IMG/VR virus record: IMGVR_UViG_3300020453_000595
Span: 1 to 59,107 of that record
Source: a virus
Reading direction: 5' to 3' (one strand)
Length of the DNA: 59,107 nt
Shown here: positions 1 to 59,107 of the stretch, in pieces
How positions within the stretch are numbered: the first letter of the stretch is position 1
Layout: every line of letters begins with the position of its first letter
Notes under the pieces: model-generated
Databases searched by the model: none
The model's input: the letters and a program-made list of their open reading frames with translations, nothing else
Told to the model about the DNA's origin: nothing
Translations under genes and position numbers: made by a program

Positions 1-479
1 TTTTTCACAGCAATTGCCAGTGGGCCATCATCGCCAGTTACTTGACCAGCCATCCGCAGCCCTTCTTCTTTGACTGGCGGTGGTGCAGTTGGTGCCTGCT
101 GGAACTGGCCGCCAGATGCCGGCGTAAAACTGCCAGGCAAGTGATTCTTATACGCGCCTGACGAATACACACTCCAGGCGCCAAGGCCCTGCGAATCATA
201 AATATCTTTTGCTGCCTTCATGTTTGTCAGCGGATCAAACAGTTGATCGTTTGACTGCAAGCCATACCTTCGACGCCGCTCAGCACCAAGCTGGTATCCA
301 GGCTCATCGAGCATGTTGACCTGCATCAGGCCATAGCTGTCGTCCGGATACCGGGGGTTATGAGCCATTGGGTTACCACCCGACTCAGCCAGGCTGATCG
401 CCGCAATGGTTGGCGACAAAGAGGAATCGAATCCTGCCTGCCTGGCAAGTAATTCGAGATCTTCAAATTTGAATGACAT
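1..479 (-). CDS. Lytic transglycosylase-domain virion protein (3' part outside window)
   Basis: The first 159 residues are visible and the gene runs off the left edge. Residues about 10-120 look like a lysozyme-fold soluble lytic transglycosylase domain: a likely catalytic Glu at about residue 32 in SLAESGGNP, then SYGLMQVN, then a FDPLTNMKAAKDIY helix and WSVYSSGAY, the usual order in that family. Such enzymes cut peptidoglycan glycan strands. In T7-like phages this domain sits at the N-terminus of an internal core protein that opens the wall during DNA entry. The position beside other virion genes fits that, but the role is inferred because most of the protein is unseen. The start shares one base with the upstream stop (TAATG), indicating translational coupling. 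Confidence 0.75.
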   Translation of the reverse strand, partial: MSFKFEDLELLARQAGFDSSLSPTIAAISLAESGGNPMAHNPRYPDDSYGLMQVNMLDEPGYQLGAERRRRYGLQSNDQLFDPLTNMKAAKDIYDSQGLGAWSVYSSGAYKNHLPGSFTPASGGQFQQAPTAPPPVKEEGLRMAGQVTGDDGPLAIAVK

Positions 480-817
480 TACTCGTCAGTGCCGAGGACA
501 ATTTCGTCCATATCTATCTCCATTGTCGCATTTTCATAGAGGCTCTTCATATATTCAATCGTCTCATCTTCTGTTGGCTCGTAGCCAAATACTGCTTCTA
601 AATCCTCCAGCGATTCAGGAGCAGCTGGTGACCTGGCTTCATCCAGTCGGAATGAGAGCCCAGCTTGGCGACTGAATTCCATGAACGTTGCCTTTAGCTG
701 AAACCTCACCTCCCAAGACGCCAGCAAGGCTTCGATGAGTTCCTCTCGATTCAGCTCCTGGGCCTCGAGCTCCACTCGCCGCAAGATGAACTGCTGCTCT
801 TCCGTCAGTTGCTCCAT
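479..817 (-). CDS. nblA: NblA-like phycobilisome degradation protein with acidic C-terminal extension
   Basis: The protein has 112 residues. Its first 55 match the NblA pattern: LTEEQQFILRRVELEAQEL, then NREE, then a helix ending near KATFMEFSRQAG. Host NblA (about 60 residues) is an adaptor that binds phycobiliproteins and directs them to a Clp protease; Microcystis phage Ma-LMM01 carries a homologue. A second half of about 55 acidic residues (EDLEAVFGYEPTEDET and onward) is not part of classic NblA. I chose the ATG at 817 because GGAG lies about nine bases upstream; a TTG five codons earlier is possible. The first 179 bases overlap the 3' end of the HNH gene in another frame. The family call rests on pattern similarity only. 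Confidence 0.6.
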   Translation of the reverse strand: MEQLTEEQQFILRRVELEAQELNREELIEALLASWEVRFQLKATFMEFSRQAGLSFRLDEARSPAAPESLEDLEAVFGYEPTEDETIEYMKSLYENATMEIDMDEIVLGTDE

Positions 818-1190
818 GACACGCTTCTCCAATAGTCCAGTAAGTAGGAGCGGGTTGAATCCACGCTTCTATTTTTTTCGCACGCTGGGGACAGAAAAAG
901 TCAGTTCTCTGATACCAGACTAACCAGTCTTTTTCACTTCCCTTATCGTGATTGCACCGCTTACAGGCAGGAACCATATTGTTCCTGGCCCAGCGATCTC
1001 CACCCCATCGCCGTGGGATTACATGATCAAGGGTCATCTCCAAGAGATTCTCTTGTTCATCGTGTGATCTGCCGCAGTATGCGCAACAGCCCCATTCGTC
1101 TTTAATGCTTTGCCTGAAGCGCCTGACTGCTGCCCGTGGCTGAAGGTCAGCAAGAGTGATTAGATACCACTCAGGATGCTCAGGCGTCAT
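639..1190 (-). CDS. HNH endonuclease
   Basis: A small HNH nuclease of 183 codons. The core spans residues 36-85: zinc-type pair CAYC (C36, C39), the catalytic LDHVIPRRWGG segment (D55, H56), NNMVPACKRCNH with a second Cys pair (C76, C79) and the final His. Free-standing HNH enzymes in phages are homing nucleases or packaging cofactors. This one is not near the terminase, so homing or an accessory cleavage role is likelier. The last 60 codons overlap the NblA-like gene out of frame and read as low-complexity Ala/Gly sequence, so they may be a run-on caused by loss of an earlier stop. Confidence 0.8.
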   Translation of the reverse strand: MTPEHPEWYLITLADLQPRAAVRRFRQSIKDEWGCCAYCGRSHDEQENLLEMTLDHVIPRRWGGDRWARNNMVPACKRCNHDKGSEKDWLVWYQRTDFFCPQRAKKIEAWIQPAPTYWTIGEACHGATDGRAAVHLAASGARGPGAESRGTHRSLAGVLGGEVSAKGNVHGIQSPSWALIPTG

Positions 1191-1393
1191 AAGCCATCTT
1201 TAGCTTGAAGACACGCTAATTACGTTCGGTAGGGAACAAAAACATCAAGCTCCGGCTCTTTCTTAGCCTTGGAGCTTGTGATGAATTCTGCGAGGCGCCC
1301 ATTTGTCCAGCAAGCGCCTCGAGAGCCGGCTCACTTCGCTAAAAAGGCCGACCCCGGAAAAATAGCACTGTTTCACGCAGGGCGCAAGACATG
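1191..1393. other. Intergenic region with inverted repeats
   Basis: I see no credible gene here. There are two sizeable inverted repeats: AAGCTCC/GGAGCTT near 1244-1277 and GAGGCGC/GCGCCTC near 1291-1320. On the minus strand around 1355-1372 there is an AACAGTGC stretch resembling the element repeated in the right arm (49.9-54.6 kb), and CACTTCGCTA occurs at about 1331, like the second block of that element. These look like control sequences for the leftward HNH/NblA transcript, but that is inference. Confidence 0.4.
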
Positions 1394-1428
1394 AAAAAGC
1401 CCCCTGCTGTGTGAGAACCAGGGGGCTT
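1394..1428 (-). terminator. Rho-independent terminator
   Basis: AAGCCCCCTG at 1398-1407 pairs with CAGGGGGCTT at 1419-1428, a ten-base stem. On the minus strand the stem is followed by a T run. It lies 15 bases beyond the stop of the beta-barrel gene and would end that transcript. Confidence 0.85.
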
Positions 1429-1442
1429 CGCTTTAGACGGGA

Positions 1443-1808
1443 CTAGAAATTGTGTTTGATCCCGGTCTTAATCCCATAGGAGTTGTCCGAATCGCCAGTG
1501 ACGAACGACACTTCTCCATAGGCGCTGGTGCTTTCGCCCAGGGCCACGGATGCACCGGCCTTGCCGCTGAACTCAATCTCGCCGCTGCCAACTGAGGGCT
1601 GCAGGTAGGCAGGACCAGCCTGGGCGTAACCAGAGATGGTGGGAGTCAATGCGCCTTCGACGCCTACGTGCACCTCGTTAATCGCACCGCCGTGCGTGGA
1701 TCCCGTGAATCCGTCATTCCGCTCTGCGTTGATGTAGATAGGGCCGGCGACGGCGCTACCAGCGAGAGCGACGGTTGCAGCGGCTGCTGCGATGAAACTT
1801 TTGATCAT
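1443..1808 (-). CDS. Small secreted outer-membrane beta-barrel-like protein
   Basis: The protein has 121 residues. It opens with a clear signal peptide (MIKSFIAAAAATVALAGSAV, cleavage near AVAG). The rest shows alternating short beta segments with aromatic and Gly positions (YAQAGPAYLQP, EIEFSGKAGASVAL, TSAYGEVSF) and ends in GIKTGIKHNF, a terminal Phe typical of outer-membrane beta-barrels inserted by the BAM system. Similar short proteins occur in marine picocyanobacteria and their phages; their role is unknown to me. I placed the start at the ATG directly before the signal peptide; an upstream extension is possible but would bury the signal. It is a single-gene unit with its own terminator. 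Confidence 0.75.
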   Translation of the reverse strand: MIKSFIAAAAATVALAGSAVAGPIYINAERNDGFTGSTHGGAINEVHVGVEGALTPTISGYAQAGPAYLQPSVGSGEIEFSGKAGASVALGESTSAYGEVSFVTGDSDNSYGIKTGIKHNF

Positions 1809-1948
1809 GCTGTTGTAAGACTCAGCACGCAAAGAGTAGGAGCGTTCAGACGTTTTGCAACCTGTGGCGCGCAGATCAGTGGTCGCTACGTTCAGCGCCA
1901 CATCAGACGAACTGCATGCCACGCCCTGCAACGCCAGCCTGCCAGCGC

Positions 1949-2179
1949 ATGGTCACCCCCGCAGAGGCGCTCGAGATTCTGGGCATCTCCGAAAAGACCC
2001 TCCAGCGTTGGCGCCACAGCGACAGGCTCATGCGTGGCGTCCACTACGTCCAGTACGGACCTAAGACAATTCGATATGACGCTGACTGGCTCGAGCGCTT
2101 CAGAGCTACAGGTGGTCGCGGCTCACACAAGCTTGATGTCGCTAATCACCTGAACTCAATGAAGCAATTAGCTCCATAG
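1949..2179 (+). CDS. Excisionase-like HTH DNA-binding protein
   Basis: About 76 residues with a MerR/excisionase-type winged helix-turn-helix: VTPAEALEILGISEKTLQRW, then a wing with GVHYVQYGPKTIRYD and a last helix DWLERFRAT. Proteins of this type direct tyrosine integrases toward excision. The gene converges on the integrase gene and overlaps its 3' end by 38 bases, which supports an Xis role. An ATG at 1916 would add eleven residues with little family character, so I prefer 1949. Confidence 0.65.
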   Translation: MVTPAEALEILGISEKTLQRWRHSDRLMRGVHYVQYGPKTIRYDADWLERFRATGGRGSHKLDVANHLNSMKQLAP

Positions 2180-3737
2180 CCAGCTTCTGCCTTTCGGACG
2201 AGGATAGGTTCTTGACCAGGTCATCGACGCCAGCCACTTTCTTGACCTTGTCCTGCTGGGGGAAGCTCAGCACACCGGAGTAGTGGTTTCTCATTGTGGT
2301 TTCGTTATCCCCAATCCAATAAGCGATCTGCCGCTGGCTGTACTCACCGATGCGGCACATCATGCTCACGTAGGTGTGGCGCAGGTTGTACGGACGGCGA
2401 TAGCGGACACCAGCCTCAGCGCATGCCCGCATGAAGTATCTGCGGAAGTTATGCCAGTCGTAAGGCAATCGGAAGTCATCCCCTGCCCCTGGTCCCTGGA
2501 ACACAAGACGCTTACGCCATTCCTTGTCTGCCAAGCAGTCGAGCTTCCTGGGCATTAGTGACTCAACGGCTTTCTTGAAGAGGTTTTCAAAACCAGGAAC
2601 AAAGGTGTTGAGCTCAGGCTGATGCTCCGTGCCGTTCTTGACACGCTTGAATCTCCTCTCAGGGTCAAGGTGCAAGCGGTGCTTTTTAAAGACCGCTAGC
2701 TCAAACAAAACCGGATCGCCCGTCAGGACAAATTCCTCGGCTCGAGCAACGTGGTAACCGAGCTGATGTCCTTCCCAAAGACCAAGGACGTGGTCCCAGC
2801 GCAGAGCTAACACTTCACCAGGCCTCGCTCCAGTCGCAAGCAAAATTGCAAACAAGGGAAAGTAAGGCTTCAGATAGTCATTCCTAAGAAATGCCTTGCA
2901 CAACGCTTCGGCTTCAGGCGGCGTGAAGGGCTGCGCTCGAGAATTCTCATCGCCGACCTTCTCCTCTTTGATGATTACTTCGACCTGCTTGCGCTCGGTA
3001 TTGATCGGATTGCCGCGACCCTCGCTGTCTTGAACGCCCCAGTGAATCCCAGGCCGAACACCTGAGGACTTTGGCTTTTTACTGGCTCGACTCAGCGCGG
3101 CCGACAACAGCGCATAGACACCACGCAAAGTGCTGTATTTGAAACCCTCAGCAATCCATGCCTGTGTCATTTGCATGGCGATGTCTTCATCCAGATCGCT
3201 GCATTCGATATGGCCAAAGACTTCGCCGTTCTTGCTGCGCATGCCCAGCAGCTTGAAAGCTTGATCGCCGTAAGTGTCTTTCTGGTTCTCGGAGCCAAGA
3301 GCCTGCTGGATGTGCCAACGCAGGGCAAAGCCAAGCGTGCCAAATGGATATGTCTTTGAAACCTTGGGTCGGTTGGTGTGATCAGCCCTTAACTCCCCCA
3401 TCCAGTACCCGTCTTGCATGCCTTCAAGGATTCCCTGGAAGGTCATGAACTTCTCGGGGTACTGCTTTAGGAACGCCAGCGCATCTTCCTTGCTGGTGAT
3501 ATCTCGCGGGCAGTTGATGCCAAGGCTCTGGCAAACGATCGCACGATCGCGTGAGTAGTCCCTCGCCCGGATACGAAAGCCACGGTTGTTGCTTTCAACC
3601 TCGATAGCAAGCGAACGCTTACGTCCATTGCGTGGCGGCAAGTCGACCTTGTGAATTACTCCTGCAGCAGGTGCCATGAGCGTCGTCCAGTTAGGTGCAA
3701 TCACCTCCACCGGTTTGACCTTGTCCGATAGCCCCAT
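2142..3737 (-). CDS. int: Tyrosine recombinase / phage integrase
   Basis: The protein has 531 residues with a full catalytic domain. The first Arg is at about 305 in TGARPGEVLALRW. The second Arg box is NLRHTYVSMM near 452, then WIGDNETTMRNHY carries the nucleophilic Tyr near 486. Upstream lie an Arg/Lys-rich N-terminal arm-binding region (residues about 1-90) and a core-binding helical domain. It is longer than typical integrases (350-400), mostly because of a charged insertion near residues 225-270. It would integrate and, with the excisionase-like partner, excise the genome. The upstream region holds repeated arm-type sites and a tRNA-Ala gene, the usual neighbourhood of an attachment site. 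Confidence 0.92.
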   Translation of the reverse strand: MGLSDKVKPVEVIAPNWTTLMAPAAGVIHKVDLPPRNGRKRSLAIEVESNNRGFRIRARDYSRDRAIVCQSLGINCPRDITSKEDALAFLKQYPEKFMTFQGILEGMQDGYWMGELRADHTNRPKVSKTYPFGTLGFALRWHIQQALGSENQKDTYGDQAFKLLGMRSKNGEVFGHIECSDLDEDIAMQMTQAWIAEGFKYSTLRGVYALLSAALSRASKKPKSSGVRPGIHWGVQDSEGRGNPINTERKQVEVIIKEEKVGDENSRAQPFTPPEAEALCKAFLRNDYLKPYFPLFAILLATGARPGEVLALRWDHVLGLWEGHQLGYHVARAEEFVLTGDPVLFELAVFKKHRLHLDPERRFKRVKNGTEHQPELNTFVPGFENLFKKAVESLMPRKLDCLADKEWRKRLVFQGPGAGDDFRLPYDWHNFRRYFMRACAEAGVRYRRPYNLRHTYVSMMCRIGEYSQRQIAYWIGDNETTMRNHYSGVLSFPQQDKVKKVAGVDDLVKNLSSSERQKLAMELIASLSSGD

Positions 3738-3782
3738 AACCCCGAAATCGAAGGAACGGGGGGCGGTAGTCAGTGGTGGAAG

Positions 3783-3943
3783 TTGACCGGAGATGACCCG
3801 ATTTGACCGGATCTTTTCTACCAGTGAACCTTTGAGAACCCTTGCAATGACTGGAATTTAGCGACTGTGCGCGTAAAATGCCATTTTAGTGACAACCCAG
3901 TCAGGGCAACGAATCTCAGAGGCTTCTACCAGTTTCTACCAGT
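3783..3943. promoter_or_regulatory. Direct repeats between int and tRNA-Ala: candidate integrase arm-type sites
   Basis: TTCTACCAGT occurs three times as a direct repeat (3816-3825, 3924-3933, 3934-3943), the last two head to tail. TTGACCGG occurs at 3783-3790 and 3803-3810. The region is otherwise gene-free and lies between the integrase start and a tRNA gene. Repeats of this size in this place are typical of arm-type binding sites within attP. They could instead be repressor operators for int. Confidence 0.5.
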
Positions 3944-3975
3944 TGACACTTAAGGAGTCAAGTCACTGCAAACAA

Positions 3976-3995
3976 CCCCTGGCTCAGCTCAGGGG
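3976..3995 (-). terminator. Possible terminator hairpin
   Basis: CCCCTG at 3976-3981 pairs with CAGGGG at 3990-3995. On the minus strand a T-rich TTGTTTG follows. It could stop leftward transcripts from the small-gene operon before they reach int, but the T run is broken, so this is tentative. Confidence 0.4.
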
Positions 3996-4037
3996 TGCCG
4001 TTGTATAGTCCTCCGGTGCTCACGAGCACACCCGAAA

Positions 4038-4110
4038 GGGGCCTTGGCACAGTTGGTAGCGCGCCTGCATGGCATGCAGGAGGACAGGAGTTCGAATCTC
4101 CTAGGCTCCA
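4038..4110 (+). tRNA. tRNA-Ala (anticodon GGC)
   Basis: It folds as a 73-base cloverleaf. The acceptor stem GGGGCCT pairs with AGGCTCC and includes the G3-U70 wobble that identifies alanine tRNAs. The anticodon stem CCTGC/GCAGG encloses loop ATGGCAT with anticodon GGC. The T stem AGGAG/CTCCT has loop TTCGAAT. The D stem has one A-C mismatch. Discriminator A is present and the CCA end is not encoded. The complete gene lies beside repeats and int, so it may supply a tRNA and also act as part of the attachment site. Confidence 0.93.
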
Positions 4111-4112
4111 TT

Positions 4113-4304
4113 TCAAGACCACGGCCAGGAGAGTTCAACGTCTCCTCGCCATACGTCTTCGTCAATAGGCGTCCGTGCGACGTGCTTACGGAAGCTCTCC
4201 TGCAGCTCTTCGAGCGAGCAGCCGACGTCAGCAGCGGCGTGGGCAACGTTCGACTTGCCACGAAAGCAGAGGTCAATGGCCTCCTCGATAGTTAAAGCTG
4301 TCAA
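4113..4304 (-). CDS. Small acidic helical protein, unknown
   Basis: A 63-residue protein: two helices (TIEEAIDLCFRGKSNVAHAA, then SLEELQESFRKHV) resembling a small helix-turn-helix fold, ending in DVWRGDVELSWPW. It may bind DNA but has no marked basic surface. It starts at a TTG that overlaps the preceding stop by three bases and ends two bases from the tRNA gene. It is the last gene of a chain of tiny genes. Confidence 0.65.
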   Translation of the reverse strand: MTALTIEEAIDLCFRGKSNVAHAAADVGCSLEELQESFRKHVARTPIDEDVWRGDVELSWPWS

Positions 4305-4375
4305 CGATCGAAAGGATTTTCAAATGCAATGATGAAGGCGATCAGCACCCATCCGAATACAACGAAGAACCACAT
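4301..4375 (-). CDS. Tiny single-span membrane peptide (24 aa)
   Basis: MWFFVVFGWVLIAFIIAF forms one hydrophobic segment, followed by ENPFDR. The ATG overlaps the previous stop (TGATG), and its stop overlaps the TTG of the next gene, so it looks translated as part of the chain. Function unknown; phage peptides of this size often act on the host membrane. Confidence 0.5.
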   Translation of the reverse strand: MWFFVVFGWVLIAFIIAFENPFDR

Positions 4376-4503
4376 CAGTAACGATCAGGCATCAGTCGGG
4401 ACAGCAAGGAAACGAGCCTTGAACGATCTTCCCTGGGCATCAATGCACCTTCCGTTTCAGCTCGTTTCATGAGCTGATGTAGCTCTGCAGTTTGGTTACT
4501 CAT
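4375..4503 (-). CDS. Small helical protein (42 aa), unknown
   Basis: Sequence begins MSNQTAELHQLMKRAE and ends SRLVSLLSRLMPDRY: charged and amphipathic, probably two helices. It is supported mainly by the tight stop/start overlap with the next gene. No family recognised. Confidence 0.45.
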   Translation of the reverse strand: MSNQTAELHQLMKRAETEGALMPREDRSRLVSLLSRLMPDRY

Positions 4504-4531
4504 CCATTGAGCTTTGCTCTACTAAACGTAA

Positions 4532-4660
4532 CTATTCAGCCAGCTTTTTGTGTGCCTTGTCGGCCTTTTTAATGAGCTTTTTTGCTTCTTCTCTAGACTG
4601 ACAGGCATCAGCCAAAACAGCTAGTTTTAGTAGCTTTTGATGCTGTTTTGATGGATTCAT
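4532..4660 (-). CDS. Small Lys-rich protein (42 aa), unknown
   Basis: MNPSKQHQKLLKLAVLADAC, then KKLIKKADKAHKKLAE: strongly basic and helical, probably nucleic-acid binding by charge. It lies three bases downstream of the 95-residue gene on the same strand. No family recognised. Confidence 0.45.
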   Translation of the reverse strand: MNPSKQHQKLLKLAVLADACQSREEAKKLIKKADKAHKKLAE

Positions 4661-4663
4661 AGA

Positions 4664-4951
4664 TCACCAGGAATAGTTGCAAGACCAATAACCGGGTGTG
4701 GTTTTATCTTTTTTCTCATCACAATTGTGACGAGCTTTAAAGTTTGCACGGCGCTTGGCATCACCGTGGCCGGAGCCTTTCTTGCCGCCCTCTGAGTGGT
4801 GCTCCATGTTCGGGTCACCAAAGCGGACGATCTTGTCCTTGCCGTTCTTGTCTTTGACTAGGACAGCGAACTTCTTATTTCCGCCTTTCGTTTTCTTCGG
4901 CTTGTTGTAGCCGTCGAAGACTTCTCCCGCATAACGAATTGTCTTGCTCAT
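4664..4951 (-). CDS. Small basic viral protein (95 aa), unknown
   Basis: The N-terminal half contains KGGNKKFAVLVKDKNGKD and VRFGDPNMEHH. The C-terminal half is DAKRRANFKARHNCDEKKDK and ends PGYWSCNYSW. The ARHNCDEK...YWSC ending recurs in small proteins of many tailed phages and large DNA viruses, but I know no function. The gene is chained to the next one upstream by an ATGA overlap. Confidence 0.65.
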   Translation of the reverse strand: MSKTIRYAGEVFDGYNKPKKTKGGNKKFAVLVKDKNGKDKIVRFGDPNMEHHSEGGKKGSGHGDAKRRANFKARHNCDEKKDKTTPGYWSCNYSW

Positions 4952-5154
4952 GACTTACTCCTGTAAGCAGTAGCCCGCTTGCGTGCACGAGCAGCGGCCT
5001 CGGTGTTCTTCACCTGGTGGTTGACGGGCTTGCCCTTCGACTCACGCTTCTTCTTGTCGTCAGTCGCCTTGCGCTCTTCCTTGCTCATCGAAGCCCAGGC
5101 AGCTTTCGGCAGATACCGCTCGGTCCTGCCTTTCTCTCTTGCTCGATCAGCCAT
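4948..5154 (-). CDS. Small basic protein (68 aa), unknown
   Basis: Lys/Arg-rich throughout: RYLPKAAWASMSKEERKATD, then KKKRESKGK and a basic tail. The LPKAAWxSMSKEERKATDxKK pattern occurs in short phage and giant-virus proteins of unknown function. The charge suggests DNA binding or packaging. Start and stop overlap both neighbours. Confidence 0.6.
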   Translation of the reverse strand: MADRAREKGRTERYLPKAAWASMSKEERKATDDKKKRESKGKPVNHQVKNTEAAARARKRATAYRSKS

Positions 5155-5323
5155 TGGTCAACCTCCGAACCACCTCAAGTGCCTCCTGACGGCTCATTGG
5201 AGGCGCCCCCTCAGGAGGATTGATCATGGTTGCCGCCATAAAGGCATCGGGGAAAGTCAAGCCTTCAGCCATAAGGCTGTCAATTTGCTTCTCAAGAAGC
5301 CGGCCCGCCATTCGATCAGCCAT
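5147..5323 (-). CDS. Small helical protein (58 aa), unknown
   Basis: MADRMAGRLLEKQIDSLMAE, a middle AATMINPPEGAPPMS, then RQEALEVVRRLTNG. It starts eight bases inside the preceding gene and its stop overlaps the next start, consistent with coupled translation. No family recognised. Confidence 0.5.
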   Translation of the reverse strand: MADRMAGRLLEKQIDSLMAEGLTFPDAFMAATMINPPEGAPPMSRQEALEVVRRLTNG

Positions 5324-5426
5324 GAAGCTCCTCCTCTTCGAACAGAGGGCATGGCTCCTCGAAGAGCATGGCGGTCCTCATCTCACGAACGCGGGCCAAT
5401 AGTTCCTCGAAGTCCTGCTCTGTCAT
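5316..5426 (-). CDS. Tiny acidic protein (36 aa), unknown
   Basis: MTEQDFEELLARVREMRTAM followed by an acidic tail FEEEELHG. Supported by the ATGA overlap with the gene upstream and the overlap with the gene downstream. Function unknown. Confidence 0.45.
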   Translation of the reverse strand: MTEQDFEELLARVREMRTAMLFEEPCPLFEEEELHG

Positions 5427-5653
5427 TTCTTTTTCTTCTCGTACTCCTCTTTGGTCTGCCAGTCCTCTTTGCTCCACTTAGAGAGCTTGTTGTCCTTGGA
5501 CTTCTTGCCCTCGTACGTCCCCCCGGCGTCTTTGTAGTACTTGGTGGCGAGCTGCATAGCTCGAGCCGAGTGGCCGCCCATCTTCTTGCGAGCCCTGGCT
5601 TTTGCCCTGGCCCACTTTTCTGGATCTCGCTTTTTCGCAGTTCCGTCAGCCAT
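5423..5653 (-). CDS. Basic protein of the DUF5872-like type (76 aa)
   Basis: It contains WARAKARARKKMGGHSARAM, then LATKYYKDAGGTYEGKKSKD and KLSKWSKEDW. The block of ARxxQLATKxYKxAGGxYxGKKSKxNxLxKWxKEDW type is, as I recall, DUF5872, seen in phages and giant viruses. No function is known. The ATG at 5653 forms TGATG with the upstream stop; a TTG one codon earlier is less likely. Confidence 0.65.
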   Translation of the reverse strand: MADGTAKKRDPEKWARAKARARKKMGGHSARAMQLATKYYKDAGGTYEGKKSKDNKLSKWSKEDWQTKEEYEKKKK

Positions 5654-6315
5654 CAAACACCTCTCAGCGTTGGACCTGGCAGGTACATCTTTCTGATTTT
5701 TTCGGCGTCATCCGGATATGCATTCATGAGCCGGTTGACATCGCCTGGCGTCAGGTCACGACGTTTCCGGCGAGCATCACCGCTTCTTCCGGTGATATCA
5801 AATGATGGATTACCAGCCACATACTCTGTGGCTCGGTTCATATCGTCACGCTTCTCTTGTTGCTCTCGAAAAAGGCGTCCGGGTTCACCGCCTTCGCCGA
5901 ACCTGAGAAGCTCCCGAAGATAAGCGCCATCGGCGACATTTTCTCCGTCTTCCAGCTGGATGACTTCAGCCTTGTCCCGCTCGGGCACGAACTCCATAGT
6001 CCGAGCCTCCGCAGTATCCCGTCCAGGGACAAACTCCATCGTCCGAAGCTGAGGCTCGATGGCACGGCCCATAGCTTTCAGCATGCCCTCGGCGATCCGG
6101 ACATCCATGCCCTGGTCCTGAGGCATACCCTGGGCAGCCTTCCCCATATAAACGACGACGTCCGGCTCAAGGTCCAGACCTTGGCCAGCCATCCGTCCAC
6201 CCCCAAAGGGTGAGATATCGGTATAAGTAGGCTGATTTGTCATCTCGTTGTAATTGACGCCATAAAGGCGACCATTACGAAATACACGATCGTGATATGG
6301 ATCTACCAAAGACAT
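5653..6315 (-). CDS. Unknown protein with internal repeat (220 aa)
   Basis: Begins MSLVDPYHDRVFRNGRLYGV. A tandem repeat TMEFVPGRDTAEAR / TMEFVPERDKAEV lies at about residues 92-118. The C-terminal part is charged (RRKRRDLTPGDVNRLMNAYP). There is no signal peptide or membrane span. It may be a virion component given its place at the head of the small-gene chain, but nothing identifies it. Confidence 0.6.
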   Translation of the reverse strand: MSLVDPYHDRVFRNGRLYGVNYNEMTNQPTYTDISPFGGGRMAGQGLDLEPDVVVYMGKAAQGMPQDQGMDVRIAEGMLKAMGRAIEPQLRTMEFVPGRDTAEARTMEFVPERDKAEVIQLEDGENVADGAYLRELLRFGEGGEPGRLFREQQEKRDDMNRATEYVAGNPSFDITGRSGDARRKRRDLTPGDVNRLMNAYPDDAEKIRKMYLPGPTLRGV

Positions 6316-6345
6316 CGCAAATAGAGCCTTTTTATATGGTCAATT

Positions 6346-6543
6346 CTAGAGTTTTTCACTATTCAATCCTTGCTCCAATACAGGTCTTAAGTGCTCTGCA
6401 ATTGGATAGTGGCGCAACAAAGCCCTCGCTTCACGCCTGACTTCACGAGGGATTCTTGGCGTCTCTTTGGTGTTGATGAGACGCAACAAGAAATCTCGAG
6501 TTGCCACCACAGCAGACACCTGCTGCGATGGGCTCGAGATCAT
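6346..6543 (-). CDS. BPSL0761-like small protein (65 aa)
   Basis: The pattern SSPSQQVSAVVATRDFLLRL...IPREVRREARALLRHYP matches a family of short bacterial and phage proteins, known to me as BPSL0761-like, with the typical LLRHYP ending. Function unknown. I start at ATG 6543, 14 bases after the upstream stop; a longer frame upstream has no family character. Confidence 0.6.
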   Translation of the reverse strand: MISSPSQQVSAVVATRDFLLRLINTKETPRIPREVRREARALLRHYPIAEHLRPVLEQGLNSEKL

Positions 6544-6556
6544 CCGCCTGGGACGA

Positions 6557-6775
6557 TCAGTCGACATAGACACTGATGATGTCCATGGTTTCGTGGAAAC
6601 AGGCGGTCTGCTCATCAACCGCTTCTTTGCCAATCTCTTTGCAGTGCTGCTCGTATAAGCCGGTGTAGGTCCCAAGCAGTCCGGGCTCGGCTTCATCCCG
6701 CTTGTAGAGCTTGTACAAGTAATCCATGTAGTCAGCCTTGTTCTGATCCTGCTGACACTGAGGTGACGTCCGCAT
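6557..6775 (-). CDS. Small acidic protein (72 aa), unknown
   Basis: MRTSPQCQQDQNKADYMDYL, then YTGLYEQHCKEIGKEAVDEQ and a helix ending DIISVYVD. Acidic, with three Cys residues. It appears to be the first gene of the leftward chain, divergent from the gene at 6877, so the leftward promoter should lie in 6776-6876. Confidence 0.5.
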   Translation of the reverse strand: MRTSPQCQQDQNKADYMDYLYKLYKRDEAEPGLLGTYTGLYEQHCKEIGKEAVDEQTACFHETMDIISVYVD

Positions 6776-6876
6776 TGCTGCCGTTCTTCGCCTTGCAAGC
6801 CTAGGCAGCTAATTCGCGCGCCACAGCGTGCAGTGAGAGAAAATTCCGGCCAAAATAGTTCAGTAGCGAGAGGCAC

Positions 6877-7038
6877 ATGGCCAAGCCCAACTCCGACGAG
6901 ATCCAGGAGTTCTTCAAGTCCTGGTGGCTCAGTAATTACATGGTCCCCCTAAATAAGACGCCTATGGGGATGCTGGAATTTATGAGCGCGTTCTACGACA
7001 AGTACTGCACTGAATCTGAAGAATCTTCAGATTCTTAG
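6877..7038 (+). CDS. Small protein (53 aa), unknown
   Basis: MAKPNSDEIQEFFKSWWLSN followed by a Met-rich helix and an acidic Ser-rich end (ESEESSDS). Upstream GAGAGGCAC may act as a ribosome site. First gene of the rightward island that carries the holin-like and ferredoxin genes. Confidence 0.5.
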   Translation: MAKPNSDEIQEFFKSWWLSNYMVPLNKTPMGMLEFMSAFYDKYCTESEESSDS

Positions 7039-7063
7039 AATTCAAGGGAATGCAGTTCCCTTT

Positions 7064-7207
7064 ATGAGTAGCGAAACACTTGCGTTAATCGCAATCATTG
7101 TCGCTGCAGCCTCTGAGTGCATTGCACTCAATCCGAAGCTGCGCAGCAACAGCGTCATCCAGCTACTCCTTGCTGGACTTAGCTCTGCATTCCCCAAGAA
7201 AAAATGA
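7064..7207 (+). CDS. Small membrane protein (47 aa)
   Basis: An N-terminal hydrophobic span (LALIAIIVAAASECIAL) and a second weaker one (IQLLLAGLSSAF) before a basic PKKK end. AAGGGA before the start is a plausible ribosome site. The stop overlaps the start of the holin-like gene by four bases (ATGA), suggesting a two-component membrane lesion system, but this is inferred. Confidence 0.5.
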   Translation: MSSETLALIAIIVAAASECIALNPKLRSNSVIQLLLAGLSSAFPKKK

Positions 7208-7494
7208 CCTTCCCCGAAGACAAATCAGGGGAGATCACCCCTAAGAAAAAGGGAGAGAACAAGTTCGAGTGGGCCGATGAAGGCGTCTCGACTCTTGTTC
7301 GAGTGATCATTCTGGGTTGGGCAGGTGCAATCCTGACGCTGAACTATGTGACTATCCCTGGTATTCCTCAGAAGAATATCGATCCAACTTTCATAGCCAG
7401 CGTGTTTACGGGGACCCTTGCGACGTTCGGGGTTGTCCCCGCAAAGAAGAAGGACGATAACGCCAAGGACGACGACAAAAATTCCAAGGCCTGA
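7204..7494 (+). CDS. Holin-like membrane protein (96 aa)
   Basis: A charged N-terminus is followed by two likely membrane spans (about residues 31-50, VIILGWAGAILTLNYV; and about 62-80, FIASVFTGTLATFGVV) and a highly charged Lys/Asp C-terminal tail (KKKDDNAKDDDKNSK). Two spans with a charged tail and about 90-100 residues match small phage holins, which time lysis by perforating the inner membrane. The endolysin is far away (32.8 kb), so the call is tentative. Confidence 0.5.
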   Translation: MTFPEDKSGEITPKKKGENKFEWADEGVSTLVRVIILGWAGAILTLNYVTIPGIPQKNIDPTFIASVFTGTLATFGVVPAKKKDDNAKDDDKNSKA

Positions 7495-7496
7495 AC

Positions 7497-8009
7497 ATGA
7501 AAAGACTCATCGGCGCTGCAGTGGCCGCAACACTGTTGGCAGCACCAGCACAAGCCGACATCATTCACCGCATCTCTAGCAGTGTGCAACTGAATGTTGA
7601 GAGTGCTGCCTCTAATGCAACAAGAGTTCCCTCGGTCTACTCAGTGAGCGGGACGAACTTGACGACAACGGATGGGACAACTTCAGGAAACATCGGTCGC
7701 CTTGCGGCATTCTCTGCTGGCACAGCTCCTGGCTTTACTGGCACTACCGCCAGCGTGAAAGTTGCCGGAGAAGACTTTAGTTTTGCTGAGTCATACATCG
7801 AGGGTGACAAGCCTCATACCGGAAGTACTGTTTCTTCCGGCGTAATTAGCACCCTCCCAGTAATGGGCTCGACGATTACTTCGTCTGGGGGCGTTGCGGG
7901 GTCTTTGGCCGGCACAGTGGGAACCGACGGGGCACTCACCATCACGGCAGGGGGAGCTGGCACAACTGCCACGGGTCAGCACGTTTCGGAGCTAAGTATC
8001 TTCAACTGA
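7497..8009 (+). CDS. Secreted protein with FSFxESY motif
   Basis: A 170-residue protein. Clear signal peptide [20 protein letters not shown], then a Thr/Gly/Ser-rich beta-type sequence. The motif [12 protein letters not shown] near residue 97 is matched by ASFSFVESYSGPG in the secreted protein at 8314. Probably periplasmic or outer-membrane located. Its stop overlaps the ferredoxin start (TGATG), so the two are co-translated. Confidence 0.65.
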
Positions 8010-8299
8010 TGAAGCGCAGCATCACATTTCATAGCGAGAACGGCATCGAGTCGTTCGACTGCCCTGAAGAGGAATACATTCTCGACGCAGCAGAAGAGGC
8101 AGGTATTGCCTTGCCTTATTCCTGCAGGGCTGGCGCCTGCTGCTCCTGTGCAGCCAAGATCATTGCTGGTGAAGTTGATCAAAGCGATCAGTCATTTCTC
8201 GATGAGGATCAAATCGAGGCTGGCTATGTGCTTCTGTGCGTGGCCTACCCAAAGACTGACTTGGTCGTGAAGCCTGGCATTGAGGACGAATTGTACTGA
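8009..8299 (+). CDS. petF: Plant-type 2Fe-2S ferredoxin
   Basis: A 96-residue protein of normal plant/cyanobacterial ferredoxin length. The cluster ligands are exactly spaced: C39-x4-C44-x2-C47-x29-C77, in [13 protein letters not shown] and LLCVAYP. The C-terminal [16 protein letters not shown] also fits. It would carry electrons from photosystem I to reductases, for example nucleotide or bilin synthesis during infection; ferredoxin genes are known in marine cyanophages. An extra Cys (C45) is present in the cluster loop. Confidence 0.93.
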
Positions 8300-8313
8300 A
8301 CTGGGGTTAACCA

Positions 8314-8748
8314 GTGAAACACCTGTTATTTATTGGCGCTCTCCTGTTGTTTGCGGGCAGGGCGCACTCCGTTCCGGTGGTTCCGTCCTTCTCCATGGGG
8401 AAAATGACAACGAGGACCGAAACCACCCAGGAGACCACTGAGCTGATTCGCTCGATAGATTACAACACAGGTTGGTCATACGCAGTCTCTGGAACAGGGG
8501 TTGAATCGAGTACTGGAGATATCTCTGTCGACTCGCAATCTTCTTCCTTCCAGATCGACTCAGACACACAGGCTGGATGGACACAACTCAACATGAGCAA
8601 CAAGCCCACCTGGAGGCAGACAAATCCGGGGGCAAGTTTCAGCTTCGTCGAGTCCTACTCAGGACCAGGCGTATCGAACGTGACGTCGATCGACAGAAAA
8701 GTAACCACTCGAAGCGTCACCGATACCACAAGTATCTTTCAGCGCTAA
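8314..8748 (+). CDS. Secreted protein with FSFxESY motif (second copy)
   Basis: A 144-residue protein starting at GTG 8314, with signal peptide KHLLFIGALLLFAGRAHS. The mature part is Ser/Thr-rich and contains ASFSFVESYSGPG, similar to the motif in the protein at 7497, then SVTDTTSIFQR at the end. Likely exported; no enzymatic motif. It lies on the other side of the ferredoxin gene from its relative. Confidence 0.6.
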   Translation: MKHLLFIGALLLFAGRAHSVPVVPSFSMGKMTTRTETTQETTELIRSIDYNTGWSYAVSGTGVESSTGDISVDSQSSSFQIDSDTQAGWTQLNMSNKPTWRQTNPGASFSFVESYSGPGVSNVTSIDRKVTTRSVTDTTSIFQR

Positions 8749-9497
8749 TTGGAATTGGTTCCCTCTTTGCTGCTAATCCTGCTTTTGCTGATTCTGTTGG
8801 CGGTGTAAGCGCAACAGCAAACCCAATCGCGCAGTCGTCTTCCTCAGTCTCTAACCAGGCCGTCCAGATCTTGCAAGGGCCTTATATCCAGTCAGCAGTA
8901 ACTGCTGGCGTTCAATGTCAAGGTCCGACGTTTAACCTGACTCCATTTATTACTTACAGCAACTCCTGGCAGCAGCCTTACGAGCCGCTTTATTACGAGC
9001 CTGTCTACGACACGATTGATATCGAAGGAGGTCCGCTTGACGAAAATGGATTGCCGACACCTGACGGCATCCCTGACAACGGCTGGGGCTCGGTCGCCTT
9101 TCAGAAGCCAGTTCGCACGGCTCAGAAAGACAACTACTCCTGGAATGCCGGGATCAGCGCCACTATCTCAATTCCCCTCGATGGCGGCATCCAAGAGCGC
9201 TGTAAAGCTGCAATGACAACGCAGAACAGGATTCAGATGCAGATGCTGCGTAACAAGGAGCTTGATTTCGCAATTGCCAAACTGCGCCACTGCGGGCAGC
9301 TCGCGCAGGAAGGAATCCGCTTTGCGTCGCACAGCCGCTTCTATCATGTCTGCTCTGACGTCATCGTCGAACCCAAGAAAGTAACGATGACCCCTCACAT
9401 CCATGAGGTCAGGATCACCCCATCAGATCTCGGGCTTGACGGAGTACTCGATACCGCGAACGCTGAGCAAGGACCCTCTGGCGAACAGAACGAATAG
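8577..9497 (+). CDS. Secreted Cys-containing protein, unknown; start uncertain
   Basis: A convincing export signal (KYLSALIGIGSLFAANPAFA) begins about 55 codons after the only in-frame ATG (8577), and the basic segment before it lies inside the preceding gene. A start near the signal would need a rare codon such as ATC or ATT. The mature part has an aromatic-rich middle (SWQQPYEPLYYEPVYD) and a later conserved-looking region with four Cys: GGIQERCKAAMTTQNRIQMQ, KLRHCGQ and FYHVCSD. The 3' end overlaps the converging gene at 9415 by 83 bases. Function unknown. Confidence 0.55.
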   Translation: MDTTQHEQQAHLEADKSGGKFQLRRVLLRTRRIERDVDRQKSNHSKRHRYHKYLSALIGIGSLFAANPAFADSVGGVSATANPIAQSSSSVSNQAVQILQGPYIQSAVTAGVQCQGPTFNLTPFITYSNSWQQPYEPLYYEPVYDTIDIEGGPLDENGLPTPDGIPDNGWGSVAFQKPVRTAQKDNYSWNAGISATISIPLDGGIQERCKAAMTTQNRIQMQMLRNKELDFAIAKLRHCGQLAQEGIRFASHSRFYHVCSDVIVEPKKVTMTPHIHEVRITPSDLGLDGVLDTANAEQGPSGEQNE

Positions 9498-10161
9498 GCA
9501 CTGACTTGCCAAGCATCTTTTTGATCTTGGCAATGATCTTCTTGATCGCCGGCTTAATCAGTTTCAGCAGCCAATTTGCAATCGGCCTGGCGAGCAGTGC
9601 TGACACTGTGGCGGTCGTTGCAATTACTGCGGTGGTTGTGACTGATTCAAGAGGCGGCAGATACTTCCCACCGATCGTGAATTCCTGAGGCTCAGGCTTT
9701 TCGAGCTTGATGCACTCGCCCTGGCGCAAGACCTCGCCCTCTTCGCACTGGGGCTTCGACTGAGGGGTCTGCCTGCCTTTGACTTCTGGGAGCGTCGGCT
9801 GCTGTGATCGACTCCTTGTCACTGGTGTTTCAGTCTTTGCCTCCGCAGCAGCGTTGGCGAACTTAGGAATTTCAGGCCTCTTGTCTCCCTGGCGGAGGTA
9901 TGGCTGATAAGCCATTGGATCGAACGACGGCATGCCTGCATCGCAATAGATCCTGATCTGGGCTGGATCGCTTGTCGTCAGCTCTGTCTGCAAGTCAGAA
10001 TCCACATGCGCCTCGACGCAGCCAGGGATTTGGACGACAGGCAAGGCCATGCTCACACCAGGCGGCAAGCTCGGTACTAACAGCGCACGCCTGATTGGTG
10101 GCAAATAGATCCCAACATCCGGAATGCTGACCCCAGCAACCCCGATGTCTGGGATGTTCAT
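9415..10161 (-). CDS. Membrane-anchored Pro-rich protein, unknown
   Basis: A 248-residue protein. The N-terminal half is Pro/Ile-rich (IPDIGVAGVSIPDVGIYLPP). A short Cys-containing segment (CEEGEVLRQGECIKLEKPEP) follows, then a membrane span (about residues 175-200, TTTAVIATTATVSALLA) and a strongly basic C-terminus (KKIIAKIKKMLGKS). Probably inner-membrane or virion-associated. Its start overlaps the end of the next gene upstream (TGATG). Confidence 0.55.
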   Translation of the reverse strand: MNIPDIGVAGVSIPDVGIYLPPIRRALLVPSLPPGVSMALPVVQIPGCVEAHVDSDLQTELTTSDPAQIRIYCDAGMPSFDPMAYQPYLRQGDKRPEIPKFANAAAEAKTETPVTRSRSQQPTLPEVKGRQTPQSKPQCEEGEVLRQGECIKLEKPEPQEFTIGGKYLPPLESVTTTAVIATTATVSALLARPIANWLLKLIKPAIKKIIAKIKKMLGKSVPIRSVRQRVLAQRSRYRVLRQARDLMG

Positions 10162-10421
10162 CAGAAGATCGGCAGGCCTGACTTGACGGTGCCGCCTTTA
10201 GGGATGAGCTTCTCTTGGGACTCGAGCAGCTTGTCTTGCATGCCCACGAGATCTTTCTTGAAGTAATCGTATTCCTCTGTCAGCCTGCTTTCAAGTTGCA
10301 GAGCAAGCTCACTTTTTAGAAGATTGAACTTACCCGAAACAGCTCTGTACGCAAAGAAAACAACAAGGTTCAAAGCAATTAAATTGCCTAATACAATTCC
10401 TTTAAATAATATCTTCATCAC
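10161..10421 (-). CDS. Membrane-anchored coiled-coil protein (86 aa)
   Basis: One N-terminal membrane span (MMKILFKGIVLGNLIALNLV) then a charged coiled-coil helix (SELALQLESRLTEEYDYFKK, DKLLESQEKL). The shape resembles an i-spanin or Rz-like protein (one span plus periplasmic coiled coil), but there is no partner lipoprotein beside it. It overlaps the preceding adhesin gene by four bases. Confidence 0.5.
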   Translation of the reverse strand: MMKILFKGIVLGNLIALNLVVFFAYRAVSGKFNLLKSELALQLESRLTEEYDYFKKDLVGMQDKLLESQEKLIPKGGTVKSGLPIF

Positions 10422-11578
10422 AGAAGCCTTGCGTACTGAACAATTACGACCCCATCGCCGCCGAAGCCGCCAGTGTTGTAATTTGTTTGAAATGAAGTAG
10501 CGGCTGGAGTTAGGTAGTGGTACTCCGAGCGATAGTTGTAATAGCCGACACCACCACCACCGCCGGCGTTGCCGCCGTCTCCAGGGTTAAACGCGTAACT
10601 ACCGGCGCCGCCGCCGCCGCCTAGAAATCCCCCGTTGCCAGGGGAGCAGTAGTCGTTGATATCAGCGTTGGAGCCGTAGCCACCACCACCGCCACCAGGG
10701 CCACCACCACTGCCCTGTGTCGCGTTTCCGGCTGAGCTCTGGACAACCACCATTCCAGCAACGCCACCACCGCCGCCCATCAAAATTTCATTAGGGCCAA
10801 TCTGCAGTGGACCTTCCCCTGGATCTCTGGTCCGACCGACCGAGCCGGCGTAGGTAATGAAGTTGTAATAGCCACTTCCTCCAGTACCTCCTGTCCCAAG
10901 CAATCCATTACCGCCGTTTTCGGTTGTGTAATAGGAACTCGGGCTGATGCTTCGAAGGACTCTATTCATGCTGCCGCCGCCAGCACCACCGGTGTAATTT
11001 CCGTCGTTGCCCTGCGCACCGATACCGCCACCTCCACCACCGGCGTAGGTACTACCATCGCCACCCTTGAAACCGCTGCGATACCCGTAAGGAGCTGGTG
11101 CACTGCCACCACCACCACCACCGCTATTAGTCCCTGACGCGTAGTACTCAACGCCGCCTTGACCGCCACGTTGATTGGCATCACCTAGCAGGCCTAGACC
11201 GCCGATGCCGTATAGAGCGGCGCTTCCCTCGTTAGCTGTGTTGTTGTAACCAGAGTTGCCGCCAGTTGCAGAGCAATGGCTTCCAAAACTAGAAGTGCCG
11301 CCAATACCTGTATAGGAATGAGAGCCCTGGCCAATGGTGATTGTTTCAGTGGCCCCAAGACTGGAGACGTTAATCAGCTTGACGGCTAATCCACCGCCAC
11401 CGCCGCCGTGGGCTGGATTGCTGGAAGGGTGCCGATCACCGCCAGCACCGCCAGCGCCCCATACGTGAACAAGAATTGGCTTTGATTCGTCTATGTCTGA
11501 AGGCTTTGTCCATGTATACGATCCAGCTTTCGTATACATGTCATATTCATTGAACAAGTATTGCTTGAAATTTGACAT
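10418..11578 (-). CDS. Glycine-rich adhesin-like tail protein, type A (copy 1)
   Basis: A 386-residue protein. It begins MSNFKQYLFNEYDMYTKAGS, then TWTKPSDIDESKPILVHVWG, then a long Gly-rich region of about 330 residues with GGGGGG blocks separated by short aromatic loops, ending DGVVIVQYARLL. The FTWTKPxxI...ILVHVWGAGGxG...GGDGVVIVQY frame is that of phage glycine-rich tail proteins and resembles polyglycine sandwich folds at phage fibre tips that contact receptors. Variable loops between Gly runs would set host specificity. It is closest to the gene at 12809. Confidence 0.75.
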   Translation of the reverse strand: MSNFKQYLFNEYDMYTKAGSYTWTKPSDIDESKPILVHVWGAGGAGGDRHPSSNPAHGGGGGGLAVKLINVSSLGATETITIGQGSHSYTGIGGTSSFGSHCSATGGNSGYNNTANEGSAALYGIGGLGLLGDANQRGGQGGVEYYASGTNSGGGGGGSAPAPYGYRSGFKGGDGSTYAGGGGGGIGAQGNDGNYTGGAGGGSMNRVLRSISPSSYYTTENGGNGLLGTGGTGGSGYYNFITYAGSVGRTRDPGEGPLQIGPNEILMGGGGGVAGMVVVQSSAGNATQGSGGGPGGGGGGYGSNADINDYCSPGNGGFLGGGGGAGSYAFNPGDGGNAGGGGGVGYYNYRSEYHYLTPAATSFQTNYNTGGFGGDGVVIVQYARLL

Positions 11579-11583
11579 ATCAA

Positions 11584-12723
11584 TTAGAGCACTTTGTATT
11601 GAACAATGATTAGGCCATCACCGCCATGGCCGTGGTAACTCGAATTACCTACGCCTACGCTGCCACCGCCTCCAGCGTTCCCGCCATGACCGCCCTGGGC
11701 GTACTGGCAACCACCGCCGCCACCGCCAAGAATTCCGCCTAAGCCGGCGTTGATATACCAGCCAGTCGCAGCAACATCACCAAAACCACCACCACCGCCG
11801 CCTGGGCCGCCATTAGCACCAGGAGAAGTTGTAAAACCGGAAGACTGGGTGTAGCCACCGCCGCCTCCACCACCGCCGCCGCCGAAAAAGATTTCGTTGG
11901 GCGTGATTCGACCAGTGCCTCGACCGGGCTCAGCACTTTCGCAAGTATCTCCCCCGTAGCTGTAGTAACCGACGTAGAAGTTGGCACCTTGGCCACCAGC
12001 TCCGTCGATACCTTGACCGCCATTTCCTCCTGAGTAGTAAGAGACATTACTGCCATGGCCAGGACCCATGCTTCCGCCACCGCCGGTGCCGAAGTAATAA
12101 CCGTCGCCCCCGGCTCCACCAATACCGCCACCGCCGGTGCCGGCGTAGGAGCTGATGCAGTTGCCGCCTCTATACCCAGCAGTCTCTCCGTAGGGAGCAG
12201 GGGCAGATCCACCACCACCGCCACCAGTGTCAGAACCGCTTGCATAACGACCAGTACCACCAGTCCCGCCTCGCTGGTTCTTGTCGCCGTTCAGGCCAAG
12301 ACCACCGATACCGTAAATAGTTCCACTGCCCTCATTAGCAGTCTGGTTGTCACCGCTATTGCCCCCGGTAGCAGAGCAATGGCTACCGAAGCTAGTTGTC
12401 CCACCGATACCTGTTGCACTGGTCGAACCAGCGCCAATGGTCAACGTTTCTGTCGCGCCCAATGAGGAGACGTCGATGTATTTGACCGCTAGGCCACCAC
12501 CACCACCACCGTTGCCGATTCCACCAACGCTTGAGTCAGACCAGGTCCCAGATCCACCAGCGCCCCAGACGTGCACCAAAATTCTGTCGCCAGTAATTCC
12601 TGCAGGCTTTGTCCAGGTAATTGTGTCAGCCCAGTGAAAAACTTCGTATTGATTGAATTCGCCGGGGATGCCACCACCACCGCCGCCGCCGCCACCAGCA
12701 GATCCAGGAAACCTTCTACCCAT
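11584..12723 (-). CDS. Glycine-rich adhesin-like tail protein, type B (copy 1)
   Basis: A 379-residue protein. It starts MGRRFPGSAGGGGGGGGGIP, then EVFHWADTITWTKPAGI, ILVHVWGAGGSG and Gly-rich loops as in the type A genes, ending GDGLIIVQYKVL. The extra N-terminal MGRRFPGSAG segment defines type B and is almost identical in the gene at 13964. A proposed receptor-binding role rests on the Gly-rich architecture. Confidence 0.75.
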   Translation of the reverse strand: MGRRFPGSAGGGGGGGGGIPGEFNQYEVFHWADTITWTKPAGITGDRILVHVWGAGGSGTWSDSSVGGIGNGGGGGGLAVKYIDVSSLGATETLTIGAGSTSATGIGGTTSFGSHCSATGGNSGDNQTANEGSGTIYGIGGLGLNGDKNQRGGTGGTGRYASGSDTGGGGGGSAPAPYGETAGYRGGNCISSYAGTGGGGIGGAGGDGYYFGTGGGGSMGPGHGSNVSYYSGGNGGQGIDGAGGQGANFYVGYYSYGGDTCESAEPGRGTGRITPNEIFFGGGGGGGGGGYTQSSGFTTSPGANGGPGGGGGGFGDVAATGWYINAGLGGILGGGGGGCQYAQGGHGGNAGGGGSVGVGNSSYHGHGGDGLIIVQYKVL

Positions 12724-12808
12724 CGAAAATCAATAGCCCTAAACGACAGATCTGGCTGAAGCCATTTGCTTAGTTACAGGTTAGCTAGTTCTGCCTGATG
12801 ACTAATAA

Positions 12809-13960
12809 TTAGACGAGACGAGCGTATTGAATAATGACCACTCCATGGCCAGCTTTTCTGACCTCATTGATTGGCCTACCGGTGTGTTGTTGGTAGTAGC
12901 CGATTCCACCGCTGCCGCCAGCATTACCACCATTCCCGGAATCGTTGTAGCTAGAAGCGCCACCGCCGCCGCCCAGAAAACCGCCGTCACCAGCGCAAGA
13001 GTAAGCCCCAGTTGTTGTGTACTTGCCAATGCCACCGCCACCACCACCTGGAGCACCGCAGCCAGCGGGTGAAGCTCCTCGCTCTGAACTGTCGTACCAG
13101 TAGCAATGTCCGCTACCACCACCGCCGTAAATACCGATTTCGTTGGGTGTGAGAATTAAATCACCCTGAGCTTGAGTTGATTTATTGACCGATCCACCGC
13201 CGTATGAGATGTAGCTGTTACCAGGAGAAGATGGAGCTCCACCGAAGCCAAGTAAGCCATTTCCTCCTGGAGCTGGCTGATAGGAACTCGCTGGTGATTG
13301 CGATTTGCTTGGGACACTCATTGTCCCGCCACCGCTACCGCCCGTATAATTACCTTGCTCACCAGCAGCTCCAATACCTCCGCCTCCACCGCCGGCGTAA
13401 GTAGAGCCGTTGCCACCGTTGAACCCGTCCCGATATCCGTAAGAAGCTGGCGCGCTACCACCACCACCACCGCCACAATTGTTCGAATCAGAGTAATAAC
13501 CAGTGCCACCGGTTCCACCTCTGCGGTTTACGTCACCACCAGAGCCCATTCCGCCTATTCCATAATTAGCGGTTCCATCGGCACCACCATTTGAGCCACC
13601 ATTCGAGGTCTCACAAATACCACCATTACCTCCAGTTGCTGAGCAATGGCTACCGAAACTAGATGAACCGCCCTGTGACTGACTGTTCGTTCCGTTGTTG
13701 GATCTAGCACCAACAGTGACAGTCTCTGTTGCACCCAAAGCAGAGACATCGATCAACTTGACGGCCAATCCACCGCCACCGCCGCCATTGCAAGCAGTGT
13801 TGCTGTTGTAATAGGCATCATGGCCTGTGCCACCTGCACCCCATACATGCACGAGGATTGGCTTGGAATCATCAATATCTGATGGCTTTGTCCAGGTGAA
13901 TGTCCCAGCTTCCCGGTAGAAATCAAACGTGTTGTAGAAATAGCCTTTGAAGTTTGTCAT
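12809..13960 (-). CDS. Glycine-rich adhesin-like tail protein, type A (copy 2)
   Basis: A 383-residue paralogue of the gene at 10418: MTNFKGYFYNTFDFYREAGT, TWTKPSDIDDSKPILVHVWG, and SFGSHCSATGGNGG. The Gly-rich loops differ strongly from copy 1 in the outer part, as expected for diversified binding tips. It ends HGVVIIQYARLV. It is separated from the type B gene downstream by an 85-base gap that contains no gene. Confidence 0.75.
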   Translation of the reverse strand: MTNFKGYFYNTFDFYREAGTFTWTKPSDIDDSKPILVHVWGAGGTGHDAYYNSNTACNGGGGGGLAVKLIDVSALGATETVTVGARSNNGTNSQSQGGSSSFGSHCSATGGNGGICETSNGGSNGGADGTANYGIGGMGSGGDVNRRGGTGGTGYYSDSNNCGGGGGGSAPASYGYRDGFNGGNGSTYAGGGGGGIGAAGEQGNYTGGSGGGTMSVPSKSQSPASSYQPAPGGNGLLGFGGAPSSPGNSYISYGGGSVNKSTQAQGDLILTPNEIGIYGGGGSGHCYWYDSSERGASPAGCGAPGGGGGGIGKYTTTGAYSCAGDGGFLGGGGGASSYNDSGNGGNAGGSGGIGYYQQHTGRPINEVRKAGHGVVIIQYARLV

Positions 13961-13963
13961 TTC

Positions 13964-15133
13964 CTAGAACCTCACTCTGTACTGGATAATCACGAGGCCA
14001 GGGCCGCCCTTACCAAATCCAATGCCGGCACTCGCGCCAAAGCCGCACCCGCCACCGCCTCCTGCATTGCCGCCATCGCCGGCATACGCACTGGAGCTAG
14101 CCCCGCCGCCGCCGCCCAGAAGGCCACCGTTGCCTGCTCTCCAGCCGTGGTCGCCCAAGCCATTTGTTTGAGCTACTCCACCACCGCCACCACCTGGGCC
14201 ACCATGACCGCCGTCACGACCGTTGTTACCAGAGCTATAGGTCGATCCTGACCCACCGGCCCCGCCGCCACCGCCGAGCATGATTCGGTTCGGCTCGAGG
14301 ATTAAGCCTCCTGAGCCGCTTTGGCCAGCTCGAGGAATACCGCCCTGGTAGGTAGTGAAGGCGCCATATCCATTGGTGGCACTTCCATGGCAACCAAACA
14401 GACCTGCACCGCCATTGCCAGGAGTGTCGTAGTTCCCTTGTGAGCCGTGGCCTTCGCTCATGCTTCCGCCACCACCACCGCCGGGATAGGAGTACCAACC
14501 ACCGCCTTCACCACCGATTCCAGCGCCGCCACCACCGCCATTAGTCGTATAGGCATTGCCGCCCGGATAGCCATCTACATGGCCATATGGCGCTGGGGCA
14601 GAACCACCACCACCACCACCGGCATTTGTGGTGCTTGCGAAGTAAAAGCCGCCGCCGCGACCGCCACGTCGATTGACATCACCTAGCAGGCCTAGACCGC
14701 CGATGCCACGGTTTGCAGCGCCATTACTGCCGCTATTACTACCTTCGTTCGAAGTTTCGTTATCGCCTGAATTACCACCAGACGCTGAGCAATGGCTACC
14801 AAAGCTCGAAGTGCCACCCAGGCCATTAATTGTAGTAGCGCCACTACCAATAGTGATTGTCTCAGTAGCGCCTAATGAGCTGTTGTCGATGTATTTCATG
14901 GCGTAGCCGCCACCACCGCCACCCCATCCCTCACTGGCGGTTCCGCCACGGGCGTTGTGACCAGCACCGCCGGCACCCCACACATGAACGAGAATCCTGG
15001 AGCCGCCAATTTTGGTCGGCTTAGTCCAAGTAAATGATCCAGACGTCTCAAACATCTTGACGACGTTGAACTCGCCGATGGAATCACCACCACCGCCACC
15101 ACCACCAGCAGATCCAGGAAACCTACGTCCCAC
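13964..15133 (-). CDS. Glycine-rich adhesin-like tail protein, type B (copy 2)
   Basis: A 389-residue paralogue of the gene at 11584, with the same MGRRFPGSAGGGGGGG start, a GSFTWTKPTKIGGSRILVHV segment and an end GPGLVIIQYRVRF. It is the first adhesin gene transcribed, three bases from the type A copy downstream and six bases after the gene at 15140. Confidence 0.75.
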   Translation of the reverse strand: MGRRFPGSAGGGGGGGDSIGEFNVVKMFETSGSFTWTKPTKIGGSRILVHVWGAGGAGHNARGGTASEGWGGGGGGYAMKYIDNSSLGATETITIGSGATTINGLGGTSSFGSHCSASGGNSGDNETSNEGSNSGSNGAANRGIGGLGLLGDVNRRGGRGGGFYFASTTNAGGGGGGSAPAPYGHVDGYPGGNAYTTNGGGGGAGIGGEGGGWYSYPGGGGGGSMSEGHGSQGNYDTPGNGGAGLFGCHGSATNGYGAFTTYQGGIPRAGQSGSGGLILEPNRIMLGGGGGAGGSGSTYSSGNNGRDGGHGGPGGGGGGVAQTNGLGDHGWRAGNGGLLGGGGGASSSAYAGDGGNAGGGGGCGFGASAGIGFGKGGPGLVIIQYRVRF

Positions 15134-15139
15134 TTTTAA

Positions 15140-15571
15140 TTAGCGAAGAGCCTTAATTGCAGTAACTACTTCTGCGGTCAGAACAGAGTCAGTGACAAGT
15201 CGATCCAGAAGAGCGATGTCTTCTGCGTTGTCGAGGTCAAGACTACCTTTGGCTTCCATTTGAGCCATGAAGTCATCGACTTCATCGTCCGTAGCTCGCA
15301 GATTCTTGACTGCCACGCGCTGTGCGCGTGTCATCGCATCAAGCACTTCTGCGCGAGGAGCCAGACGAGGCTGGGTCGGCGCAGGAGGAGGGGTCACCTC
15401 AGGGGCCACATACTTCACCAGCGTCCCATCGGTAACTGTGTCACCAGTCGCCGTATTCTCGTCGACCTCGACGAATTGACTTGCGATTGATTCGACAAAG
15501 CGCGTAGTCGGATCGCCATCGCAGACCTCCATGACGAGACCAGCGGAATTGAGTCGTGCGTACTTAGCCAT
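15140..15571 (-). CDS. Probable tail-fibre accessory/assembly protein (143 aa)
   Basis: Begins MAKYARLNSAGLVMEVCDGD, an N-terminal pattern (yAxlxxxGxVxEV) seen in small phage proteins encoded beside fibre genes. A Pro-rich linker (APEVTPPPAPTQPRLAPRAE) joins a helical C-terminal half. Its position directly before the four adhesin genes supports a fibre-assembly or linker role. No enzymatic motif. Confidence 0.55.
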   Translation of the reverse strand: MAKYARLNSAGLVMEVCDGDPTTRFVESIASQFVEVDENTATGDTVTDGTLVKYVAPEVTPPPAPTQPRLAPRAEVLDAMTRAQRVAVKNLRATDDEVDDFMAQMEAKGSLDLDNAEDIALLDRLVTDSVLTAEVVTAIKALR

Positions 15572-15574
15572 TTA

Positions 15575-15910
15575 TCAGGACTCCAGGCCGTAAGCCACGA
15601 AAGAGCAGCTGCCATTTCCAGAGCCGACAACTAAACGTGCACCGGATTCAAGCGTGATACCAGTCCGCTCAAAAGAGGTGTTGGCGTTCAAAGAGAAGTC
15701 GAACTCAATGTAGTACTGGTCTGCGATAGCGCCAGAAGAGGTGGAGACCGAAGCCGGAATCACAGCAACTTTGATTGTGTCGGCTGCAGCTGTCTGGTTG
15801 CAGACTGCGAGAATCAAAGTTGTGGTTGCAGTTGCCGTAACAAGTGCAGTTGTTGCGTAAGTCGGGGTGCCGCCACTGGGCTTGGAGGACCCCTTAATAC
15901 CCGAAGCCAT
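15575..15910 (-). CDS. Small beta-structured virion protein (111 aa)
   Basis: Begins MASGIKGSSKPSGGTPTYAT; the rest alternates short hydrophobic strands (TTLILAVCNQTAAADTIKVA, GITLESGARLVVGSGNG). The tVxxxxAxxtTlilaVxN...iesGarLvvgs pattern matches beta-sandwich virion proteins found several times in this block (17125, 22722). Probably a structural part of tail or head surface. Confidence 0.6.
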   Translation of the reverse strand: MASGIKGSSKPSGGTPTYATTALVTATATTTLILAVCNQTAAADTIKVAVIPASVSTSSGAIADQYYIEFDFSLNANTSFERTGITLESGARLVVGSGNGSCSFVAYGLES

Positions 15911-15966
15911 GCGAAATAAGCGATCAGACGGGCAGGTTGCCTGCCTCTTCCCTTAAGTATAAAGAT

Positions 15967-16131
15967 TCAACCGTATGGTTCGTTCTCTCGCTGAACGTGA
16001 CTACGAAGATCTTGTCTTGAGTTGATACGGTTATTAGCGCTCGAACGATTAACCGAATTCTGCTTTTTACTACGAGCCAAGGCAGCGGCTTTCTGCTGCC
16101 TTGCTTTTAACTGTTTGGCTCGCTTGAACAT
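15967..16131 (-). CDS. Small basic protein (54 aa)
   Basis: MFKRAKQLKARQQKAAALAR followed by an Asn/Ser/Arg-rich tail ending NEPYG. Highly basic and helical. The start overlaps the previous stop (TGATG). It is probably a nucleic-acid-binding or assembly peptide, which is inferred from charge only. Confidence 0.55.
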   Translation of the reverse strand: MFKRAKQLKARQQKAAALARSKKQNSVNRSSANNRINSRQDLRSHVQRENEPYG

Positions 16132-16862
16132 CAGGTCGAGAGGCCCATGAAGAATGCGTACTGACGGTCTGCATTGGTCGTGGTGTATGTCCCGGAAATC
16201 AACAGAGTCCAGCTGGTGTTTTCTGGTGAACCTGAAGGGTCAGCGGTGGCATCTGAGGTGTGATCGGTCAGACTGATGTAGTGGTTGGTATTAGCGCCAC
16301 TGCCGGTTTGAACCAGATCACCTTTGTAGTAGTCAGTGCTGGTTGCATAGGCGCCTCGATTGAATGAGCCACCGGAATACCGCGCCCAGTTTCCAGCGAG
16401 GAGATCGGCCAACAATGTCGCTGCCGAAGTGAAGTTCGTGGCGGCCCGATAAGCCTGGCCCTGATGAATGACGGCATCATCAGCTACGTATGAAGTAGCG
16501 GTCTGCCAGTCACCCTTGAAGTCGAGGCCGCCAGCAAGCAACTCCCAGTAAGTGGCGTTTGGAGGAATGTTATTGGTCGTCGCACCAATAGCCCGATAAG
16601 TACTGCCGCCGTGGGTAACGACGTCGTTGGTGGCGTAAGTCGTTGCAGAGCTCCATGCGCCATTGGCCTTCAGGCCACTGACCATTGCCGCCCAGTGCGT
16701 GGTCGTCGAGGGGTCGGTTCCAGGCGTTGAGGCTGTGGAGTTGATATAGGAGTAAACGTCGCCACCGAAACGAACGACATCGTTGTATTCGTATGACTCT
16801 GTGGCGGAATAATCGCCTCGAAACTGAAAGCGGATCTTGCCCAGATTGATAATGGTGCTCAT
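16131..16862 (-). CDS. Virion protein with three carbohydrate-binding-like repeats
   Basis: A 243-residue protein. Three repeats of about 50 residues share WxxxTxYxxNDVVxxGGxxYxA: FRGDYSATESYEYNDVVRF, WSSATTYATNDVVTHGG and WQTATSYVADDAVIHQG, with a degenerate fourth near residue 170. This is the aromatic pattern of chitin/cellulose-binding CBM5/12-type modules, used in phage tails for polysaccharide contact. Likely a tail surface protein. Confidence 0.7.
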   Translation of the reverse strand: MSTIINLGKIRFQFRGDYSATESYEYNDVVRFGGDVYSYINSTASTPGTDPSTTTHWAAMVSGLKANGAWSSATTYATNDVVTHGGSTYRAIGATTNNIPPNATYWELLAGGLDFKGDWQTATSYVADDAVIHQGQAYRAATNFTSAATLLADLLAGNWARYSGGSFNRGAYATSTDYYKGDLVQTGSGANTNHYISLTDHTSDATADPSGSPENTSWTLLISGTYTTTNADRQYAFFMGLST

Positions 16863-17125
16863 ACGATCTCGCAGTTCAGGTGGCCGGGGTTAGCTGATGA
16901 CCAGCTAAAAGAAAGCAGCTTGTCTGACCACACAGTTTCGGCGTAGTCTTCAAGGTTAATTATATGAGAGTCAGGCAGCTTAACCTCGCTGCCTCCCGTG
17001 TTTCGGACAATGCTTAAGTTGCCAGTCGCAACATTAAAACGGAAGCTATAAGCATTCTTCCCTGAGGGAGCAGCAAAGTCCGTTATTTGAGGAGCGACAA
17101 CCTCTTTGAATAGTTGAATCGTCAT
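16859..17125 (-). CDS. Small virion-block protein (88 aa)
   Basis: MTIQLFKEVVAPQITDFAAP followed by a beta-type sequence FRFNVATGNLSIVRNTGG and SFSWSSANPGHLNCEIV. No known family recognised. Stop and start overlap both neighbours (ATGA and TAATG), so it is made together with them. Confidence 0.6.
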   Translation of the reverse strand: MTIQLFKEVVAPQITDFAAPSGKNAYSFRFNVATGNLSIVRNTGGSEVKLPDSHIINLEDYAETVWSDKLLSFSWSSANPGHLNCEIV

Positions 17126-17475
17126 TAGACGTCTTCGTAAACAGAGAGCCAGACCACGAATGTCTTCGTGCTTGTATTTTCCGGATCGACAGGGGCGTCT
17201 GACTTGACTACGTCGTCCTCGCCTAAGACCATCTTCTCCATGCCCGTCAAACGCTTTTGTTCGCCGGGGGCAATTCGAACACCTTTTGCGATGTAATAGT
17301 CATCGCTGCCGACAGTAATAAAGATGTCAACAGGCAGCTCGAATTCAGAGACATTCGAAACAGTCATCCCTGTAATCACAGACGTCTTTGCAGACGGCAC
17401 TGTGTAAACAGTGGTGGGAGCTGGAGCAGACTGCTGACTGCCAACCGATGCTTGAAATCTTTTAAATGTGGCCAT
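17125..17475 (-). CDS. Beta-structured virion protein (116 aa)
   Basis: MATFKRFQASVGSQQSAPAP, then TVYTVPSAKTSVITGMTVSN, VDIFITVGSDDYYIAKGVRI and a final FVVWLSVYEDV. The TxVYTVPxxxxxVIxGmxVSN...v.i..g...YiakgvrI.pGe pattern is typical of small phage structural proteins that decorate tails or heads. No enzymatic residues. Confidence 0.6.
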   Translation of the reverse strand: MATFKRFQASVGSQQSAPAPTTVYTVPSAKTSVITGMTVSNVSEFELPVDIFITVGSDDYYIAKGVRIAPGEQKRLTGMEKMVLGEDDVVKSDAPVDPENTSTKTFVVWLSVYEDV

Positions 17476-17975
17476 TAACCAAATGCCAAGATATCGGAGA
17501 CAGAAAGCTGGGAGCCCATCGGAACCCAGGCACCAGTGGTGCCCGCTATGTACATGCTAAATACATTGACCAAAGGGCTGTACCAAATATCTCCCTCAAA
17601 AAAGCCACTGCCAGGCGCATTGTTTTGGATGAAAACATTGTTCTGCGCCGGAACCCACTGGACCGTGGCAGCCAGGTAGATCTTTAGCAAGCCATTCGTG
17701 GTGTCGAACCACATGCTGCCGTCTGTGGGCTGCGAAGGCGCTGTAGGTGAAACAACGGTGGATCCACCACCACCGGCGCCGCCGACCGAAGACCATCCGC
17801 TCCCGTCGTAGATCTTGAGCTCGTTGTTGCCGGTGTCCATCCAGAGGTCACCAGCGACAGCTCCGGCTGGTTGGTTGGGACCCCTCGGGATATTGCCACC
17901 GTTGGCAACACGGTCAGTGTCGGCTATCTCCTGTGGGTAGCCGTTAACAAGGACAAGCGGAAACCTGACTGTCAT
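17475..17975 (-). CDS. Virion protein with repeated D/W modules (166 aa)
   Basis: Contains three related segments: PAGAVAGDLWMDTGNNELKI with YDGSGW, PSQPTDGSMWFDTTNGLLKI with YLAATVQW, and APGSGFFEGDIWYSPLVNVF with SMYIAGTTGAW. The pattern P..GdlWfDt..g.LkiY....W is common in cyanophage tail-fibre and neck proteins. It begins with FPLVLVNGYPQEIADTD, also common in virion proteins. Confidence 0.65.
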   Translation of the reverse strand: MTVRFPLVLVNGYPQEIADTDRVANGGNIPRGPNQPAGAVAGDLWMDTGNNELKIYDGSGWSSVGGAGGGGSTVVSPTAPSQPTDGSMWFDTTNGLLKIYLAATVQWVPAQNNVFIQNNAPGSGFFEGDIWYSPLVNVFSMYIAGTTGAWVPMGSQLSVSDILAFG

Positions 17976-18547
17976 TAGGAGGTATAGATAGGTTGACCAG
18001 GTTGGACATCAATCTGCGTTGCGCTAATCGCCTGTCCGATTGGAACCGAATAAACGCCACCACCTGTAGGAGCCGTAAGGGAGATGGCCCCTCCGTTGTC
18101 CAGGAAATAATCCAAGCCGACAGACAAGCCGCTTAGACCAGCGATCGGCCCCCTGGCAACGATCGTGACCTGGTCCCCTGGGTTGCTTGCGGACTCCTTA
18201 GCGAGTCCAAGGACGTTGGCCTTTTCTCTGGAGTTGTTGTTGTAGGCCTTATAGACCCTGCCATCAGATGCCTGGATGTAAACGGCATCGCCTAACGACA
18301 AAGCCTCTCCGGCAACTGCAGGATTCAAGGCAGCGACTGACTGAGCGCCGGAGCCACCACCGCTGATTGCACTCTGAAGATCAATTAACGCCTGGATGAT
18401 TCCAGCAGTATTAGCGGGATAAGACGTCACTTGACCTCCAGCTGCTTGGATACAAGCAGTAATTGCTGCAATGATTCCTGAAGTGTTTTCGGCATAACGC
18501 GGCTGAAACAGCGGCGTCACACTGGGATTAAGAGGCTCAGTTGCCAC
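17975..18547 (-). CDS. Virion structural protein (190 aa)
   Basis: An N-terminal helical part (GIIAAITACIQAAGGQVTSY, GIIQALIDLQSAISGGGSG) is followed by a beta domain with VAGEALSLGDAVYIQASDGR and VYKAYNNNSREKANVLGLAK, the capsid-decoration or fibre-type domain that begins VAxxALSAGDxVyiqxdGkv. Probably a surface component. Confidence 0.6.
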   Translation of the reverse strand: MATEPLNPSVTPLFQPRYAENTSGIIAAITACIQAAGGQVTSYPANTAGIIQALIDLQSAISGGGSGAQSVAALNPAVAGEALSLGDAVYIQASDGRVYKAYNNNSREKANVLGLAKESASNPGDQVTIVARGPIAGLSGLSVGLDYFLDNGGAISLTAPTGGGVYSVPIGQAISATQIDVQPGQPIYTS

Positions 18548-18583
18548 AGTAAATCTTACGCCTCCAAAAGTATTCTAAATACG

Positions 18584-20029
18584 CTAAGGAACAATCTTCG
18601 GTACATCAATTGCATCCAGCTCGAGGAAGGAGAGGATCGAATAATCAACTCCACTCTTGGGAACAAATGCCTGGAATTCCTGAGTCGTTTGGTTAAAGCA
18701 CTTCAAGTCTTGACTACCCCTCTGAAGCCACCAATCATTGTTCCGACACCAGGAAGGGTTGGGCTCCTCTCGGTCATGCCAAAGCATAGGACCGCCAAAC
18801 GGCCGAATGTTCTCTCTGACATTGCCACCAGGGAAGACAACAAGCCCAACTGATTCAGCAATCGAAAGGACAAATCGATCCCAACTCAATCGCTTTTTGC
18901 GGAAATAAGACAAGAACTCATTCGGATCCATGGCCCGTTCGTAGGAGCTCATGAACTCCAAAAGGTCGCGCTCAGCAGCCGTGGGGTAATCGTCGGGCTC
19001 TAGCCAAGGGACGCCACAGGCCCAACGCTGAGCGTGTATGTGTTTGCAGTCTCTGCGTTCATCACGCCTTTCTGGAAGCGTTCGCCACTGTCGGTAGTAA
19101 CCAACGCCTTCGCTTTCCCATGCACTGACCACGCTTCTGTTGGCATTTGGGAGCGGAAACGTATCAAGGTTGGAGCTTTTTCTATCTACAAAATCAAGAT
19201 TGGCGACAGCACCGCCGAGATGATCGGGGCAGCAACAGAAAAATGAAAACGACGAGCAAAGATATCTGGTGCCGTCATCCTTGAAGGTATAAGTAGGAAC
19301 ATCCGGATCATCGGGATCATAAGGCTCACGTTTCCAGTAGATCTTCTTATTAACCTCTGCCCTTCTATGCGGCCTCGAGAGATCAAAGGTCATCGTCATC
19401 GCCCCCGTGCTGACAGCAGTCAGAGTCAGGGCAACGCTGCCGGCATCCTTTTCGACCAAGTCGTCTGGGAAATTAGGACCTGTCGCTGAGTCTTCAAATT
19501 GATCGCCAATACAAACGTTGTAGATCGCTAGCTGCTCTGCGTTGTAGATCCCATTGACGTCAAGAACGAGCGTGTGATTTGCGGGATCAGGATCGCTTTG
19601 ATTCAGCGTGACCCTTGAAGAAGTGATCGGCTGAGGCAGCAGGAAGCTACCTCGAACACGAGTAGCGACATACCAGGCGTTCTCGGAGCTGGTCGAGCTC
19701 GGGAAAACTGTGACTACTTCTCGACTACCGCGCTGGTTAATCTCGTCAGAAAAGGTGGAAGTCCCGTTGAGGAATCGAGCGAGAATGTTTAGCTGCTGAT
19801 CACCCCAGCTTCTGCCTTTACCGAAATAGTATTCCTGGCCGAGCTTCCATCGTTTGTAGTCCGACTCCCTGTTGTACGCCTCGACAATTGTCGGAAAAGC
19901 AACCGTTCCATATTCACCAGCACCGGATGTGGCATCCGGATAGATGCCCTTCGCCCTTTGCTTCATTGGCTTATTGACTGACGGCAACCCAAGCCTTCTG
20001 CCAGGGTTGCTGCCAAACCGCTTAGCCAT
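18584..20029 (-). CDS. Large tail/virion protein (481 aa), unknown
   Basis: Begins MAKRFGSNPGRRLGLPSVNK; contains a beta-rich region (residues 100-235) with VTLNQSDPDPANHTLVLDVN, a Cys cluster SFSFFCCCPDHLGG near residue 260, and a Trp-rich C-terminal half (RQWRTLPERRDERRDCKHIH, RNNDWWLQRGSQDL). No family recognised. Size and position suggest a tail tube, nozzle or baseplate component. The Cys cluster and 11 or so Trp residues are unusual. Confidence 0.6.
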   Translation of the reverse strand: MAKRFGSNPGRRLGLPSVNKPMKQRAKGIYPDATSGAGEYGTVAFPTIVEAYNRESDYKRWKLGQEYYFGKGRSWGDQQLNILARFLNGTSTFSDEINQRGSREVVTVFPSSTSSENAWYVATRVRGSFLLPQPITSSRVTLNQSDPDPANHTLVLDVNGIYNAEQLAIYNVCIGDQFEDSATGPNFPDDLVEKDAGSVALTLTAVSTGAMTMTFDLSRPHRRAEVNKKIYWKREPYDPDDPDVPTYTFKDDGTRYLCSSFSFFCCCPDHLGGAVANLDFVDRKSSNLDTFPLPNANRSVVSAWESEGVGYYRQWRTLPERRDERRDCKHIHAQRWACGVPWLEPDDYPTAAERDLLEFMSSYERAMDPNEFLSYFRKKRLSWDRFVLSIAESVGLVVFPGGNVRENIRPFGGPMLWHDREEPNPSWCRNNDWWLQRGSQDLKCFNQTTQEFQAFVPKSGVDYSILSFLELDAIDVPKIVP

Positions 20030-20928
20030 TACCCACCGAAGCGTGATGCGTAATAGGAACCAGTACCTGCACCGGAAGTACGATCGCGAATCTGGCTGGC
20101 AGTGCCCCTAGCGGGAGGGCGCCTGTCTCTATCCATCATCTGAACCACAGGCCCCTCTCGGCTCAGAACACTGTCTGTAATGCCACCCTGCTGAATGACA
20201 TAGTCCGCGATCTCTTTGTCTTGATCACTCGCCGAGCCGCGATATCCAGATCGACCGGAGGCAAGGTTTCCACCGCCGGCATATGAGGTTTGATTAGCTC
20301 CGCCAGCAGATGCGCCAGACCGCAGTCCGGACAACTGCTGGCCGACTGATTGCTCCCGGTAAGTATCGGCTTCCGCTCTGGCCTGTTCGTACAGAGCTGA
20401 TTGCTCTCCAAATTTCTTTTCGTAGTCGTCACGCTCTTGCTTGATTGACGCGTTATCGGCTAAGGCGCTTTGGTATTGGGTTTGAAGATTGCCAACTTGC
20501 CCTTGGTAGTTGCTTAGCTGATTCTGGAATCCGCTTATCTGGCCTCTATAGTCATTGATCGTTGATCGATATGAATCAATCGCGGACTGAGCGTTAGTGG
20601 CTTCATTCGTTGCGTTCGTGTAGTTGTCGTACAGATTGTTGTACTGATCAACCAGGCTGGTATACGCACTTTCGTAGGGGTTATTGCGCGGTGGCGCAGG
20701 TGTATTTGTTGCTGGTGGCGTAGATGTAGATGGGGGCGTAGATGTAGGTGTAGGTGTAGTTGATTGTGTTTGCGGCCTTCGATCAGCATGTTTATCCATG
20801 CCGCGCAAATCATTTTTGCTGTTCAGGTTCCTGATACCAGCCTTTTTCATCAGGTTGATAACACCCTGTTTGCTCAGGCCATACCTTTTTTTGGCCTGAT
20901 TCAGGTACTGTTTTGTGAACTTACTCAT
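20029..20928 (-). CDS. Coiled-coil virion protein with YYASRF C-terminus (299 aa)
   Basis: A basic N-terminus, a Thr/Pro linker (residues 52-80), a long coiled coil (about 85-195, with QISGFQNQLSNYQGQVGNLQ), then Ala/Glu helix YEQARAEADTYREQSVGQQL and a C-terminal tail SVLSREGPVVQ...GTGSYYASRFGG. The last 110 residues parallel those of the next gene, so the two are paralogues sharing a C-terminal docking domain. Probably a trimeric or elongated virion part. Confidence 0.65.
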   Translation of the reverse strand: MSKFTKQYLNQAKKRYGLSKQGVINLMKKAGIRNLNSKNDLRGMDKHADRRPQTQSTTPTPTSTPPSTSTPPATNTPAPPRNNPYESAYTSLVDQYNNLYDNYTNATNEATNAQSAIDSYRSTINDYRGQISGFQNQLSNYQGQVGNLQTQYQSALADNASIKQERDDYEKKFGEQSALYEQARAEADTYREQSVGQQLSGLRSGASAGGANQTSYAGGGNLASGRSGYRGSASDQDKEIADYVIQQGGITDSVLSREGPVVQMMDRDRRPPARGTASQIRDRTSGAGTGSYYASRFGG

Positions 20929-20936
20929 TTCTCACC

Positions 20937-21728
20937 TCAGCGGAATCGTGAAGCGTAATAAGAGCCAGTGCCAGCACTGCTGCTTGATCCCTTAGATGCT
21001 GACTTCCCTGCCTGCGCAGGGCCTCTAGCAAGCTGCTGCACGACAGGCCCCTCTCGAGCAAGAACACTGTCAGTCAGGCCTCCCTGAGCACGCATTGACT
21101 CAGCCAACTTGCTGATATCTCCTTCGTCGCTGCTGTAACCAGTGCGGCCAGAAGCGAGGCCACCAGTAAGGTTTTGAGACTGATTGGCCCCGCCAACTGT
21201 GGAACCACTTCTTACAGCACGCAGTTGCTGCCCAACAGCCTCTTCCCGGTACTGATCAGCTTCGGCTCTAGCGGCCTCGAAATCAGCGCTCGCCTTATTG
21301 AACTGCGATTCGAATTGATCGCGCGCCTGAGCATTGGCTTCCGCAGTCTTAAGAGCATTTTGGTACTGCCCCGTCAAGCTATTAACTTGATTCGTGTAGT
21401 TGGCAATCTGATCGTTGAATCCAGAGATGCGGCTGTCGTAATCTTGAATCCGATCTTCATAATCACTAATCTGCGATTTATATCGTTCGATTTCACCCGA
21501 ATAATCTCGGGCAACACTGCGCGCGTCATTTCGCTGAGCCTTCAGCTGAAAAGCTTGTTGCGCAGAGTCAGCGATAATTGCATCACGTGCTCGCCAGCCG
21601 AGAGACATCCCTGAGGGCCCAATTGCATTTGCAATATGGATCGGGTTGTAACCTGCAGCTCGTGCTCTCTGGTATGACTGGAGACCGAATCCGCCTTGGC
21701 CGCCTCGGAACTGATGAAGAATGCTCAT
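20937..21728 (-). CDS. Coiled-coil virion protein, paralogue of 20029 gene (263 aa)
   Basis: Starts MSILHQFRGGQGGFGLQSYQ. The long coiled coil spans about residues 60-170 (QISDYEDRIQDYDSRISGFN), then EARAEADQYREEAVGQQLRAVRSG-type sequence and SVLAREGPVVQQLARGPAQ, ending GTGSYYASRFR. The C-terminal third matches the neighbour at 20029; the N-terminal domains differ. Confidence 0.65.
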   Translation of the reverse strand: MSILHQFRGGQGGFGLQSYQRARAAGYNPIHIANAIGPSGMSLGWRARDAIIADSAQQAFQLKAQRNDARSVARDYSGEIERYKSQISDYEDRIQDYDSRISGFNDQIANYTNQVNSLTGQYQNALKTAEANAQARDQFESQFNKASADFEAARAEADQYREEAVGQQLRAVRSGSTVGGANQSQNLTGGLASGRTGYSSDEGDISKLAESMRAQGGLTDSVLAREGPVVQQLARGPAQAGKSASKGSSSSAGTGSYYASRFR

Positions 21729-21744
21729 TGGTTTTTACCTTTAA

Positions 21745-22722
21745 TTAGAAACTTCCGCGCTCATTGCGGCGATTACGAGCACGATTTTTTGCGCCCCTGC
21801 GTCGCCCACCAAAGACATCATCGGTACTGACGCCTCGCCCACCACGACCTTTGTTTTTACCAGGGCGGCGTTCAGGTTTACCTCCGATACCTCTATCTCT
21901 GTTATCCGCAATGATTTTGTTTTGCTCGCGCCAGTAATCAGCGCCGCCGCCTTGTACTCGCATTCCGCCGCCGCCGTATCGTCCGCCGCGCTGACCCGGA
22001 GCAATACCAAGCTCTTCAGGACTCATTACACGACCACGGCCTCCGCCGTAACGAGTGCCCCTGTTGTCTCTAGTGTTGTCGGGCAGGTCAGCGTAAAACT
22101 CGCCATAACGTCCACCGTCGTAATCACCAGAATTGCGACCAGGAGAGTAATAGTCTCTGCCGCCCCCAAAACTGTCCTGGTGCACCATTCCAGGTGAACC
22201 GTACCTAGGCCCAAAGACATCTATGGTGCTGGTGCCTTGATTCTCGGGGCCTTTGTCCTTAGGCTTCTGCTTATCAAAGTGCTCCTGAATCTTTCTCAGG
22301 TCATTACTGCTATCAAGCCTGCGAATGCCTACAGTTTTTGCGATGTTACGCAGCGCATCTGCAGACATCCCAAAACGATTCATGCCCGATTTCAGGGCTT
22401 GATTTTTGTCATCCCTAAACTCACTGATTGGATTCGACTGCCCCGTGGATGGACGACTTGGGGATGAATAGCTAGAGCCGCTTGATGCCATATCTTGAAT
22501 TCCAGCGGCGGCCTGACTGGACATGCTGGAACCGATGTTTTCGGCATACGAAAACGCATTACCCATACCCCGAGGACTAGGGAAGCCTTGGTTACTGGTT
22601 TGTCCAGGCCTGCGTGGCCTTCCATGCCCAGCCGCGTAATACCCTACGCGCTCCAGCTCCCTCTCTCGGTCCTCAGGAGAAAGACTACGGATGTAGTTAT
22701 TAAATTCTGGAGTGAATTTCAT
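21745..22722 (-). CDS. Gly/Arg/Tyr-rich virion protein (325 aa)
   Basis: Begins MKFTPEFNNYIRSLSPEDRE. A middle helix-hairpin segment RFGMSADALRNIAKTVGIRR with LDSSNDLRKIQEHF has a counterpart in the N-terminus of the 20029 protein (GIRNLNSKNDLRGMD). The C-terminal half is RG/GGRYGG-rich (RGTRYGGGRGR, KNKGRGGRG) and ends very basic. Probably disordered and nucleic-acid or assembly related. The ATG shares a base with the upstream stop. Confidence 0.6.
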   Translation of the reverse strand: MKFTPEFNNYIRSLSPEDRERELERVGYYAAGHGRPRRPGQTSNQGFPSPRGMGNAFSYAENIGSSMSSQAAAGIQDMASSGSSYSSPSRPSTGQSNPISEFRDDKNQALKSGMNRFGMSADALRNIAKTVGIRRLDSSNDLRKIQEHFDKQKPKDKGPENQGTSTIDVFGPRYGSPGMVHQDSFGGGRDYYSPGRNSGDYDGGRYGEFYADLPDNTRDNRGTRYGGGRGRVMSPEELGIAPGQRGGRYGGGGMRVQGGGADYWREQNKIIADNRDRGIGGKPERRPGKNKGRGGRGVSTDDVFGGRRRGAKNRARNRRNERGSF

Positions 22723-23243
22723 CAGAAGAAGCCTCCCTGGGCAAATACGTGGATACGAGTTGCCGAACTAGGAGCCGTCAAAGCGGCTGTAACTCCGACA
22801 TAGAGAGTTGCACCTGATGGCACATACAGCCCTGTATTCTTTTTGTCCGCCTCAGTCACAGATGCATCAGCCCCAAGGTTGGGGACTGGGATACATAGCG
22901 GCGGCAGAGAGATGTTGGTTCGCTCTCCAGCTGCACTCGACGAGATGGTTTCACTCGCAACACACACAGTGTTTGCAGAAGTGATCGATGCCGCTGAGCC
23001 TGAAACGCTCAAAAAGATCAGAACCTTTGATGCTGTCGTGCTGGCTTCATTGGCAACAATTGAAATGCTGTCAACGACAGCGCCATCGTTAGCCAAACAG
23101 TCAACCAGAAGGACACAACCACCACCAGTTGGCGTATTAAAGTTGGTCGCGGTTGTTAGCGCTGCCGCGCCGCCGATTGTTGCGAATGAATGCAGCGGCC
23201 GGTCAACCAGCAGCGGCATCTTATTGGAACTACTGGTTGCCAA
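22722..23243 (-). CDS. Beta-structured virion protein (173 aa)
   Basis: A beta-rich Ala/Ser/Val sequence: HSFATIGGAAALTTATNFNT, CVLLVDCLANDGAVVDSISI, GLYVPSGATLYVGVTAALTA and ending IHVFAQGGFF. The late glyVPsgatLyVgv motif matches the small virion sandwich proteins of this block. Likely a surface protein of tail or head. Confidence 0.6.
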   Translation of the reverse strand: MATSSSNKMPLLVDRPLHSFATIGGAAALTTATNFNTPTGGGCVLLVDCLANDGAVVDSISIVANEASTTASKVLIFLSVSGSAASITSANTVCVASETISSSAAGERTNISLPPLCIPVPNLGADASVTEADKKNTGLYVPSGATLYVGVTAALTAPSSATRIHVFAQGGFF

Positions 23244-23281
23244 AGTAAGTCTCCTTCTGTATTGATTTTAGATAGTTAGAA

Positions 23282-23773
23282 CTATGCTTTTGACTGGGGC
23301 TGTTCCTCGTTTCGGCGGGGGCCAGCACCGAAAGCTGTCATGCCTGTGTTCATGCCTCGGGGTGGAGACATTTCACGAGGTGCGCTCATCTCGCTGCCTG
23401 GTCCAGGTGTTGCGAGAAAGGCAGGCTTGTCCAAGGCAGGATCAACATCAGGCGCGGAAAAATAACCGCCCATTTGTGTGGGTCGCTGAAATGACGGGCC
23501 TTCGTTTTGAACTATCTGTTCAGCGTCGCCGTAAGGATTACGACGAAAGACAACATCGCCACTGGGTTGCCCCTGAGGAGCAAACTGAGAGGCGACAGGA
23601 GTAAACGACTGGTAGTTAGTCGGGTTGTTGGGTACAACATTTTCAGCACTAAAGAAGTTCTTGGCTTCTGCGTGGCCTTGCTTGTTTTCGTACCACTCAT
23701 TCATGCGAGCCTGGCGCTTGGGGCCATCCCGATGTTTGTAGAAGTCGTTACTGGGGTAAGAGCGTTTTGCCAT
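23282..23773 (-). CDS. Pro/Gln-rich virion-block protein (163 aa)
   Basis: Begins MAKRSYPSNDFYKHRDGPKR; a charged N-terminal 60 residues followed by a Pro/Gly/Met-rich tail (APREMSPPRGMNTGMTAFGA) that is probably disordered. No family recognised. It starts two bases from the stop of the gene at 23775. Confidence 0.55.
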   Translation of the reverse strand: MAKRSYPSNDFYKHRDGPKRQARMNEWYENKQGHAEAKNFFSAENVVPNNPTNYQSFTPVASQFAPQGQPSGDVVFRRNPYGDAEQIVQNEGPSFQRPTQMGGYFSAPDVDPALDKPAFLATPGPGSEMSAPREMSPPRGMNTGMTAFGAGPRRNEEQPQSKA

Positions 23774-23774
23774 T

Positions 23775-24662
23775 TCAATTTCTGCCTTGACGGCGGAGAA
23801 GGTTCATCATGTTTTTGCTAAGCATTTGCTTGCCACCCAGTCCGGGGACTGCGGTGTCCATATATCCCTGGATTTCATTCAAGCTGTCATTGTTGATTGC
23901 TTGCCTCTCAACCGGCTGGGCCTCGGCCGTTTGCTGGATATTGCTCTCTTGCTGAGCTGGCATGCCGCCACGGATGCGCTTGATCGCTTCATCACGATCC
24001 AAGCCTGTATCCATGAAGTCAGTGATTGCCTCCTCCTCGATCATGGCTGGCTTGTCACCAACCATGGCCATTGGGTTGGCTTTATTGAACTCTCTAAAAG
24101 CAATTGCGGGGTTTGCTCCGATAAAGGCCTGGGCTTTCTCCCGAGTGTCAAATCCAGGCATAGTCATGAAGTAATCCTCCATGGCTTTGCCCTGCTCTGC
24201 GTCGGCACTGACCATGTCACCCAGCTGCCTCTGGGCTCCGTAGTAATCAGCAAGATTGGCGCCATCGCCAGCCCGGTTGAGCAGGGCGTTTTTCAGCTCG
24301 GCATCGCCGTATTGCTGAGCCATGCGGCGATACTCAGAATCGCCAACATTGGCGTCATCGCTAACGATTGGGGCAGCCTGCTGGGCAGGAAAGCCGGCAC
24401 CGGGGCGAAACTTCTCCGCTTCTCTCCCGGCTCTAAGCTCTGCTTCCTGGTAGCCAGGGCCAAAGTTTCTAGTCGCCTGGTAAGGCCCAGGATCACCTGC
24501 GTACTGCCCCGTCAAAAACTTGTCGATCGAATCACCCAGCTGAACAAGCATGCTCCGCTTGGGATTGTTCTGCAGGTAAGCGTCATTACGAGCATCGCGG
24601 ACCGCTCTCTCCTGACGGAGGCGGTCAAGCATCTCTTTGATTTCCTGATCAGATACGTCCAT
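23775..24662 (-). CDS. Probable virion/ejection protein (295 aa)
   Basis: A charged helical N-terminus (DQEIKEMLDRLRQERAVRDA), a Gly/Pro-rich centre, helical segment ALLNRAGDGANLADYYGAQR, and an acidic Met-rich part MVGDKPAMIEEEAITDFMDT. It ends QMLSKNMMNLLRRQGRN. A long antisense frame on the other strand is not coding. Function unknown. Confidence 0.55.
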   Translation of the reverse strand: MDVSDQEIKEMLDRLRQERAVRDARNDAYLQNNPKRSMLVQLGDSIDKFLTGQYAGDPGPYQATRNFGPGYQEAELRAGREAEKFRPGAGFPAQQAAPIVSDDANVGDSEYRRMAQQYGDAELKNALLNRAGDGANLADYYGAQRQLGDMVSADAEQGKAMEDYFMTMPGFDTREKAQAFIGANPAIAFREFNKANPMAMVGDKPAMIEEEAITDFMDTGLDRDEAIKRIRGGMPAQQESNIQQTAEAQPVERQAINNDSLNEIQGYMDTAVPGLGGKQMLSKNMMNLLRRQGRN

Positions 24663-24665
24663 GAC

Positions 24666-25151
24666 TTACCTCCAGTTCATTGCGCCCTGGGCCTGCATCA
24701 CGCGAGTACCGACAGCGGTATCTGCAGGACCGGGGATAGACATGATGAATTCAGAACCCGCCCTGTCGTAGGCGTAGCGCCGAACCTCGTCGCGCCGGTA
24801 GTTGGCGACGTAAAGGGTTTGAGCCAGGCGGTCTGTCTCTCTGAGATAGACCTCCCAATAGTCCTTGTCCGCCTTGAGCGGTTCGGACTGGAAGATGGCG
24901 CGCTCAGTATCACCAGTAATGCGCTCGACCCGACTGGGCTGAGGCTGCGCTTCGCTCTTGAAGATCTGAGAGACCTTAAAAACTTTGTCGCATCGATCAA
25001 GGTGCTCAAGCACTCGCGAATAGAAATAACTATCCGGGACTCTTGCCATAGCCTCTTCCACCCGAGCGATATCACCGGCTGGGAGATTGGCTCCTACGTT
25101 GTACCCCAAATGGAAGCGACAACGGCTTTTGTCGTAGTCGTTGAGCTCCAA
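24666..25151 (-). CDS. Probable head-completion/neck protein (161 aa)
   Basis: MELNDYDKSRCRFHLGYNVG, LPAGDIARVEEAMARVPDSY, then VLEHLDRCDKVFKVSQIF, ETDRLAQTLYVANYRRDEVR and a C-terminal IPGPADTAVGTR. This all-alpha pattern ending in an ADTxVGxR segment recurs in small cyanophage virion proteins near capsid genes, fitting an adaptor between portal and tail. Assignment is by position and general pattern. Confidence 0.55.
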   Translation of the reverse strand: MELNDYDKSRCRFHLGYNVGANLPAGDIARVEEAMARVPDSYFYSRVLEHLDRCDKVFKVSQIFKSEAQPQPSRVERITGDTERAIFQSEPLKADKDYWEVYLRETDRLAQTLYVANYRRDEVRRYAYDRAGSEFIMSIPGPADTAVGTRVMQAQGAMNWR

Positions 25152-25186
25152 AATAAATCAGCGACCTGAATCTAATTCTATGAAAG

Positions 25187-25618
25187 TCAGCCGCAGTAAA
25201 TTACGTCAGCAGCAATGACCTCATCCCAGTCGACACGACCAATCTTCTTGAGCTGATCAAGATTTTTGAAACGTTCGCCTGGCAGAGAAAGCCGAAGCTC
25301 GACGATCTTCTTGGCGGTTGCATATCCAATACCCTTTACGGATTTGGCAATCGCTTCTGCCGTTGCAACGTTTAGGTTCAAACGAGTATCTGCAGGGATA
25401 ATCGTTTCCGGCAGCTTGTCTTCGTCGACTTCCTTCTCTGCTGACTGAGGCGCAACTGTCTTGCCAGTGCGACCTTTGCCGGCTTCGTAGCTGACGAGAT
25501 CATCAAGCGCAACGTATTGAACTGCACCGCTTGAATTCTTGACCATCGCCCAGTCCTTGTCGTGGTGGCTAATAAACTCGACAAGCTGGCCAGTTTTAGT
25601 GTTTTGGTAAAGAGCCAT
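25187..25618 (-). CDS. Helix-hairpin-helix (ComEA-like) protein (143 aa)
   Basis: The N-terminal half is an SH3-like beta domain (YQNTKTGQLVEFISHHDKDW, VQYVALDDLVSYE). A linker leads to a ComEA-type HhH pair at residues 80-143: RLNLNVATAEAIAKSVKGIG, ATAKKIVELRLSLPGERFKN, LDQLKKIGRVDWDEV. HhH domains bind DNA backbones without sequence preference. It sits just beyond the capsid/decoration terminator, among head and tail genes, so a role at the DNA exit of the head is plausible but inferred. Confidence 0.7.
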   Translation of the reverse strand: MALYQNTKTGQLVEFISHHDKDWAMVKNSSGAVQYVALDDLVSYEAGKGRTGKTVAPQSAEKEVDEDKLPETIIPADTRLNLNVATAEAIAKSVKGIGYATAKKIVELRLSLPGERFKNLDQLKKIGRVDWDEVIAADVIYCG

Positions 25619-25624
25619 ATGCGC

Positions 25625-25659
25625 AAAAAAAAGAGGGCGTCTGGTGGCCCAGCGCCCTC
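25625..25659 (-). terminator. Strong rho-independent terminator after capsid operon
   Basis: Stem GAGGGCG (25633-25639) pairs with CGCCCTC (25653-25659). On the minus strand eight T follow. It ends the capsid/decoration transcript, so the HhH gene and genes beyond need readthrough or another promoter. Confidence 0.88.
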
Positions 25660-25683
25660 ATCCTAGGGAATAACGTTTAAGAA

Positions 25684-26319
25684 TCAGGACTCAGTGGTAT
25701 ACGGAATCCGAGTATCTTCAACAGTTGCAACTGCATCGTCGAGGTAATAAGAAACCTCGCAGATGATCGGGGTGCCGCCAGTAGCAGTAGAGCTCAAGGT
25801 TGAGCCAGTGCCGGTGCCACCGCTATCGCGGACGAAGACCTTAAGGGTCTCGAGGCCAGCAAGGGCAGAACCAGTGACAACACCGTTCTTTGCAGAGGCG
25901 GGGGCAATAGTGCCGCCGGAGACTGCAATGGTCGGAGTGGAGACAACAGTGGTGCTGATGGTGGCGGCAGCAGAAGCTGCGGCATCCTTCAGGGCAATGG
26001 TGTCGGTGTTGGTGCCCGACAGGCCGGAAGTGGCAGAACCAGCATCCTTGTTCTTGCGAGTGTCAGACACACGCAGGCCCACGGAATAGACCACAGCGCC
26101 GGCGGGGATGACCATGCCAGTGATGTTCTCGCGCACCTTGTCGTCGCCGCGCATATCCGGTGAAGGAATGATCACGTCGAACTCGGTGCCGCCGGTGGAG
26201 TCCACCAGCGCATAGCCGACCTTGTGGTAGTACACGCGGCCGGGGACAGCAACCACAGGTTGGCCCTGGTAGCTGCTCAGATTGGTAACCCAGTTACCGG
26301 GGAAAATCTTCTTAGCCAT
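25684..26319 (-). CDS. Probable capsid decoration/structural protein (211 aa)
   Basis: Begins MAKKIFPGNWVTNLSSYQGQ; a beta-rich protein with YYHKVGYALVDSTGGTEFDV, NITGMVIPAGAVVYSVGLRV and an Ala/Thr/Val-rich centre, ending EVSYYLDDAVATVEDTRIPY. It lies between the capsid gene and the terminator, 16 bases after the capsid stop, so it should be made in large amounts. This supports a decoration role, although no specific family was recognised. Confidence 0.65.
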   Translation of the reverse strand: MAKKIFPGNWVTNLSSYQGQPVVAVPGRVYYHKVGYALVDSTGGTEFDVIIPSPDMRGDDKVRENITGMVIPAGAVVYSVGLRVSDTRKNKDAGSATSGLSGTNTDTIALKDAAASAAATISTTVVSTPTIAVSGGTIAPASAKNGVVTGSALAGLETLKVFVRDSGGTGTGSTLSSTATGGTPIICEVSYYLDDAVATVEDTRIPYTTES

Positions 26320-26335
26320 AGTTACTTACCTCCTA

Positions 26336-27478
26336 TCAATATACGAAAGAGTAAGCAACGGTAATGAAGTCGCGGTTAAGCACTTCAAAACCAGCAAACA
26401 ACGACCAGATCATGATAATGAATCTAGAAAAATCGTCGTTATTGTTGAGGAGAATCTGGGCGTTATTACCGCCAATGCCAACACCAACTGCCTGAGGACC
26501 AAAGAAGATCATCGGAGCAGCAGTGGTCACAGCATTAGTGACAGAAGCATCACTAATGGTGACTTGCAGAGACTTCTCTGCAAGGTTGGTTGATTCAAAC
26601 CAACGGACGCCCTCAAAGAGGAAGCCAGTAGGCATCACAGGCTGACCTGCGACGAAACCTGCTTGCCCATAAGCGGGACCCATGCCATAGAAGAAGTTGG
26701 CGTTGGGAGCCTGCTCAGGTTGCAGGGGGTTGACCATGCCATTACCCGCATATCGGGCAATTTCACGGAACGCATCGTTCTGACGAAGATGCATCATTGC
26801 CGTGGGATCGGCAATACAGCGGTAGTAACCGTCAGCGAACGTAGGAACGTTGCGCTTACGCATGTCCTTGACCACCTGCAGCAGGTCGGTCTTGACATCG
26901 AACTTCGCAGATTCGCCGGCTGCGTAGTTCAGGATCGGAGCAGAAGATGCCTTGGCCTTGCTCAGAGGGTAATAGTAACCGCCCTGGGTGCCGTCAGCTT
27001 CGCCGTTTGCCTCGGCCTTAAACAGTTCGTCAGCGAAGACGCGATCGCGCCAACGACGATAATCATCAAGCAGGGTCAGAGAGCCGATTGACTGGTGGAA
27101 AACATTCAGGTTTCCAGTGTCAAGCAGCAGGCGCTGTGCAGTCAGCAGGGTTTCGCGAGCAACCTTGAAGGTACTGGGCGCAGTAGCATCAGTCGGATCA
27201 GCAGGACCCGTATATTCCTTCAGGTTGACGAGAACCTTATCTTTTACGATCGAGCGGCTAGATGACGTGCCAAGAGTCTGGTCAGCAGTACGCTCTCGGG
27301 AATCCTTATTGCCAGGATTACCCCAGAAGCGGTAACGATCAAGCTGAACAGTTTGGCCGGGTTGTTTCGCGAAATCGTGAACAACCACGGGCTCTACGGC
27401 CATCTCGATGATGTAACCGGGATGGGGGCGGTAAAGCTCGGCACCTAGCAGCTTGGGAAAGTCATTATCAATCCACAT
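26336..27478 (-). CDS. Major capsid protein
   Basis: A 380-residue protein from the ATG at 27478 (MWIDNDFPKLLGAELYRPHP). HK97-fold-like layout: an N-terminal arm, E-loop region TVQLDRYRFWGNPGN near residue 48, the spine helix ARETLLTAQRLLLDTGNLNV, a P-domain segment GYYRCIADPTAMMHLRQNDA, then RWFESTN and MIFFGPQAVGVGIGG, ending NRDFITVAYSFVY. The sequence style suggests an N4 gp56-like capsid group, but that is inference. An upstream in-frame extension to 27577 has no coding character. Together with the decoration-like gene it forms a terminator-bounded operon. Confidence 0.8.
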   Translation of the reverse strand: MWIDNDFPKLLGAELYRPHPGYIIEMAVEPVVVHDFAKQPGQTVQLDRYRFWGNPGNKDSRERTADQTLGTSSSRSIVKDKVLVNLKEYTGPADPTDATAPSTFKVARETLLTAQRLLLDTGNLNVFHQSIGSLTLLDDYRRWRDRVFADELFKAEANGEADGTQGGYYYPLSKAKASSAPILNYAAGESAKFDVKTDLLQVVKDMRKRNVPTFADGYYRCIADPTAMMHLRQNDAFREIARYAGNGMVNPLQPEQAPNANFFYGMGPAYGQAGFVAGQPVMPTGFLFEGVRWFESTNLAEKSLQVTISDASVTNAVTTAAPMIFFGPQAVGVGIGGNNAQILLNNNDDFSRFIIMIWSLFAGFEVLNRDFITVAYSFVY

Positions 27479-27511
27479 GGGATGATATTCCTCAGCTGTA
27501 AGGGTGATATG

Positions 27512-27528
27512 GCACGCAAACTGCGTGC
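27512..27528. promoter_or_regulatory. Perfect inverted repeat with three-base loop in capsid leader
   Basis: GCACGCA (27512-27518), loop AAC, TGCGTGC (27522-27528). It lies 34 bases upstream of the capsid ATG and also upstream of the divergent LAGLIDADG gene. It may stabilise the capsid mRNA 5' end, serve as an operator, or be part of a hairpin promoter. Confidence 0.5.
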
Positions 27529-27566
27529 TGACTCTTAATATAAGGAAAATTTCTAGGGAAAGCTTT

Positions 27567-28274
27567 TTGGATGTCACGGATGTCCGGGGGCTGCTCGGGC
27601 TGCTCCTCGTTGACGGGAGTTTGGTGTATTACCGCAGTCCCTCCGGTGGTTACATACAGATGACAATTACGGCCGGGATAAAAGAATCGGCCTATCTCGA
27701 GGAAAAAGTCGCTGAATTCAAGTCTTTTTTCCCTACGCGTGCAGAGATTGCCCCTTACAGCACGGCGAAAAGGGCAAACGGTAAGCAGACCACAGTCCTT
27801 CGTTTTAGGGCTTCTACCAATAAACTCCGACCGCTCTATAACCTGCTTTACCCAGCAGGAGAGAGACAGATAACCCAGCCCGTCCTGGACATTCTTGGAG
27901 CGCAGGCCGCCGCCTGGTGCTGGGCCGAGAGCGCGGTCATCGGGAAACGGGGCGGAGCAAAACTTTCTCGAGTTGGCAATACACGAGTAGAGGCCATGCG
28001 CCTGAACAACTGGTTCGAGCTGCTGACTGGCGCACGTGGGGAGGTGAAGGACTACCGCAAGCGTCCAAGGATTTCATTCAGCCCCGAGCAGACAAAGAAG
28101 ATCCAGGACGCTCTGATCCAATACGCACCGAAGAGCCGCATTCACCTATTCACTGGAGACGTTCCCGATGTCAGCGCAATTCGTAGTGCGCGTACTGAGC
28201 TATTGCTTGGGAGTGGGCACGCTAAGTCTGAAAGGTCGGAGGCAGAGGCCCTGGTTGGAAATCATCAGACCTGA
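27567..28274 (+). CDS. LAGLIDADG-type homing endonuclease
   Basis: A 235-residue protein from the TTG at 27567. The first helix VRGLLGLLLVDGSL is a LAGLIDADG motif with the acidic residue retained. It is followed by YIQMTITAGIKESAYLEEKV (strand then helix), RFRASTNKLRPLYNLLYPAG, and a second-half motif near residues 113-130 (ILGAQAAAWCWAESAVIGK). Such free-standing nucleases cut capsid or polymerase genes of related phages lacking the insert and spread by repair. It lies directly beside, and divergent from, the capsid gene. Start choice is uncertain; a GTG at 27504 is also in frame. Confidence 0.7.
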   Translation: MDVTDVRGLLGLLLVDGSLVYYRSPSGGYIQMTITAGIKESAYLEEKVAEFKSFFPTRAEIAPYSTAKRANGKQTTVLRFRASTNKLRPLYNLLYPAGERQITQPVLDILGAQAAAWCWAESAVIGKRGGAKLSRVGNTRVEAMRLNNWFELLTGARGEVKDYRKRPRISFSPEQTKKIQDALIQYAPKSRIHLFTGDVPDVSAIRSARTELLLGSGHAKSERSEAEALVGNHQT

Positions 28275-28743
28275 GACCGAGAAGCCGTACCTCAACCACC
28301 AGCTAAAGCTCTTGAGAGATGCCCACCCAGGCAAGCTCGACACTCACCTAGACATGCTCCCCACAGATGGCTTCTACGACAAGTTCCGTCTCAGGGTTCG
28401 GAGCGATGAGCTGTACAGGGCCTATGAGCTCATGTACCCCAGGGACAAGAAGATCATCACACCACAGATCATCAGCATTACCGGGATACCAGGCATCTCT
28501 GCCCTCTGGTCTGACAGGGGCAGGGTTGTGGGCAGACTCGGCAAGATCTTGACGCGCTGGAAAGACGACGAGAATCAGCTCCTGGCGGAATATATCAATC
28601 AACAGGGCTTCGAGTGCATGGTCACTAAAAGCAGCGGTGTCAGATTTACACGCGCTTCAACAAAAGAATTGATTGACGTTCTTAGACCCTTGACTCACAG
28701 ATCCATGCGTTCCAAGTTCGTAAAACAACCTCCACGTCTCTAG
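28168..28743 (+). CDS. LAGLIDADG-like protein, paralogue lacking the acidic residue
   Basis: A 191-residue protein with the same domain order as the gene at 27567: VLSYCLGVGTLSLKGR in place of LLGLLLVDGSLVYYRS, then RLRVRSDELYRAYELMYPRD (matching RFRASTNKLRPLYNLLYPAG), and ALWSDRGRVVGRLGK. In the first motif the catalytic Asp is replaced by Gly, so it may be inactive, a maturase-like binder, or a subunit partner. The start overlaps the upstream gene by 107 bases; a GTG slightly downstream is possible. Confidence 0.6.
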   Translation: MSAQFVVRVLSYCLGVGTLSLKGRRQRPWLEIIRPETEKPYLNHQLKLLRDAHPGKLDTHLDMLPTDGFYDKFRLRVRSDELYRAYELMYPRDKKIITPQIISITGIPGISALWSDRGRVVGRLGKILTRWKDDENQLLAEYINQQGFECMVTKSSGVRFTRASTKELIDVLRPLTHRSMRSKFVKQPPRL

Positions 28744-28905
28744 GCTTAAGAAGCCTCGAAGAAGAACTGCGTCAGAGGCGTCATCCCGTCAGGAGTCCGG
28801 GTTTTTGTAGTTTCAACGGACTGGCGACCGATCCTCCCTGCACTTGGCCGGTGTGGGGAGGCGCCTGACATTTTTTATATTGATTGACAGACAATAATTA
28901 TTTCC

Positions 28906-29127
28906 ATGCCAGAAGAGATGGATTGCAAGGACGGGTTCTGCCAAATGCGCAAGCCCTTTAAAGAAGTGAAGGCCGGTGACATCCTTTTCGCCCCAATTGA
29001 AGACGACCTGCAGCACGAGATTCCCAAGGAATCCGCACAAGCTGAAGACTCGAAAATGCGTCAGCGATTTCTTCAGTACTGTGATGAACACCCATACGAC
29101 GTTGAGTGCAAGATCTACGACGTATAA
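28906..29127 (+). CDS. Small protein with CP12-like C-terminal Cys motif
   Basis: A 73-residue protein. The C-terminus reads RFLQYCDEHPYDVECKIYDV, with C59-x8-C68 and the Y-C-D-x-x-P...E-C-x-x-Y-D spacing that forms the GAPDH-binding loop of CP12. CP12 inactivates GAPDH and phosphoribulokinase and is carried by some cyanophages. The rest differs: no AWD central motif, and a second Cys pair near the N-terminus (C7 and C12, in DCKDGFC). So it is a half-CP12-like protein, and redox control is a reasonable but untested idea. Confidence 0.55.
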   Translation: MPEEMDCKDGFCQMRKPFKEVKAGDILFAPIEDDLQHEIPKESAQAEDSKMRQRFLQYCDEHPYDVECKIYDV

Positions 29128-29176
29128 CTGATTGAATTGATTATCTAGACTGTCACCATACACAGGTGCCAGCAGA

Positions 29177-29617
29177 ATGGCTGTCTTTAATAAACTCAAT
29201 GGCTTTGTAGAGCACCTCGCTGAGGGTGTTCACAACCTTGGCAGTGACCAGCTGGTTCTTGCGCTGAGCAATGTTGCTCCTTCAGCCGAAACCACAGTTC
29301 CGACAACCACGACGGCAAATTGCGTCTTGGCCAACGTCACCGAGATTACCTATACCGGCCTGAGCTCACGCCAAGTCACCACTTCAAGTGGCTCTCAGAG
29401 CTCAGGAACTTATCGCCTGACTTTGGCCGACCTGACACTCAGTTCAACTGGAACTGTGGGGCCGTTCCGTTATATCTATCTCTACAACGACGCCCCGACA
29501 AGTCCGGCTGATCCGCTGATCGGTTACTTCGACTACGGTGCAAACCTAACGCTGAACAACGGCGAGAGCTTGACGATCGACTTTGACCAGGCTTCCGGCG
29601 CTTTAACGCTGGCCTGA
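29177..29617 (+). CDS. Virion structural protein (146 aa)
   Basis: MAVFNKLNGFVEHLAEGVHN, LGSDQLVLALSNVAPSAETT, then beta strands and a C-terminal YIYLYNDAPTSPADPLIGYF, GANLTLNNGESLTIDFDQAS. The FNKlnxFVExlxxgvHNlgsdxLklaLsN...dPLIgyfDYG pattern is common in phage tail-associated proteins encoded before fibre genes. First gene of the rightward fibre module. Confidence 0.65.
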   Translation: MAVFNKLNGFVEHLAEGVHNLGSDQLVLALSNVAPSAETTVPTTTTANCVLANVTEITYTGLSSRQVTTSSGSQSSGTYRLTLADLTLSSTGTVGPFRYIYLYNDAPTSPADPLIGYFDYGANLTLNNGESLTIDFDQASGALTLA

Positions 29618-29640
29618 TGAAAACCCTGCTGAGGTAAAAA

Positions 29641-31701
29641 ATGAGCCTCACAGCTGGGGTTGGTTCCTTTTCTGTATCTGCAAATAACGCACAACTGACG
29701 TATAGACGGATTGAAGTTGAGCCGGCTCAGGTGAGGGCCGACTTCAATCTTGCCTATCGATTTATCGATGGCTACCCCACCTTTATTGGATCTAACGGGG
29801 GACTGAACAACACTGCGCCGACGCCTTCGCATCAGGAGCATGACTTAATTGTTGTTCTTGCGTTAAATGTCGATAACGATACGATTCCAAGCGTTCCAGT
29901 CAACAGTGGCTGGACTAGCGCTCACTACAGCAGCGTTAGCGGAACTGGTGCTATCGGATGGCGTATTGCCTATAAGTTTGCAAAGTCCAATACTGAAACG
30001 GTCGGCAACTGGTTCACAGCTGATCGCCTTATTGTCGCTGTCTATAGAAACGCTCGAGGCCCAATCGGTACTGCGCAAGTATCCATCGGTACGTCTACAA
30101 ACCTCATCACCTACCCAGCCGCTGACAGCGATGTCATTGGCACGGCAGGTACACGGCTTCTTCACTTCGCTATCAGCGCCCCTAGCAATGACGCTGGCTC
30201 TACGCCGACTGGACTAACCACAAGGATTAGCACTGGGAGCCTTACTGGATCTACAGCTCCTAGTGTTGCCCTGCACGACCAGGAAGTCTCGACTACTGGG
30301 AGTTACCCAGCATTTACCAACGGGATTAGCAGCGCTGGAACGACAGTCGGCATCACGCTTGGAATCGGCTACGGCACTCCACCACTGACAGCTGAGACGG
30401 TCTCCTTTAGTACCGCAATCAGTGGCGAAGTCCTACCAGACACGGTTCTCCTCGACAGCAAGGGATATCGCGCTGAGCTTGGCCAGGTTCTCACCTCCTA
30501 CCAAAGCTTCTTCACCTGCAATGGAGGGAGCTTTGCTCTTAGCGGTTCGACCCTGGATACACATCTTGGGTTCTACCTGCAGGCAGAGAAAGGAGGCTTT
30601 GACTACTCCTTAACAGAGGCCTTCCTGCAGAGAGCACTGCTGTTCTTCCCGCAGTCAGGCTCGTTCACCCATGCATGGTCATCGATTGACCTGCCAAAGG
30701 GATTTTTTACTACGCCGCAAAGCGGAGTCTTCACAAGCACGGTTGCTAGTACTGGGATAACCCATACAGCAATGCTGTTTACTGAACGTATTGATCTTGA
30801 TGCGACCCTGGCAGAGGGCGATCTCCAACGCTCAATCATCGAAGCATTTGGCGGCACCAGCCTGAGCTTTGGCCTGTCCCAGGTCGGTATTCAGAACATC
30901 AGCGAATCCCCCGCCGGGGGTGGCCCAACACGCAAGCCTGACGTTGAACATGGCGGCAGCGATCCGTCAACTCAAAGCTTTCTTCGCCCCCGATTCACTA
31001 AATACAACTCGGTTAGCAAGTCTCGTGACTTGGGCCGTATCAATAACTTCTTCGGCACTTTCAACGGTGAAATCGGCGCAGAGTCCGGGTCTCAAACTTT
31101 GTTCTTTAAGATCCACACTCTTGGTGCTGCGTCATTGCGTATCACTAAAAATGCTTCGAATAGGTATACCGACAAACAAATCTCTGTTGGTATTCTCGAC
31201 TCGAATAGAAAGCAAGTCCAAACCTCCGTTCAAGGCTTCGCTTTCCAGAACGAGATCCTAAATACCGAAAACACTGAGGGAGCTGACCCTTTACCTGGAG
31301 GCACTTACTACTTCACGGTAAGTAGCAGCCAGTGGCAGAAGATCCCGTACAGCATCTCGATTCAGGCAATCCGATTTAAAGACATCAAAGGCGAAGTGGT
31401 TCTCACCATGTTGCCGACCAGTCGCTTCGCTATTGCCAAACTACGCGGACCAGCACTTCTGCAAAACGCCACTACGACCACTATTCCAACCAACGATCAG
31501 CTCATTCGCCCGACTGGAGCCATCGTCGTTAGCAACGCATCAGCTGGTGAATTGGTCATACCTTCTGGTATCGCACTTGGTCGCATGCTGCCTAGCGGTC
31601 GACTCAAGATGACGCACAAAATTTCTGCTACAGCAACATTGAGTGCAGCGAATGTAGCTACGCTTAGTTCACAGCCACCTTCATACGGCGGCGGTTATTA
31701 A
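29641..31701 (+). CDS. Large tail-fibre/receptor-binding protein (686 aa)
   Basis: The protein is beta-rich throughout. The N-terminal third resembles a jelly-roll (HDLIVVLALNVDNDTIPSVP, GWRIAYKFAKSNTETVGNWF). A middle part has repeated FFTCNGGSFALSGS-type strands. The C-terminal part has a PPC-like domain (LFFKIHTLGAASLRITKNAS ... PGGTYYFTVSSSQWQ) and a terminal SSQPPSYGGGY. This order and size fit a tail fibre or appendage binding the host surface. AGGTAAAA precedes the ATG. Confidence 0.65.
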   Translation: MSLTAGVGSFSVSANNAQLTYRRIEVEPAQVRADFNLAYRFIDGYPTFIGSNGGLNNTAPTPSHQEHDLIVVLALNVDNDTIPSVPVNSGWTSAHYSSVSGTGAIGWRIAYKFAKSNTETVGNWFTADRLIVAVYRNARGPIGTAQVSIGTSTNLITYPAADSDVIGTAGTRLLHFAISAPSNDAGSTPTGLTTRISTGSLTGSTAPSVALHDQEVSTTGSYPAFTNGISSAGTTVGITLGIGYGTPPLTAETVSFSTAISGEVLPDTVLLDSKGYRAELGQVLTSYQSFFTCNGGSFALSGSTLDTHLGFYLQAEKGGFDYSLTEAFLQRALLFFPQSGSFTHAWSSIDLPKGFFTTPQSGVFTSTVASTGITHTAMLFTERIDLDATLAEGDLQRSIIEAFGGTSLSFGLSQVGIQNISESPAGGGPTRKPDVEHGGSDPSTQSFLRPRFTKYNSVSKSRDLGRINNFFGTFNGEIGAESGSQTLFFKIHTLGAASLRITKNASNRYTDKQISVGILDSNRKQVQTSVQGFAFQNEILNTENTEGADPLPGGTYYFTVSSSQWQKIPYSISIQAIRFKDIKGEVVLTMLPTSRFAIAKLRGPALLQNATTTTIPTNDQLIRPTGAIVVSNASAGELVIPSGIALGRMLPSGRLKMTHKISATATLSAANVATLSSQPPSYGGGY

Positions 31702-31747
31702 CGGTCCTCGACGACGGACTAAAAAACCCTTTCAGATATAGAAGTCC

Positions 31748-32170
31748 ATGGCATTCTCGCAGTACTTTGCGACGCAAGTCCTGAGCTGGGTGAAAGGCGC
31801 CCCATTCCCAACTGCGCTGTCCAACGTCTATATCTCTCTGCATAGTGCAGACCCTGGCGTGTCAGGCACGAACGCCGACGAGACTGCAGCCATCACCAAC
31901 ACTGCTAACCGTACAACTATTGCCAGCTCTGCACTGGGCGCGGTTTCTGGCGCATCTGGTGGCGGCTTCGAGATCACGAACACTGGAGTGGTTCAGCTGA
32001 CAACTTCAGCTAGCAACTCGAACGCAATCACCGTTACACATTTCGGTGTTTGGGATGCAGCAAGTGGCGGCAACTTTCTTGCCTCAGGTCAACTCACCTC
32101 AAGTGTTGACGTTGAGTTAGGCGATACCGTCCAGTTCAATATCGGTGCCATGGCGGTGCGTGTGGTCTGA
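31748..32170 (+). CDS. Small tail-fibre-type structural protein (140 aa)
   Basis: The pattern FATQVLSWVKGAPFPTALSN, VYISLHSADPGVSGTNADET, ANRTTIA and FGVWDAASGGNFLASGQLTS belongs to a widespread family of phage tail-associated proteins (W..G..fp..p..vyvgLHtadPg..G..E......Y.R). Function probably fibre tip or connector. Its stop overlaps the next start (TGATG). Confidence 0.7.
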   Translation: MAFSQYFATQVLSWVKGAPFPTALSNVYISLHSADPGVSGTNADETAAITNTANRTTIASSALGAVSGASGGGFEITNTGVVQLTTSASNSNAITVTHFGVWDAASGGNFLASGQLTSSVDVELGDTVQFNIGAMAVRVV

Positions 32171-32301
32171 TGGCGAAAATCAAAAAGTCCCTGTTGGGCG
32201 AGCCTCATAAAAACCCGATTTTCAAAAAGACCACACAAGGTCAAGGTCGCCGCAGCCGCCCCAAACCGGGCAAAAAAATGATGCGCGGACAAGGCAAGTA
32301 A
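32170..32301 (+). CDS. Small basic peptide (43 aa)
   Basis: MAKIKKSLLGEPHKNPIFKK, then GRRSRPKPGKKMMRGQGK: a highly basic protein. Coupled to the preceding gene by TGATG. Likely binds nucleic acid or acidic virion parts, which is inferred from charge. Confidence 0.55.
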   Translation: MAKIKKSLLGEPHKNPIFKKTTQGQGRRSRPKPGKKMMRGQGK

Positions 32302-32331
32302 AGGCTACGTTTAAAACACATAAGGAAGGGC

Positions 32332-32652
32332 ATGCTTTCTACGCAATATCGCCTTCGACTCGAGTTTATTTGTAAGTGCATTGCTAACGGCGAAGAGGTA
32401 AAACTCGACGACATGATCTGGGCAGACAAGCTCGGCAAGGCAAATCGCAGTGCATCAGAGATGCTCCGCAAGGCACGCCGCAAAGCAAACAACCCAGACA
32501 TGCAGCCCGGAAGCCTGGATGACTTCATGAACCAAATGGACCTAGGCGATCCAGATCCCTCGAATCACGTTGTCGATGGCTTTAACACCGTCGAAGAGAT
32601 TGCTGCCTGGTTCAAGCAGGACAAGACCGACGACTGGCGTCAACGGGACTAA
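32332..32652 (+). CDS. Conserved cyanophage-type protein (106 aa), unknown
   Basis: MLSTQYRLRLEFICKCIANG, EVKLDDMIWADKLGKANRSA, EMLRKARRKANNPDMQPGSL, then PDPSNHVVDGFNTVEEIAAW and an end KTDDWRQRD. The pattern is familiar from cyanophage genomes as an unnamed conserved protein; I know no function. It converges on the gene at 32649 with a four-base overlap. Confidence 0.65.
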   Translation: MLSTQYRLRLEFICKCIANGEEVKLDDMIWADKLGKANRSASEMLRKARRKANNPDMQPGSLDDFMNQMDLGDPDPSNHVVDGFNTVEEIAAWFKQDKTDDWRQRD

Positions 32653-32846
32653 TCGTCTCGCAGGTAAGACACTTCCATCATCGCCGTCCTGAAGATGCGC
32701 CGCAGGTGCCAGAGCATCTCCTGCTCTTCCCTTTCTGCAGCGGGAGAGCCAGGCCACATCTTGAAATGAAACTCGATTGACGCTGCGATCTGCGCAACCT
32801 CGTCTGGCGTCAGCTCAAAGACCAGCCTGGTGCTGTCATCCTTCAT
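32649..32846 (-). CDS. Small helical protein (65 aa) downstream of endolysin
   Basis: MKDDSTRLVFELTPDEVAQI, FHFKMWPGSPAAEREEQEML, HLRRIFRTAMMEVSYLRDD. Soluble and helical. It shares TAATG with the endolysin stop, so the two are co-translated. Function unknown. Confidence 0.55.
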   Translation of the reverse strand: MKDDSTRLVFELTPDEVAQIAASIEFHFKMWPGSPAAEREEQEMLWHLRRIFRTAMMEVSYLRDD

Positions 32847-34018
32847 TAGTACGACCAGATCGTGCTGGGCTTGGCCCCCGCCCGAGCGTGAAACTCTCCG
32901 TTATCGCGGGTGTCTATATGCACAAACCCCTTGTGGCAGCCATCACCAAGGCCGCCGGTCCAACGCTTTGCCAACCATTTGTAGAAGACTGAGCAGGATT
33001 CGCCTACTGGGTAGATGTCGAGAGCCATTCCTTTGGTGTGATAAGAGCCAGGGTGCCCACCAACTCGCGCATTGACCGGCTCAGGACGGAAGCCACTGGT
33101 GATTCCGAGCGGACCACCCCAGGCCTCTCGGATTAGGCCGAATTGACCGCTGATATAAAACAACTCTTCTTCTTCCTTGCTTCCCTCGATCGGCCGTCTT
33201 CGCTTGTCATATGACAACAGCTCTCCGACGGTGACATATGGGCTTACATGAGCACTGAAGTCACCCCAATCCACATCTTCCTCTACGTCCAGACTCGGAC
33301 GCGCTGTTACCTCTTGCCAGTGCGGCGAATAAATAGCCCATCGCTCGTTTGAATCCGCAAGCGTTACCCACGCGTGCGAATCCTCTGCCATGGCCTCGAA
33401 CTTCACAACATCGATAATCTCTCCTGCCTCGAACCCCTGCCTACCGTCGTTCGACAAATAAGAATTTTCTATAGCCGCCTTCTTTAAGAAGGTTGGCAGT
33501 AAACATTTGAATTTCATTTCTCCGTCATCCTCACACTGCCATAAACGCCCCTCTTGACGCCTACGAATCTTTAAGCCTTCAAGTTCTACTCCATTTGCAT
33601 AAACATAGCGATTCAACGCGTCCGGCATCTCGCTATAAGCACGTGGCTTCAATGCACCTTCACTGAGAACCTTGCTTATGGTTTCGAATTCAGGAGCGCC
33701 GTAGAAGTTTGGACCTAAGTTCCATCCAAAGCTTATGAGTACTGCTTGCCTCCTAGGCCCCAAGGCGTCCCATCCAGGGATTCGGTATAGAGGAGGAATA
33801 TAGTCGTCACTAAGCATCTCCTCTAGATAGCGCTGGCAAACGGGCTTACTGCAAACATCGCCCATCCGAACAGGCGTCCCATTTGGGTAGCGAGTCAATC
33901 CAGCGCAGATTGTCGGGACACCAACTGCATCTAAATATGCTTCTGTTTCTACGCCTTCAAAACCTTCAATCAGACTGATCGCCGTCGCTAGGGCCAGGGG
34001 GGTTATCAGTGGGTCCAT
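32846..34018 (-). CDS. Endolysin: lysozyme plus peptidase M15 domains
   Basis: A 390-residue protein. The N-terminal domain (about 1-165) is a T4/P21-type lysozyme: catalytic Glu at about 21 in IEGFEG, then EAYLDAVGVPTICAGLTRYP, and FGWNLGPNFYGAP later. The middle (about 180-280) is SH3-like and may bind cell wall. The C-terminal domain (about 300-390) is a peptidase M15: TSGFRPEPVNARVGG, SYHTKGMALDI and GFVHIDTR supply the zinc ligands His, Asp and His. It would cut both glycan strands and peptide bridges at lysis. I chose ATG 34018; a TTG six codons upstream is in frame. Confidence 0.88.
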   Translation of the reverse strand: MDPLITPLALATAISLIEGFEGVETEAYLDAVGVPTICAGLTRYPNGTPVRMGDVCSKPVCQRYLEEMLSDDYIPPLYRIPGWDALGPRRQAVLISFGWNLGPNFYGAPEFETISKVLSEGALKPRAYSEMPDALNRYVYANGVELEGLKIRRRQEGRLWQCEDDGEMKFKCLLPTFLKKAAIENSYLSNDGRQGFEAGEIIDVVKFEAMAEDSHAWVTLADSNERWAIYSPHWQEVTARPSLDVEEDVDWGDFSAHVSPYVTVGELLSYDKRRRPIEGSKEEEELFYISGQFGLIREAWGGPLGITSGFRPEPVNARVGGHPGSYHTKGMALDIYPVGESCSVFYKWLAKRWTGGLGDGCHKGFVHIDTRDNGEFHARAGAKPSTIWSY

Positions 34019-34235
34019 CGCCGTAAATCGCTGCAAATCGTGGACTTGCCGATACCGCGTCTTCTTTGCCTTCCCAAATGTTCAGACCGTGCTCAATAGC
34101 AGCTGGCGGACTCAACCCTTTGGCACGTAAAATTTCAATCTGCTCGATCACGCCGTCAACGTGATCAGCAGACTTGGAATGCTTTGAGCACGCCGACAGC
34201 TCACTAAAAATGTCATCGCTGCCGGCGAGACGCAC
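33966..34235 (-). CDS. Small protein overlapping endolysin start (89 aa)
   Basis: Begins at a GTG: RLAGSDDIFSELSACSKHSK, then helix VIEQIEILRAKGLSPPAAIE and an acidic Pro-rich tail. The C-terminal 17 codons overlap the endolysin gene. There is no membrane span or convincing lipobox, so it is not an obvious spanin. Function unknown. Confidence 0.45.
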   Translation of the reverse strand: MRLAGSDDIFSELSACSKHSKSADHVDGVIEQIEILRAKGLSPPAAIEHGLNIWEGKEDAVSASPRFAAIYGDGPTDNPPGPSDGDQSD

Positions 34236-34268
34236 AAGCTCGTATCAGCTAGATCGTCAATCTAACGA

Positions 34269-34601
34269 TTAGCCGCCGTAAATACGTCGAGCAATTTCTT
34301 CGCCTGTTCCTGACTGAGCAAGAGCCATTTTTGCTTGCCCAGAGGCAGCCATCTTTTGAATCATGGCAGCACCAAAATCCTTCATGGCTCTTGCCTTGTT
34401 CTCGGGCGTTTGCTGCATTGCAGCACCAGCGCGAATCCCTTCCATGACAGCACTGATGCGCTGGCTTTTGGTCATACCAGCGTCAACTTCTTCGCGTTTT
34501 GCCTGCTGTTGGAAAGCTTGCTGAACTTGATACGCATCTGGAGAACCAGACGGCTGATCAAGCATTACAGCGTTGATATTTTGAGAGGGAGGAAGATTCA
34601 T
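34269..34601 (-). CDS. Small virion-block protein (110 aa)
   Basis: From ATG 34601: MNLPPSQNINAVMLDQPSGS, KREEVDAGMTKSQRISAVME, helices rich in Met/Ala, and an end GTGEEIARRIYGG. AGGGAGGAAG precedes the ATG, a good ribosome site. An in-frame extension would read through the terminator stem and is rejected. Function unknown. Confidence 0.55.
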   Translation of the reverse strand: MNLPPSQNINAVMLDQPSGSPDAYQVQQAFQQQAKREEVDAGMTKSQRISAVMEGIRAGAAMQQTPENKARAMKDFGAAMIQKMAASGQAKMALAQSGTGEEIARRIYGG

Positions 34602-34604
34602 GTG

Positions 34605-34627
34605 AAAAGGCCCCGGTAACCGGGGCC
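34605..34627 (-). terminator. Rho-independent terminator after scaffold gene
   Basis: GGCCCCGGTTACCGGGGCC (34609-34627, minus strand) is an eight-base stem with a short loop, followed by TTTT. It lies ten bases beyond the stop at 34637 and a few bases before the next ATG, so it may also attenuate expression of the gene at 34269. Confidence 0.82.
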
Positions 34628-34636
34628 GTGTATTGA

Positions 34637-35680
34637 TCAGCCTTCGGAAACCAGAACCTTGCTGCGCAAAGCGTCGGGGCCGGCCTGGGAGAGCATTTGC
34701 CAAGCAAGGGCAGGATTGCGCTCGCTGATGGCACTGAAATCAGACCAGAAGTCGTCAGGGCGACCGGATGCCTGAACGCCAGGCTGAGGCATGTCGATCT
34801 CAGGGCGCCGATAAGCAGGAGCCTGAGGAGCAGGTGCTGCCTGAGGAGCAGGTGCTGCCTGAGGCTGAGCAAAGCGAACTTCGTTGGCTTCGATCTCAGC
34901 GCGCAGACGATCCTCTGCGGTCTCAGTGGGGTATGGACCCTCAGGACCGTAGAAGTCTTCGACGTATGCAGCCAACATGTCGGGGTCGGTCAGCATGACG
35001 TGATAGGCAGCGTTGTCTTCCGCTGCTGCGTCGATCACTTGCTGGGCGGCCTGAAGACCACCGTCCAGTTGCTCAAGTTGCTGCATCACCTCAGCAGTTT
35101 GCTGAGCCTGTGCCAATAGAGCGTCCTCGACTACGCAGCTGTACCTGTTAAGTAGAGCTGGCGCCTCCAATCCGAAGTGCTGGAGGACTTCAAGACTTTC
35201 GTCGCTGACGCTTGCGAGATACTCGTCGCTCCCGGGTTGCGTCTGCGCGCTGCTGTAGGTCGGCGCCTGTGTCGGGGAGTACGCCGGCGTTGCTTGGGGA
35301 ATTGAGGTCTGCAGCCCCGATACGGAAGGAGCCGCTTGGTACTGCACCGGAGCCGAAACCTGCCATGCCGCGTCCTGTGAAGGGGCTGCCTGTGGGGTCG
35401 GAGTTGAGTAGGCTGCCTGCGGTTGGGAGCTCCGCGTCGCGCTCAGACTGTCGCTCAGTCGCTCGAACGCCTGCTGCCATGGGTTGGCCTGGGGCGCCGC
35501 CTGGGGAACCGCCGTCTGTTGGTAGCTGGCCTCCGGCTGCGGCGCCGAAGGAATCTGGTACGAAGGTTGGGCGCTCTGGGCCGGAGCTGATTGGTAAGCC
35601 TGCGTCGGCGCGGGCGCGCTCGATGGGATCGAGGCCTGCGGGATCGCTTGTGCCTGTTGCGTCTGAATACTGTCCTGCAT
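34637..35680 (-). CDS. Capsid assembly scaffold protein
   Basis: A 347-residue protein. Residues 1-155 are Pro/Gln/Ala-rich and probably disordered but include a helix NPWQQAFERLSDSLSA. The region 155-265 is helical and acidic (SDESLEVLQHFGLEAPALLN, EDALLAQAQQTAEVMQQLEQ, MLTDPDMLAAYVEDFYGPEG). A final Pro/Ala linker leads to a C-terminal helix ALAWQMLSQAGPDALRSKVL, the usual capsid-binding end. This layout fits a scaffold that leaves the prohead. Its first 491 bases overlap the portal gene in another frame, a very long overlap. Confidence 0.72.
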   Translation of the reverse strand: MQDSIQTQQAQAIPQASIPSSAPAPTQAYQSAPAQSAQPSYQIPSAPQPEASYQQTAVPQAAPQANPWQQAFERLSDSLSATRSSQPQAAYSTPTPQAAPSQDAAWQVSAPVQYQAAPSVSGLQTSIPQATPAYSPTQAPTYSSAQTQPGSDEYLASVSDESLEVLQHFGLEAPALLNRYSCVVEDALLAQAQQTAEVMQQLEQLDGGLQAAQQVIDAAAEDNAAYHVMLTDPDMLAAYVEDFYGPEGPYPTETAEDRLRAEIEANEVRFAQPQAAPAPQAAPAPQAPAYRRPEIDMPQPGVQASGRPDDFWSDFSAISERNPALAWQMLSQAGPDALRSKVLVSEG

Positions 35681-37418
35681 AAGTCAACTCACGCTTGAGG
35701 AAATCAAGTGCGCGATAGATGTAAGGGGTTAAATCAAGCTTCGGATCCGCAAGCAGCGGTAAGTCGGGTGCCTGCGGATGTGGAACCTGACGCATGTTTT
35801 CGATAAGCGTCAGGAATGTGCCAAGACTCTGTTGAGTGGCTTGGGCCATACGGAATGGATAGCCACTGAGCATTGCGCTTCGCTCTTCGTCCGTTTTGTC
35901 AGGGAACAAGTAACGGAGAGCCTCGATCGAATTAACGCCGAGTTCTTGAAGGTTTCGGACAACAATACTTGAGTTAAGTATATCCTCTGTGCCGTCTTCA
36001 AAGACGGGTCCTTTCCATCTCCATTCGATCTTGCGATCGCCATCAGGTATAAGGCCTACAACTCCCTCAGGCAGAGCACGGGACTGAATGGCATTGCCAA
36101 TCTCAACCTCCAGTGTTCCCTCGTATTCCTTGGAAATTGCCTGGTGAGCGTTGACAGCCTCTTCAAACAAAACTTGCTCAGGGAAGTCCTCACGAATAGG
36201 AGCAGGGGGACGCTGCAGGCCAATCGCAGCTGCGAAAGATTCCCGGAAGATCTTTTCTTCGTTGAAGATGATCAGCGACATCAACTTACACAGGCCGTAA
36301 GTCAGAAGCCCCCGACAACGGCGCGTGGCAGAAGTAGCTGCGCGACCGTATAGAGACTTGATCTCATACGCAGTAGCGCCAGCCGTAATACCTAGTTCGT
36401 CTACACCACCAAGCGCTGTACGAATCTCTTCTCGGTACTGACGTGCATAAAGGTTTTGGTCACCTGAAACAGCATCAGGGGTGATGTATGCAGCACGGTC
36501 AGTGGCTTCGATGTTTGCGATGACACGAGGCACTTTGAAGCCACCACCCGCTGCACCAGAAATCGGCGAGCTAACACGGGTCGACGGGCGATTGGCCGCA
36601 TAGAAACCTGCCTGGGAGCTGATCGTCGGACGCATGCCCTCGTCGTCACCGCTGTCCACCAGGTCGTGCTTAGGACGACTGGAGATCAGCGTCGGGTTCC
36701 CAAAGAACGTGATGTTGGTGCGGATGTTCTTGACGAGGTCGTCGTGAGTGACGATCTGTTCTGCGAGCCAGTCGAACTCGCCACTTGCGTCCATCCCTGT
36801 GGAACGCATGTTGTTGAAAGACTCAACTGCTGGGATGAAGCCCAGGCTGTTCGTCAGCGTGCGGGTCTTGTTCTGAGAGAACGCCAGGCTCTGTGCGCTG
36901 GCATCAAATGAAGGCTTTTCAGTGGTGATGGTCTCCTTGATCTCATCACGCCTGACCCGAAGCTTCACGTACCGATCAGACCCGCCCTGGAGAGTCGAGG
37001 TAGCTGCAGGAGCGTTGATGGTGTCGCGGACAGTAAACGAATAGATCAGCTCGATCTCCTCGAGCTCGCCCATTGCGTCGTAGTAAGCACGGTAGTTATC
37101 CGCGCTGAACCACATAATCCGATACGTGTCGCGGATTGGCCTGAAATAAAACAAACCCTTCCCGTCAATCAGGAAGTCATCGACGACTCCTTCAAGGCGC
37201 GTATCAATCTCGTTCTCTTCAATCAGCCCTGACAGGAATTGCTTCCTGAAGCCATAAGTATCCTGCGCCGGATAAAACTCAAGGCCTTGACGCAGCATGA
37301 ACAGTTTCATCTGTGAAAGATGACTGTTCACGATCATCGTGTCAGTGCCTGATCCACCGTCCCGCTTTCTGGCCGCTTCGAGAATGCGGCGGAAACGGTC
37401 CTGAGTTCCCTGGGTCAT
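35190..37418 (-). CDS. Portal protein
   Basis: A 742-residue protein. Early residues RILEAARKRDGGSGTDTMIV, then FYPAQDTYGFRKQFLSGLIE and DGKGLFYFRPIRDTYRIMWF are typical of a portal wing/clip region. The middle has INAPAATSTLQGGSDRYVKL and YAANRPSTRVSSPISGAAGG. Next come ELGITAGATAYEIKSLYGRA and LPEGVVGLIPDGDRKIEWRW. The last 160 residues are Pro/Gly/Ser-rich (GLPISSGPERPTFVPDSFGA) and coincide with the overlap with the scaffold gene. Length is close to long N4-type portals, which is a weak hint. It forms the dodecameric DNA channel at one capsid vertex, and lies ten bases after the terminase stop. Confidence 0.82.
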   Translation of the reverse strand: MTQGTQDRFRRILEAARKRDGGSGTDTMIVNSHLSQMKLFMLRQGLEFYPAQDTYGFRKQFLSGLIEENEIDTRLEGVVDDFLIDGKGLFYFRPIRDTYRIMWFSADNYRAYYDAMGELEEIELIYSFTVRDTINAPAATSTLQGGSDRYVKLRVRRDEIKETITTEKPSFDASAQSLAFSQNKTRTLTNSLGFIPAVESFNNMRSTGMDASGEFDWLAEQIVTHDDLVKNIRTNITFFGNPTLISSRPKHDLVDSGDDEGMRPTISSQAGFYAANRPSTRVSSPISGAAGGGFKVPRVIANIEATDRAAYITPDAVSGDQNLYARQYREEIRTALGGVDELGITAGATAYEIKSLYGRAATSATRRCRGLLTYGLCKLMSLIIFNEEKIFRESFAAAIGLQRPPAPIREDFPEQVLFEEAVNAHQAISKEYEGTLEVEIGNAIQSRALPEGVVGLIPDGDRKIEWRWKGPVFEDGTEDILNSSIVVRNLQELGVNSIEALRYLFPDKTDEERSAMLSGYPFRMAQATQQSLGTFLTLIENMRQVPHPQAPDLPLLADPKLDLTPYIYRALDFLKRELTYAGQYSDATGTSDPAGLDPIERARADAGLPISSGPERPTFVPDSFGAAAGGQLPTDGGSPGGAPGQPMAAGVRATERQSERDAELPTAGSLLNSDPTGSPFTGRGMAGFGSGAVPSGSFRIGAADLNSPSNAGVLPDTGADLQQRADATRERRVSRKRQRRKS

Positions 37419-37427
37419 AGTTCTATG

Positions 37428-38960
37428 TTAGTTCCACTCAATGTGTGCTTTACCTCTGCGCATAAGCCCTTGCACCACGATATTCAATGAGTCAGCACAG
37501 TCATCGTGTGGTGAGTGTCCGAAATTGACGATTTCGTCCACCATGCAGCTGAAGTCTCTGTATTTGTTGAATAAGATTTTTTTATGCTCAAACAGACCCA
37601 TAATTCCTCTCAGTCTGGCGAGCTTGTCGCCACGGAACCCCTTCACCGGGCTAATGGAGAGGTTGTAGAGCTGCCATTCATTAAAGAGAATCCGCTTGAG
37701 GTCGCCCTCAAAAGATTTCTGATAGGCGACCACCTCTGGCCAAATGGTGACGGGTGACTGGCTCCTGAAGTACTGGCCTTCGTCATTCACTTCAAGCAAG
37801 TTCCATTCGACCAGGAGTTCGCACAAAGCCTCGATCTTGTCGAGGTTGCCCATCGACCTCATGCGTCGGTAGTCAATGACGTAGACCTTGTCGCCCACCC
37901 GACCAGCCAGGGTGAACACGGTCCAGTCGTTTCTCTCGCTCATGCCAGCAGAGAGATCAATGCCTACCCCGATGGTGTCGTAGTCATCAGGGACCTCAGC
38001 CTTGACAAACAGCTCAGGAGATATACCTAGTTCGGTAGATCGCACTGGCTGGTTGAGGTATTGGTAGCTGAACGCCACCCGATCATCCGCCTGAAGCTTG
38101 AGTAGGTACTTAGCTCCCCACATCTCAGGCCAATAGCTCTTGGGCCGGCCGTCGTCGTCGTAGCTAAGAGCTGACTGGGTAATGCACTTCCACCCCTTCT
38201 TCTCAGTGAAGATCGTGGCAAACAGATCGTCGAAGTGAAACCTGGTGCCCAGGGCAATTGCTCGAGCGCCCTGGAACATGGTCGGAACAATCACGTTCGT
38301 CCAGTTCGTCTCCATCTCCCGGCGAATATCCGGGTTGGCGATACTGGCCGCGCTCTTAATCGCGTCATCAACGACGATCAGCGACGAGCGTTTCGACGTG
38401 ATCGTCCCCTTAAGACCTGCGCAGGCAACCGTAAAAGCATCCTCACCCCTAATATCCACCTCCGCAAAATCCCAATCAATCGACCAGAGTTCGTCCGACG
38501 TACGCATCTTGGATAGTCGTACGCACGGAAATATCTCCTGATATTCCTTCGAGCAGATGAGGTTCTTAATCGCCGCGCTCTTGTTGCGCGCAACGTCGAC
38601 GTTGTACGAGACATAAAGGATCCTCAGAAGCTTCTTAGCGAGCGCGTGGCGGCCGATAAGCCACCCGAGCAATAAACCCAGCACGGTGGACTTGGCGCTC
38701 CCTCTGGGGCTCAGGAGGCAGGTATTAGGGCCTGCAATGTCCAGCAGGTGCTCGTTGCTTTGACCCGTAAGAAAAACCTTATGCCAATCCCTCATATGAC
38801 GGGCTGGCTTCTTGCCCATCAGCTCACAGAAGTAGGCAAAGCTGTCACGCGCTTTGATGACGTGAGGCGGAAGCTCTACCTCGATCTGCTTCTTGACGAT
38901 CGCCTTGGCTGCGGCCTTTGCAGACCGCATCTTGGCTTGTGAGATTGAGCTGCCTGCCAT
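37428..38960 (-). CDS. terL: Terminase large subunit
   Basis: A 510-residue protein. The ATPase domain has a Walker A-like loop LLSPRGSAKSTVLG (about 82-95), a Walker B stretch SSLIVVDDAI (about 192-201) and a likely coupling motif ALGTRFHFDD (about 236-245). The nuclease domain has acidic sites GVGIDLSAG (D335), VIDYRRM, and SPHDDCADSLN near the end. It drives DNA into the prohead and cuts it. Upstream are a SLOG protein and a helical protein that might be the small subunit; the portal follows directly. Confidence 0.92.
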   Translation of the reverse strand: MAGSSISQAKMRSAKAAAKAIVKKQIEVELPPHVIKARDSFAYFCELMGKKPARHMRDWHKVFLTGQSNEHLLDIAGPNTCLLSPRGSAKSTVLGLLLGWLIGRHALAKKLLRILYVSYNVDVARNKSAAIKNLICSKEYQEIFPCVRLSKMRTSDELWSIDWDFAEVDIRGEDAFTVACAGLKGTITSKRSSLIVVDDAIKSAASIANPDIRREMETNWTNVIVPTMFQGARAIALGTRFHFDDLFATIFTEKKGWKCITQSALSYDDDGRPKSYWPEMWGAKYLLKLQADDRVAFSYQYLNQPVRSTELGISPELFVKAEVPDDYDTIGVGIDLSAGMSERNDWTVFTLAGRVGDKVYVIDYRRMRSMGNLDKIEALCELLVEWNLLEVNDEGQYFRSQSPVTIWPEVVAYQKSFEGDLKRILFNEWQLYNLSISPVKGFRGDKLARLRGIMGLFEHKKILFNKYRDFSCMVDEIVNFGHSPHDDCADSLNIVVQGLMRRGKAHIEWN

Positions 38961-39034
38961 GGCGGGAATGTATCCAGTTTCGAGTGATTGGCGCCCCCTA
39001 GAACAGAGGCAAAATCAGTGCCGGAAATTTTTAC

Positions 39035-39562
39035 TTAGGCCAAGCCCAGATAACGCCTAACGGCTGCAAGGACAGCAGGGTCGCCAAGATTCCTGACAGG
39101 GATCCCAATATCGCCAGCCATTCGCAGGGCTTGGCCAGTGCCACCAGTCACGGCACCGCCAGGCGTGTAGGCAACGACCAGATCAGCTGGGGCATCAAGC
39201 CGTGGCCCCAGTACCTGCATCGCGTTTCTTGCCATGAGGTTCCTAGCGAACGGGGACAAACGCTCCGGGGCTGGGTGATACCTGGCGACAGTCTCTAGAG
39301 CTTGTTGCCAACCCTGCTGCCTGGTGCTGTCATACACGCCAGGCATTCCAGCTGATCGCTGATTGAATCTCTGGCCAGGCAGGTATATCGCTTTATTGGA
39401 AGGATTGACTACTCCTGCCTCAAACGCGCTATCAGCCCCTGCGGCCCCACCACTCCTTAATTTCCAGTCTTCGCCCTCCATCCTCGAGGCCAGGGCTTTC
39501 ATTATTTCCAGCACCCCGGGTGGAGTAGCTCTTGCTCCAATCCCTGCGTAAACCCTGCTCAT
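39035..39562 (-). CDS. SLOG-domain (DprA-like) protein
   Basis: A 175-residue protein. Rossmann-like pattern: VYAGIGARATPPGVLEIMKA, KLRSGGAAGADSAFEAG, a central ETVARYHPAPERLSPFARNL with MARNAMQVLGP, then ADLVVAYTPGGAVTGGTGQA and GIPVRNLGD. The RSGGAxGAD and VTGGTGQAxR motifs are those of SLOG proteins that bind nucleotides or nucleotide-derived signals. Role in phage unknown; possibly counter-defence or nucleotide sensing. Confidence 0.8.
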   Translation of the reverse strand: MSRVYAGIGARATPPGVLEIMKALASRMEGEDWKLRSGGAAGADSAFEAGVVNPSNKAIYLPGQRFNQRSAGMPGVYDSTRQQGWQQALETVARYHPAPERLSPFARNLMARNAMQVLGPRLDAPADLVVAYTPGGAVTGGTGQALRMAGDIGIPVRNLGDPAVLAAVRRYLGLA

Positions 39563-40071
39563 CACTTCTCGTCGCAGATATCAGCCCAGATGGATTCGAA
39601 GGCCAGCTCCAGGGCAGGGAGCACCTCGTCCGAGTTCTTGAAGATGGTGCGCAGGTCACGCATCACCTTGTCGGCCCCGGCCATGATCAATCCACGGCGG
39701 TCATGCCCCTTAGTCAGCTTGTCGACTTCGACTACATGACCACGCAACTCCTTGCTCAAATGGGCAACTCGAGTTGCCGCTGCATCCGCCTTGATGAGGT
39801 CGGCCTGGACCTGCTGCCTGAGGAAGTCGATGTCCCCCTCGAGCTTGACGATCTCGGCGAGCATGATCTCCCGCCGATTGAGCTTGGGATAGGTCTGATT
39901 GATCCATTTCTCCAGAGCAGCAAAGCTGCCCTCGTATCCGAGTACGCCCGCGTAGAGCCAAATTTCGTATACCGAGTAGGTGTTCTCGGCATACGCCATA
40001 AAACCCTCGCGATGCGCATCGTCCAGGGCTGTCAGAAAGTCCTGGATTTGAGGGTTAATTGTTTTGGGCAT
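39562..40071 (-). CDS. Helical protein beside terminase; possible small terminase subunit (169 aa)
   Basis: MPKTINPQIQDFLTALDDAH, YSVYEIWLYAGVLGYEGSFA, ALEKWINQTYPKLNRREIML, then a long charged coiled coil (AEIVKLEGDIDFLRQQVQAD) and an acidic C-terminus. The N-terminal helices followed by a coiled coil and the gene's place just before terL fit a small terminase subunit, but no diagnostic motif is present. Confidence 0.45.
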   Translation of the reverse strand: MPKTINPQIQDFLTALDDAHREGFMAYAENTYSVYEIWLYAGVLGYEGSFAALEKWINQTYPKLNRREIMLAEIVKLEGDIDFLRQQVQADLIKADAAATRVAHLSKELRGHVVEVDKLTKGHDRRGLIMAGADKVMRDLRTIFKNSDEVLPALELAFESIWADICDEK

Positions 40072-40712
40072 TAGCCGAAGAAACGGGCTCCCAGTGAACG
40101 AATGGCCCCTCGGGCATCAGCACGCATGTTGCGCTCCTCGCTGTAGCGCTTGCCGATGTTCTTGCGCTCCTCCTGGCCAGCGGTCTGGATACCCAGGCGC
40201 TGCTCGCGACCTCGAGCACCAATGTTCAAACGCTCCTGCTGACCAGCGGTCTGCAGTCCTAAGCGTTGCTCAACACCTCTCGCGCCAATGTTCAGACGCT
40301 CCTGCGTGCCGAGAGCACCGATATTCATCCGCTCTTGCTTGCCTTGCTCTCGGTATCCAGCTCGCTGCTGACGACCCGTTTCGCGAATGCCCAGGCGCTG
40401 TTGCATGCCTTGAGCGCCGATGAGCTGCTGAGTGATGCGGCCTTCGGCACCCATCAGCTTGAGCTGGTTACCTGTTTTCAGGTTCTCCATTCCCTGATTC
40501 AGCTGAGCCAGGTGAGCGCTCATCGCCTTGTTGTAACCCAGGCTCAGGCCGCCCATCATCATGGTGCGACCAGCGTCAGCGAACGTGCCGCTGACAAAGC
40601 CTGTAAGTGACTCGTTGTCCTTGTACTTATTACCCATCTCGGTCAGCAAAGACGCGCCTTGCGCGTACATATTGCCGCCGGAAGTATGTGCAGTACTTGC
40701 GTAAGAAGACAT
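40071..40712 (-). CDS. Virion protein with tandem 11-residue repeats (213 aa)
   Basis: Residues about 105-195 hold eight hendecads of the type ERLNIGARGxE: QRLGIRETGRQ, QRAGYREQGKQ, ERMNIGALGTQ, ERLNIGARGVE, QRLGLQTAGQQ, ERLNIGARGRE, QRLGIQTAGQE, and a degenerate last copy. An 11-residue period predicts a right-handed coiled coil. Cyanophage internal virion proteins often carry such repeats. The N-terminus is Gly/Met-rich. Likely an ejection-apparatus part. Confidence 0.65.
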   Translation of the reverse strand: MSSYASTAHTSGGNMYAQGASLLTEMGNKYKDNESLTGFVSGTFADAGRTMMMGGLSLGYNKAMSAHLAQLNQGMENLKTGNQLKLMGAEGRITQQLIGAQGMQQRLGIRETGRQQRAGYREQGKQERMNIGALGTQERLNIGARGVEQRLGLQTAGQQERLNIGARGREQRLGIQTAGQEERKNIGKRYSEERNMRADARGAIRSLGARFFG

Positions 40713-40717
40713 CGGTA

Positions 40718-41194
40718 TCAGCTAAAGAGAATGGCGGCCCCGCCAAGAATGTTTTTGATCAGACCCAGGGTCTGACCACGCTGAAGAAGCGAGCGATCTT
40801 TATCGCGTGCATCAAAGCTTTTATTCATATATGTGTTGTAATCAGCGCTATTCATCTGCCGTGCATCTTTCTTGTCGTCGAAGCTGGCCCCGAGAATTCG
40901 CAGTGAATTGTCAGTCAGCGCACCAACGTCCGATGCGTAGCGCTCCTGGCCAATCTGATTTATATCTTTTGTGCCTTGGACCTTGAGGTCCTGATACTGC
41001 CTCTCAATAGGCAGCATTCGGGTGGCAGTATCGACCTCGCGATCAAGCACCTCCCTGGGGGCCATTGCTGAAGCCTCGAGGATCTTGGTGGCCTCATCAT
41101 CCGCAGCTTTATAGCGCTCTCCAAAAGCCTTCAAGGCTTCTACGCCGCCTTCAGTCTCCAGCAACTGACTAAATAACGTATTGAGGTCGGCCAT
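40718..41194 (-). CDS. Probable ejection/virion protein (158 aa)
   Basis: A helical charged N-terminus MADLNTLFSQLLETEGGVEA, then MLPIERQYQDLKVQGTKDIN, and a C-terminal hydrophobic segment TLGLIKNILGGAAILFS that could insert in a membrane. It lies in a run of similar alanine/glycine-rich genes. Function unknown. Confidence 0.55.
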   Translation of the reverse strand: MADLNTLFSQLLETEGGVEALKAFGERYKAADDEATKILEASAMAPREVLDREVDTATRMLPIERQYQDLKVQGTKDINQIGQERYASDVGALTDNSLRILGASFDDKKDARQMNSADYNTYMNKSFDARDKDRSLLQRGQTLGLIKNILGGAAILFS

Positions 41195-41200
41195 GTCTAA

Positions 41201-41818
41201 TTACTTTTGAGTTTGCTTTTGAGGCTGCACTTTCTTCAGCAGCATGTCGAACAAATCGTTCGAAGCCTTTGCTGGTTCTACTTTAACGACTGGGACAGTT
41301 GTATTCGTCTGATTGCTTTGAGTAGCAGTCCCTCCTGCACGGCGAGAAGGCACACTTGTTACAGCGTCGATCAGGCCCCCGATATTCTTATCGGGATCTA
41401 AAACGCCTTGGTCATTAGCCATAGCATTTCGCACGCTCTGCTCGAATGACAGCTGAGTGATGCGCTCGTCCCTCGGATCTCGGAGCGGGGACAATGCCAG
41501 CCCTGCGTTTGCATCACCGCCCATCAACATCTTGATCAGGGCGTCTTGCTTGCGGTTCTTTTGCTCAGTCTCCAAAACTTCTCTGTTGTAGTCCAGAGTC
41601 ATCTTGTTACGCAAGCCAGCTCCATACTGAGCAAGTGCATCTCTTGCGATTGCAGCTTCGGTCAGAAACTTCTTGTATGGCAGCTCAGTCAGCGTTTTCG
41701 TGGCGAAATCGCTTTTTACGTCCTGAAAATCGATATTGGCCTGCAACCTCTGCAGTGGTACACCAGAGGTATTAGCGCTGGCTACTGCAGCATTGAAGGA
41801 AGGAAGAGCAAAAGCCAT
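41201..41818 (-). CDS. Probable virion protein (205 aa)
   Basis: MAFALPSFNAAVASANTSGV, LTELPYKKFLTEAAIARDAL, then a long charged helix RNKMTLDYNREVLETEQKNR and a disordered Thr/Gln-rich tail ending KVQPQKQTQK. It shares a TAATG junction with the gene upstream. No family recognised. Confidence 0.5.
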   Translation of the reverse strand: MAFALPSFNAAVASANTSGVPLQRLQANIDFQDVKSDFATKTLTELPYKKFLTEAAIARDALAQYGAGLRNKMTLDYNREVLETEQKNRKQDALIKMLMGGDANAGLALSPLRDPRDERITQLSFEQSVRNAMANDQGVLDPDKNIGGLIDAVTSVPSRRAGGTATQSNQTNTTVPVVKVEPAKASNDLFDMLLKKVQPQKQTQK

Positions 41819-42570
41819 TAGAGAAGATTCTGCATTGCAATAGCGAGCGCGTCAGACGCGGACTGCTCACGATTCAACCGAGACTGATTGAGAGAGTTTG
41901 CGTAGTTGTAATCAGATGCCATCGCATAGTTCTGCTTGGCAACATTGATGGCACGGGCATCCTCCATCTTCGCCAGGGTGTTCATCACTGGACCCAGTGC
42001 TTCCATCCGCTCAGAGAGCAACTGGGTATCCAAGCGGAAGTTGCGCGCCTTCTTTTTCTCAGGGCTGTCTCTTGTGATGACGTCATAGACACCGCCAGCT
42101 AGGCCAGCACCTGCCTTGCCTACGTTGTCTTGGACTTGAAGCAGGGCGCCAAGTGTCGGGACGACGGCCATCCCGAGGGGGCCTCCCACCATGAAGCCCA
42201 GTCCAGCAAGAGCAGCGGTTGTACCCATATCTCCCAGCATCCTGCCGCCTGCCTGGCTCAAGTTCCTTCCTGCACTATCACCGTCATCTTTGAGCTCCTG
42301 GCCGGCCGCCATGGCGGAGCCCAGAAGACTCAATCCGGCCAAAGGAACACCGACCTTGCCAGCACGAGTAAGGGTTTGGAGGATCTTGGGACCTCCAGCC
42401 ATCCTCTTTCCGTCGAGGAACTGATTGAACTTGGCTTGAGCACCCTGAAATAACCCCGGATCGTTTCCGCCAGCCATTCGAGCTCCCCCGTAAGAGATGC
42501 CTGCATTGATGGCAGCGTCTTGCACAGTCCCGTAGGGCACAATCGCCGTATTTCTAGGATCTCGAGCCAC
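41818..42570 (-). CDS. Gly/Ala-rich membrane-active virion protein (250 aa)
   Basis: A central hydrophobic glycine-zipper region: KVGVPLAGLSLLGSAMAAGQ, GDMGTTAALAGLGFMVGGPL, GMAVVPTLGALL, flanked by charged helices. Such regions in phage ejection proteins form trans-envelope channels. The C-terminus is a long charged helix (SLNQSRLNREQSASDALAIA). Confidence 0.55.
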   Translation of the reverse strand: MARDPRNTAIVPYGTVQDAAINAGISYGGARMAGGNDPGLFQGAQAKFNQFLDGKRMAGGPKILQTLTRAGKVGVPLAGLSLLGSAMAAGQELKDDGDSAGRNLSQAGGRMLGDMGTTAALAGLGFMVGGPLGMAVVPTLGALLQVQDNVGKAGAGLAGGVYDVITRDSPEKKKARNFRLDTQLLSERMEALGPVMNTLAKMEDARAINVAKQNYAMASDYNYANSLNQSRLNREQSASDALAIAMQNLL

Positions 42571-42608
42571 TACAAGGGGTTCCTGTCTTTATGCACATTC
42601 TATAAATA

Positions 42609-43412
42609 TCAATCCTCCATATAACTAAACTTTTCCGGCTCTACCCAAGGCACTTTTTCAACATTGGATTCAATCTCAAATCCAAGCTTTGGGCAGTAAA
42701 CAAGCTTCTCTCCTGACTCACGATCTAAGCAAGCAGTGCACGCATGCACATAGTCAGCGTTACACCTTTGCCGGGGTCGCTCAGACCATTCCCCGTCAAC
42801 CTTCACATATCGAGCTTTGTCATAAGGAACATCGTTTTCTTCAATGTATTGCCAGACATCTTCATGGGTCCAGTCCCTCAACGGAAAGAAAAGACTCATG
42901 TGCTCGGGCATCATTCGCCCCTCGACACGCGTACCAGCATCACCACCTAAAACCCTGTCGGTGTCGCATCGCTTATGGCCAACCCATGCGGCATCGCACT
43001 TACTGACGACAAGCTTGCTTTGCTTGGGGCGATCGAGCATGTCGACTGCGCACGCCCAGGGATAGCCTTCCTCAGGAGGCACAATCCCTGAAGGGCATGT
43101 CAGATAGCTGTCATTCAGCTGATACCAGTTCTGCACTTCGAATTCGTCGCCAGTCTGCTGCATCGCTGATCGGAATGGGTGCCAGGTCCACACCATCAGC
43201 TCCCATTCGCGAATTACATAATCCTGAAATGCATACTTGTGCGGCTGCCAGGGCTCTCGGTAAAAGATGACCGGGAGCTCGTAGCCACACTCACGCATCA
43301 GGTGCAGCAGGACCATGCTGTCCTTGCCGCCAGACCAGCACACCGCACTATGCGGATAGTGGTACATGCCTGATTCGATAATCTCTATCGATTTCAGATA
43401 TTTGTCTCTCAC
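42609..43412 (-). CDS. PAPS reductase-like adenine nucleotide alpha-hydrolase
   Basis: A 267-residue protein. The nucleotide-binding PP-loop is CWSGGKDSMVLL at residues about 25-36, followed by MRECGYELPVIFYRE. Later come VGHKRCDTDRVLGG, FPLRDWTHEDVWQYIEENDV and a Cys-rich end CNADYVHACTACLDRESGEK. It resembles the PAPS reductase/DndC superfamily. Phage versions may act in sulfur metabolism or DNA/RNA modification; the Cys set (C-x8-C-x2-C near the end) hints at a metal or Fe-S site. The gene sits inside the virion block, which is unusual. Confidence 0.8.
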   Translation of the reverse strand: MRDKYLKSIEIIESGMYHYPHSAVCWSGGKDSMVLLHLMRECGYELPVIFYREPWQPHKYAFQDYVIREWELMVWTWHPFRSAMQQTGDEFEVQNWYQLNDSYLTCPSGIVPPEEGYPWACAVDMLDRPKQSKLVVSKCDAAWVGHKRCDTDRVLGGDAGTRVEGRMMPEHMSLFFPLRDWTHEDVWQYIEENDVPYDKARYVKVDGEWSERPRQRCNADYVHACTACLDRESGEKLVYCPKLGFEIESNVEKVPWVEPEKFSYMED

Positions 43413-43442
43413 GGCGATAGCGCTTTCGCCGAATGTACCGAG

Positions 43443-43859
43443 TTAGATCAGGGCGCCCACGGCTGCTGCACCAACACTTCCGACTGCGCCAATAATCGAG
43501 TTTGTTCTGCCTGCAGAGCGATTCTTAGAGCCCTGCTCGGCTTGCATCTCACGTTGCGCTTGGCCGATCTTGTAGTTGGTCATATTGTTCAACGCATTGG
43601 TAGCCAATGCCATCTCCATCTCTTGATCAGCGACGGAGGCCCCAACCAGTGACTGCAAGCCAGTGCTGCTTGGGGAGAAATCATTGCCAACCAAGCCATA
43701 ACCAATACCAGCGCCGGCACCGATTCCCTGGCCAAATTTTTTGCCATAGCTCTTAGCGTTCTCGGCAGAGAAATTCTGATAAGGATTCAAAGGATCCTTA
43801 CCTTCTCCTAGACCCGAGGACTGCGCATAAAACGCAACAGGATCTAACTGAAAGCCCAT
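43443..43859 (-). CDS. Probable virion protein, paralogue of 43866 gene (138 aa)
   Basis: MGFQLDPVAFYAQSSGLGEG at the start, Gly-rich FGQGIGAGAGIGYGLVGNDF, then NALNNMTNYKIGQAQREMQA and KNRSAGRTNSIIGAVGSVGA with a hydrophobic end. The NALNNxTxYKxxxxxxExxxxxGSxNRSAxRTNxIxGAxGxV block is shared with the next gene, so the two arose by duplication. Probably internal virion proteins. Confidence 0.6.
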   Translation of the reverse strand: MGFQLDPVAFYAQSSGLGEGKDPLNPYQNFSAENAKSYGKKFGQGIGAGAGIGYGLVGNDFSPSSTGLQSLVGASVADQEMEMALATNALNNMTNYKIGQAQREMQAEQGSKNRSAGRTNSIIGAVGSVGAAAVGALI

Positions 43860-43865
43860 TGTTAA

Positions 43866-44330
43866 TTACCAGCCTGGTGTATTGATACTGTAATTGCCGT
43901 AGGGGTTCTGCCCCTGGAAAGGATCACTCTGCCAGCTGAAACCGCTGTCATACATCCCCTGCACGGCCTGACTGCCCTGGGACCAACTTTCCGGTGAAGT
44001 GATCTGACCCATGGTCGCCGGTGTACTTTCAGCGGCATAGTTCGGGAGCTGCGGAGTCTGCATGTTCTTAATACCCGCCGAAATTCCAGCGCCTGCAACA
44101 TTGCCAATTGCACCAAAGATTGCATTTGTCCTGGCAGCACTGCGATTCCTGCTTCCCTCACGCTCGGCTAGCTCAATCCCCTCGAGAGCGCTTTTGTATT
44201 TGGTGAGGTTATTTAGAGCGCTTCCAGCCATACGCAGCTCTGAGGCTTGCTGCTTTTTAGGAAGGGCGCCGAAAAAACCGGCGCCTTGTGTCGAAGCGAT
44301 CTTATTAAATTCACGTCCTGCGTTAAACAT
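43866..44330 (-). CDS. Probable virion protein, paralogue of 43443 gene (154 aa)
   Basis: MFNAGREFNKIASTQGAGFF, SALNNLTKYKSALEGIELAE, GSRNRSAARTNAIFGAIGNV, then a Gly/Ser/Pro-rich tail. Shares the conserved RSAxRTNxIxGAxGxV block with its neighbour. Helix plus glycine-zipper character fits an ejection protein. Confidence 0.6.
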   Translation of the reverse strand: MFNAGREFNKIASTQGAGFFGALPKKQQASELRMAGSALNNLTKYKSALEGIELAEREGSRNRSAARTNAIFGAIGNVAGAGISAGIKNMQTPQLPNYAAESTPATMGQITSPESWSQGSQAVQGMYDSGFSWQSDPFQGQNPYGNYSINTPGW

Positions 44331-45634
44331 CAGCTATCGCTCTCCTCGTATTGCGGGGCTTTACCTTTAAGCGCCCGCCTCATGGATTCTAAAACGTATC
44401 CAGAAAGCGCTGCTCCGGTTGTATATGCAGAGGTATTCGCAATAACAGACTTTGCGACTTGATTTTCGTTATCCGATTGCACCTTGCGATATTCATTCAA
44501 GGCATCTTTTACTTTGCTATCAAGATCAGCTGTTGGATCTTTTGCGTCATCCCTGAGCTTGTCATACGCGGCAAGCTTTTCTTTCTCAAGGTTGTAACCC
44601 TGGTTTTCCTGAACCTTCTGAATACCGCGTTTGATGCCACGCCTTGCTCCGACTACTGCCGCTGCCATTGGGACGAGACCAGTGGCAAGCGGAATGGACT
44701 TACCCATAAAGGTCACTTCCGGTCCCTGGATGCCATCGACCGTCGCCTTAATCGGCGATTTGCCTGAGAACAGATAGTTCTTATAGGCGTTGTATTCCTG
44801 ACGACTCACGTCAGGCCGTTCCTGGACGAACTCGTCGTAGGGCAGCAATGATCCAGAGCGGCCTAAGAAGTAACGGTTAGCAAGCTCGCCAACGGGATTT
44901 GCAGTCTCAGTCGGATTGTTGGGATCAGGCAAAGTCGCCTTGTAGCCGGGTTGTCGCGTGAAGTTGCCAATACCCATTGATGTCGCGATCCAGGCCGGAG
45001 CTGCTGCCGCCATGCGCAGGTTCCGGTTTCGGATCAGCGATTCCCGCTCGTGCAGACCTGACAGGCCAACGTTGTTCTTGGCGGCTTCGCGCATGCCCTG
45101 GAACATGGCGACCTGTGCCACAGCTTGCGGTGCGTTCAGGAACCACCAGATGTTCCGCATACCATCGCTCGCCAAGTCAGCGCCGATGACGCCAGCAGCC
45201 TGGGCGGCCTTTGCTCGGTAGTTACCGGGGCCAAGATCGACCTCGCCGCCACCTGGGGCAGCTACACGACCAATTTCGATCGTGGAACGACGTAGATCGA
45301 CGTCATCAGCGCGAGCCTCTCGAAACTCCTCCAGCTCGTCAGGACGCATGCCGCCGAGCTCGATGTTTCCGACCTTGCGCTTCAGCTCTTCCGGCAGCAC
45401 GCCCGCAATGAGGCGCCCAATCTCTGTGTCACTGACCCTGTTAGGAAGGATCTGCTTCAGGGCCGAAGCAAGCGGAGAGCTCGAGGCCATCTCCGCAACG
45501 GGAGACGACTCCAGCTGCAGATTGGGGTTTTTGCTACGGATATACCCCTCATAGGCACGGCCCGAAGACTTGAAGGCCTGTTGGGCGATATTGCCGAGAT
45601 CTGACCACGAAGGATCATCAAGCGGAAGTGCCAT
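44330..45634 (-). CDS. Probable internal virion/ejection protein (434 aa)
   Basis: Charged N-terminus MALPLDDPSWSDLGNIAQQA, LASALKQILPNRVSDTEIGR, an Ala-rich middle with hydrophobic stretches (NIWWFLNAPQAVAQVAMFQG, ATGLVPMAAAVVGARRGIKR) and a helical charged C-terminal part (NTSAYTTGAALSGYVLESMR). No known family. Overlaps both neighbours by one base (TAATG). Confidence 0.55.
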   Translation of the reverse strand: MALPLDDPSWSDLGNIAQQAFKSSGRAYEGYIRSKNPNLQLESSPVAEMASSSPLASALKQILPNRVSDTEIGRLIAGVLPEELKRKVGNIELGGMRPDELEEFREARADDVDLRRSTIEIGRVAAPGGGEVDLGPGNYRAKAAQAAGVIGADLASDGMRNIWWFLNAPQAVAQVAMFQGMREAAKNNVGLSGLHERESLIRNRNLRMAAAAPAWIATSMGIGNFTRQPGYKATLPDPNNPTETANPVGELANRYFLGRSGSLLPYDEFVQERPDVSRQEYNAYKNYLFSGKSPIKATVDGIQGPEVTFMGKSIPLATGLVPMAAAVVGARRGIKRGIQKVQENQGYNLEKEKLAAYDKLRDDAKDPTADLDSKVKDALNEYRKVQSDNENQVAKSVIANTSAYTTGAALSGYVLESMRRALKGKAPQYEESDS

Positions 45635-46182
45635 TAGCTCAACGCCCTCCCGCCAGTAATGCCAGCACCGAGTAGCAGTGAGATCAACTCCTGCTGTGCC
45701 TGCTCAGCGGTCATTTCCTGGTCACTTGCATTTAGCAGCGATTCACGTTGCTGTGCAGGGAGGCTTGGTGCCTGCTGCTGCAAGGCACGCTCCATAACCC
45801 CTGAATACATGGGACGCGGAGCGAACATGTTCACTGGGGCGCCAACCATGACGTCGCCCAGTGTTGCTGCTGTGGCCTTGGCTTCAGGCGTAAGCGCTTT
45901 ACCGGCAAAACGCAGCTTGTTAGCAACACCGCCACCTGCGACCTGGCCAAGCACTGAAGCGACCAAGCCAATACCTAGATCTTCTGCGGCGATACCCAGG
46001 CGGTCAGCTCCGGTTGCCCCTGGGGGAGCCATTGTTGACGCCAGTCCTGAATAAAGCAGGTCAGGTGCATAACGGGCGGCCAGTTGCCCATAAGCAGGCT
46101 TACCCGCCGCAGTCATCGGAACAAGGATGTCCTTCAGACCTTTAAGGGCAGGGCCAGCGAATTGCAATAATCCAGCAGCCAT
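45634..46182 (-). CDS. Ala/Gly-rich virion protein (182 aa)
   Basis: MAAGLLQFAGPALKGLKDIL, LGIGLVASVLGQVAGGGVAN, TLGDVMVGAPVNMFAPRPMY, then helical SLLNASDQEMTAEQAQQELI. Hydrophobic helices suggest membrane insertion during DNA entry. Function unknown. Confidence 0.55.
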   Translation of the reverse strand: MAAGLLQFAGPALKGLKDILVPMTAAGKPAYGQLAARYAPDLLYSGLASTMAPPGATGADRLGIAAEDLGIGLVASVLGQVAGGGVANKLRFAGKALTPEAKATAATLGDVMVGAPVNMFAPRPMYSGVMERALQQQAPSLPAQQRESLLNASDQEMTAEQAQQELISLLLGAGITGGRALS

Positions 46183-46184
46183 AA

Positions 46185-46574
46185 CTACGCAGTCTCCTCG
46201 GGTGGCATTGCGCCAGGGCCAGGGCCAGCTGGTGCCAGGCCGAATGGACCGCTAGCCCACTTCATCGCGAACTCCTTGAGAGAGTTCTGCGCTTCAAACA
46301 ATTCCGGATTATTAGCAATAGAGCCGAACTCGCCCCTAAGACCACCAATCAACTGCTCGCCCCTCTCGCCAGCAAAACGAGCGTTGAACCTCGGAGACGC
46401 ATGTTTTTGCGTGCTTCCGTGCTCATAACCAAAAGAACCAGCGCTGGTTTCTTCTTTATCGTTTTTGCTCTGAATAGCCATATCGAACGTCCGTGCCAGC
46501 GCTGCTGGTCCGGCGTCCATGATCTTGTAACCCGGCGTCCGGTCTCGCCAGGTTGTCCAAGAACTTACAGCCAC
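46185..46574 (-). CDS. Small virion-block protein (129 aa)
   Basis: MDAGPAALARTFDMAIQSKN lies inside; the N-terminus is uncertain, because the GTG at 46574 gives MAVSSWTTWRDRTPGYKIMD while an ATG 18 codons later is possible. The later part is GEQLIGGLRGEFGSIANNPE and a Pro-rich end PAGPGPGAMPPEE. No family recognised. Confidence 0.5.
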   Translation of the reverse strand: MAVSSWTTWRDRTPGYKIMDAGPAALARTFDMAIQSKNDKEETSAGSFGYEHGSTQKHASPRFNARFAGERGEQLIGGLRGEFGSIANNPELFEAQNSLKEFAMKWASGPFGLAPAGPGPGAMPPEETA

Positions 46575-46600
46575 TCTTATTAGACGCTATTTCTTAAATG

Positions 46601-46993
46601 TTAGCTATTAGGCAATTTATCTTTGTAAGCCTCATAGCCTGCATTACGCTCTGCATTTCTGAGTATTTGCAAAAGCTCAGCGGGGTCTTCACCGGGCTCC
46701 ATATTCCTAGTCATAAGTGGCTCATGAATATCGCCCAGCAGGAATATCACGCGGTCTGACAACTGGCCGGACTTGATCAATTGGTTGACCTGACGTCCAT
46801 CAATAACCCCATCAACCATCAATTTTTGAAGGCCATTAATCATCTTGCGGTCTTCAGGGCTCTCTCCCTCCCAACCGCCACCGGTGTCAGGGGTTCGCGT
46901 CGATTTGACAGCTTTTGCCGCCAAGGTGCCGGTGCCAACCCCCGCAAGGATCGGAAGTACCCACTCACCGGCGAATCTTCCTATCTGGCTCAT
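46601..46993 (-). CDS. Small virion-block protein with N-terminal membrane span (130 aa)
   Basis: MSQIGRFAGEWVLPILAGVG followed by TGTLAAKAVKST forms one hydrophobic span. The rest is soluble and helical (MINGLQKLMVDGVIDGRQVN, LLQILRNAERNAGYEAYKDK). It overlaps the small basic gene by four bases. Confidence 0.5.
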   Translation of the reverse strand: MSQIGRFAGEWVLPILAGVGTGTLAAKAVKSTRTPDTGGGWEGESPEDRKMINGLQKLMVDGVIDGRQVNQLIKSGQLSDRVIFLLGDIHEPLMTRNMEPGEDPAELLQILRNAERNAGYEAYKDKLPNS

Positions 46994-47130
46994 TTCTCAG
47001 ATTTTTTCTTGGCCTTGTTCTTGAAGTGCTCGAGAAGCTCAGCTGGCATCTTGCCGTCTTTGCTCTTCTTTGATTCGCCTTTCTTGTGAGCCTTGGCCTT
47101 TTCTTTGGCGGATTCTTTGCTGTGATTCAT
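46990..47130 (-). CDS. Small Lys-rich peptide (46 aa)
   Basis: MNHSKESAKEKAKAHKKGES, then KMPAELLEHFKNKAKKKSEK: extremely basic, with a conserved-looking MPAELLEHFKNK segment. It overlaps both neighbours by four bases. Probably binds DNA or acidic proteins in the virion. Confidence 0.6.
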   Translation of the reverse strand: MNHSKESAKEKAKAHKKGESKKSKDGKMPAELLEHFKNKAKKKSEK

Positions 47131-49124
47131 CGCGAAAACATCTTGTTGCGGAAACGAGCCAAAAGCTCAATGGCAGCATTTCTGCTGGGCTCAGAAGCCC
47201 CTTCAGCCAGGCCACGCATTACATTCTGGCGTGCTTGCAAAGGCAAAGCGTTAACAATCTGCTGCTGCTCGTCAACACTTCCCTTGCTTGCAGGTGCATT
47301 CATTGCAGTTCCAGTGTCAGCCGCTGATTGTTCGCGAGCCTGACCCAACAATGCAAGCCGCTCATCAAACGCTTGTTGGATGCGGTCGGCTGACGCATTT
47401 TGACGGATGAACTCTGCCATGTTTGCTCGTTGCCGCATTCCAGAGGCTGCATCCACAGGTTGCATACCTGTTTCGCGATAGATAGTCAGTGGGTCAGGTA
47501 TGTCAGTTTCCGGCTGGCTAGTAGCGCGAGCGATTCCAGCTACGGCAGGGTTCTGGTATTTCGCACGTAATGCAGCCACATCAGCGCCGGAGAAGCTACG
47601 TTCTCGCCCAAGCACCACGTTTGGGTCGAAGCCAGTCTCCACAGGGCCTGACATTGCGACCGCATTTCGAGGGCCAGCAGGCACAGCCCTTGCACGCTCG
47701 ATGCTGAAGCCGGAATTACCCCCTCTGCGCTCTACGACATCTTCACCAGTGCTGTCGTAATCAGAATCCACGTACTCAGGCATCGCCATTTCAGCGATTT
47801 CTGCGGCTACATCAGTGATTCCAGGCGCAGGCTCGAAAGCAGGGGCGAAAGCTTGGATGTCAACCTCACGTCCCATCCGCTCAGCGCGGACCAGGGCGAT
47901 ACCAGTCTCGAGATTCGTAGCCGCACGCGCCAAAGCAGCCGCTTTTTCGGGGATTGTGGTGCGTTCTGCAGCCATTTTCAGCGTCATGATCCGACGTTCA
48001 ATGTCTGGATCGTTCGCTTCAAGCGATCTGAAGGCATTGACTACGGTCGGCTTGTCCATAAAGGAGCCGTATTGCAGTTCCTCAAGCAATTCGTTGAACG
48101 GCATGCCATATTTTTGGGACATTTCGTTCACTTTTTTGCCGACTCTTGGGGGCCGCCCCTCGTAATTTCTGCGCAAACCACCGATTTTGGGCTCAAGGTC
48201 GCTGTCATCCAGGAACGGAACTAACCCTGTTTCGTTTAATACACGCGCATTACGAACAGCTAGGTCGGTTCGAGCTGGATACAAGGACGCTGGATAACGT
48301 GACTGAGGATCTCGCTCGATTAGAGGCTTTTTTCTGTACCTCTTGTCCTCGGCGATACCACTTTGGAACTTGGGATCGATACTTATCAGCTCTGAACGAA
48401 TGGCGTCATAGTCGCGGTTGGCAGGATTTCCAACACGGAAGAGCCCATCTTCAGCAAGCTCCTTCGGCGCATACACGTCACGAGTAATAAGCTCGCCAGT
48501 ATTTTTGTCTACGCCATCAATGAGGTAGCCAAAGAGCGTTCCCTGGCCCTTCTGACGAACAAATCTGCCTTCTTCCGCCAGCCGCTCGAGTGTAGTGATA
48601 TTTGTCAGCGGAGTTTTGTACTCTCCTCGCAGTCTCTTGACCTCTTCGGCCAGGGATGGGGCTTCTTCGTAGCTCTCTTTGTTGGAATAAACCGTCTTAG
48701 CGCTTCGCACCTGGCCATCTCTGCCGCGCACGGGGATTTGAACGCCGCCGTATGCATTCACCTCTGGAGTATGCGTGTCTTTAATTCTCTGCCCCAGCCT
48801 GAATTGAGACTCTGGATCTACTCCCTCTTTACGCAGTACTTTCTTGGACTCCGGCCGCACATCTCGATCACGAGGTAAGCCGTACCTGGCCATGTTCTGG
48901 ACACTTTCAGCCAGATCCCTGTCATCCAGACTCATCCGCTGGGGATAAAGGGATGCCGGCGCCTCAGCTTCGCGGTCACGCTCAGCCAAAGCGGTCAACA
49001 GTTCTGCCGCAAGTTGTTCATTTGTCGTTCCAGGCACGATTGGCCGGGGACCCGTCCTCCTCCGAGGATCATTTGGGTCACCGATGTTGCGAAAACCACC
49101 AATTCCGCTAATTGCGCCTTCCAT
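47127..49124 (-). CDS. Large virion-block protein (665 aa), unknown
   Basis: MEGAISGIGGFRNIGDPNDP at the start, mainly charged and helical, with a repeat-like pair PASLYPQRMSLDDRDLAESV / PASLYPARTDLAVRNARV at about residues 56 and 278. A basic middle (RYRKKPLIERDPQSR) and an Ala-rich region KMAAERTTIPEKAAALARAA follow. C-terminal helix EQQQIVNALPLQARQNVMRG. It is the first gene of the leftward virion operon, so its promoter should lie in 49125-49200. Probably an internal or ejection protein. Confidence 0.55.
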   Translation of the reverse strand: MEGAISGIGGFRNIGDPNDPRRRTGPRPIVPGTTNEQLAAELLTALAERDREAEAPASLYPQRMSLDDRDLAESVQNMARYGLPRDRDVRPESKKVLRKEGVDPESQFRLGQRIKDTHTPEVNAYGGVQIPVRGRDGQVRSAKTVYSNKESYEEAPSLAEEVKRLRGEYKTPLTNITTLERLAEEGRFVRQKGQGTLFGYLIDGVDKNTGELITRDVYAPKELAEDGLFRVGNPANRDYDAIRSELISIDPKFQSGIAEDKRYRKKPLIERDPQSRYPASLYPARTDLAVRNARVLNETGLVPFLDDSDLEPKIGGLRRNYEGRPPRVGKKVNEMSQKYGMPFNELLEELQYGSFMDKPTVVNAFRSLEANDPDIERRIMTLKMAAERTTIPEKAAALARAATNLETGIALVRAERMGREVDIQAFAPAFEPAPGITDVAAEIAEMAMPEYVDSDYDSTGEDVVERRGGNSGFSIERARAVPAGPRNAVAMSGPVETGFDPNVVLGRERSFSGADVAALRAKYQNPAVAGIARATSQPETDIPDPLTIYRETGMQPVDAASGMRQRANMAEFIRQNASADRIQQAFDERLALLGQAREQSAADTGTAMNAPASKGSVDEQQQIVNALPLQARQNVMRGLAEGASEPSRNAAIELLARFRNKMFSR

Positions 49125-49402
49125 CTAAAGACAAATCTTGCATCCCGCAAGACAAGTCTATCGACGATAAATATGCGGCCTCGCGGGGTATTTAGCCCTT
49201 TATTTCTTGCGAAATTTTTGAGCACATACAAATAGGGAAAAAAACACGTTTAAAAATAGGGAAAAATTTCCACCGGAAACTAAAGTTGGACAGCAGCAGC
49301 CCCCGCGGGAAAGTTCTGATTTTTGTTGCGCCGCGCGGTATACATCAAACACCCCTCGCACCTTCCGATACCGGTCAAACAAAAAAAAGATTGGCTCGGG
49401 GT

Positions 49403-49625
49403 TTACCTGAGTAGACGCGTCCGCTCAGCGAGCGCGATTCGCTACGCGAAATCGCCGAGCTCGCGTTTCGCTGGGGAACATCAGTACGCGCAACGAGAGT
49501 AAGCAGCAGCAGCGCGACAGCGAACGCGCTCCGCTACGCGACGCGCACTGTTCGCTCGTGTCGCTGAGATACCTGAGTACGCGCGCGACTGCGCGCCCCG
49601 CTCCGCGTTACATAAGTACGCGCCC
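49403..49625 (+). repeat. Iteron-like direct repeats around AGTACGCGC
   Basis: Four copies in the same direction: ACCTGAGTAGACGCG (49405), ACATCAGTACGCGC (49478), ACCTGAGTACGCGC (49571) and ACATAAGTACGCGC (49610). Spacing is about 73, 93 and 39 bases. Positions are approximate to one or two bases. Confidence 0.6.
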
Positions 49626-49913
49626 ACCGTTACCGCTGTACCCCCACGTATCTATTAGCCCCGCTTATACCCCTGCGTCTCCAACAGTTACCCAGCACGC
49701 GAGCGCGAGCGCGATCCGTTCCGCGCACCCCCCGCGCTTACGCGTCACGCGGCGGCCAAACCACTTGATGTCTGTAATTCAACACGGATTCGCACCCAGA
49801 TGGGGTGCTCAATTTCACCCTCCTCGCCCTCGCTTCGCTCGTTGCTCGTGAGCTCACCTCAGTACCCCTGCGCCTACCACGCCCACCGAACACACCGGTT
49901 CCCGGGTGTCCAA

Positions 49914-49929
49914 TAACAACAGTGCATTC
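49914..49929 (+). promoter_or_regulatory. Repeated element AATWCAACRGTGCATT, copy 1
   Basis: ATAACAACAGTGCATT ends one base before the ATG at 49930. It is the first of about ten related sites; it has no T-run terminator upstream. No Shine-Dalgarno sequence fits between it and the start codon. Confidence 0.6.
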
Positions 49930-50163
49930 ATGTTGGCTCCTTCGATCTACAAATGTGCAGCGAACATCGCCAACCTCGGCGACTGGGACCACACCGAAGA
50001 TTTCTTTCCGCTCGGCATAGATATCTACGGCTGCGGTGTCATGGGTGTCCGCTACTGGGCAGATGACTGGCTCGGCCAGGCATACCTCGAAGAGGACAAT
50101 GTCCTGTACGGACCTGAAGCGCCACTACCAGGCGACGAGGATCCTGACGAGCTCCCCTTCTAA
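49930..50163 (+). CDS. Small acidic protein (77 aa), unknown
   Basis: MLAPSIYKCAANIANLGDWD, then DIYGCGVMGVRYWADDWLGQ, EEDNVLYGPEAPLPGDEDPD. Acidic, Trp/Tyr-rich, no known motif. First gene of the right arm. The start directly follows the repeated element; an upstream GTG would extend it into that element. Confidence 0.6.
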   Translation: MLAPSIYKCAANIANLGDWDHTEDFFPLGIDIYGCGVMGVRYWADDWLGQAYLEEDNVLYGPEAPLPGDEDPDELPF

Positions 50164-50170
50164 ACCTCAA

Positions 50171-50198
50171 GGCCCTGGCGAAAGCTGGGGCTTTTTTT
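50171..50198 (+). terminator. Terminator with GAAA loop
   Basis: GGCCCTGGCGAAAGCTGGGGC followed by seven T. GCCC pairs with GGGC, and the inner GC/GC closes a GAAA loop. It follows the gene ending at 50163 and immediately precedes the next element. The hairpin sequence recurs at 50466. Confidence 0.85.
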
Positions 50199-50205
50199 AT
50201 GTCCA

Positions 50206-50221
50206 CTTACAACAGTGCATT
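50206..50221 (+). promoter_or_regulatory. Repeated element, copy 2
   Basis: CTTACAACAGTGCATT, two bases before the ATG at 50224 and eight bases after the T run of the previous terminator. No ribosome-binding site precedes the start. Confidence 0.65.
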
Positions 50222-50223
50222 CA

Positions 50224-50457
50224 ATGTCTGACCTTCGCAAAGCTTGCCGCCGTGGCTGGATGATTGGTGGCTTCGTTGGAACCACCTTCTCCTGTGTGTT
50301 CTACGGAGGCATCGGTTTCTTCCTCTTCGGCACAGCTGGTCTGCACGGGGGACTTGCAATCGCAATATCGATGGCTGCTGTCAGCCTCCTGTATTTCGAG
50401 CGCAAGTTCAACAAGCACGGCGGAATAGTCGAGGCCCTAGAGACCTGGGGCATGTGA
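50224..50457 (+). CDS. Small two-span membrane protein (77 aa)
   Basis: MSDLRKACRRGWMIGGFVGT leads into a first span (TTFSCVFYGGIGFFLFGTAG). A second span is GLAIAISMAAVSLLYFE, followed by a charged tail FNKHGGIVEALETWGM. The positive N-terminus suggests an N-in topology. Probably inner-membrane located and active early. Function unknown. Confidence 0.65.
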   Translation: MSDLRKACRRGWMIGGFVGTTFSCVFYGGIGFFLFGTAGLHGGLAIAISMAAVSLLYFERKFNKHGGIVEALETWGM

Positions 50458-50465
50458 GATCTCGA

Positions 50466-50497
50466 GGCCCTGGCGAAAGCTGGGGCTTCGTTTTTTT
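50466..50497 (+). terminator. Terminator, second copy of the same GAAA-loop hairpin
   Basis: GGCCCTGGCGAAAGCTGGGGC is identical to the hairpin at 50171, here followed by TTCG and seven T. It ends the membrane-protein transcript. Confidence 0.85.
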
Positions 50498-50627
50498 CTT
50501 TAAAGACATTGACTCGCTTCGCTCGAGCAGGCCTCGGCCAGGCGCTCACTTCGTTCGCTTTGTCCTCGGTATCAACAGCCGGGGGCTTCGCCCCAACAGC
50601 CGGGACCGACAGACGGCCTGTTTCCCT

Positions 50628-50656
50628 CTGCCTCACCTTCGGGTGGGGCTTTTTTA
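50628..50656 (+). terminator. Terminator with TTCG loop
   Basis: GCCTCACC TTCG GGTGGGGC then six T: an eight-base stem with a stable TTCG loop. The same 20-base hairpin occurs at 51301. It lies in a 220-base gap (50458-50683) that contains no gene, between the terminator at 50466 and the next element. That gap also contains GGGGCTTCGCCCC. Confidence 0.88.
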
Positions 50657-50663
50657 TTGCCCT

Positions 50664-50679
50664 AATTCAACGGTGCATT
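50664..50679 (+). promoter_or_regulatory. Repeated element, copy 3
   Basis: AATTCAACGGTGCATT, four bases before the ATG at 50684 and directly after a terminator. Confidence 0.65.
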
Positions 50680-50683
50680 TCAC

Positions 50684-51001
50684 ATGTCTACTGAGATCCA
50701 CAACCTCTTCAAGTACGACACCTTCTGGGATCCAAACCAGCTCGAGCTAATCCCGGTCGGCCCGCCAAGTCCTACGCAAGTGGTGACCTTCAAGATCCTG
50801 ACTGGCACAGGCGTCGACTGGGATAACAATCCCCTTCCTAACTGGGACGATGCCTACATCACATGGACTGGCGAGGACGGCCTACCAATAGCCGACTTGG
50901 AGGATGCCAACTGCTGCGACGCAGATCGTTCGTCAGCACGAGACATCTACCAAGAGCTCAAGGCCCTGGGCTACCAGCGTCACCTCCTTGGATCCCACTA
51001 G
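50684..51001 (+). CDS. Acidic protein (105 aa), unknown
   Basis: MSTEIHNLFKYDTFWDPNQL, then IPVGPPSPTQVVTFKILTGT, WTGEDGLPIADLEDANCCDA and ALGYQRHLLGSH. Acidic, aromatic-rich, no membrane span. No family recognised. Confidence 0.6.
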   Translation: MSTEIHNLFKYDTFWDPNQLELIPVGPPSPTQVVTFKILTGTGVDWDNNPLPNWDDAYITWTGEDGLPIADLEDANCCDADRSSARDIYQELKALGYQRHLLGSH

Positions 51002-51018
51002 TGGCGCTAGCCCGAACA

Positions 51019-51052
51019 TCCCCTGCCTAGCCCAGCTAGGTGGGGGTTTTTT
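51019..51052 (+). terminator. Terminator
   Basis: CCCC TG CCTAGC CCA GCTAGG TG GGGG, a two-part stem, followed by six T. It ends the gene at 50684. Confidence 0.85.
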
Positions 51053-51060
51053 AGTGCCTC

Positions 51061-51095
51061 AATACAACAGTGCATTGGGGCTTGTTCACTTCGCT
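51061..51095 (+). promoter_or_regulatory. Repeated element, copy 4, with second block
   Basis: AATACAACAGTGCATT (51061-51076) and a second block GGGGCTTGTTCACTTCGC. Flanking CTCAA and TTGGG can pair around the core. The ATG at 51105 follows without a clear ribosome site. Confidence 0.65.
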
Positions 51096-51104
51096 TTCAA
51101 GTTC

Positions 51105-51284
51105 ATGGATTGCATCGCTGACACCTTCTTCGATGATCTGCTCGCCGAGGACAACTGCTTCGACTCAGGGCAGTTCCTCCAAAATCTCTGGATTCAATAC
51201 CAGGGATGCCGAGGCGACGCCACCCAGGAAAACATCCTGTCGGGACAAATACGTGACGCCCAGCGGCACTTCGGTATCTGCTGA
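51105..51284 (+). CDS. Small Cys-containing protein (59 aa)
   Basis: MDCIADTFFDDLLAEDNCFD, then FLQNLWIQYQGCRGDATQEN and RDAQRHFGIC. Four Cys residues, acidic N-terminus. Function unknown. I set the start at the first ATG after the second block of the element. Confidence 0.5.
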   Translation: MDCIADTFFDDLLAEDNCFDSGQFLQNLWIQYQGCRGDATQENILSGQIRDAQRHFGIC

Positions 51285-51300
51285 CTCATCACTCTCCTCT

Positions 51301-51326
51301 GCCTCACCTTCGGGTGGGGCTTTTTT
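51301..51326 (+). terminator. Terminator, identical to 50628
   Basis: GCCTCACC TTCG GGTGGGGC followed by six T; the same hairpin as at 50628, in the same context. Confidence 0.88.
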
Positions 51327-51330
51327 ATTG

Positions 51331-51371
51331 CCCCAATACAACAGTGCGTTGGGGTTGTTTCACTTCGCTAG
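51331..51371 (+). promoter_or_regulatory. Repeated element, copy 5, within CCCCAA/TTGGGG
   Basis: CCCCAA, TACAACAGTGCG, TTGGGG: a perfect six-base inverted repeat holding the core element, then GTTGTTTCACTTCGCTAGT. The start of the 51379 gene follows by eight bases. Confidence 0.68.
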
Positions 51372-51378
51372 TAAACAC

Positions 51379-51924
51379 ATGACTACCAAAGCTCAACTCG
51401 AAGCCCAAGTCACTGATCTTCAGGACCAACTGGCTGCTGCCCAAACAGCTAGCCAGCCTGCTGAGCTGACCGAGATCGAGAAGCGCAAGCAGCGCGCCAA
51501 CAACACAACAGTTGTTCTGGTCCGACGCTGCTTCCCCGTCACAACCAGAGAAGGCGAGGTTGTCGAGGGTGGCTTCAAGCTGCCCGCCGTCCAATCCCTG
51601 GACATTAACTACGGCACCAAGGAGGAGCCCAACTGGAAGAAGCACCAAGTCCAAGAGACCTGGTTCGAAGTCTGGAACAACGGCACTCCGCTCGGTGACC
51701 AGCTCAACACGCTGATCCAATCCACCGAGTACGCCGTGCTCCGTCTCTACTGGGAGTTCACTTCCAAGCCTGAGAACGTCTACGTCACAGACGAAGTCAA
51801 CGACAAAGGCGTGTCATACAAGAAGACCAACTTCCGGTATGCACCCAAGAAGCGTATCTTCGCCTTTGACACCCTGCATCAGGTGGACCTCGAGACCGAG
51901 GTTCAAGAAGAGATCGCCTTCTGA
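51379..51924 (+). CDS. Unknown protein (181 aa), likely well expressed
   Basis: The N-terminal coiled coil MTTKAQLEAQVTDLQDQLAA is followed by a mixed beta domain: NTTVVLVRRCFPVTTREGEV, LPAVQSLDINYGTKEEPNWK, VQETWFEVWNNGTPLGDQLN, YAVLRLYWEFTSKPENVYV, ending EVQEEIAF with an acidic tail. The acidic tail and beta core could suit a single-strand DNA-binding protein, but no diagnostic motif is seen. It is the largest protein of the small-gene array. Confidence 0.6.
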   Translation: MTTKAQLEAQVTDLQDQLAAAQTASQPAELTEIEKRKQRANNTTVVLVRRCFPVTTREGEVVEGGFKLPAVQSLDINYGTKEEPNWKKHQVQETWFEVWNNGTPLGDQLNTLIQSTEYAVLRLYWEFTSKPENVYVTDEVNDKGVSYKKTNFRYAPKKRIFAFDTLHQVDLETEVQEEIAF

Positions 51925-51929
51925 CACAC

Positions 51930-51964
51930 CAGCCCCTGCCCTCACCGGGTGGGGGCTTTTTTTA
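51930..51964 (+). terminator. Terminator
   Basis: AGCCCCTGCCCTCACC pairs with GGGTGGGGGCT, then seven T. It ends the gene at 51379. Confidence 0.85.
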
Positions 51965-51987
51965 TTGCACTGACCCAACAGTGCACA
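51965..51987 (+). promoter_or_regulatory. Repeated element, copy 6 (hairpin variant)
   Basis: TTGCACTG, ACCCAA, CAGTGCA: the GTGCA core pairs with an upstream TGCAC. A variant of the second block (TTGTTCACTTACCTAG) follows before the ATG at 52027. Confidence 0.55.
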
Positions 51988-52026
51988 GACTTTTTATCAA
52001 CTTGTTCACTTACCTAGCCTGAAATC

Positions 52027-52332
52027 ATGACTATCTCTGCAAACGAAATGACCATGCTGGACACCATCCAGCCGACCGTCGACAAGATCAAGTCCGTCGA
52101 CTATCGCAAGCACCTGTCAACATTCGCCCAGTACATCCTCATCCTTGCCGTTGCTATCGGCAAAGCAATTCGCTGGGCGATTCCGTACATCATCACAGGC
52201 CTCCGCTTCCTGGCAGACGGCCTCGAATATCTCATCGAAGGCAACATTCCACAACCTGAGCCCACCATCCAAACTCAACAAGGAGAAGATCCCATACCAG
52301 TGAGAAAACCAAAGGCTCAGGGATTTGCCTAA
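52027..52332 (+). CDS. Small membrane-associated protein (101 aa)
   Basis: MTISANEMTMLDTIQPTVDK, then a hydrophobic helical pair (FAQYILILAVAIGKAIRWAI and PYIITGLRFLADGLEYLI) and a soluble Pro/Gln tail. The hydrophobic pair suggests membrane association. Function unknown. Confidence 0.6.
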   Translation: MTISANEMTMLDTIQPTVDKIKSVDYRKHLSTFAQYILILAVAIGKAIRWAIPYIITGLRFLADGLEYLIEGNIPQPEPTIQTQQGEDPIPVRKPKAQGFA

Positions 52333-52339
52333 CCCCACT

Positions 52340-52365
52340 GCCCCGCCGAAAGGTGGGGCTTTTTT
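52340..52365 (+). terminator. Terminator with GAAA loop
   Basis: GCCCCGCC GAAA GGTGGGGC followed by six T. The identical 20-base hairpin is found at 52575. Confidence 0.88.
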
Positions 52366-52371
52366 AGTGCC

Positions 52372-52385
52372 TACTTACAACTGTC
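52372..52385 (+). promoter_or_regulatory. Repeated element, copy 7 (short)
   Basis: ACTTACAACTGTC directly abutting the ATG at 52386; the GTGCATT end of the consensus is reduced. Confidence 0.45.
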
Positions 52386-52568
52386 ATGTCTCAAGTCCAC
52401 ATCATTCTCGTCGACGTCGACGAGTGCACATACGTTGATGGCGTCTACCAAAACATTGAAGACGCCGAAGCAGAACTCAACAACCCAGCCTATGGCGACT
52501 GGGGCGACGCAAGATTTCACGCCCGTTGGGCTGATGGCGGGCGCATCAAAACCTGCGAACTCAAATAA
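52386..52568 (+). CDS. Small acidic protein (60 aa), unknown
   Basis: MSQVHIILVDVDECTYVDGV, then NIEDAEAELNNPAYGDWGDA and ARWADGGRIKTCELK. Beta-helix-beta character (VHIILVDVDE, then a helix, then a strand). No family recognised. Confidence 0.6.
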   Translation: MSQVHIILVDVDECTYVDGVYQNIEDAEAELNNPAYGDWGDARFHARWADGGRIKTCELK

Positions 52569-52574
52569 CCCACT

Positions 52575-52599
52575 GCCCCGCCGAAAGGTGGGGCTTTTT
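52575..52599 (+). terminator. Terminator, identical to 52340
   Basis: GCCCCGCC GAAA GGTGGGGC followed by five T. Confidence 0.88.
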
Positions 52600-52602
52600 A
52601 TT

Positions 52603-52638
52603 GCACCACTTCAACGGTGCATTTCACTTCGCTAGTGA
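52603..52638 (+). promoter_or_regulatory. Repeated element, copy 8, with second block
   Basis: ACTTCAACGGTGCATT (52608-52623); GCACC just upstream can pair with the GGTGC of the core. TTTCACTTCGCTAGTGA follows, just before the ATG at 52642. Confidence 0.65.
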
Positions 52639-52641
52639 CTT

Positions 52642-52857
52642 ATGGACCACATCAAAGACCTGCTCGCTGAGGTCAACGACGAACTCATGATGAGCGACAT
52701 GCTCGCAGGAGAAGCCGTCCTTGCCGAGCAGGCCTACTACCAACAGAAAGCCATGCAAGAGGAGATGCCAGCCCGCTTCGATCGGACCTGGCCTGATGCT
52801 CACCGCATCAAGAAAGTCTCCCGCTCTGGCTCTCCATACCACGTCGTCACCAAGTGA
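52642..52857 (+). CDS. Small helical protein (71 aa), unknown
   Basis: MDHIKDLLAEVNDELMMSDM, AGEAVLAEQAYYQQKAMQEE, then FDRTWPDAHRIKKVSRSGSP. An acidic helix followed by a basic tail. No family recognised. Confidence 0.6.
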   Translation: MDHIKDLLAEVNDELMMSDMLAGEAVLAEQAYYQQKAMQEEMPARFDRTWPDAHRIKKVSRSGSPYHVVTK

Positions 52858-52863
52858 CGCTTT

Positions 52864-52895
52864 GCCCTGCCGGTCTCGGCCGGCGGGGCTTTTTT
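52864..52895 (+). terminator. Terminator
   Basis: GCCCTGCCGG pairs with CCGGCGGGGC (ten bases) and six T follow. It ends the gene at 52642. Confidence 0.88.
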
Positions 52896-52899
52896 ATGC

Positions 52900-52915
52900 C
52901 CTCACAGTGCAAACC
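52900..52915 (+). promoter_or_regulatory. Repeated element, copy 9 (partial)
   Basis: CCTCACAGTGCAAACC keeps the CAGTGCA core, directly after a terminator and just before the ATG at 52917. Confidence 0.45.
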
Positions 52916-52916
52916 A

Positions 52917-53051
52917 ATGACCGCCAAGCCACTACCCCCGATCAACACCCTTGAGGACGGCCGGCTCAGCATTGAACTCCCCAATGCTTGCTACGTCTTC
53001 GCCCCCGAATGTCTCAAGCTCGCCCAACGTATTCAGAAGAAATTCAAATGA
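52917..53051 (+). CDS. Small protein (44 aa), unknown
   Basis: MTAKPLPPINTLEDGRLSIE, then LPNACYVFAPECLKLAQRIQ and KKFK. First of three genes chained by ATGA overlaps, so this cassette encodes a small operon rather than a single gene. Confidence 0.5.
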   Translation: MTAKPLPPINTLEDGRLSIELPNACYVFAPECLKLAQRIQKKFK

Positions 53052-53275
53052 CCCACCCTAAAGGCAAGTTCATCTATACCTGGCCACAAGACGGATTCAC
53101 CAGAGTCCTGCTCTGCCAGGTCACCGGCAAGTGGAACGACGTCTACGTCGAAGACACCTTGCACCCATCAGGGCGATTCATGCCCAGACACTACTTCGAG
53201 CACACCATCGAACAACTGACAGCCCAGTTCGGCGCTGTCTGCAGTAAACCCACCCGTAAAGTGAGGGCCAAATGA
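53048..53275 (+). CDS. Small protein (75 aa), unknown
   Basis: MTHPKGKFIYTWPQDGFTRV, LLCQVTGKWNDVYVEDTLHP, then FMPRHYFEHTIEQLTAQFGA and a basic tail. Mixed alpha/beta. Start chosen at the ATGA overlap with the upstream stop. Confidence 0.55.
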   Translation: MTHPKGKFIYTWPQDGFTRVLLCQVTGKWNDVYVEDTLHPSGRFMPRHYFEHTIEQLTAQFGAVCSKPTRKVRAK

Positions 53276-53457
53276 CCGAACTCAAGTCACCCAAAGAGGC
53301 TCTAACCCTGGCCCTCTACCTGGCTCTTTCAGCTCCCAGCGAAGACAAAGCGCAGGAGCTTGGAGCAATGGCCGACTCCCTTGCTCAGGGACTGTCGGCC
53401 GAAGAAGTCGAGGCTTGCAAGGCAATCGCCTTGGCTCAGTTCACAGCCCGTAAGTGA
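53272..53457 (+). CDS. Small helical protein (61 aa), unknown
   Basis: MTELKSPKEALTLALYLALS, EDKAQELGAMADSLAQGLSA, EEVEACKAIALAQFTARK: three helices. Overlaps its upstream neighbour by four bases and converges, with a 17-base overlap, on the leftward gene at 53441. Confidence 0.55.
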   Translation: MTELKSPKEALTLALYLALSAPSEDKAQELGAMADSLAQGLSAEEVEACKAIALAQFTARK

Positions 53458-53656
53458 CTTCAGGCTGGTAACCGCCAGTCATCGAATACTCAGGCTCGCT
53501 GAACTCAGGAGCCATCTTGTTCATCTCCCCGGCCAGTGACCTCGGGATCAACTTGTCACGACGAAAGGCACGCCGCATCTCATCGAGATCGAAACGTCCC
53601 AACCCTTCTCGGATGTCAAGCCCGAGGTCCTCACCGGCCAGCCTCAGCTCAGCCAT
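53441..53656 (-). CDS. Small protein (71 aa) in leftward insert
   Basis: MAELRLAGEDLGLDIREGLG, then RRAFRRDKLIPRSLAGEMNK and a C-terminal YSMTGGYQPEVTYGL. Last gene of a leftward four-gene chain whose members overlap by four to eight bases. Function unknown. Confidence 0.55.
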   Translation of the reverse strand: MAELRLAGEDLGLDIREGLGRFDLDEMRRAFRRDKLIPRSLAGEMNKMAPEFSEPEYSMTGGYQPEVTYGL

Positions 53657-53834
53657 TCAACAGCTTCTCCAACGCTGCCTTGCCAACAATCTTCTCGCCC
53701 TGTTGGTAATAGAAGCAGTCGGTCTTTCCTGCTTCTTTCAAGGCACGGCAGATCTTCACCCACTTCTCCTTGTCCTCATCTACCTTCATCCCATCAAGGA
53801 TGGTGTCGGCATTCTTCAAGTAATCCTCAGCCAT
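53649..53834 (-). CDS. Small protein (61 aa) in leftward insert
   Basis: MAEDYLKNADTILDGMKVDE, WVKICRALKEAGKTDCFYYQ, KIVGKAALEKLLNG. Its end resembles the neighbour at 53827 (both have KTDxxYY). Start chosen at the overlap with the upstream gene. Confidence 0.5.
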   Translation of the reverse strand: MAEDYLKNADTILDGMKVDEDKEKWVKICRALKEAGKTDCFYYQQGEKIVGKAALEKLLNG

Positions 53835-53976
53835 CCTTTTGATCCTTGGTTTTCTCACATTTACGAAGCTGTTCCTCAACCAGCCGGTAATAAGAGCTGT
53901 CGGTCTTTTGACCTTCCTCCAGGGTGGACTTCACCTTGGAATACAGCTCGCATTCCCAGTCAGAAGGCTTACTCAT
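53827..53976 (-). CDS. Small protein (49 aa) in leftward insert
   Basis: MSKPSDWECELYSKVKSTLE, EGQKTDSSYYRLVEEQLRKC, EKTKDQKDG: charged and helical. Chained by overlaps to both neighbours. The shared QKTDSSYY/GKTDCFYY stretch hints that this and the next gene are related. Confidence 0.5.
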   Translation of the reverse strand: MSKPSDWECELYSKVKSTLEEGQKTDSSYYRLVEEQLRKCEKTKDQKDG

Positions 53977-54533
53977 GAAGGCAGAACGTTCTCACGTTCA
54001 GCATCAACGCTTTGCCCCTGAGTGAGGTAGTTCATCAGGTCGATCAGTGCGGCACCGCTAGCAGTGATCGCGCCCACCCCACCGGTCACAACCCCGGCCC
54101 GGGCAATGTCACCCTTGGTGCCCTGGTCAGCCAACGCCTCCATACCCTTGGCGCCCAGGTTCTGCATTGAACGCATAGGTGTCATGACATCAGAGTCAGC
54201 CAACACCTCGCCGTAATTACTACCCGCAACACGCGCATCCCGGCCCATCAGATTTTGAACATCGGCGGCGCGAACGTTGCGCATGTCCTCACGATTTAGA
54301 GGGCCAAAATTGCCGTACATGTAGTCAGCAACTGGTGTCTCGCCAGTGCCCATGCCTTCACGGTTCACACGCTCAGCACCCATAGCTGCTCGCTCACCTT
54401 GACTGCGAGCCATGATTTCTTTGACGCGATCTTCCCGTGAAGTCGCAGCCCCACGCTCCAGCTTCGATTGGCCTCTCTGAGCGCCAGCAATCATGCGGCG
54501 CTTGATTTCATCTCCAACTCTTTTAGCGAACAC
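53973..54533 (-). CDS. Virion-like protein (186 aa) in leftward insert
   Basis: Starts at GTG. Charged helical N-terminus KRRMIAGAQRGQSKLERGAA, then Asn/Met-rich LNREDMRNVRAADVQNLMGR, and a hydrophobic glycine-rich C-terminal span AGVVTGGVGAITASGAALID. Style (charged helices plus glycine-zipper) matches the ejection-protein block at 40-49 kb rather than the small right-arm genes. Function unknown. Confidence 0.5.
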   Translation of the reverse strand: MFAKRVGDEIKRRMIAGAQRGQSKLERGAATSREDRVKEIMARSQGERAAMGAERVNREGMGTGETPVADYMYGNFGPLNREDMRNVRAADVQNLMGRDARVAGSNYGEVLADSDVMTPMRSMQNLGAKGMEALADQGTKGDIARAGVVTGGVGAITASGAALIDLMNYLTQGQSVDAERENVLPS

Positions 54534-54579
54534 GATTTAGATGGGCACATGTTTTGCTCATTCTAAGTCGTGTTTTTTT
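54531..54579 (+). terminator. Possible terminator overlapping start of leftward gene
   Basis: CACGATTTAGA (54531-54541) pairs with TCTAAGTCGTG (54562-54572), then seven T. It would stop rightward transcripts entering over the leftward insert; the loop is 20 bases. Confidence 0.55.
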
Positions 54580-54583
54580 AGTG

Positions 54584-54623
54584 CCCCAATTCAACAGTGC
54601 ATTGGGGTTGTTTCACTTCGCTT
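54584..54623 (+). promoter_or_regulatory. Repeated element, copy 10, within CCCCAA/TTGGGG
   Basis: CCCCAA, TTCAACAGTGCA, TTGGGG followed by GTTGTTTCACTTCGC: the same arrangement as at 51331, although a leftward insert separates them. The ATG at 54636 follows without a clear ribosome site. Confidence 0.68.
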
Positions 54624-54635
54624 CTTACTTTTTTC

Positions 54636-54989
54636 ATGGCTGAATTCCGCCTCGGTCCCATCTCCATTCGTTACTACCAAGACGAAACCTTCAACAACAT
54701 CGTTGGTGGCTTCAAGGGTAAGCACGGACTTGAGACTGCTGTCCAAGTCGGTGTCAAATCCCAACACCTGACCTACCTCCAGGGTGACGACAACCCTGAA
54801 GACACCCTCGTCTGCGGCACCTCAGGCAAGACCTACTTCGGCAAGAAAGGCCTCACGCCCGTCAGCGCCAAGCAGGTTTACGCCATCGAGATGGCCAAGC
54901 TCGCCGAGCAAGCGCAGATCGAGGCATCACGCAAGGTGCTGCTGACTCCTGGCGCCCAACAGCAAGGAGCCTTCCCGGTCGCCTGCTGA
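54636..54989 (+). CDS. Unknown protein (117 aa)
   Basis: MAEFRLGPISIRYYQDETFN, GGFKGKHGLETAVQVGVKSQ, VCGTSGKTYFGKKGLTPVSA, then a helical IEMAKLAEQAQIEASRKVLL. Mixed alpha/beta with a basic centre. No family recognised; its large element suggests strong or timed expression. Confidence 0.6.
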   Translation: MAEFRLGPISIRYYQDETFNNIVGGFKGKHGLETAVQVGVKSQHLTYLQGDDNPEDTLVCGTSGKTYFGKKGLTPVSAKQVYAIEMAKLAEQAQIEASRKVLLTPGAQQQGAFPVAC

Positions 54990-54998
54990 TCTAACGCG

Positions 54999-55026
54999 GC
55001 CCCGGTATCAATTTGCATGCCGGGGC
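54999..55026 (+). other. GC-rich hairpin
   Basis: GCCCCGG (54999-55005) pairs with CCGGGGC (55020-55026). No T run follows, so termination is doubtful; it lies just after the gene ending at 54989. Confidence 0.5.
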
Positions 55027-55074
55027 TTGCATTTCGCAACCATACCGCCAGGATATGCACGACACAGCACGCGC

Positions 55075-55266
55075 ATGGATGCTCCTCTTCCGGCTTGCAG
55101 CCTCAGTTATCTCCGCAGCGCAGTGGATGAGCTCCATTCGCTGGCCGAGGAAGCCCAAGCCTGGCCCATCACGGTTGACCAAGGCCAAGTCCGCACGATC
55201 ACCGCACTGCTCAATGAAGCAGAGCGCACGCTCGGGCGTTCGGTTCCTCCTCAACCACCCGTATGA
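55075..55266 (+). CDS. Small acidic helical protein (63 aa)
   Basis: MDAPLPACSLSYLRSAVDEL, AEEAQAWPITVDQGQVRTIT, then LLNEAERTLGRSVPP. Helical. Its stop overlaps a later in-frame start (GTATGA). Function unknown. Confidence 0.5.
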   Translation: MDAPLPACSLSYLRSAVDELHSLAEEAQAWPITVDQGQVRTITALLNEAERTLGRSVPPQPPV

Positions 55267-55456
55267 AGGCCTTTATTCCCACGTCAATCTCATTGATCGG
55301 CGGACTGGCCTGTCACTTCTGTTTATTTGCAACTCCGTCCATGACACCAACCGACTCGTTAGAGCCGCTCTCACTGGAGAGAAGCTCCCGTATCTGCCAA
55401 CAGCAGTCCTCGATCCGAATCACGTCCCCAAGAACATTCCCGACTCATGGGACTGA
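55214..55456 (+). CDS. Small protein (80 aa), unknown
   Basis: MKQSARSGVRFLLNHPYEGL, YSHVNLIDRRTGLSLLFICN, then NRLVRAALTGEKLPYLPTAV and PNHVPKNIPDSWD. Clear alternating hydrophobicity in the first half. The start lies 53 bases inside the upstream gene. A competing frame from 55263 covers the same DNA, but this frame reads more like a folded protein. Confidence 0.5.
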   Translation: MKQSARSGVRFLLNHPYEGLYSHVNLIDRRTGLSLLFICNSVHDTNRLVRAALTGEKLPYLPTAVLDPNHVPKNIPDSWD

Positions 55457-55499
55457 CAAGCCAGTACCCGTCGACTTCGAGACCTTTTGGCATACGCCA

Positions 55500-55655
55500 A
55501 TGAGGGAACGCGTCCTTAACCGCATGATCGGCATGGGCACCACTGCAGAAACGCTTCGAGCCTTTCTCATGACCAGAGACGAGGACTGGGCTTTCGAACT
55601 ATTCCACTCTCGACGCACGTACAAGTGCTTGAGCCAGTACTTCGATGCGGCCTGA
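55500..55655 (+). CDS. Small protein (51 aa); true start uncertain
   Basis: MRERVLNRMIGMGTTAETLR, FLMTRDEDWAFELFHSRRTY, KCLSQYFDAA: charged and helical. In-frame upstream sequence (DFETFWHTP) looks coding too but lacks an obvious start until 55263, so the gene may begin earlier. It overlaps the next gene by 11 bases. Confidence 0.45.
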   Translation: MRERVLNRMIGMGTTAETLRAFLMTRDEDWAFELFHSRRTYKCLSQYFDAA

Positions 55656-56055
55656 CTTCTGGCTGGCCCAGGTGCAGACCGACCGGTACTCCCTCACGCC
55701 TTGCTCACCACTGGGCAAGCGGGAGTTCCCGGACATCCAGCTCGGCAGGAAACTCGGCGACTTCCTCATGCTCAGCCATGACGAAAGCCAGTTCCTGCTC
55801 GATGTCTGGGGCCTGCACTTCACGGTCAAGCAACTCGATCACAGATCAAGCGGCAGAACAGGCTCGAATGTCTACCCACCAGTAGTCGACACGAGACCAA
55901 AGCCAAACCTGTTTGCAGCAGACCCCAGTCCTGGGCGTTTGTTCACCAGTCACAGCGTCAAGCAACTCCACATTGCGACGTCCTACCGGTTTGCAAACAG
56001 CAAGCAACGCCGCTTCTCACTCAAAGCACATGCCCACCTGCTCCAACCCTTATGA
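55645..56055 (+). CDS. Unknown protein (136 aa)
   Basis: MRPDFWLAQVQTDRYSLTPC, REFPDIQLGRKLGDFLMLSH, FLLDVWGLHFTVKQLDHRSS, then a basic C-terminal half with RFANSKQRRFSLKAHAHLLQ. No family recognised. Overlaps both neighbours. Confidence 0.5.
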   Translation: MRPDFWLAQVQTDRYSLTPCSPLGKREFPDIQLGRKLGDFLMLSHDESQFLLDVWGLHFTVKQLDHRSSGRTGSNVYPPVVDTRPKPNLFAADPSPGRLFTSHSVKQLHIATSYRFANSKQRRFSLKAHAHLLQPL

Positions 56056-56663
56056 CTATTGAATCCACTGCTCCAACGCAGGCTCGCCACAAGCCAAGAG
56101 CACAGAAAAGATCAGCCAATAAACAACGACTGGCTCAAGTCCAGATCGTTAGTGATCCTGGCCGGTCAATCAAAGACTTTCCAGACAAAGACGGTGACTG
56201 GTGGTTCTTTCGAGTCGAACATCTCAACTCCGGTTGCCAGCAATGGACAATCAACTGCAGAGAATGGCAACGCTCTTGGGTTCTCCAACAGCAAGAGTGC
56301 AATGTGCAGCTCCAAGAAGGCTTTCACTTCAGCCGCATTAAAAGCGCCGTACAAGTTGAGAACGGCTGGGAAACCAGGCACGTCTTGGACGAACAATTCG
56401 CCTTGGACGAGCCCGAGCCCGAGCAAGACCCACCCATGACCTGGGCCAAGCCTGGCAACGAGGTGCCCGTCGTTCAAAACGAGAAACCCAAGGATCCGCC
56501 AAAAGCTCCGCCTGCTGACCCGGAAGTCATGCGTCGCATAGACACCTGGCTTCGAGTTCTTGCCGAGTGCGGCGTGGAACCATCCCACGACCGCATAGCT
56601 GAGACGGCTGCTGGTTTCTGCACGTCAGTCGAGATCAGCAAGGAACGCCGAGGTAACCGATGA
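56052..56663 (+). CDS. Unknown protein (203 aa), possibly nucleic-acid binding
   Basis: A basic N-terminus (RHKPRAQKRSANKQRLAQVQ), then a beta domain DWWFFRVEHLNSGCQQWTIN, EWQRSWVLQQQECNVQLQEG, a Pro/Glu linker (ALDEPEPEQDPPMTW) and a C-terminal helical part with EVMRRIDTWLRVLAECGVEP. The order suggests two domains joined by an acidic linker. Function unknown. Confidence 0.55.
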   Translation: MTIESTAPTQARHKPRAQKRSANKQRLAQVQIVSDPGRSIKDFPDKDGDWWFFRVEHLNSGCQQWTINCREWQRSWVLQQQECNVQLQEGFHFSRIKSAVQVENGWETRHVLDEQFALDEPEPEQDPPMTWAKPGNEVPVVQNEKPKDPPKAPPADPEVMRRIDTWLRVLAECGVEPSHDRIAETAAGFCTSVEISKERRGNR

Positions 56664-56908
56664 CCACACGCGTCAGCCGCAAGTTCGAGCAGCTCTGCAA
56701 GAGCTACGACAACTTTCTCCGCATCGAGGCAGGTGGCTCGCATGGTCGAGCCGTCTTCCTCGTGAACGGCAAAGAAGAGTCCGTGCCCGTGCCCTACGGC
56801 AGCAAGGTCAGTGACTGCAGCTACCGGAACATCCGCTCTCGGATCAAGGGCACAGCACTGGGGCGGCCCACCTGTATCCGCAACAAATCAAATGGAACCA
56901 TCTCTTGA
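56660..56908 (+). CDS. Small basic protein (82 aa)
   Basis: MTTRVSRKFEQLCKSYDNFL, RIEAGGSHGRAVFLVNGKEE, then YRNIRSRIKGTALGRP. Basic alpha/beta. Overlaps its upstream neighbour by four bases (ATGA) and the next candidate gene by 17 bases. Confidence 0.5.
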   Translation: MTTRVSRKFEQLCKSYDNFLRIEAGGSHGRAVFLVNGKEESVPVPYGSKVSDCSYRNIRSRIKGTALGRPTCIRNKSNGTIS

Positions 56909-57236
56909 TCCAGAGGGCTGTCCTGGCACTTCCGAGTGCTGGGAAAACTACCAAGCCCGATACAGAAGAGCCCAGCTTCGCCAAGACAACTGGGAAAACC
57001 TCGAAGACCTCTACACACAGGAAGAAATCGAATGCTCTGGCACAACGTCGAATGCACCGACTCACTCAACAGGAACCAGCACCACCAGCTGCAAGCCAAG
57101 GATGACGACCAGGCACTCAACCAGTTCCTCGACCTCAGGCAGGCTCAGCCTGCGTTGTACGGCGACTGGAAAATTGAGTGCATCACGCTCATCCAGATAT
57201 GAAGGGGACGTCAACCAAGCCAAACGGTGTACTTGA
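56892..57236 (+). CDS. Doubtful gene: real-looking first half only
   Basis: The first 51 codons read like protein (MEPSLDPEGCPGTSECWENY, QARYRRAQLRQDNWENLEDL, YTQEEIECSG). After about codon 52 the reading becomes Ser/Thr-rich low complexity and overlaps the gene at 57032 in another frame. The true gene may end or shift frame near 57040. Confidence 0.35.
   Translation: MEPSLDPEGCPGTSECWENYQARYRRAQLRQDNWENLEDLYTQEEIECSGTTSNAPTHSTGTSTTSCKPRMTTRHSTSSSTSGRLSLRCTATGKLSASRSSRYEGDVNQAKRCT
57032..57202 (+). CDS. Small protein (56 aa), unknown
   Basis: MLWHNVECTDSLNRNQHHQL, QAKDDDQALNQFLDLRQAQP, ALYGDWKIECITLIQI. Reads as a coherent small alpha/beta protein. It starts within the 3' part of the frame at 56892. 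Confidence 0.45.
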   Translation: MLWHNVECTDSLNRNQHHQLQAKDDDQALNQFLDLRQAQPALYGDWKIECITLIQI

Positions 57237-57396
57237 CGCCCCGATAACAGAGTTCAACCTCACGGATTGCACCTGTACCACTGCACCGCAACCAGGAAAG
57301 ATTGCGAGTGATTACTTGTTCCCGATCAGGTGATCGCTGCAATAAGCCCAAGATCCAGCGCCGCATTGGTTGTAAGCAACTCCCCGATAAACACAC
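57211..57396 (-). pseudogene. Possible displaced third YRGxxY repeat (DUF4278-like)
   Basis: The end of this frame reads VELCYRGVKYTVWLG, a third copy of the CxYRGxxY unit present twice in the gene just upstream, but in a different frame and without a clear start. It may be a remnant separated by a frameshift, or a tiny separate gene starting at a TTG. Confidence 0.3.
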
Positions 57397-57539
57397 TTCG
57401 CGGGATTTGAAATCGGCTCATACGCCAGGGCGACATCGCTCTGGTAATTGATACCCCGATACTTGCACTCTTTGCGCACGCTAAGCGATACCTCCCGCTC
57501 ACCAACTTTCTTGGCGGCAGGGATCCACATCGTGAACAT
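57312..57539 (-). CDS. Protein with two DUF4278-like YRGxxY units (75 aa)
   Basis: From ATG 57539: MFTMWIPAAKKVGEREVSLS, then KECKYRGINYQSD and AKCVYRGVAYNQ, ending AYCSDHLIGNK. The YRGxxY repeat is the signature of DUF4278, a small cyanobacterial domain of unknown function that is also carried by some cyanophages. Leftward among rightward genes. Confidence 0.5.
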   Translation of the reverse strand: MFTMWIPAAKKVGEREVSLSVRKECKYRGINYQSDVALAYEPISNPAKCVYRGVAYNQCGAGSWAYCSDHLIGNK

Positions 57540-57664
57540 TGGACGTCCTCCAAACAGCAACACCCCCGTCGTCTGGTGTTGGTGGTTGCGGTCTTTCGAC
57601 CCGACGATTTCCCTAATCCTATCCAAATTAATTGTATCCGTTGTAACACTATGACCATCACATC

Positions 57665-57838
57665 ATGGAATTCAAGTTCACGCTCGAACGAACGGAATCC
57701 CCTGGCAAATTCGCTTTCGTCACTGTGGAAGACGCTGTCGACCTTGAGGATGCAGTTAATGCAATCCAGCAAGACTTCCCAGGATTCACAATCGAATCCT
57801 TCAGGAACGTCGACGTCCACGAATCAAGTCAAGCTTGA
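57665..57838 (+). CDS. Small acidic protein (57 aa)
   Basis: MEFKFTLERTESPGKFAFVT, VEDAVDLEDAVNAIQQDFPG, FTIESFRNVDVHESSQA: a compact beta-alpha-beta pattern. Function unknown. It overlaps the next gene by 80 bases. Confidence 0.55.
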   Translation: MEFKFTLERTESPGKFAFVTVEDAVDLEDAVNAIQQDFPGFTIESFRNVDVHESSQA

Positions 57839-58055
57839 TCGCTTTCGGAGAGTCTTCCCCAACAGAGTCGAGAAAGTCAGGGAGGCTTTACGCATCCTCG
57901 GTAACTGCTCCAGCAACAACTACGAGTGGAACGAACGCCAAGTCAAGCAATGCTTTGGCTTGCTCTTCCGCGAGTTCATCCACACTGCCGCGCTCTTCGG
58001 CATCACCGTCACCGCCCAGATCAACGGCACTGAAATCCGCACTATTGACTCATGA
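57759..58055 (+). CDS. Small protein (98 aa), start uncertain
   Basis: The convincing part begins KLDRFRRVFPNRVEKVREAL, then CSSNNYEWNERQVKQCFGLL, and ends ALFGITVTAQINGTEIRTID. Upstream of it the frame reads Ser/Thr-rich sequence to an ATG at 57759, so the real start may lie later near 57830. Pattern familiar from cyanophage genomes but without known function. Confidence 0.5.
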   Translation: MQSSKTSQDSQSNPSGTSTSTNQVKLDRFRRVFPNRVEKVREALRILGNCSSNNYEWNERQVKQCFGLLFREFIHTAALFGITVTAQINGTEIRTIDS

Positions 58056-58228
58056 AGCGCAACAACAACGGTGGTAACGCCAGCAATGAACTGATGATCG
58101 CCGCCGGTCAGCAGTCGTTACTTGGCAAGCGACAGAACAACTCACGTCAGATCAAACGTGAGCGCGAGCAACAAGAACGTCGCTCCAACCGGACAAAGAC
58201 AACTCAAGACAAGCGAGGTTTCGCATGA
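58052..58228 (+). CDS. Small basic protein (58 aa)
   Basis: MKRNNNGGNASNELMIAAGQ, SLLGKRQNNSRQIKREREQQ, then a Lys/Arg-rich end. Very basic and probably disordered. Overlaps both neighbours by four bases, so it is co-translated with the genes around it. Confidence 0.5.
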   Translation: MKRNNNGGNASNELMIAAGQQSLLGKRQNNSRQIKREREQQERRSNRTKTTQDKRGFA

Positions 58229-58407
58229 ACCAAAATCCCTTCAACAAATACGGTCTTGCTTCTGCCACGCAATGGCAAGCCCTACGGGAACGCTTGTCGG
58301 AACCAAATGAGCAAGAGCAAGAAGAACAAGAGTATCTCGCTGAACTGATCGAGATTGAAATGGATCCAGAAGATCGACGACCCAAATCACGGAGACCTAC
58401 TAAATGA
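58225..58407 (+). CDS. Small acidic protein (60 aa)
   Basis: MNQNPFNKYGLASATQWQAL, RERLSEPNEQEQEEQEYLAE, then a basic end RRPKSRRPTK. Charged helix. Overlaps by four bases with the PAPS-reductase-like gene downstream. Confidence 0.5.
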   Translation: MNQNPFNKYGLASATQWQALRERLSEPNEQEQEEQEYLAELIEIEMDPEDRRPKSRRPTK

Positions 58408-59107
58408 CATTCCCCGAAGAAGTGAATGCAGGAGCTCTCGTCTTCTGTAATCACTCCGGCGGCAAGGACAGTCAAGCGATGTATTTGCACCTCAGAGAGG
58501 TTGTTCCTACCGACCAGCTCATCATCATCCACGCAGACCTCGGCGAACTCGTCGAGTGGGGTGGAGTTAAGGACCACATCCGCGCCAACATCGATGGCCG
58601 CAAGCTCGAGATTGCCCATGCCTACTACAGGGATGGCAGCAACAAAGACTTGCTTGGCTACGTTCGCAAGCGTGGTATGTGGCCCAGCAACTCCAGCCGC
58701 TTCTGCACCAGTGACCTCAAGCGAGATCCCATCTCACGAGAGATCCGCCGGATCATGAAAGAACGCGGAGCTACCCGTGCCATCAATTGCATGGGACTCC
58801 GCGCCGAAGAGTCAGCCAACCGAGCCAAGGCCCTGCCCTGGAAACTCAATAGCAGGCTGACCAATAGCAAACGCACAGTTCATGACTGCAACCCGATCCT
58901 TCAGATGAAGGAGCACGAGGTTTACGCCGCAGTCGCTGCAGCTGGGCAAGAAGTTCACTGGGCCTACAAGGCAGGAATGAACAGACTCTCCTGTTCGTTC
59001 TGTGTCTTGGCAGGCAAAGACGACTTACGCACAGCAGCAAAACTCAGGCCCGATTTGCTTCAGACCTACCTGGACCTGGAGCAAGAGATCGGCCACACCT
59101 TCCAAAA
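58404..59107 (+). CDS. PAPS reductase-like protein (3' end outside window)
   Basis: At least 234 residues. PP-loop FCNHSGGKDSQAMYL (S18-S23), then DQLIIIHADLGELVEWGGVK, RFCTSDLKRDPISREIRRIM and INCMGLRAEESANRAK, and a Cys pair SCSFCVLAG near the cut edge. This is the adenine nucleotide alpha-hydrolase/PAPS reductase superfamily; phage members may act on sulfur nucleotides or in nucleic-acid modification. It differs clearly from the copy at 42609, so the two are not recent duplicates. Confidence 0.8.
   Translation, partial: MTFPEEVNAGALVFCNHSGGKDSQAMYLHLREVVPTDQLIIIHADLGELVEWGGVKDHIRANIDGRKLEIAHAYYRDGSNKDLLGYVRKRGMWPSNSSRFCTSDLKRDPISREIRRIMKERGATRAINCMGLRAEESANRAKALPWKLNSRLTNSKRTVHDCNPILQMKEHEVYAAVAAAGQEVHWAYKAGMNRLSCSFCVLAGKDDLRTAAKLRPDLLQTYLDLEQEIGHTFQ

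Follow-up and report, generated by a model that had tools for sequence, protein, structure and literature searches.

A 491-nucleotide overlap read in two frames between the portal gene and a probable scaffold gene of tailed phages related to Synechococcus phage S-EIV1

Results

Organization of the Portal Locus

The DNA analyzed here, called the window in the following, is the whole stretch of 59,107 nucleotides of the IMG/VR virus record IMGVR_UViG_3300020453_000595. The features relevant to this work, all on the minus strand, are listed below.

37428–38960, minus strand: terminase large subunit gene (phrog_38, E = 2.6e-72; PF17289)
35190–37418, minus strand: portal protein gene, 742 aa, with a folded body (about residues 1–610) and a disordered tail up to residue 742
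35681–35960, minus strand: stretch of the portal body with reduced synonymous variation and no conserved third ORF
34637–35680, minus strand: second ORF of 347 aa with an ATG start, encoding a probable head assembly protein of the scaffold type, as judged from its pI, the helices predicted by AlphaFold2 and gene order
35678–35680, minus strand: ATG start codon of the second gene (TTATGCAGGAC) as read in the window clade, with an in-frame TGA two codons upstream
35190–35680, minus strand: dual-coding overlap of 491 nt, in which portal codons from about 580 to 742 correspond to scaffold codons 1–163
35438–35485, minus strand: NPWQQAFERLSDSLSA, conserved predicted helix of the second protein within the overlap
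35315–35341, minus strand: YQAAPSVSG, another conserved island in the overlap, read in the scaffold frame, with A117 and P118 invariant and Y114 and Q115 nearly so
35193–35228, minus strand: basic C-terminus of the portal protein (RRVSRKRQRRKS), an island of per-site conservation in the overlap
26336–27577, minus strand: major capsid protein (MCP) gene (phrog_1357, E = 2.7e-18)

The first ORF matched phrog_20475 of the category 'head and packaging' (E = 8e-180), and the terminase large subunit gene lies directly upstream, which is the gene neighborhood expected for portals. Moreover, all 50 PDB matches listed by Foldseek for the low-confidence AlphaFold2 model were phage portals (best E = 1.6e-8), and this predicted fold confirms the portal identity put forward in a preliminary description of the window. 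A sequence search of the PDB yielded no match for either the portal or the second protein. The second ORF is read in the +1 frame relative to the portal gene, and both frames are free of stop codons throughout 35190–35680, precisely as first described. By comparison, the remaining same-strand gene borders examined in the window overlap by only 1–4 nt. In the portal frame the overlap encodes the disordered tail, beginning directly after the last conserved helix of the body.

Outside this locus, the window contains an integrase-like ORF (2142–3737, minus strand; weak match to PF00589) near one end of the record, which points to either a mobile segment or a temperate phage. It also encodes four paralogous Gly-rich proteins of 379–389 aa in tandem (10418–15133, minus strand), possibly adhesins or tail fibers, and has an endolysin-like ORF in which a lysozyme domain (PF00959) is fused to a peptidase M15 domain (PF08291) (32846–34036, minus strand).

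Both Frames Are Open in Relatives

Relatives were collected by scanning viral contigs and genome contigs, and they fell into three groups, namely the window clade, the clade of Synechococcus phage S-EIV1, and a set of intermediate loci, to which a clade with GTG as start codon of the second gene belongs. A search with the portal in 50,697 phage records recovered S-EIV1 as the sole annotated relative, and no outgroup lacking the overlap was found. Some related contigs (L128, L130, L131, and L132–L137) had been binned in metagenome-assembled genomes of archaea and diverse bacteria (Euryarchaeota, Rhodobacteraceae, Crocinitomicaceae, and others), probably as binning contamination.

The window sequence by itself is weak evidence for dual coding, since the second frame stayed open in 8–15% of trials when synonymous portal codons were re-drawn and since the antisense frame is open too. 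Among the relatives, the second frame was open across the entire overlap of 443–635 nt in 205 of the 206 loci whose contig includes the portal stop, which are spread over the three clades and include S-EIV1, with portal identities down to 44%; the portal frame was likewise open in 205/206. Interrupted homologues, named in the preliminary description as the finding that would speak against it, were thus absent save for one contig (L073). This contig lacks about 56 nt that are present in L017, to which it is otherwise 99.9% identical and in which both frames are intact; a defective copy or the collapse of a repeat is the probable cause. No other frame was conserved open over the whole overlap among the relatives compared: in a first set of 75 loci including S-EIV1, the second frame was open in 74, the third in none and the antisense frame in six. 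The antisense ORF at 35212–35682 (plus strand, 156 aa), considered as a third gene, was on this account attributed to chance.

Purifying Selection in Both Frames

Following the approach of OLGenie, substitutions were sorted into four classes (nonsynonymous or synonymous in each frame) and counted for independent sister pairs, using a home-made approximation of this type of method; the ranges given in parentheses are block bootstraps over columns. For the second frame, dNN/dNS amounted to 0.43 (0.34–0.54) in the window clade (26 pairs), 0.31 (0.23–0.40) in the S-EIV1 clade (35 pairs) and 0.52 (0.41–0.63) in the GTG clade (15 pairs), as compared to 0.80–1.13 for the control, i.e., the second frame in the non-overlapping part of the portal gene. 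The corresponding dNN/dSN values for the portal frame were 0.56 (0.46–0.66), 0.53 (0.35–0.75), and 0.58 (0.45–0.73). When the scaffold was taken as reference, the portal frame gave 0.54 in the overlap and the pseudo-portal frame in the non-overlapping part of the scaffold gene gave 2.14. Additionally, portal dS, mostly 0.7–0.9 outside the overlap, dropped to 0.11–0.31 across it. As judged from these substitution patterns, purifying selection acts on both frames, neither of which is passive, and since the ratios in each frame indicate such selection, both products appear to be maintained. The codon-level analysis over homologues proposed in the preliminary description thus bore out its view that both frames are in real use.

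The conserved residues within the overlap fall into islands in both frames. In the second frame, P67, W68, and A71 were invariant among 37 sequences including S-EIV1, and AlphaFold2 predicted a helix for residues 67–80 with the pattern NPWQxAF..LSxSLS, so that the helix-like segment NPWQQAFERLSDSLSA noticed at first sight appears to be real. In the portal frame, R732, V733, and R740 of the basic C-terminus were invariant in 37 portals, and further islands (GPxRPxFVPD, RQxER, and GSLL) are conserved. These findings bear on the notion that function within the overlap is confined to the second frame and that the portal tail is a useless, tolerated read-through. The tail is disordered and variable in length, and portal dN/dS climbs from about 0.05–0.2 in the body to 0.53–0.58 in the tail, as such a notion would have it. 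However, the portal-frame ratios are well under 1 and far under the pseudo-frame control, the portal frame is open in all relatives but one, and the islands as well as the basic C-terminus are conserved; a useless tail is therefore very unlikely.

Codon usage was inspected as a clue to the relative age of the two frames and to which of them may have overprinted the other. It favored neither frame in the window clade and mildly favored the portal frame as the older one in the S-EIV1 clade. Simulations suggest 3' extension of the upstream gene as the commoner general route to overlaps (PMC3887535).

Internal Start Site

Within each clade, the start codon of the second gene occupies one alignment column in all loci; four loci (L071, L075, L076, and L079) have ACA in place of ATG, followed in frame by GTG as the next codon. 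Thus, a start column is conserved in every clade, and the strength of the Shine–Dalgarno sequence varies between clades. In the S-EIV1 clade, AAAAGGAGATGAGTTATG was read in all 80 loci, providing a strong Shine–Dalgarno sequence embedded in portal codons; the Shine–Dalgarno sequence AAAAGGAG was invariant (80/80), and among sites internal to the portal gene its duplex of −10.5 kcal/mol ranks at the 1st percentile. The intermediate/GTG group has a moderate Shine–Dalgarno sequence (median −7.7 kcal/mol) and the window clade a weak one (median −4.5 kcal/mol, close to background). The Shine–Dalgarno sequence is conserved in two of the three clades.

A fusion of portal and scaffold by programmed ribosomal frameshifting would likewise make use of an overlapping +1 frame on the same strand, an arrangement known from frameshift pairs like lambda G/GT. 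Against this speak the separate, conserved start codon of the second frame, which an in-frame stop precedes by a few codons, and the Shine–Dalgarno sequence, which is invariant in one clade; frameshifting is therefore extremely unlikely.

An annotation artefact has to be weighed as well. The second gene might start past the portal stop, in which case the upstream frame would be open as a side effect of the GC-rich, low-complexity codons of the portal gene. This is how the gene appears in GenBank: in S-EIV1, the annotated CDS of 134 aa begins 23 nt past the portal stop, and 80/81 S-EIV1-clade sequences retain its start, the methionine at scaffold codon 193. The chance openness under synonymous re-coding of the window sequence would also fit, and long annotated co-directional overlaps are mostly errors of this type: in a survey of 338 prokaryotic genomes, all those of at least 60 bp were judged to be annotation errors and the longest real overlap was 56 bp (PMC2478687), which at the same time agrees with the initial remark that an overlap as long as the present one is rare. 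In contrast, three clades show selection at the amino acid level in this upstream frame, together with a loss of synonymous freedom in the portal, and both start and Shine–Dalgarno sequence are conserved. Moreover, the window clade has no conserved alternative ATG or GTG in the scaffold frame between codon 1 and codon 229, and thus none at the portal stop, which disfavors a scaffold start past 35190, the other finding that the preliminary description had named as contrary to its claim. The artefact has next to no chance of being the correct explanation. A chance ORF was rejected on the grounds of its openness in the relatives and of the two-frame selection with its controls, and on the comparative sequence evidence the overlap is a genuine and ancient dual-coding region. 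Given the conservation of Met193 in the S-EIV1 clade, an additional short form of the second protein could also exist there.

Synonymous Constraint Upstream of the Internal Start

Synonymous variation is reduced not only in the overlap. In the portal body at 35681–35960, dS was 0.27–0.49 compared to 0.7–0.9 elsewhere in the portal gene, and in each of the three clades synonymous entropy revealed a dip that spans about 260–370 nt ahead of the internal start. Codons such as TTA GGT GTT GAT varied hardly or not at all among 58 sequences of the S-EIV1 clade. A third ORF was discarded as the cause, there being no conserved alternative ORF. In the window clade, near-fixed synonymous codons form an inverted repeat (AGTGGCT...AGCCACT) at 35837–35869, which coincides with part of the dip and for which a hairpin is predicted (z of about −5 on a column-shuffled null). 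As a conserved RNA hairpin it was rejected, since it is confined to the window clade, is absent in the other clades and shows little covariation. The same applies to a promoter-like TATACT/inverted repeat near 35964–35981, which is fixed in the window clade and not in the S-EIV1 or GTG clades; a promoter scan gave nothing above chance. The dip might possibly reflect an element that controls initiation at the internal start; alternatively, it could stem from local recombination or from selection on codons.

The Second Protein as a Probable Scaffold

The N-terminal half of the second protein is disordered and rich in Pro, Gln, Ala, and Ser, and its C-terminal half is helical and acidic, the protein having a pI of 4.1. 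AlphaFold2 placed helices at residues 67–80 and 160–344, with residues 1–152 otherwise disordered, in a model of low confidence (pLDDT 55). An acidic, largely helical and partly disordered make-up, as predicted here, is usual for scaffolds. In S-EIV1-type contigs, the portal gene is followed by the second gene, a short gap with one small gene, and the MCP gene; in most of these loci the MCP gene lies a few hundred to about 1500 bases past the second gene, which is thus located between portal and MCP, the classic place of a scaffold gene. In the window, the MCP gene is found about 7 kb beyond the second gene and does not adjoin it. Searches with the second protein returned no sequence match to known families or scaffolds and no fold match in PDB and BFVD, the model being poor and scaffolds diverging fast.

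On account of gene order, acidity and the disordered/helical make-up, the second protein is likely to be a head scaffold. The scaffold identity given in the preliminary description therefore holds as a reasonable inference from these traits and does not extend to homology with known scaffolds. Alternatively, with dual coding being real, the second protein might be another head protein, e.g., a portal-associated internal or ejection protein, for which the absence of homology to scaffolds, the distant MCP in the window and the presence of a second small gene between the second gene and MCP in S-EIV1 could be adduced. Since gene order, acidity, the helical C-terminus and the disordered arm are all usual scaffold traits, we regard this alternative as possible, if rather doubtful.

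Discussion

Here, the overlap between the portal gene and the gene of a probable scaffold was analyzed by comparison of relatives. We consider it very probable that two head-assembly genes are involved, that the second is translated by independent internal initiation and that two disordered tails are dual-coded. Following this, we propose that ribosomes on the late mRNA would translate the portal gene through to its stop at 35190, while other ribosomes would start independently in the +1 frame at an ATG, or in one clade a GTG, that lies within the portal gene just past the last helix of the portal body, to yield a scaffold-type protein. In the portal frame, the shared DNA would thus encode a disordered, basic-ended C-terminal tail and in the other frame a disordered N-terminal arm that is rich in Pro and Gln and includes a single conserved helix (NPWQxAF..LS). 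Initiation would occur by direct internal entry rather than by frameshifting. Dual coding is probably tolerated because low-complexity, disordered tails need little structure to be kept in either frame. The overlap might also fix the ratio of portal to scaffold, as put forward in the preliminary description. It might further be speculated that a cis element in the constrained 260–370 nt sets the rate of scaffold initiation and that the basic-ended and acidic tails bind each other and nucleate the prohead, so that partners required in a fixed ratio would be locked by shared DNA; this extension we hold to be unlikely.

Overlapping genes of phages are known, as are scaffolds encoded in overlapping frames in Microviridae. 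What is added here is an overlap of about 500 bp between co-directional genes, for which selection is supported quantitatively in three clades of a widely distributed aquatic virus group; in the literature searched, no description of a co-directional portal/probable-scaffold overlap of about 500 nt was found for tailed phages. In one ocean survey, 3.3% of the mapped cyanophage signal came from the genus-level group of S-EIV1 (PMC5332604).

Among the closest known systems is phiX174, the proteins B and D of which are scaffolding proteins. Overlapping genes were first discovered in this phage, with B within A and D with E (reviewed in PMC8227390). As in phiX174, a head-assembly protein would be read from the second frame of another gene. 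However, the Microviridae are small, unrelated ssDNA phages, whereas the phages studied here are dsDNA tailed phages of roughly 60–90 kb, in which the overlap is terminal rather than nested and in which the 1–4 nt overlaps at other gene borders give no obvious sign of packing pressure. In lambda, the scaffold Nu3 arises by internal initiation inside another head gene, C. Internal initiation inside a head gene is also proposed here, but Nu3 is read in the frame of C and shares its protein sequence, whereas the second gene described here is in the portal +1 frame and is not nested in the manner of Nu3. The lambda Rz/Rz1 pair provides a further precedent for a long out-of-frame overlap in tailed phages, with co-expression and internal initiation; unlike the portal/scaffold overlap, it concerns lysis genes and is shorter.

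The nearest cultured relative, Synechococcus phage S-EIV1 (KJ410740), has the same portal (47% identity) and the same second gene, with an overlap of 554 nt. In its GenBank record the second gene is reduced to its last 134 codons (6327–6728 of locus L001), which renders the overlap invisible; with the start supported by the comparison (5751), the gene spans 5751–6728 and encodes 325 aa. The annotation thus misses more than half of the probable scaffold, which illustrates that gene calling can truncate a second gene of this kind. Independently of the overlap, the MCP gene of this phage (L001:7248–8474; 60784–62010 of the record) appears to be misannotated: the record shows a minus-strand CDS at 7248–8009 and the plus strand only for the last part (8004–8474), and an intact plus-strand ORF of 385 aa at 7317–8474 is 68% identical to the MCP of the window. 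As S-EIV1 is in culture, the proposed dual coding of portal and second protein is directly testable in this phage.
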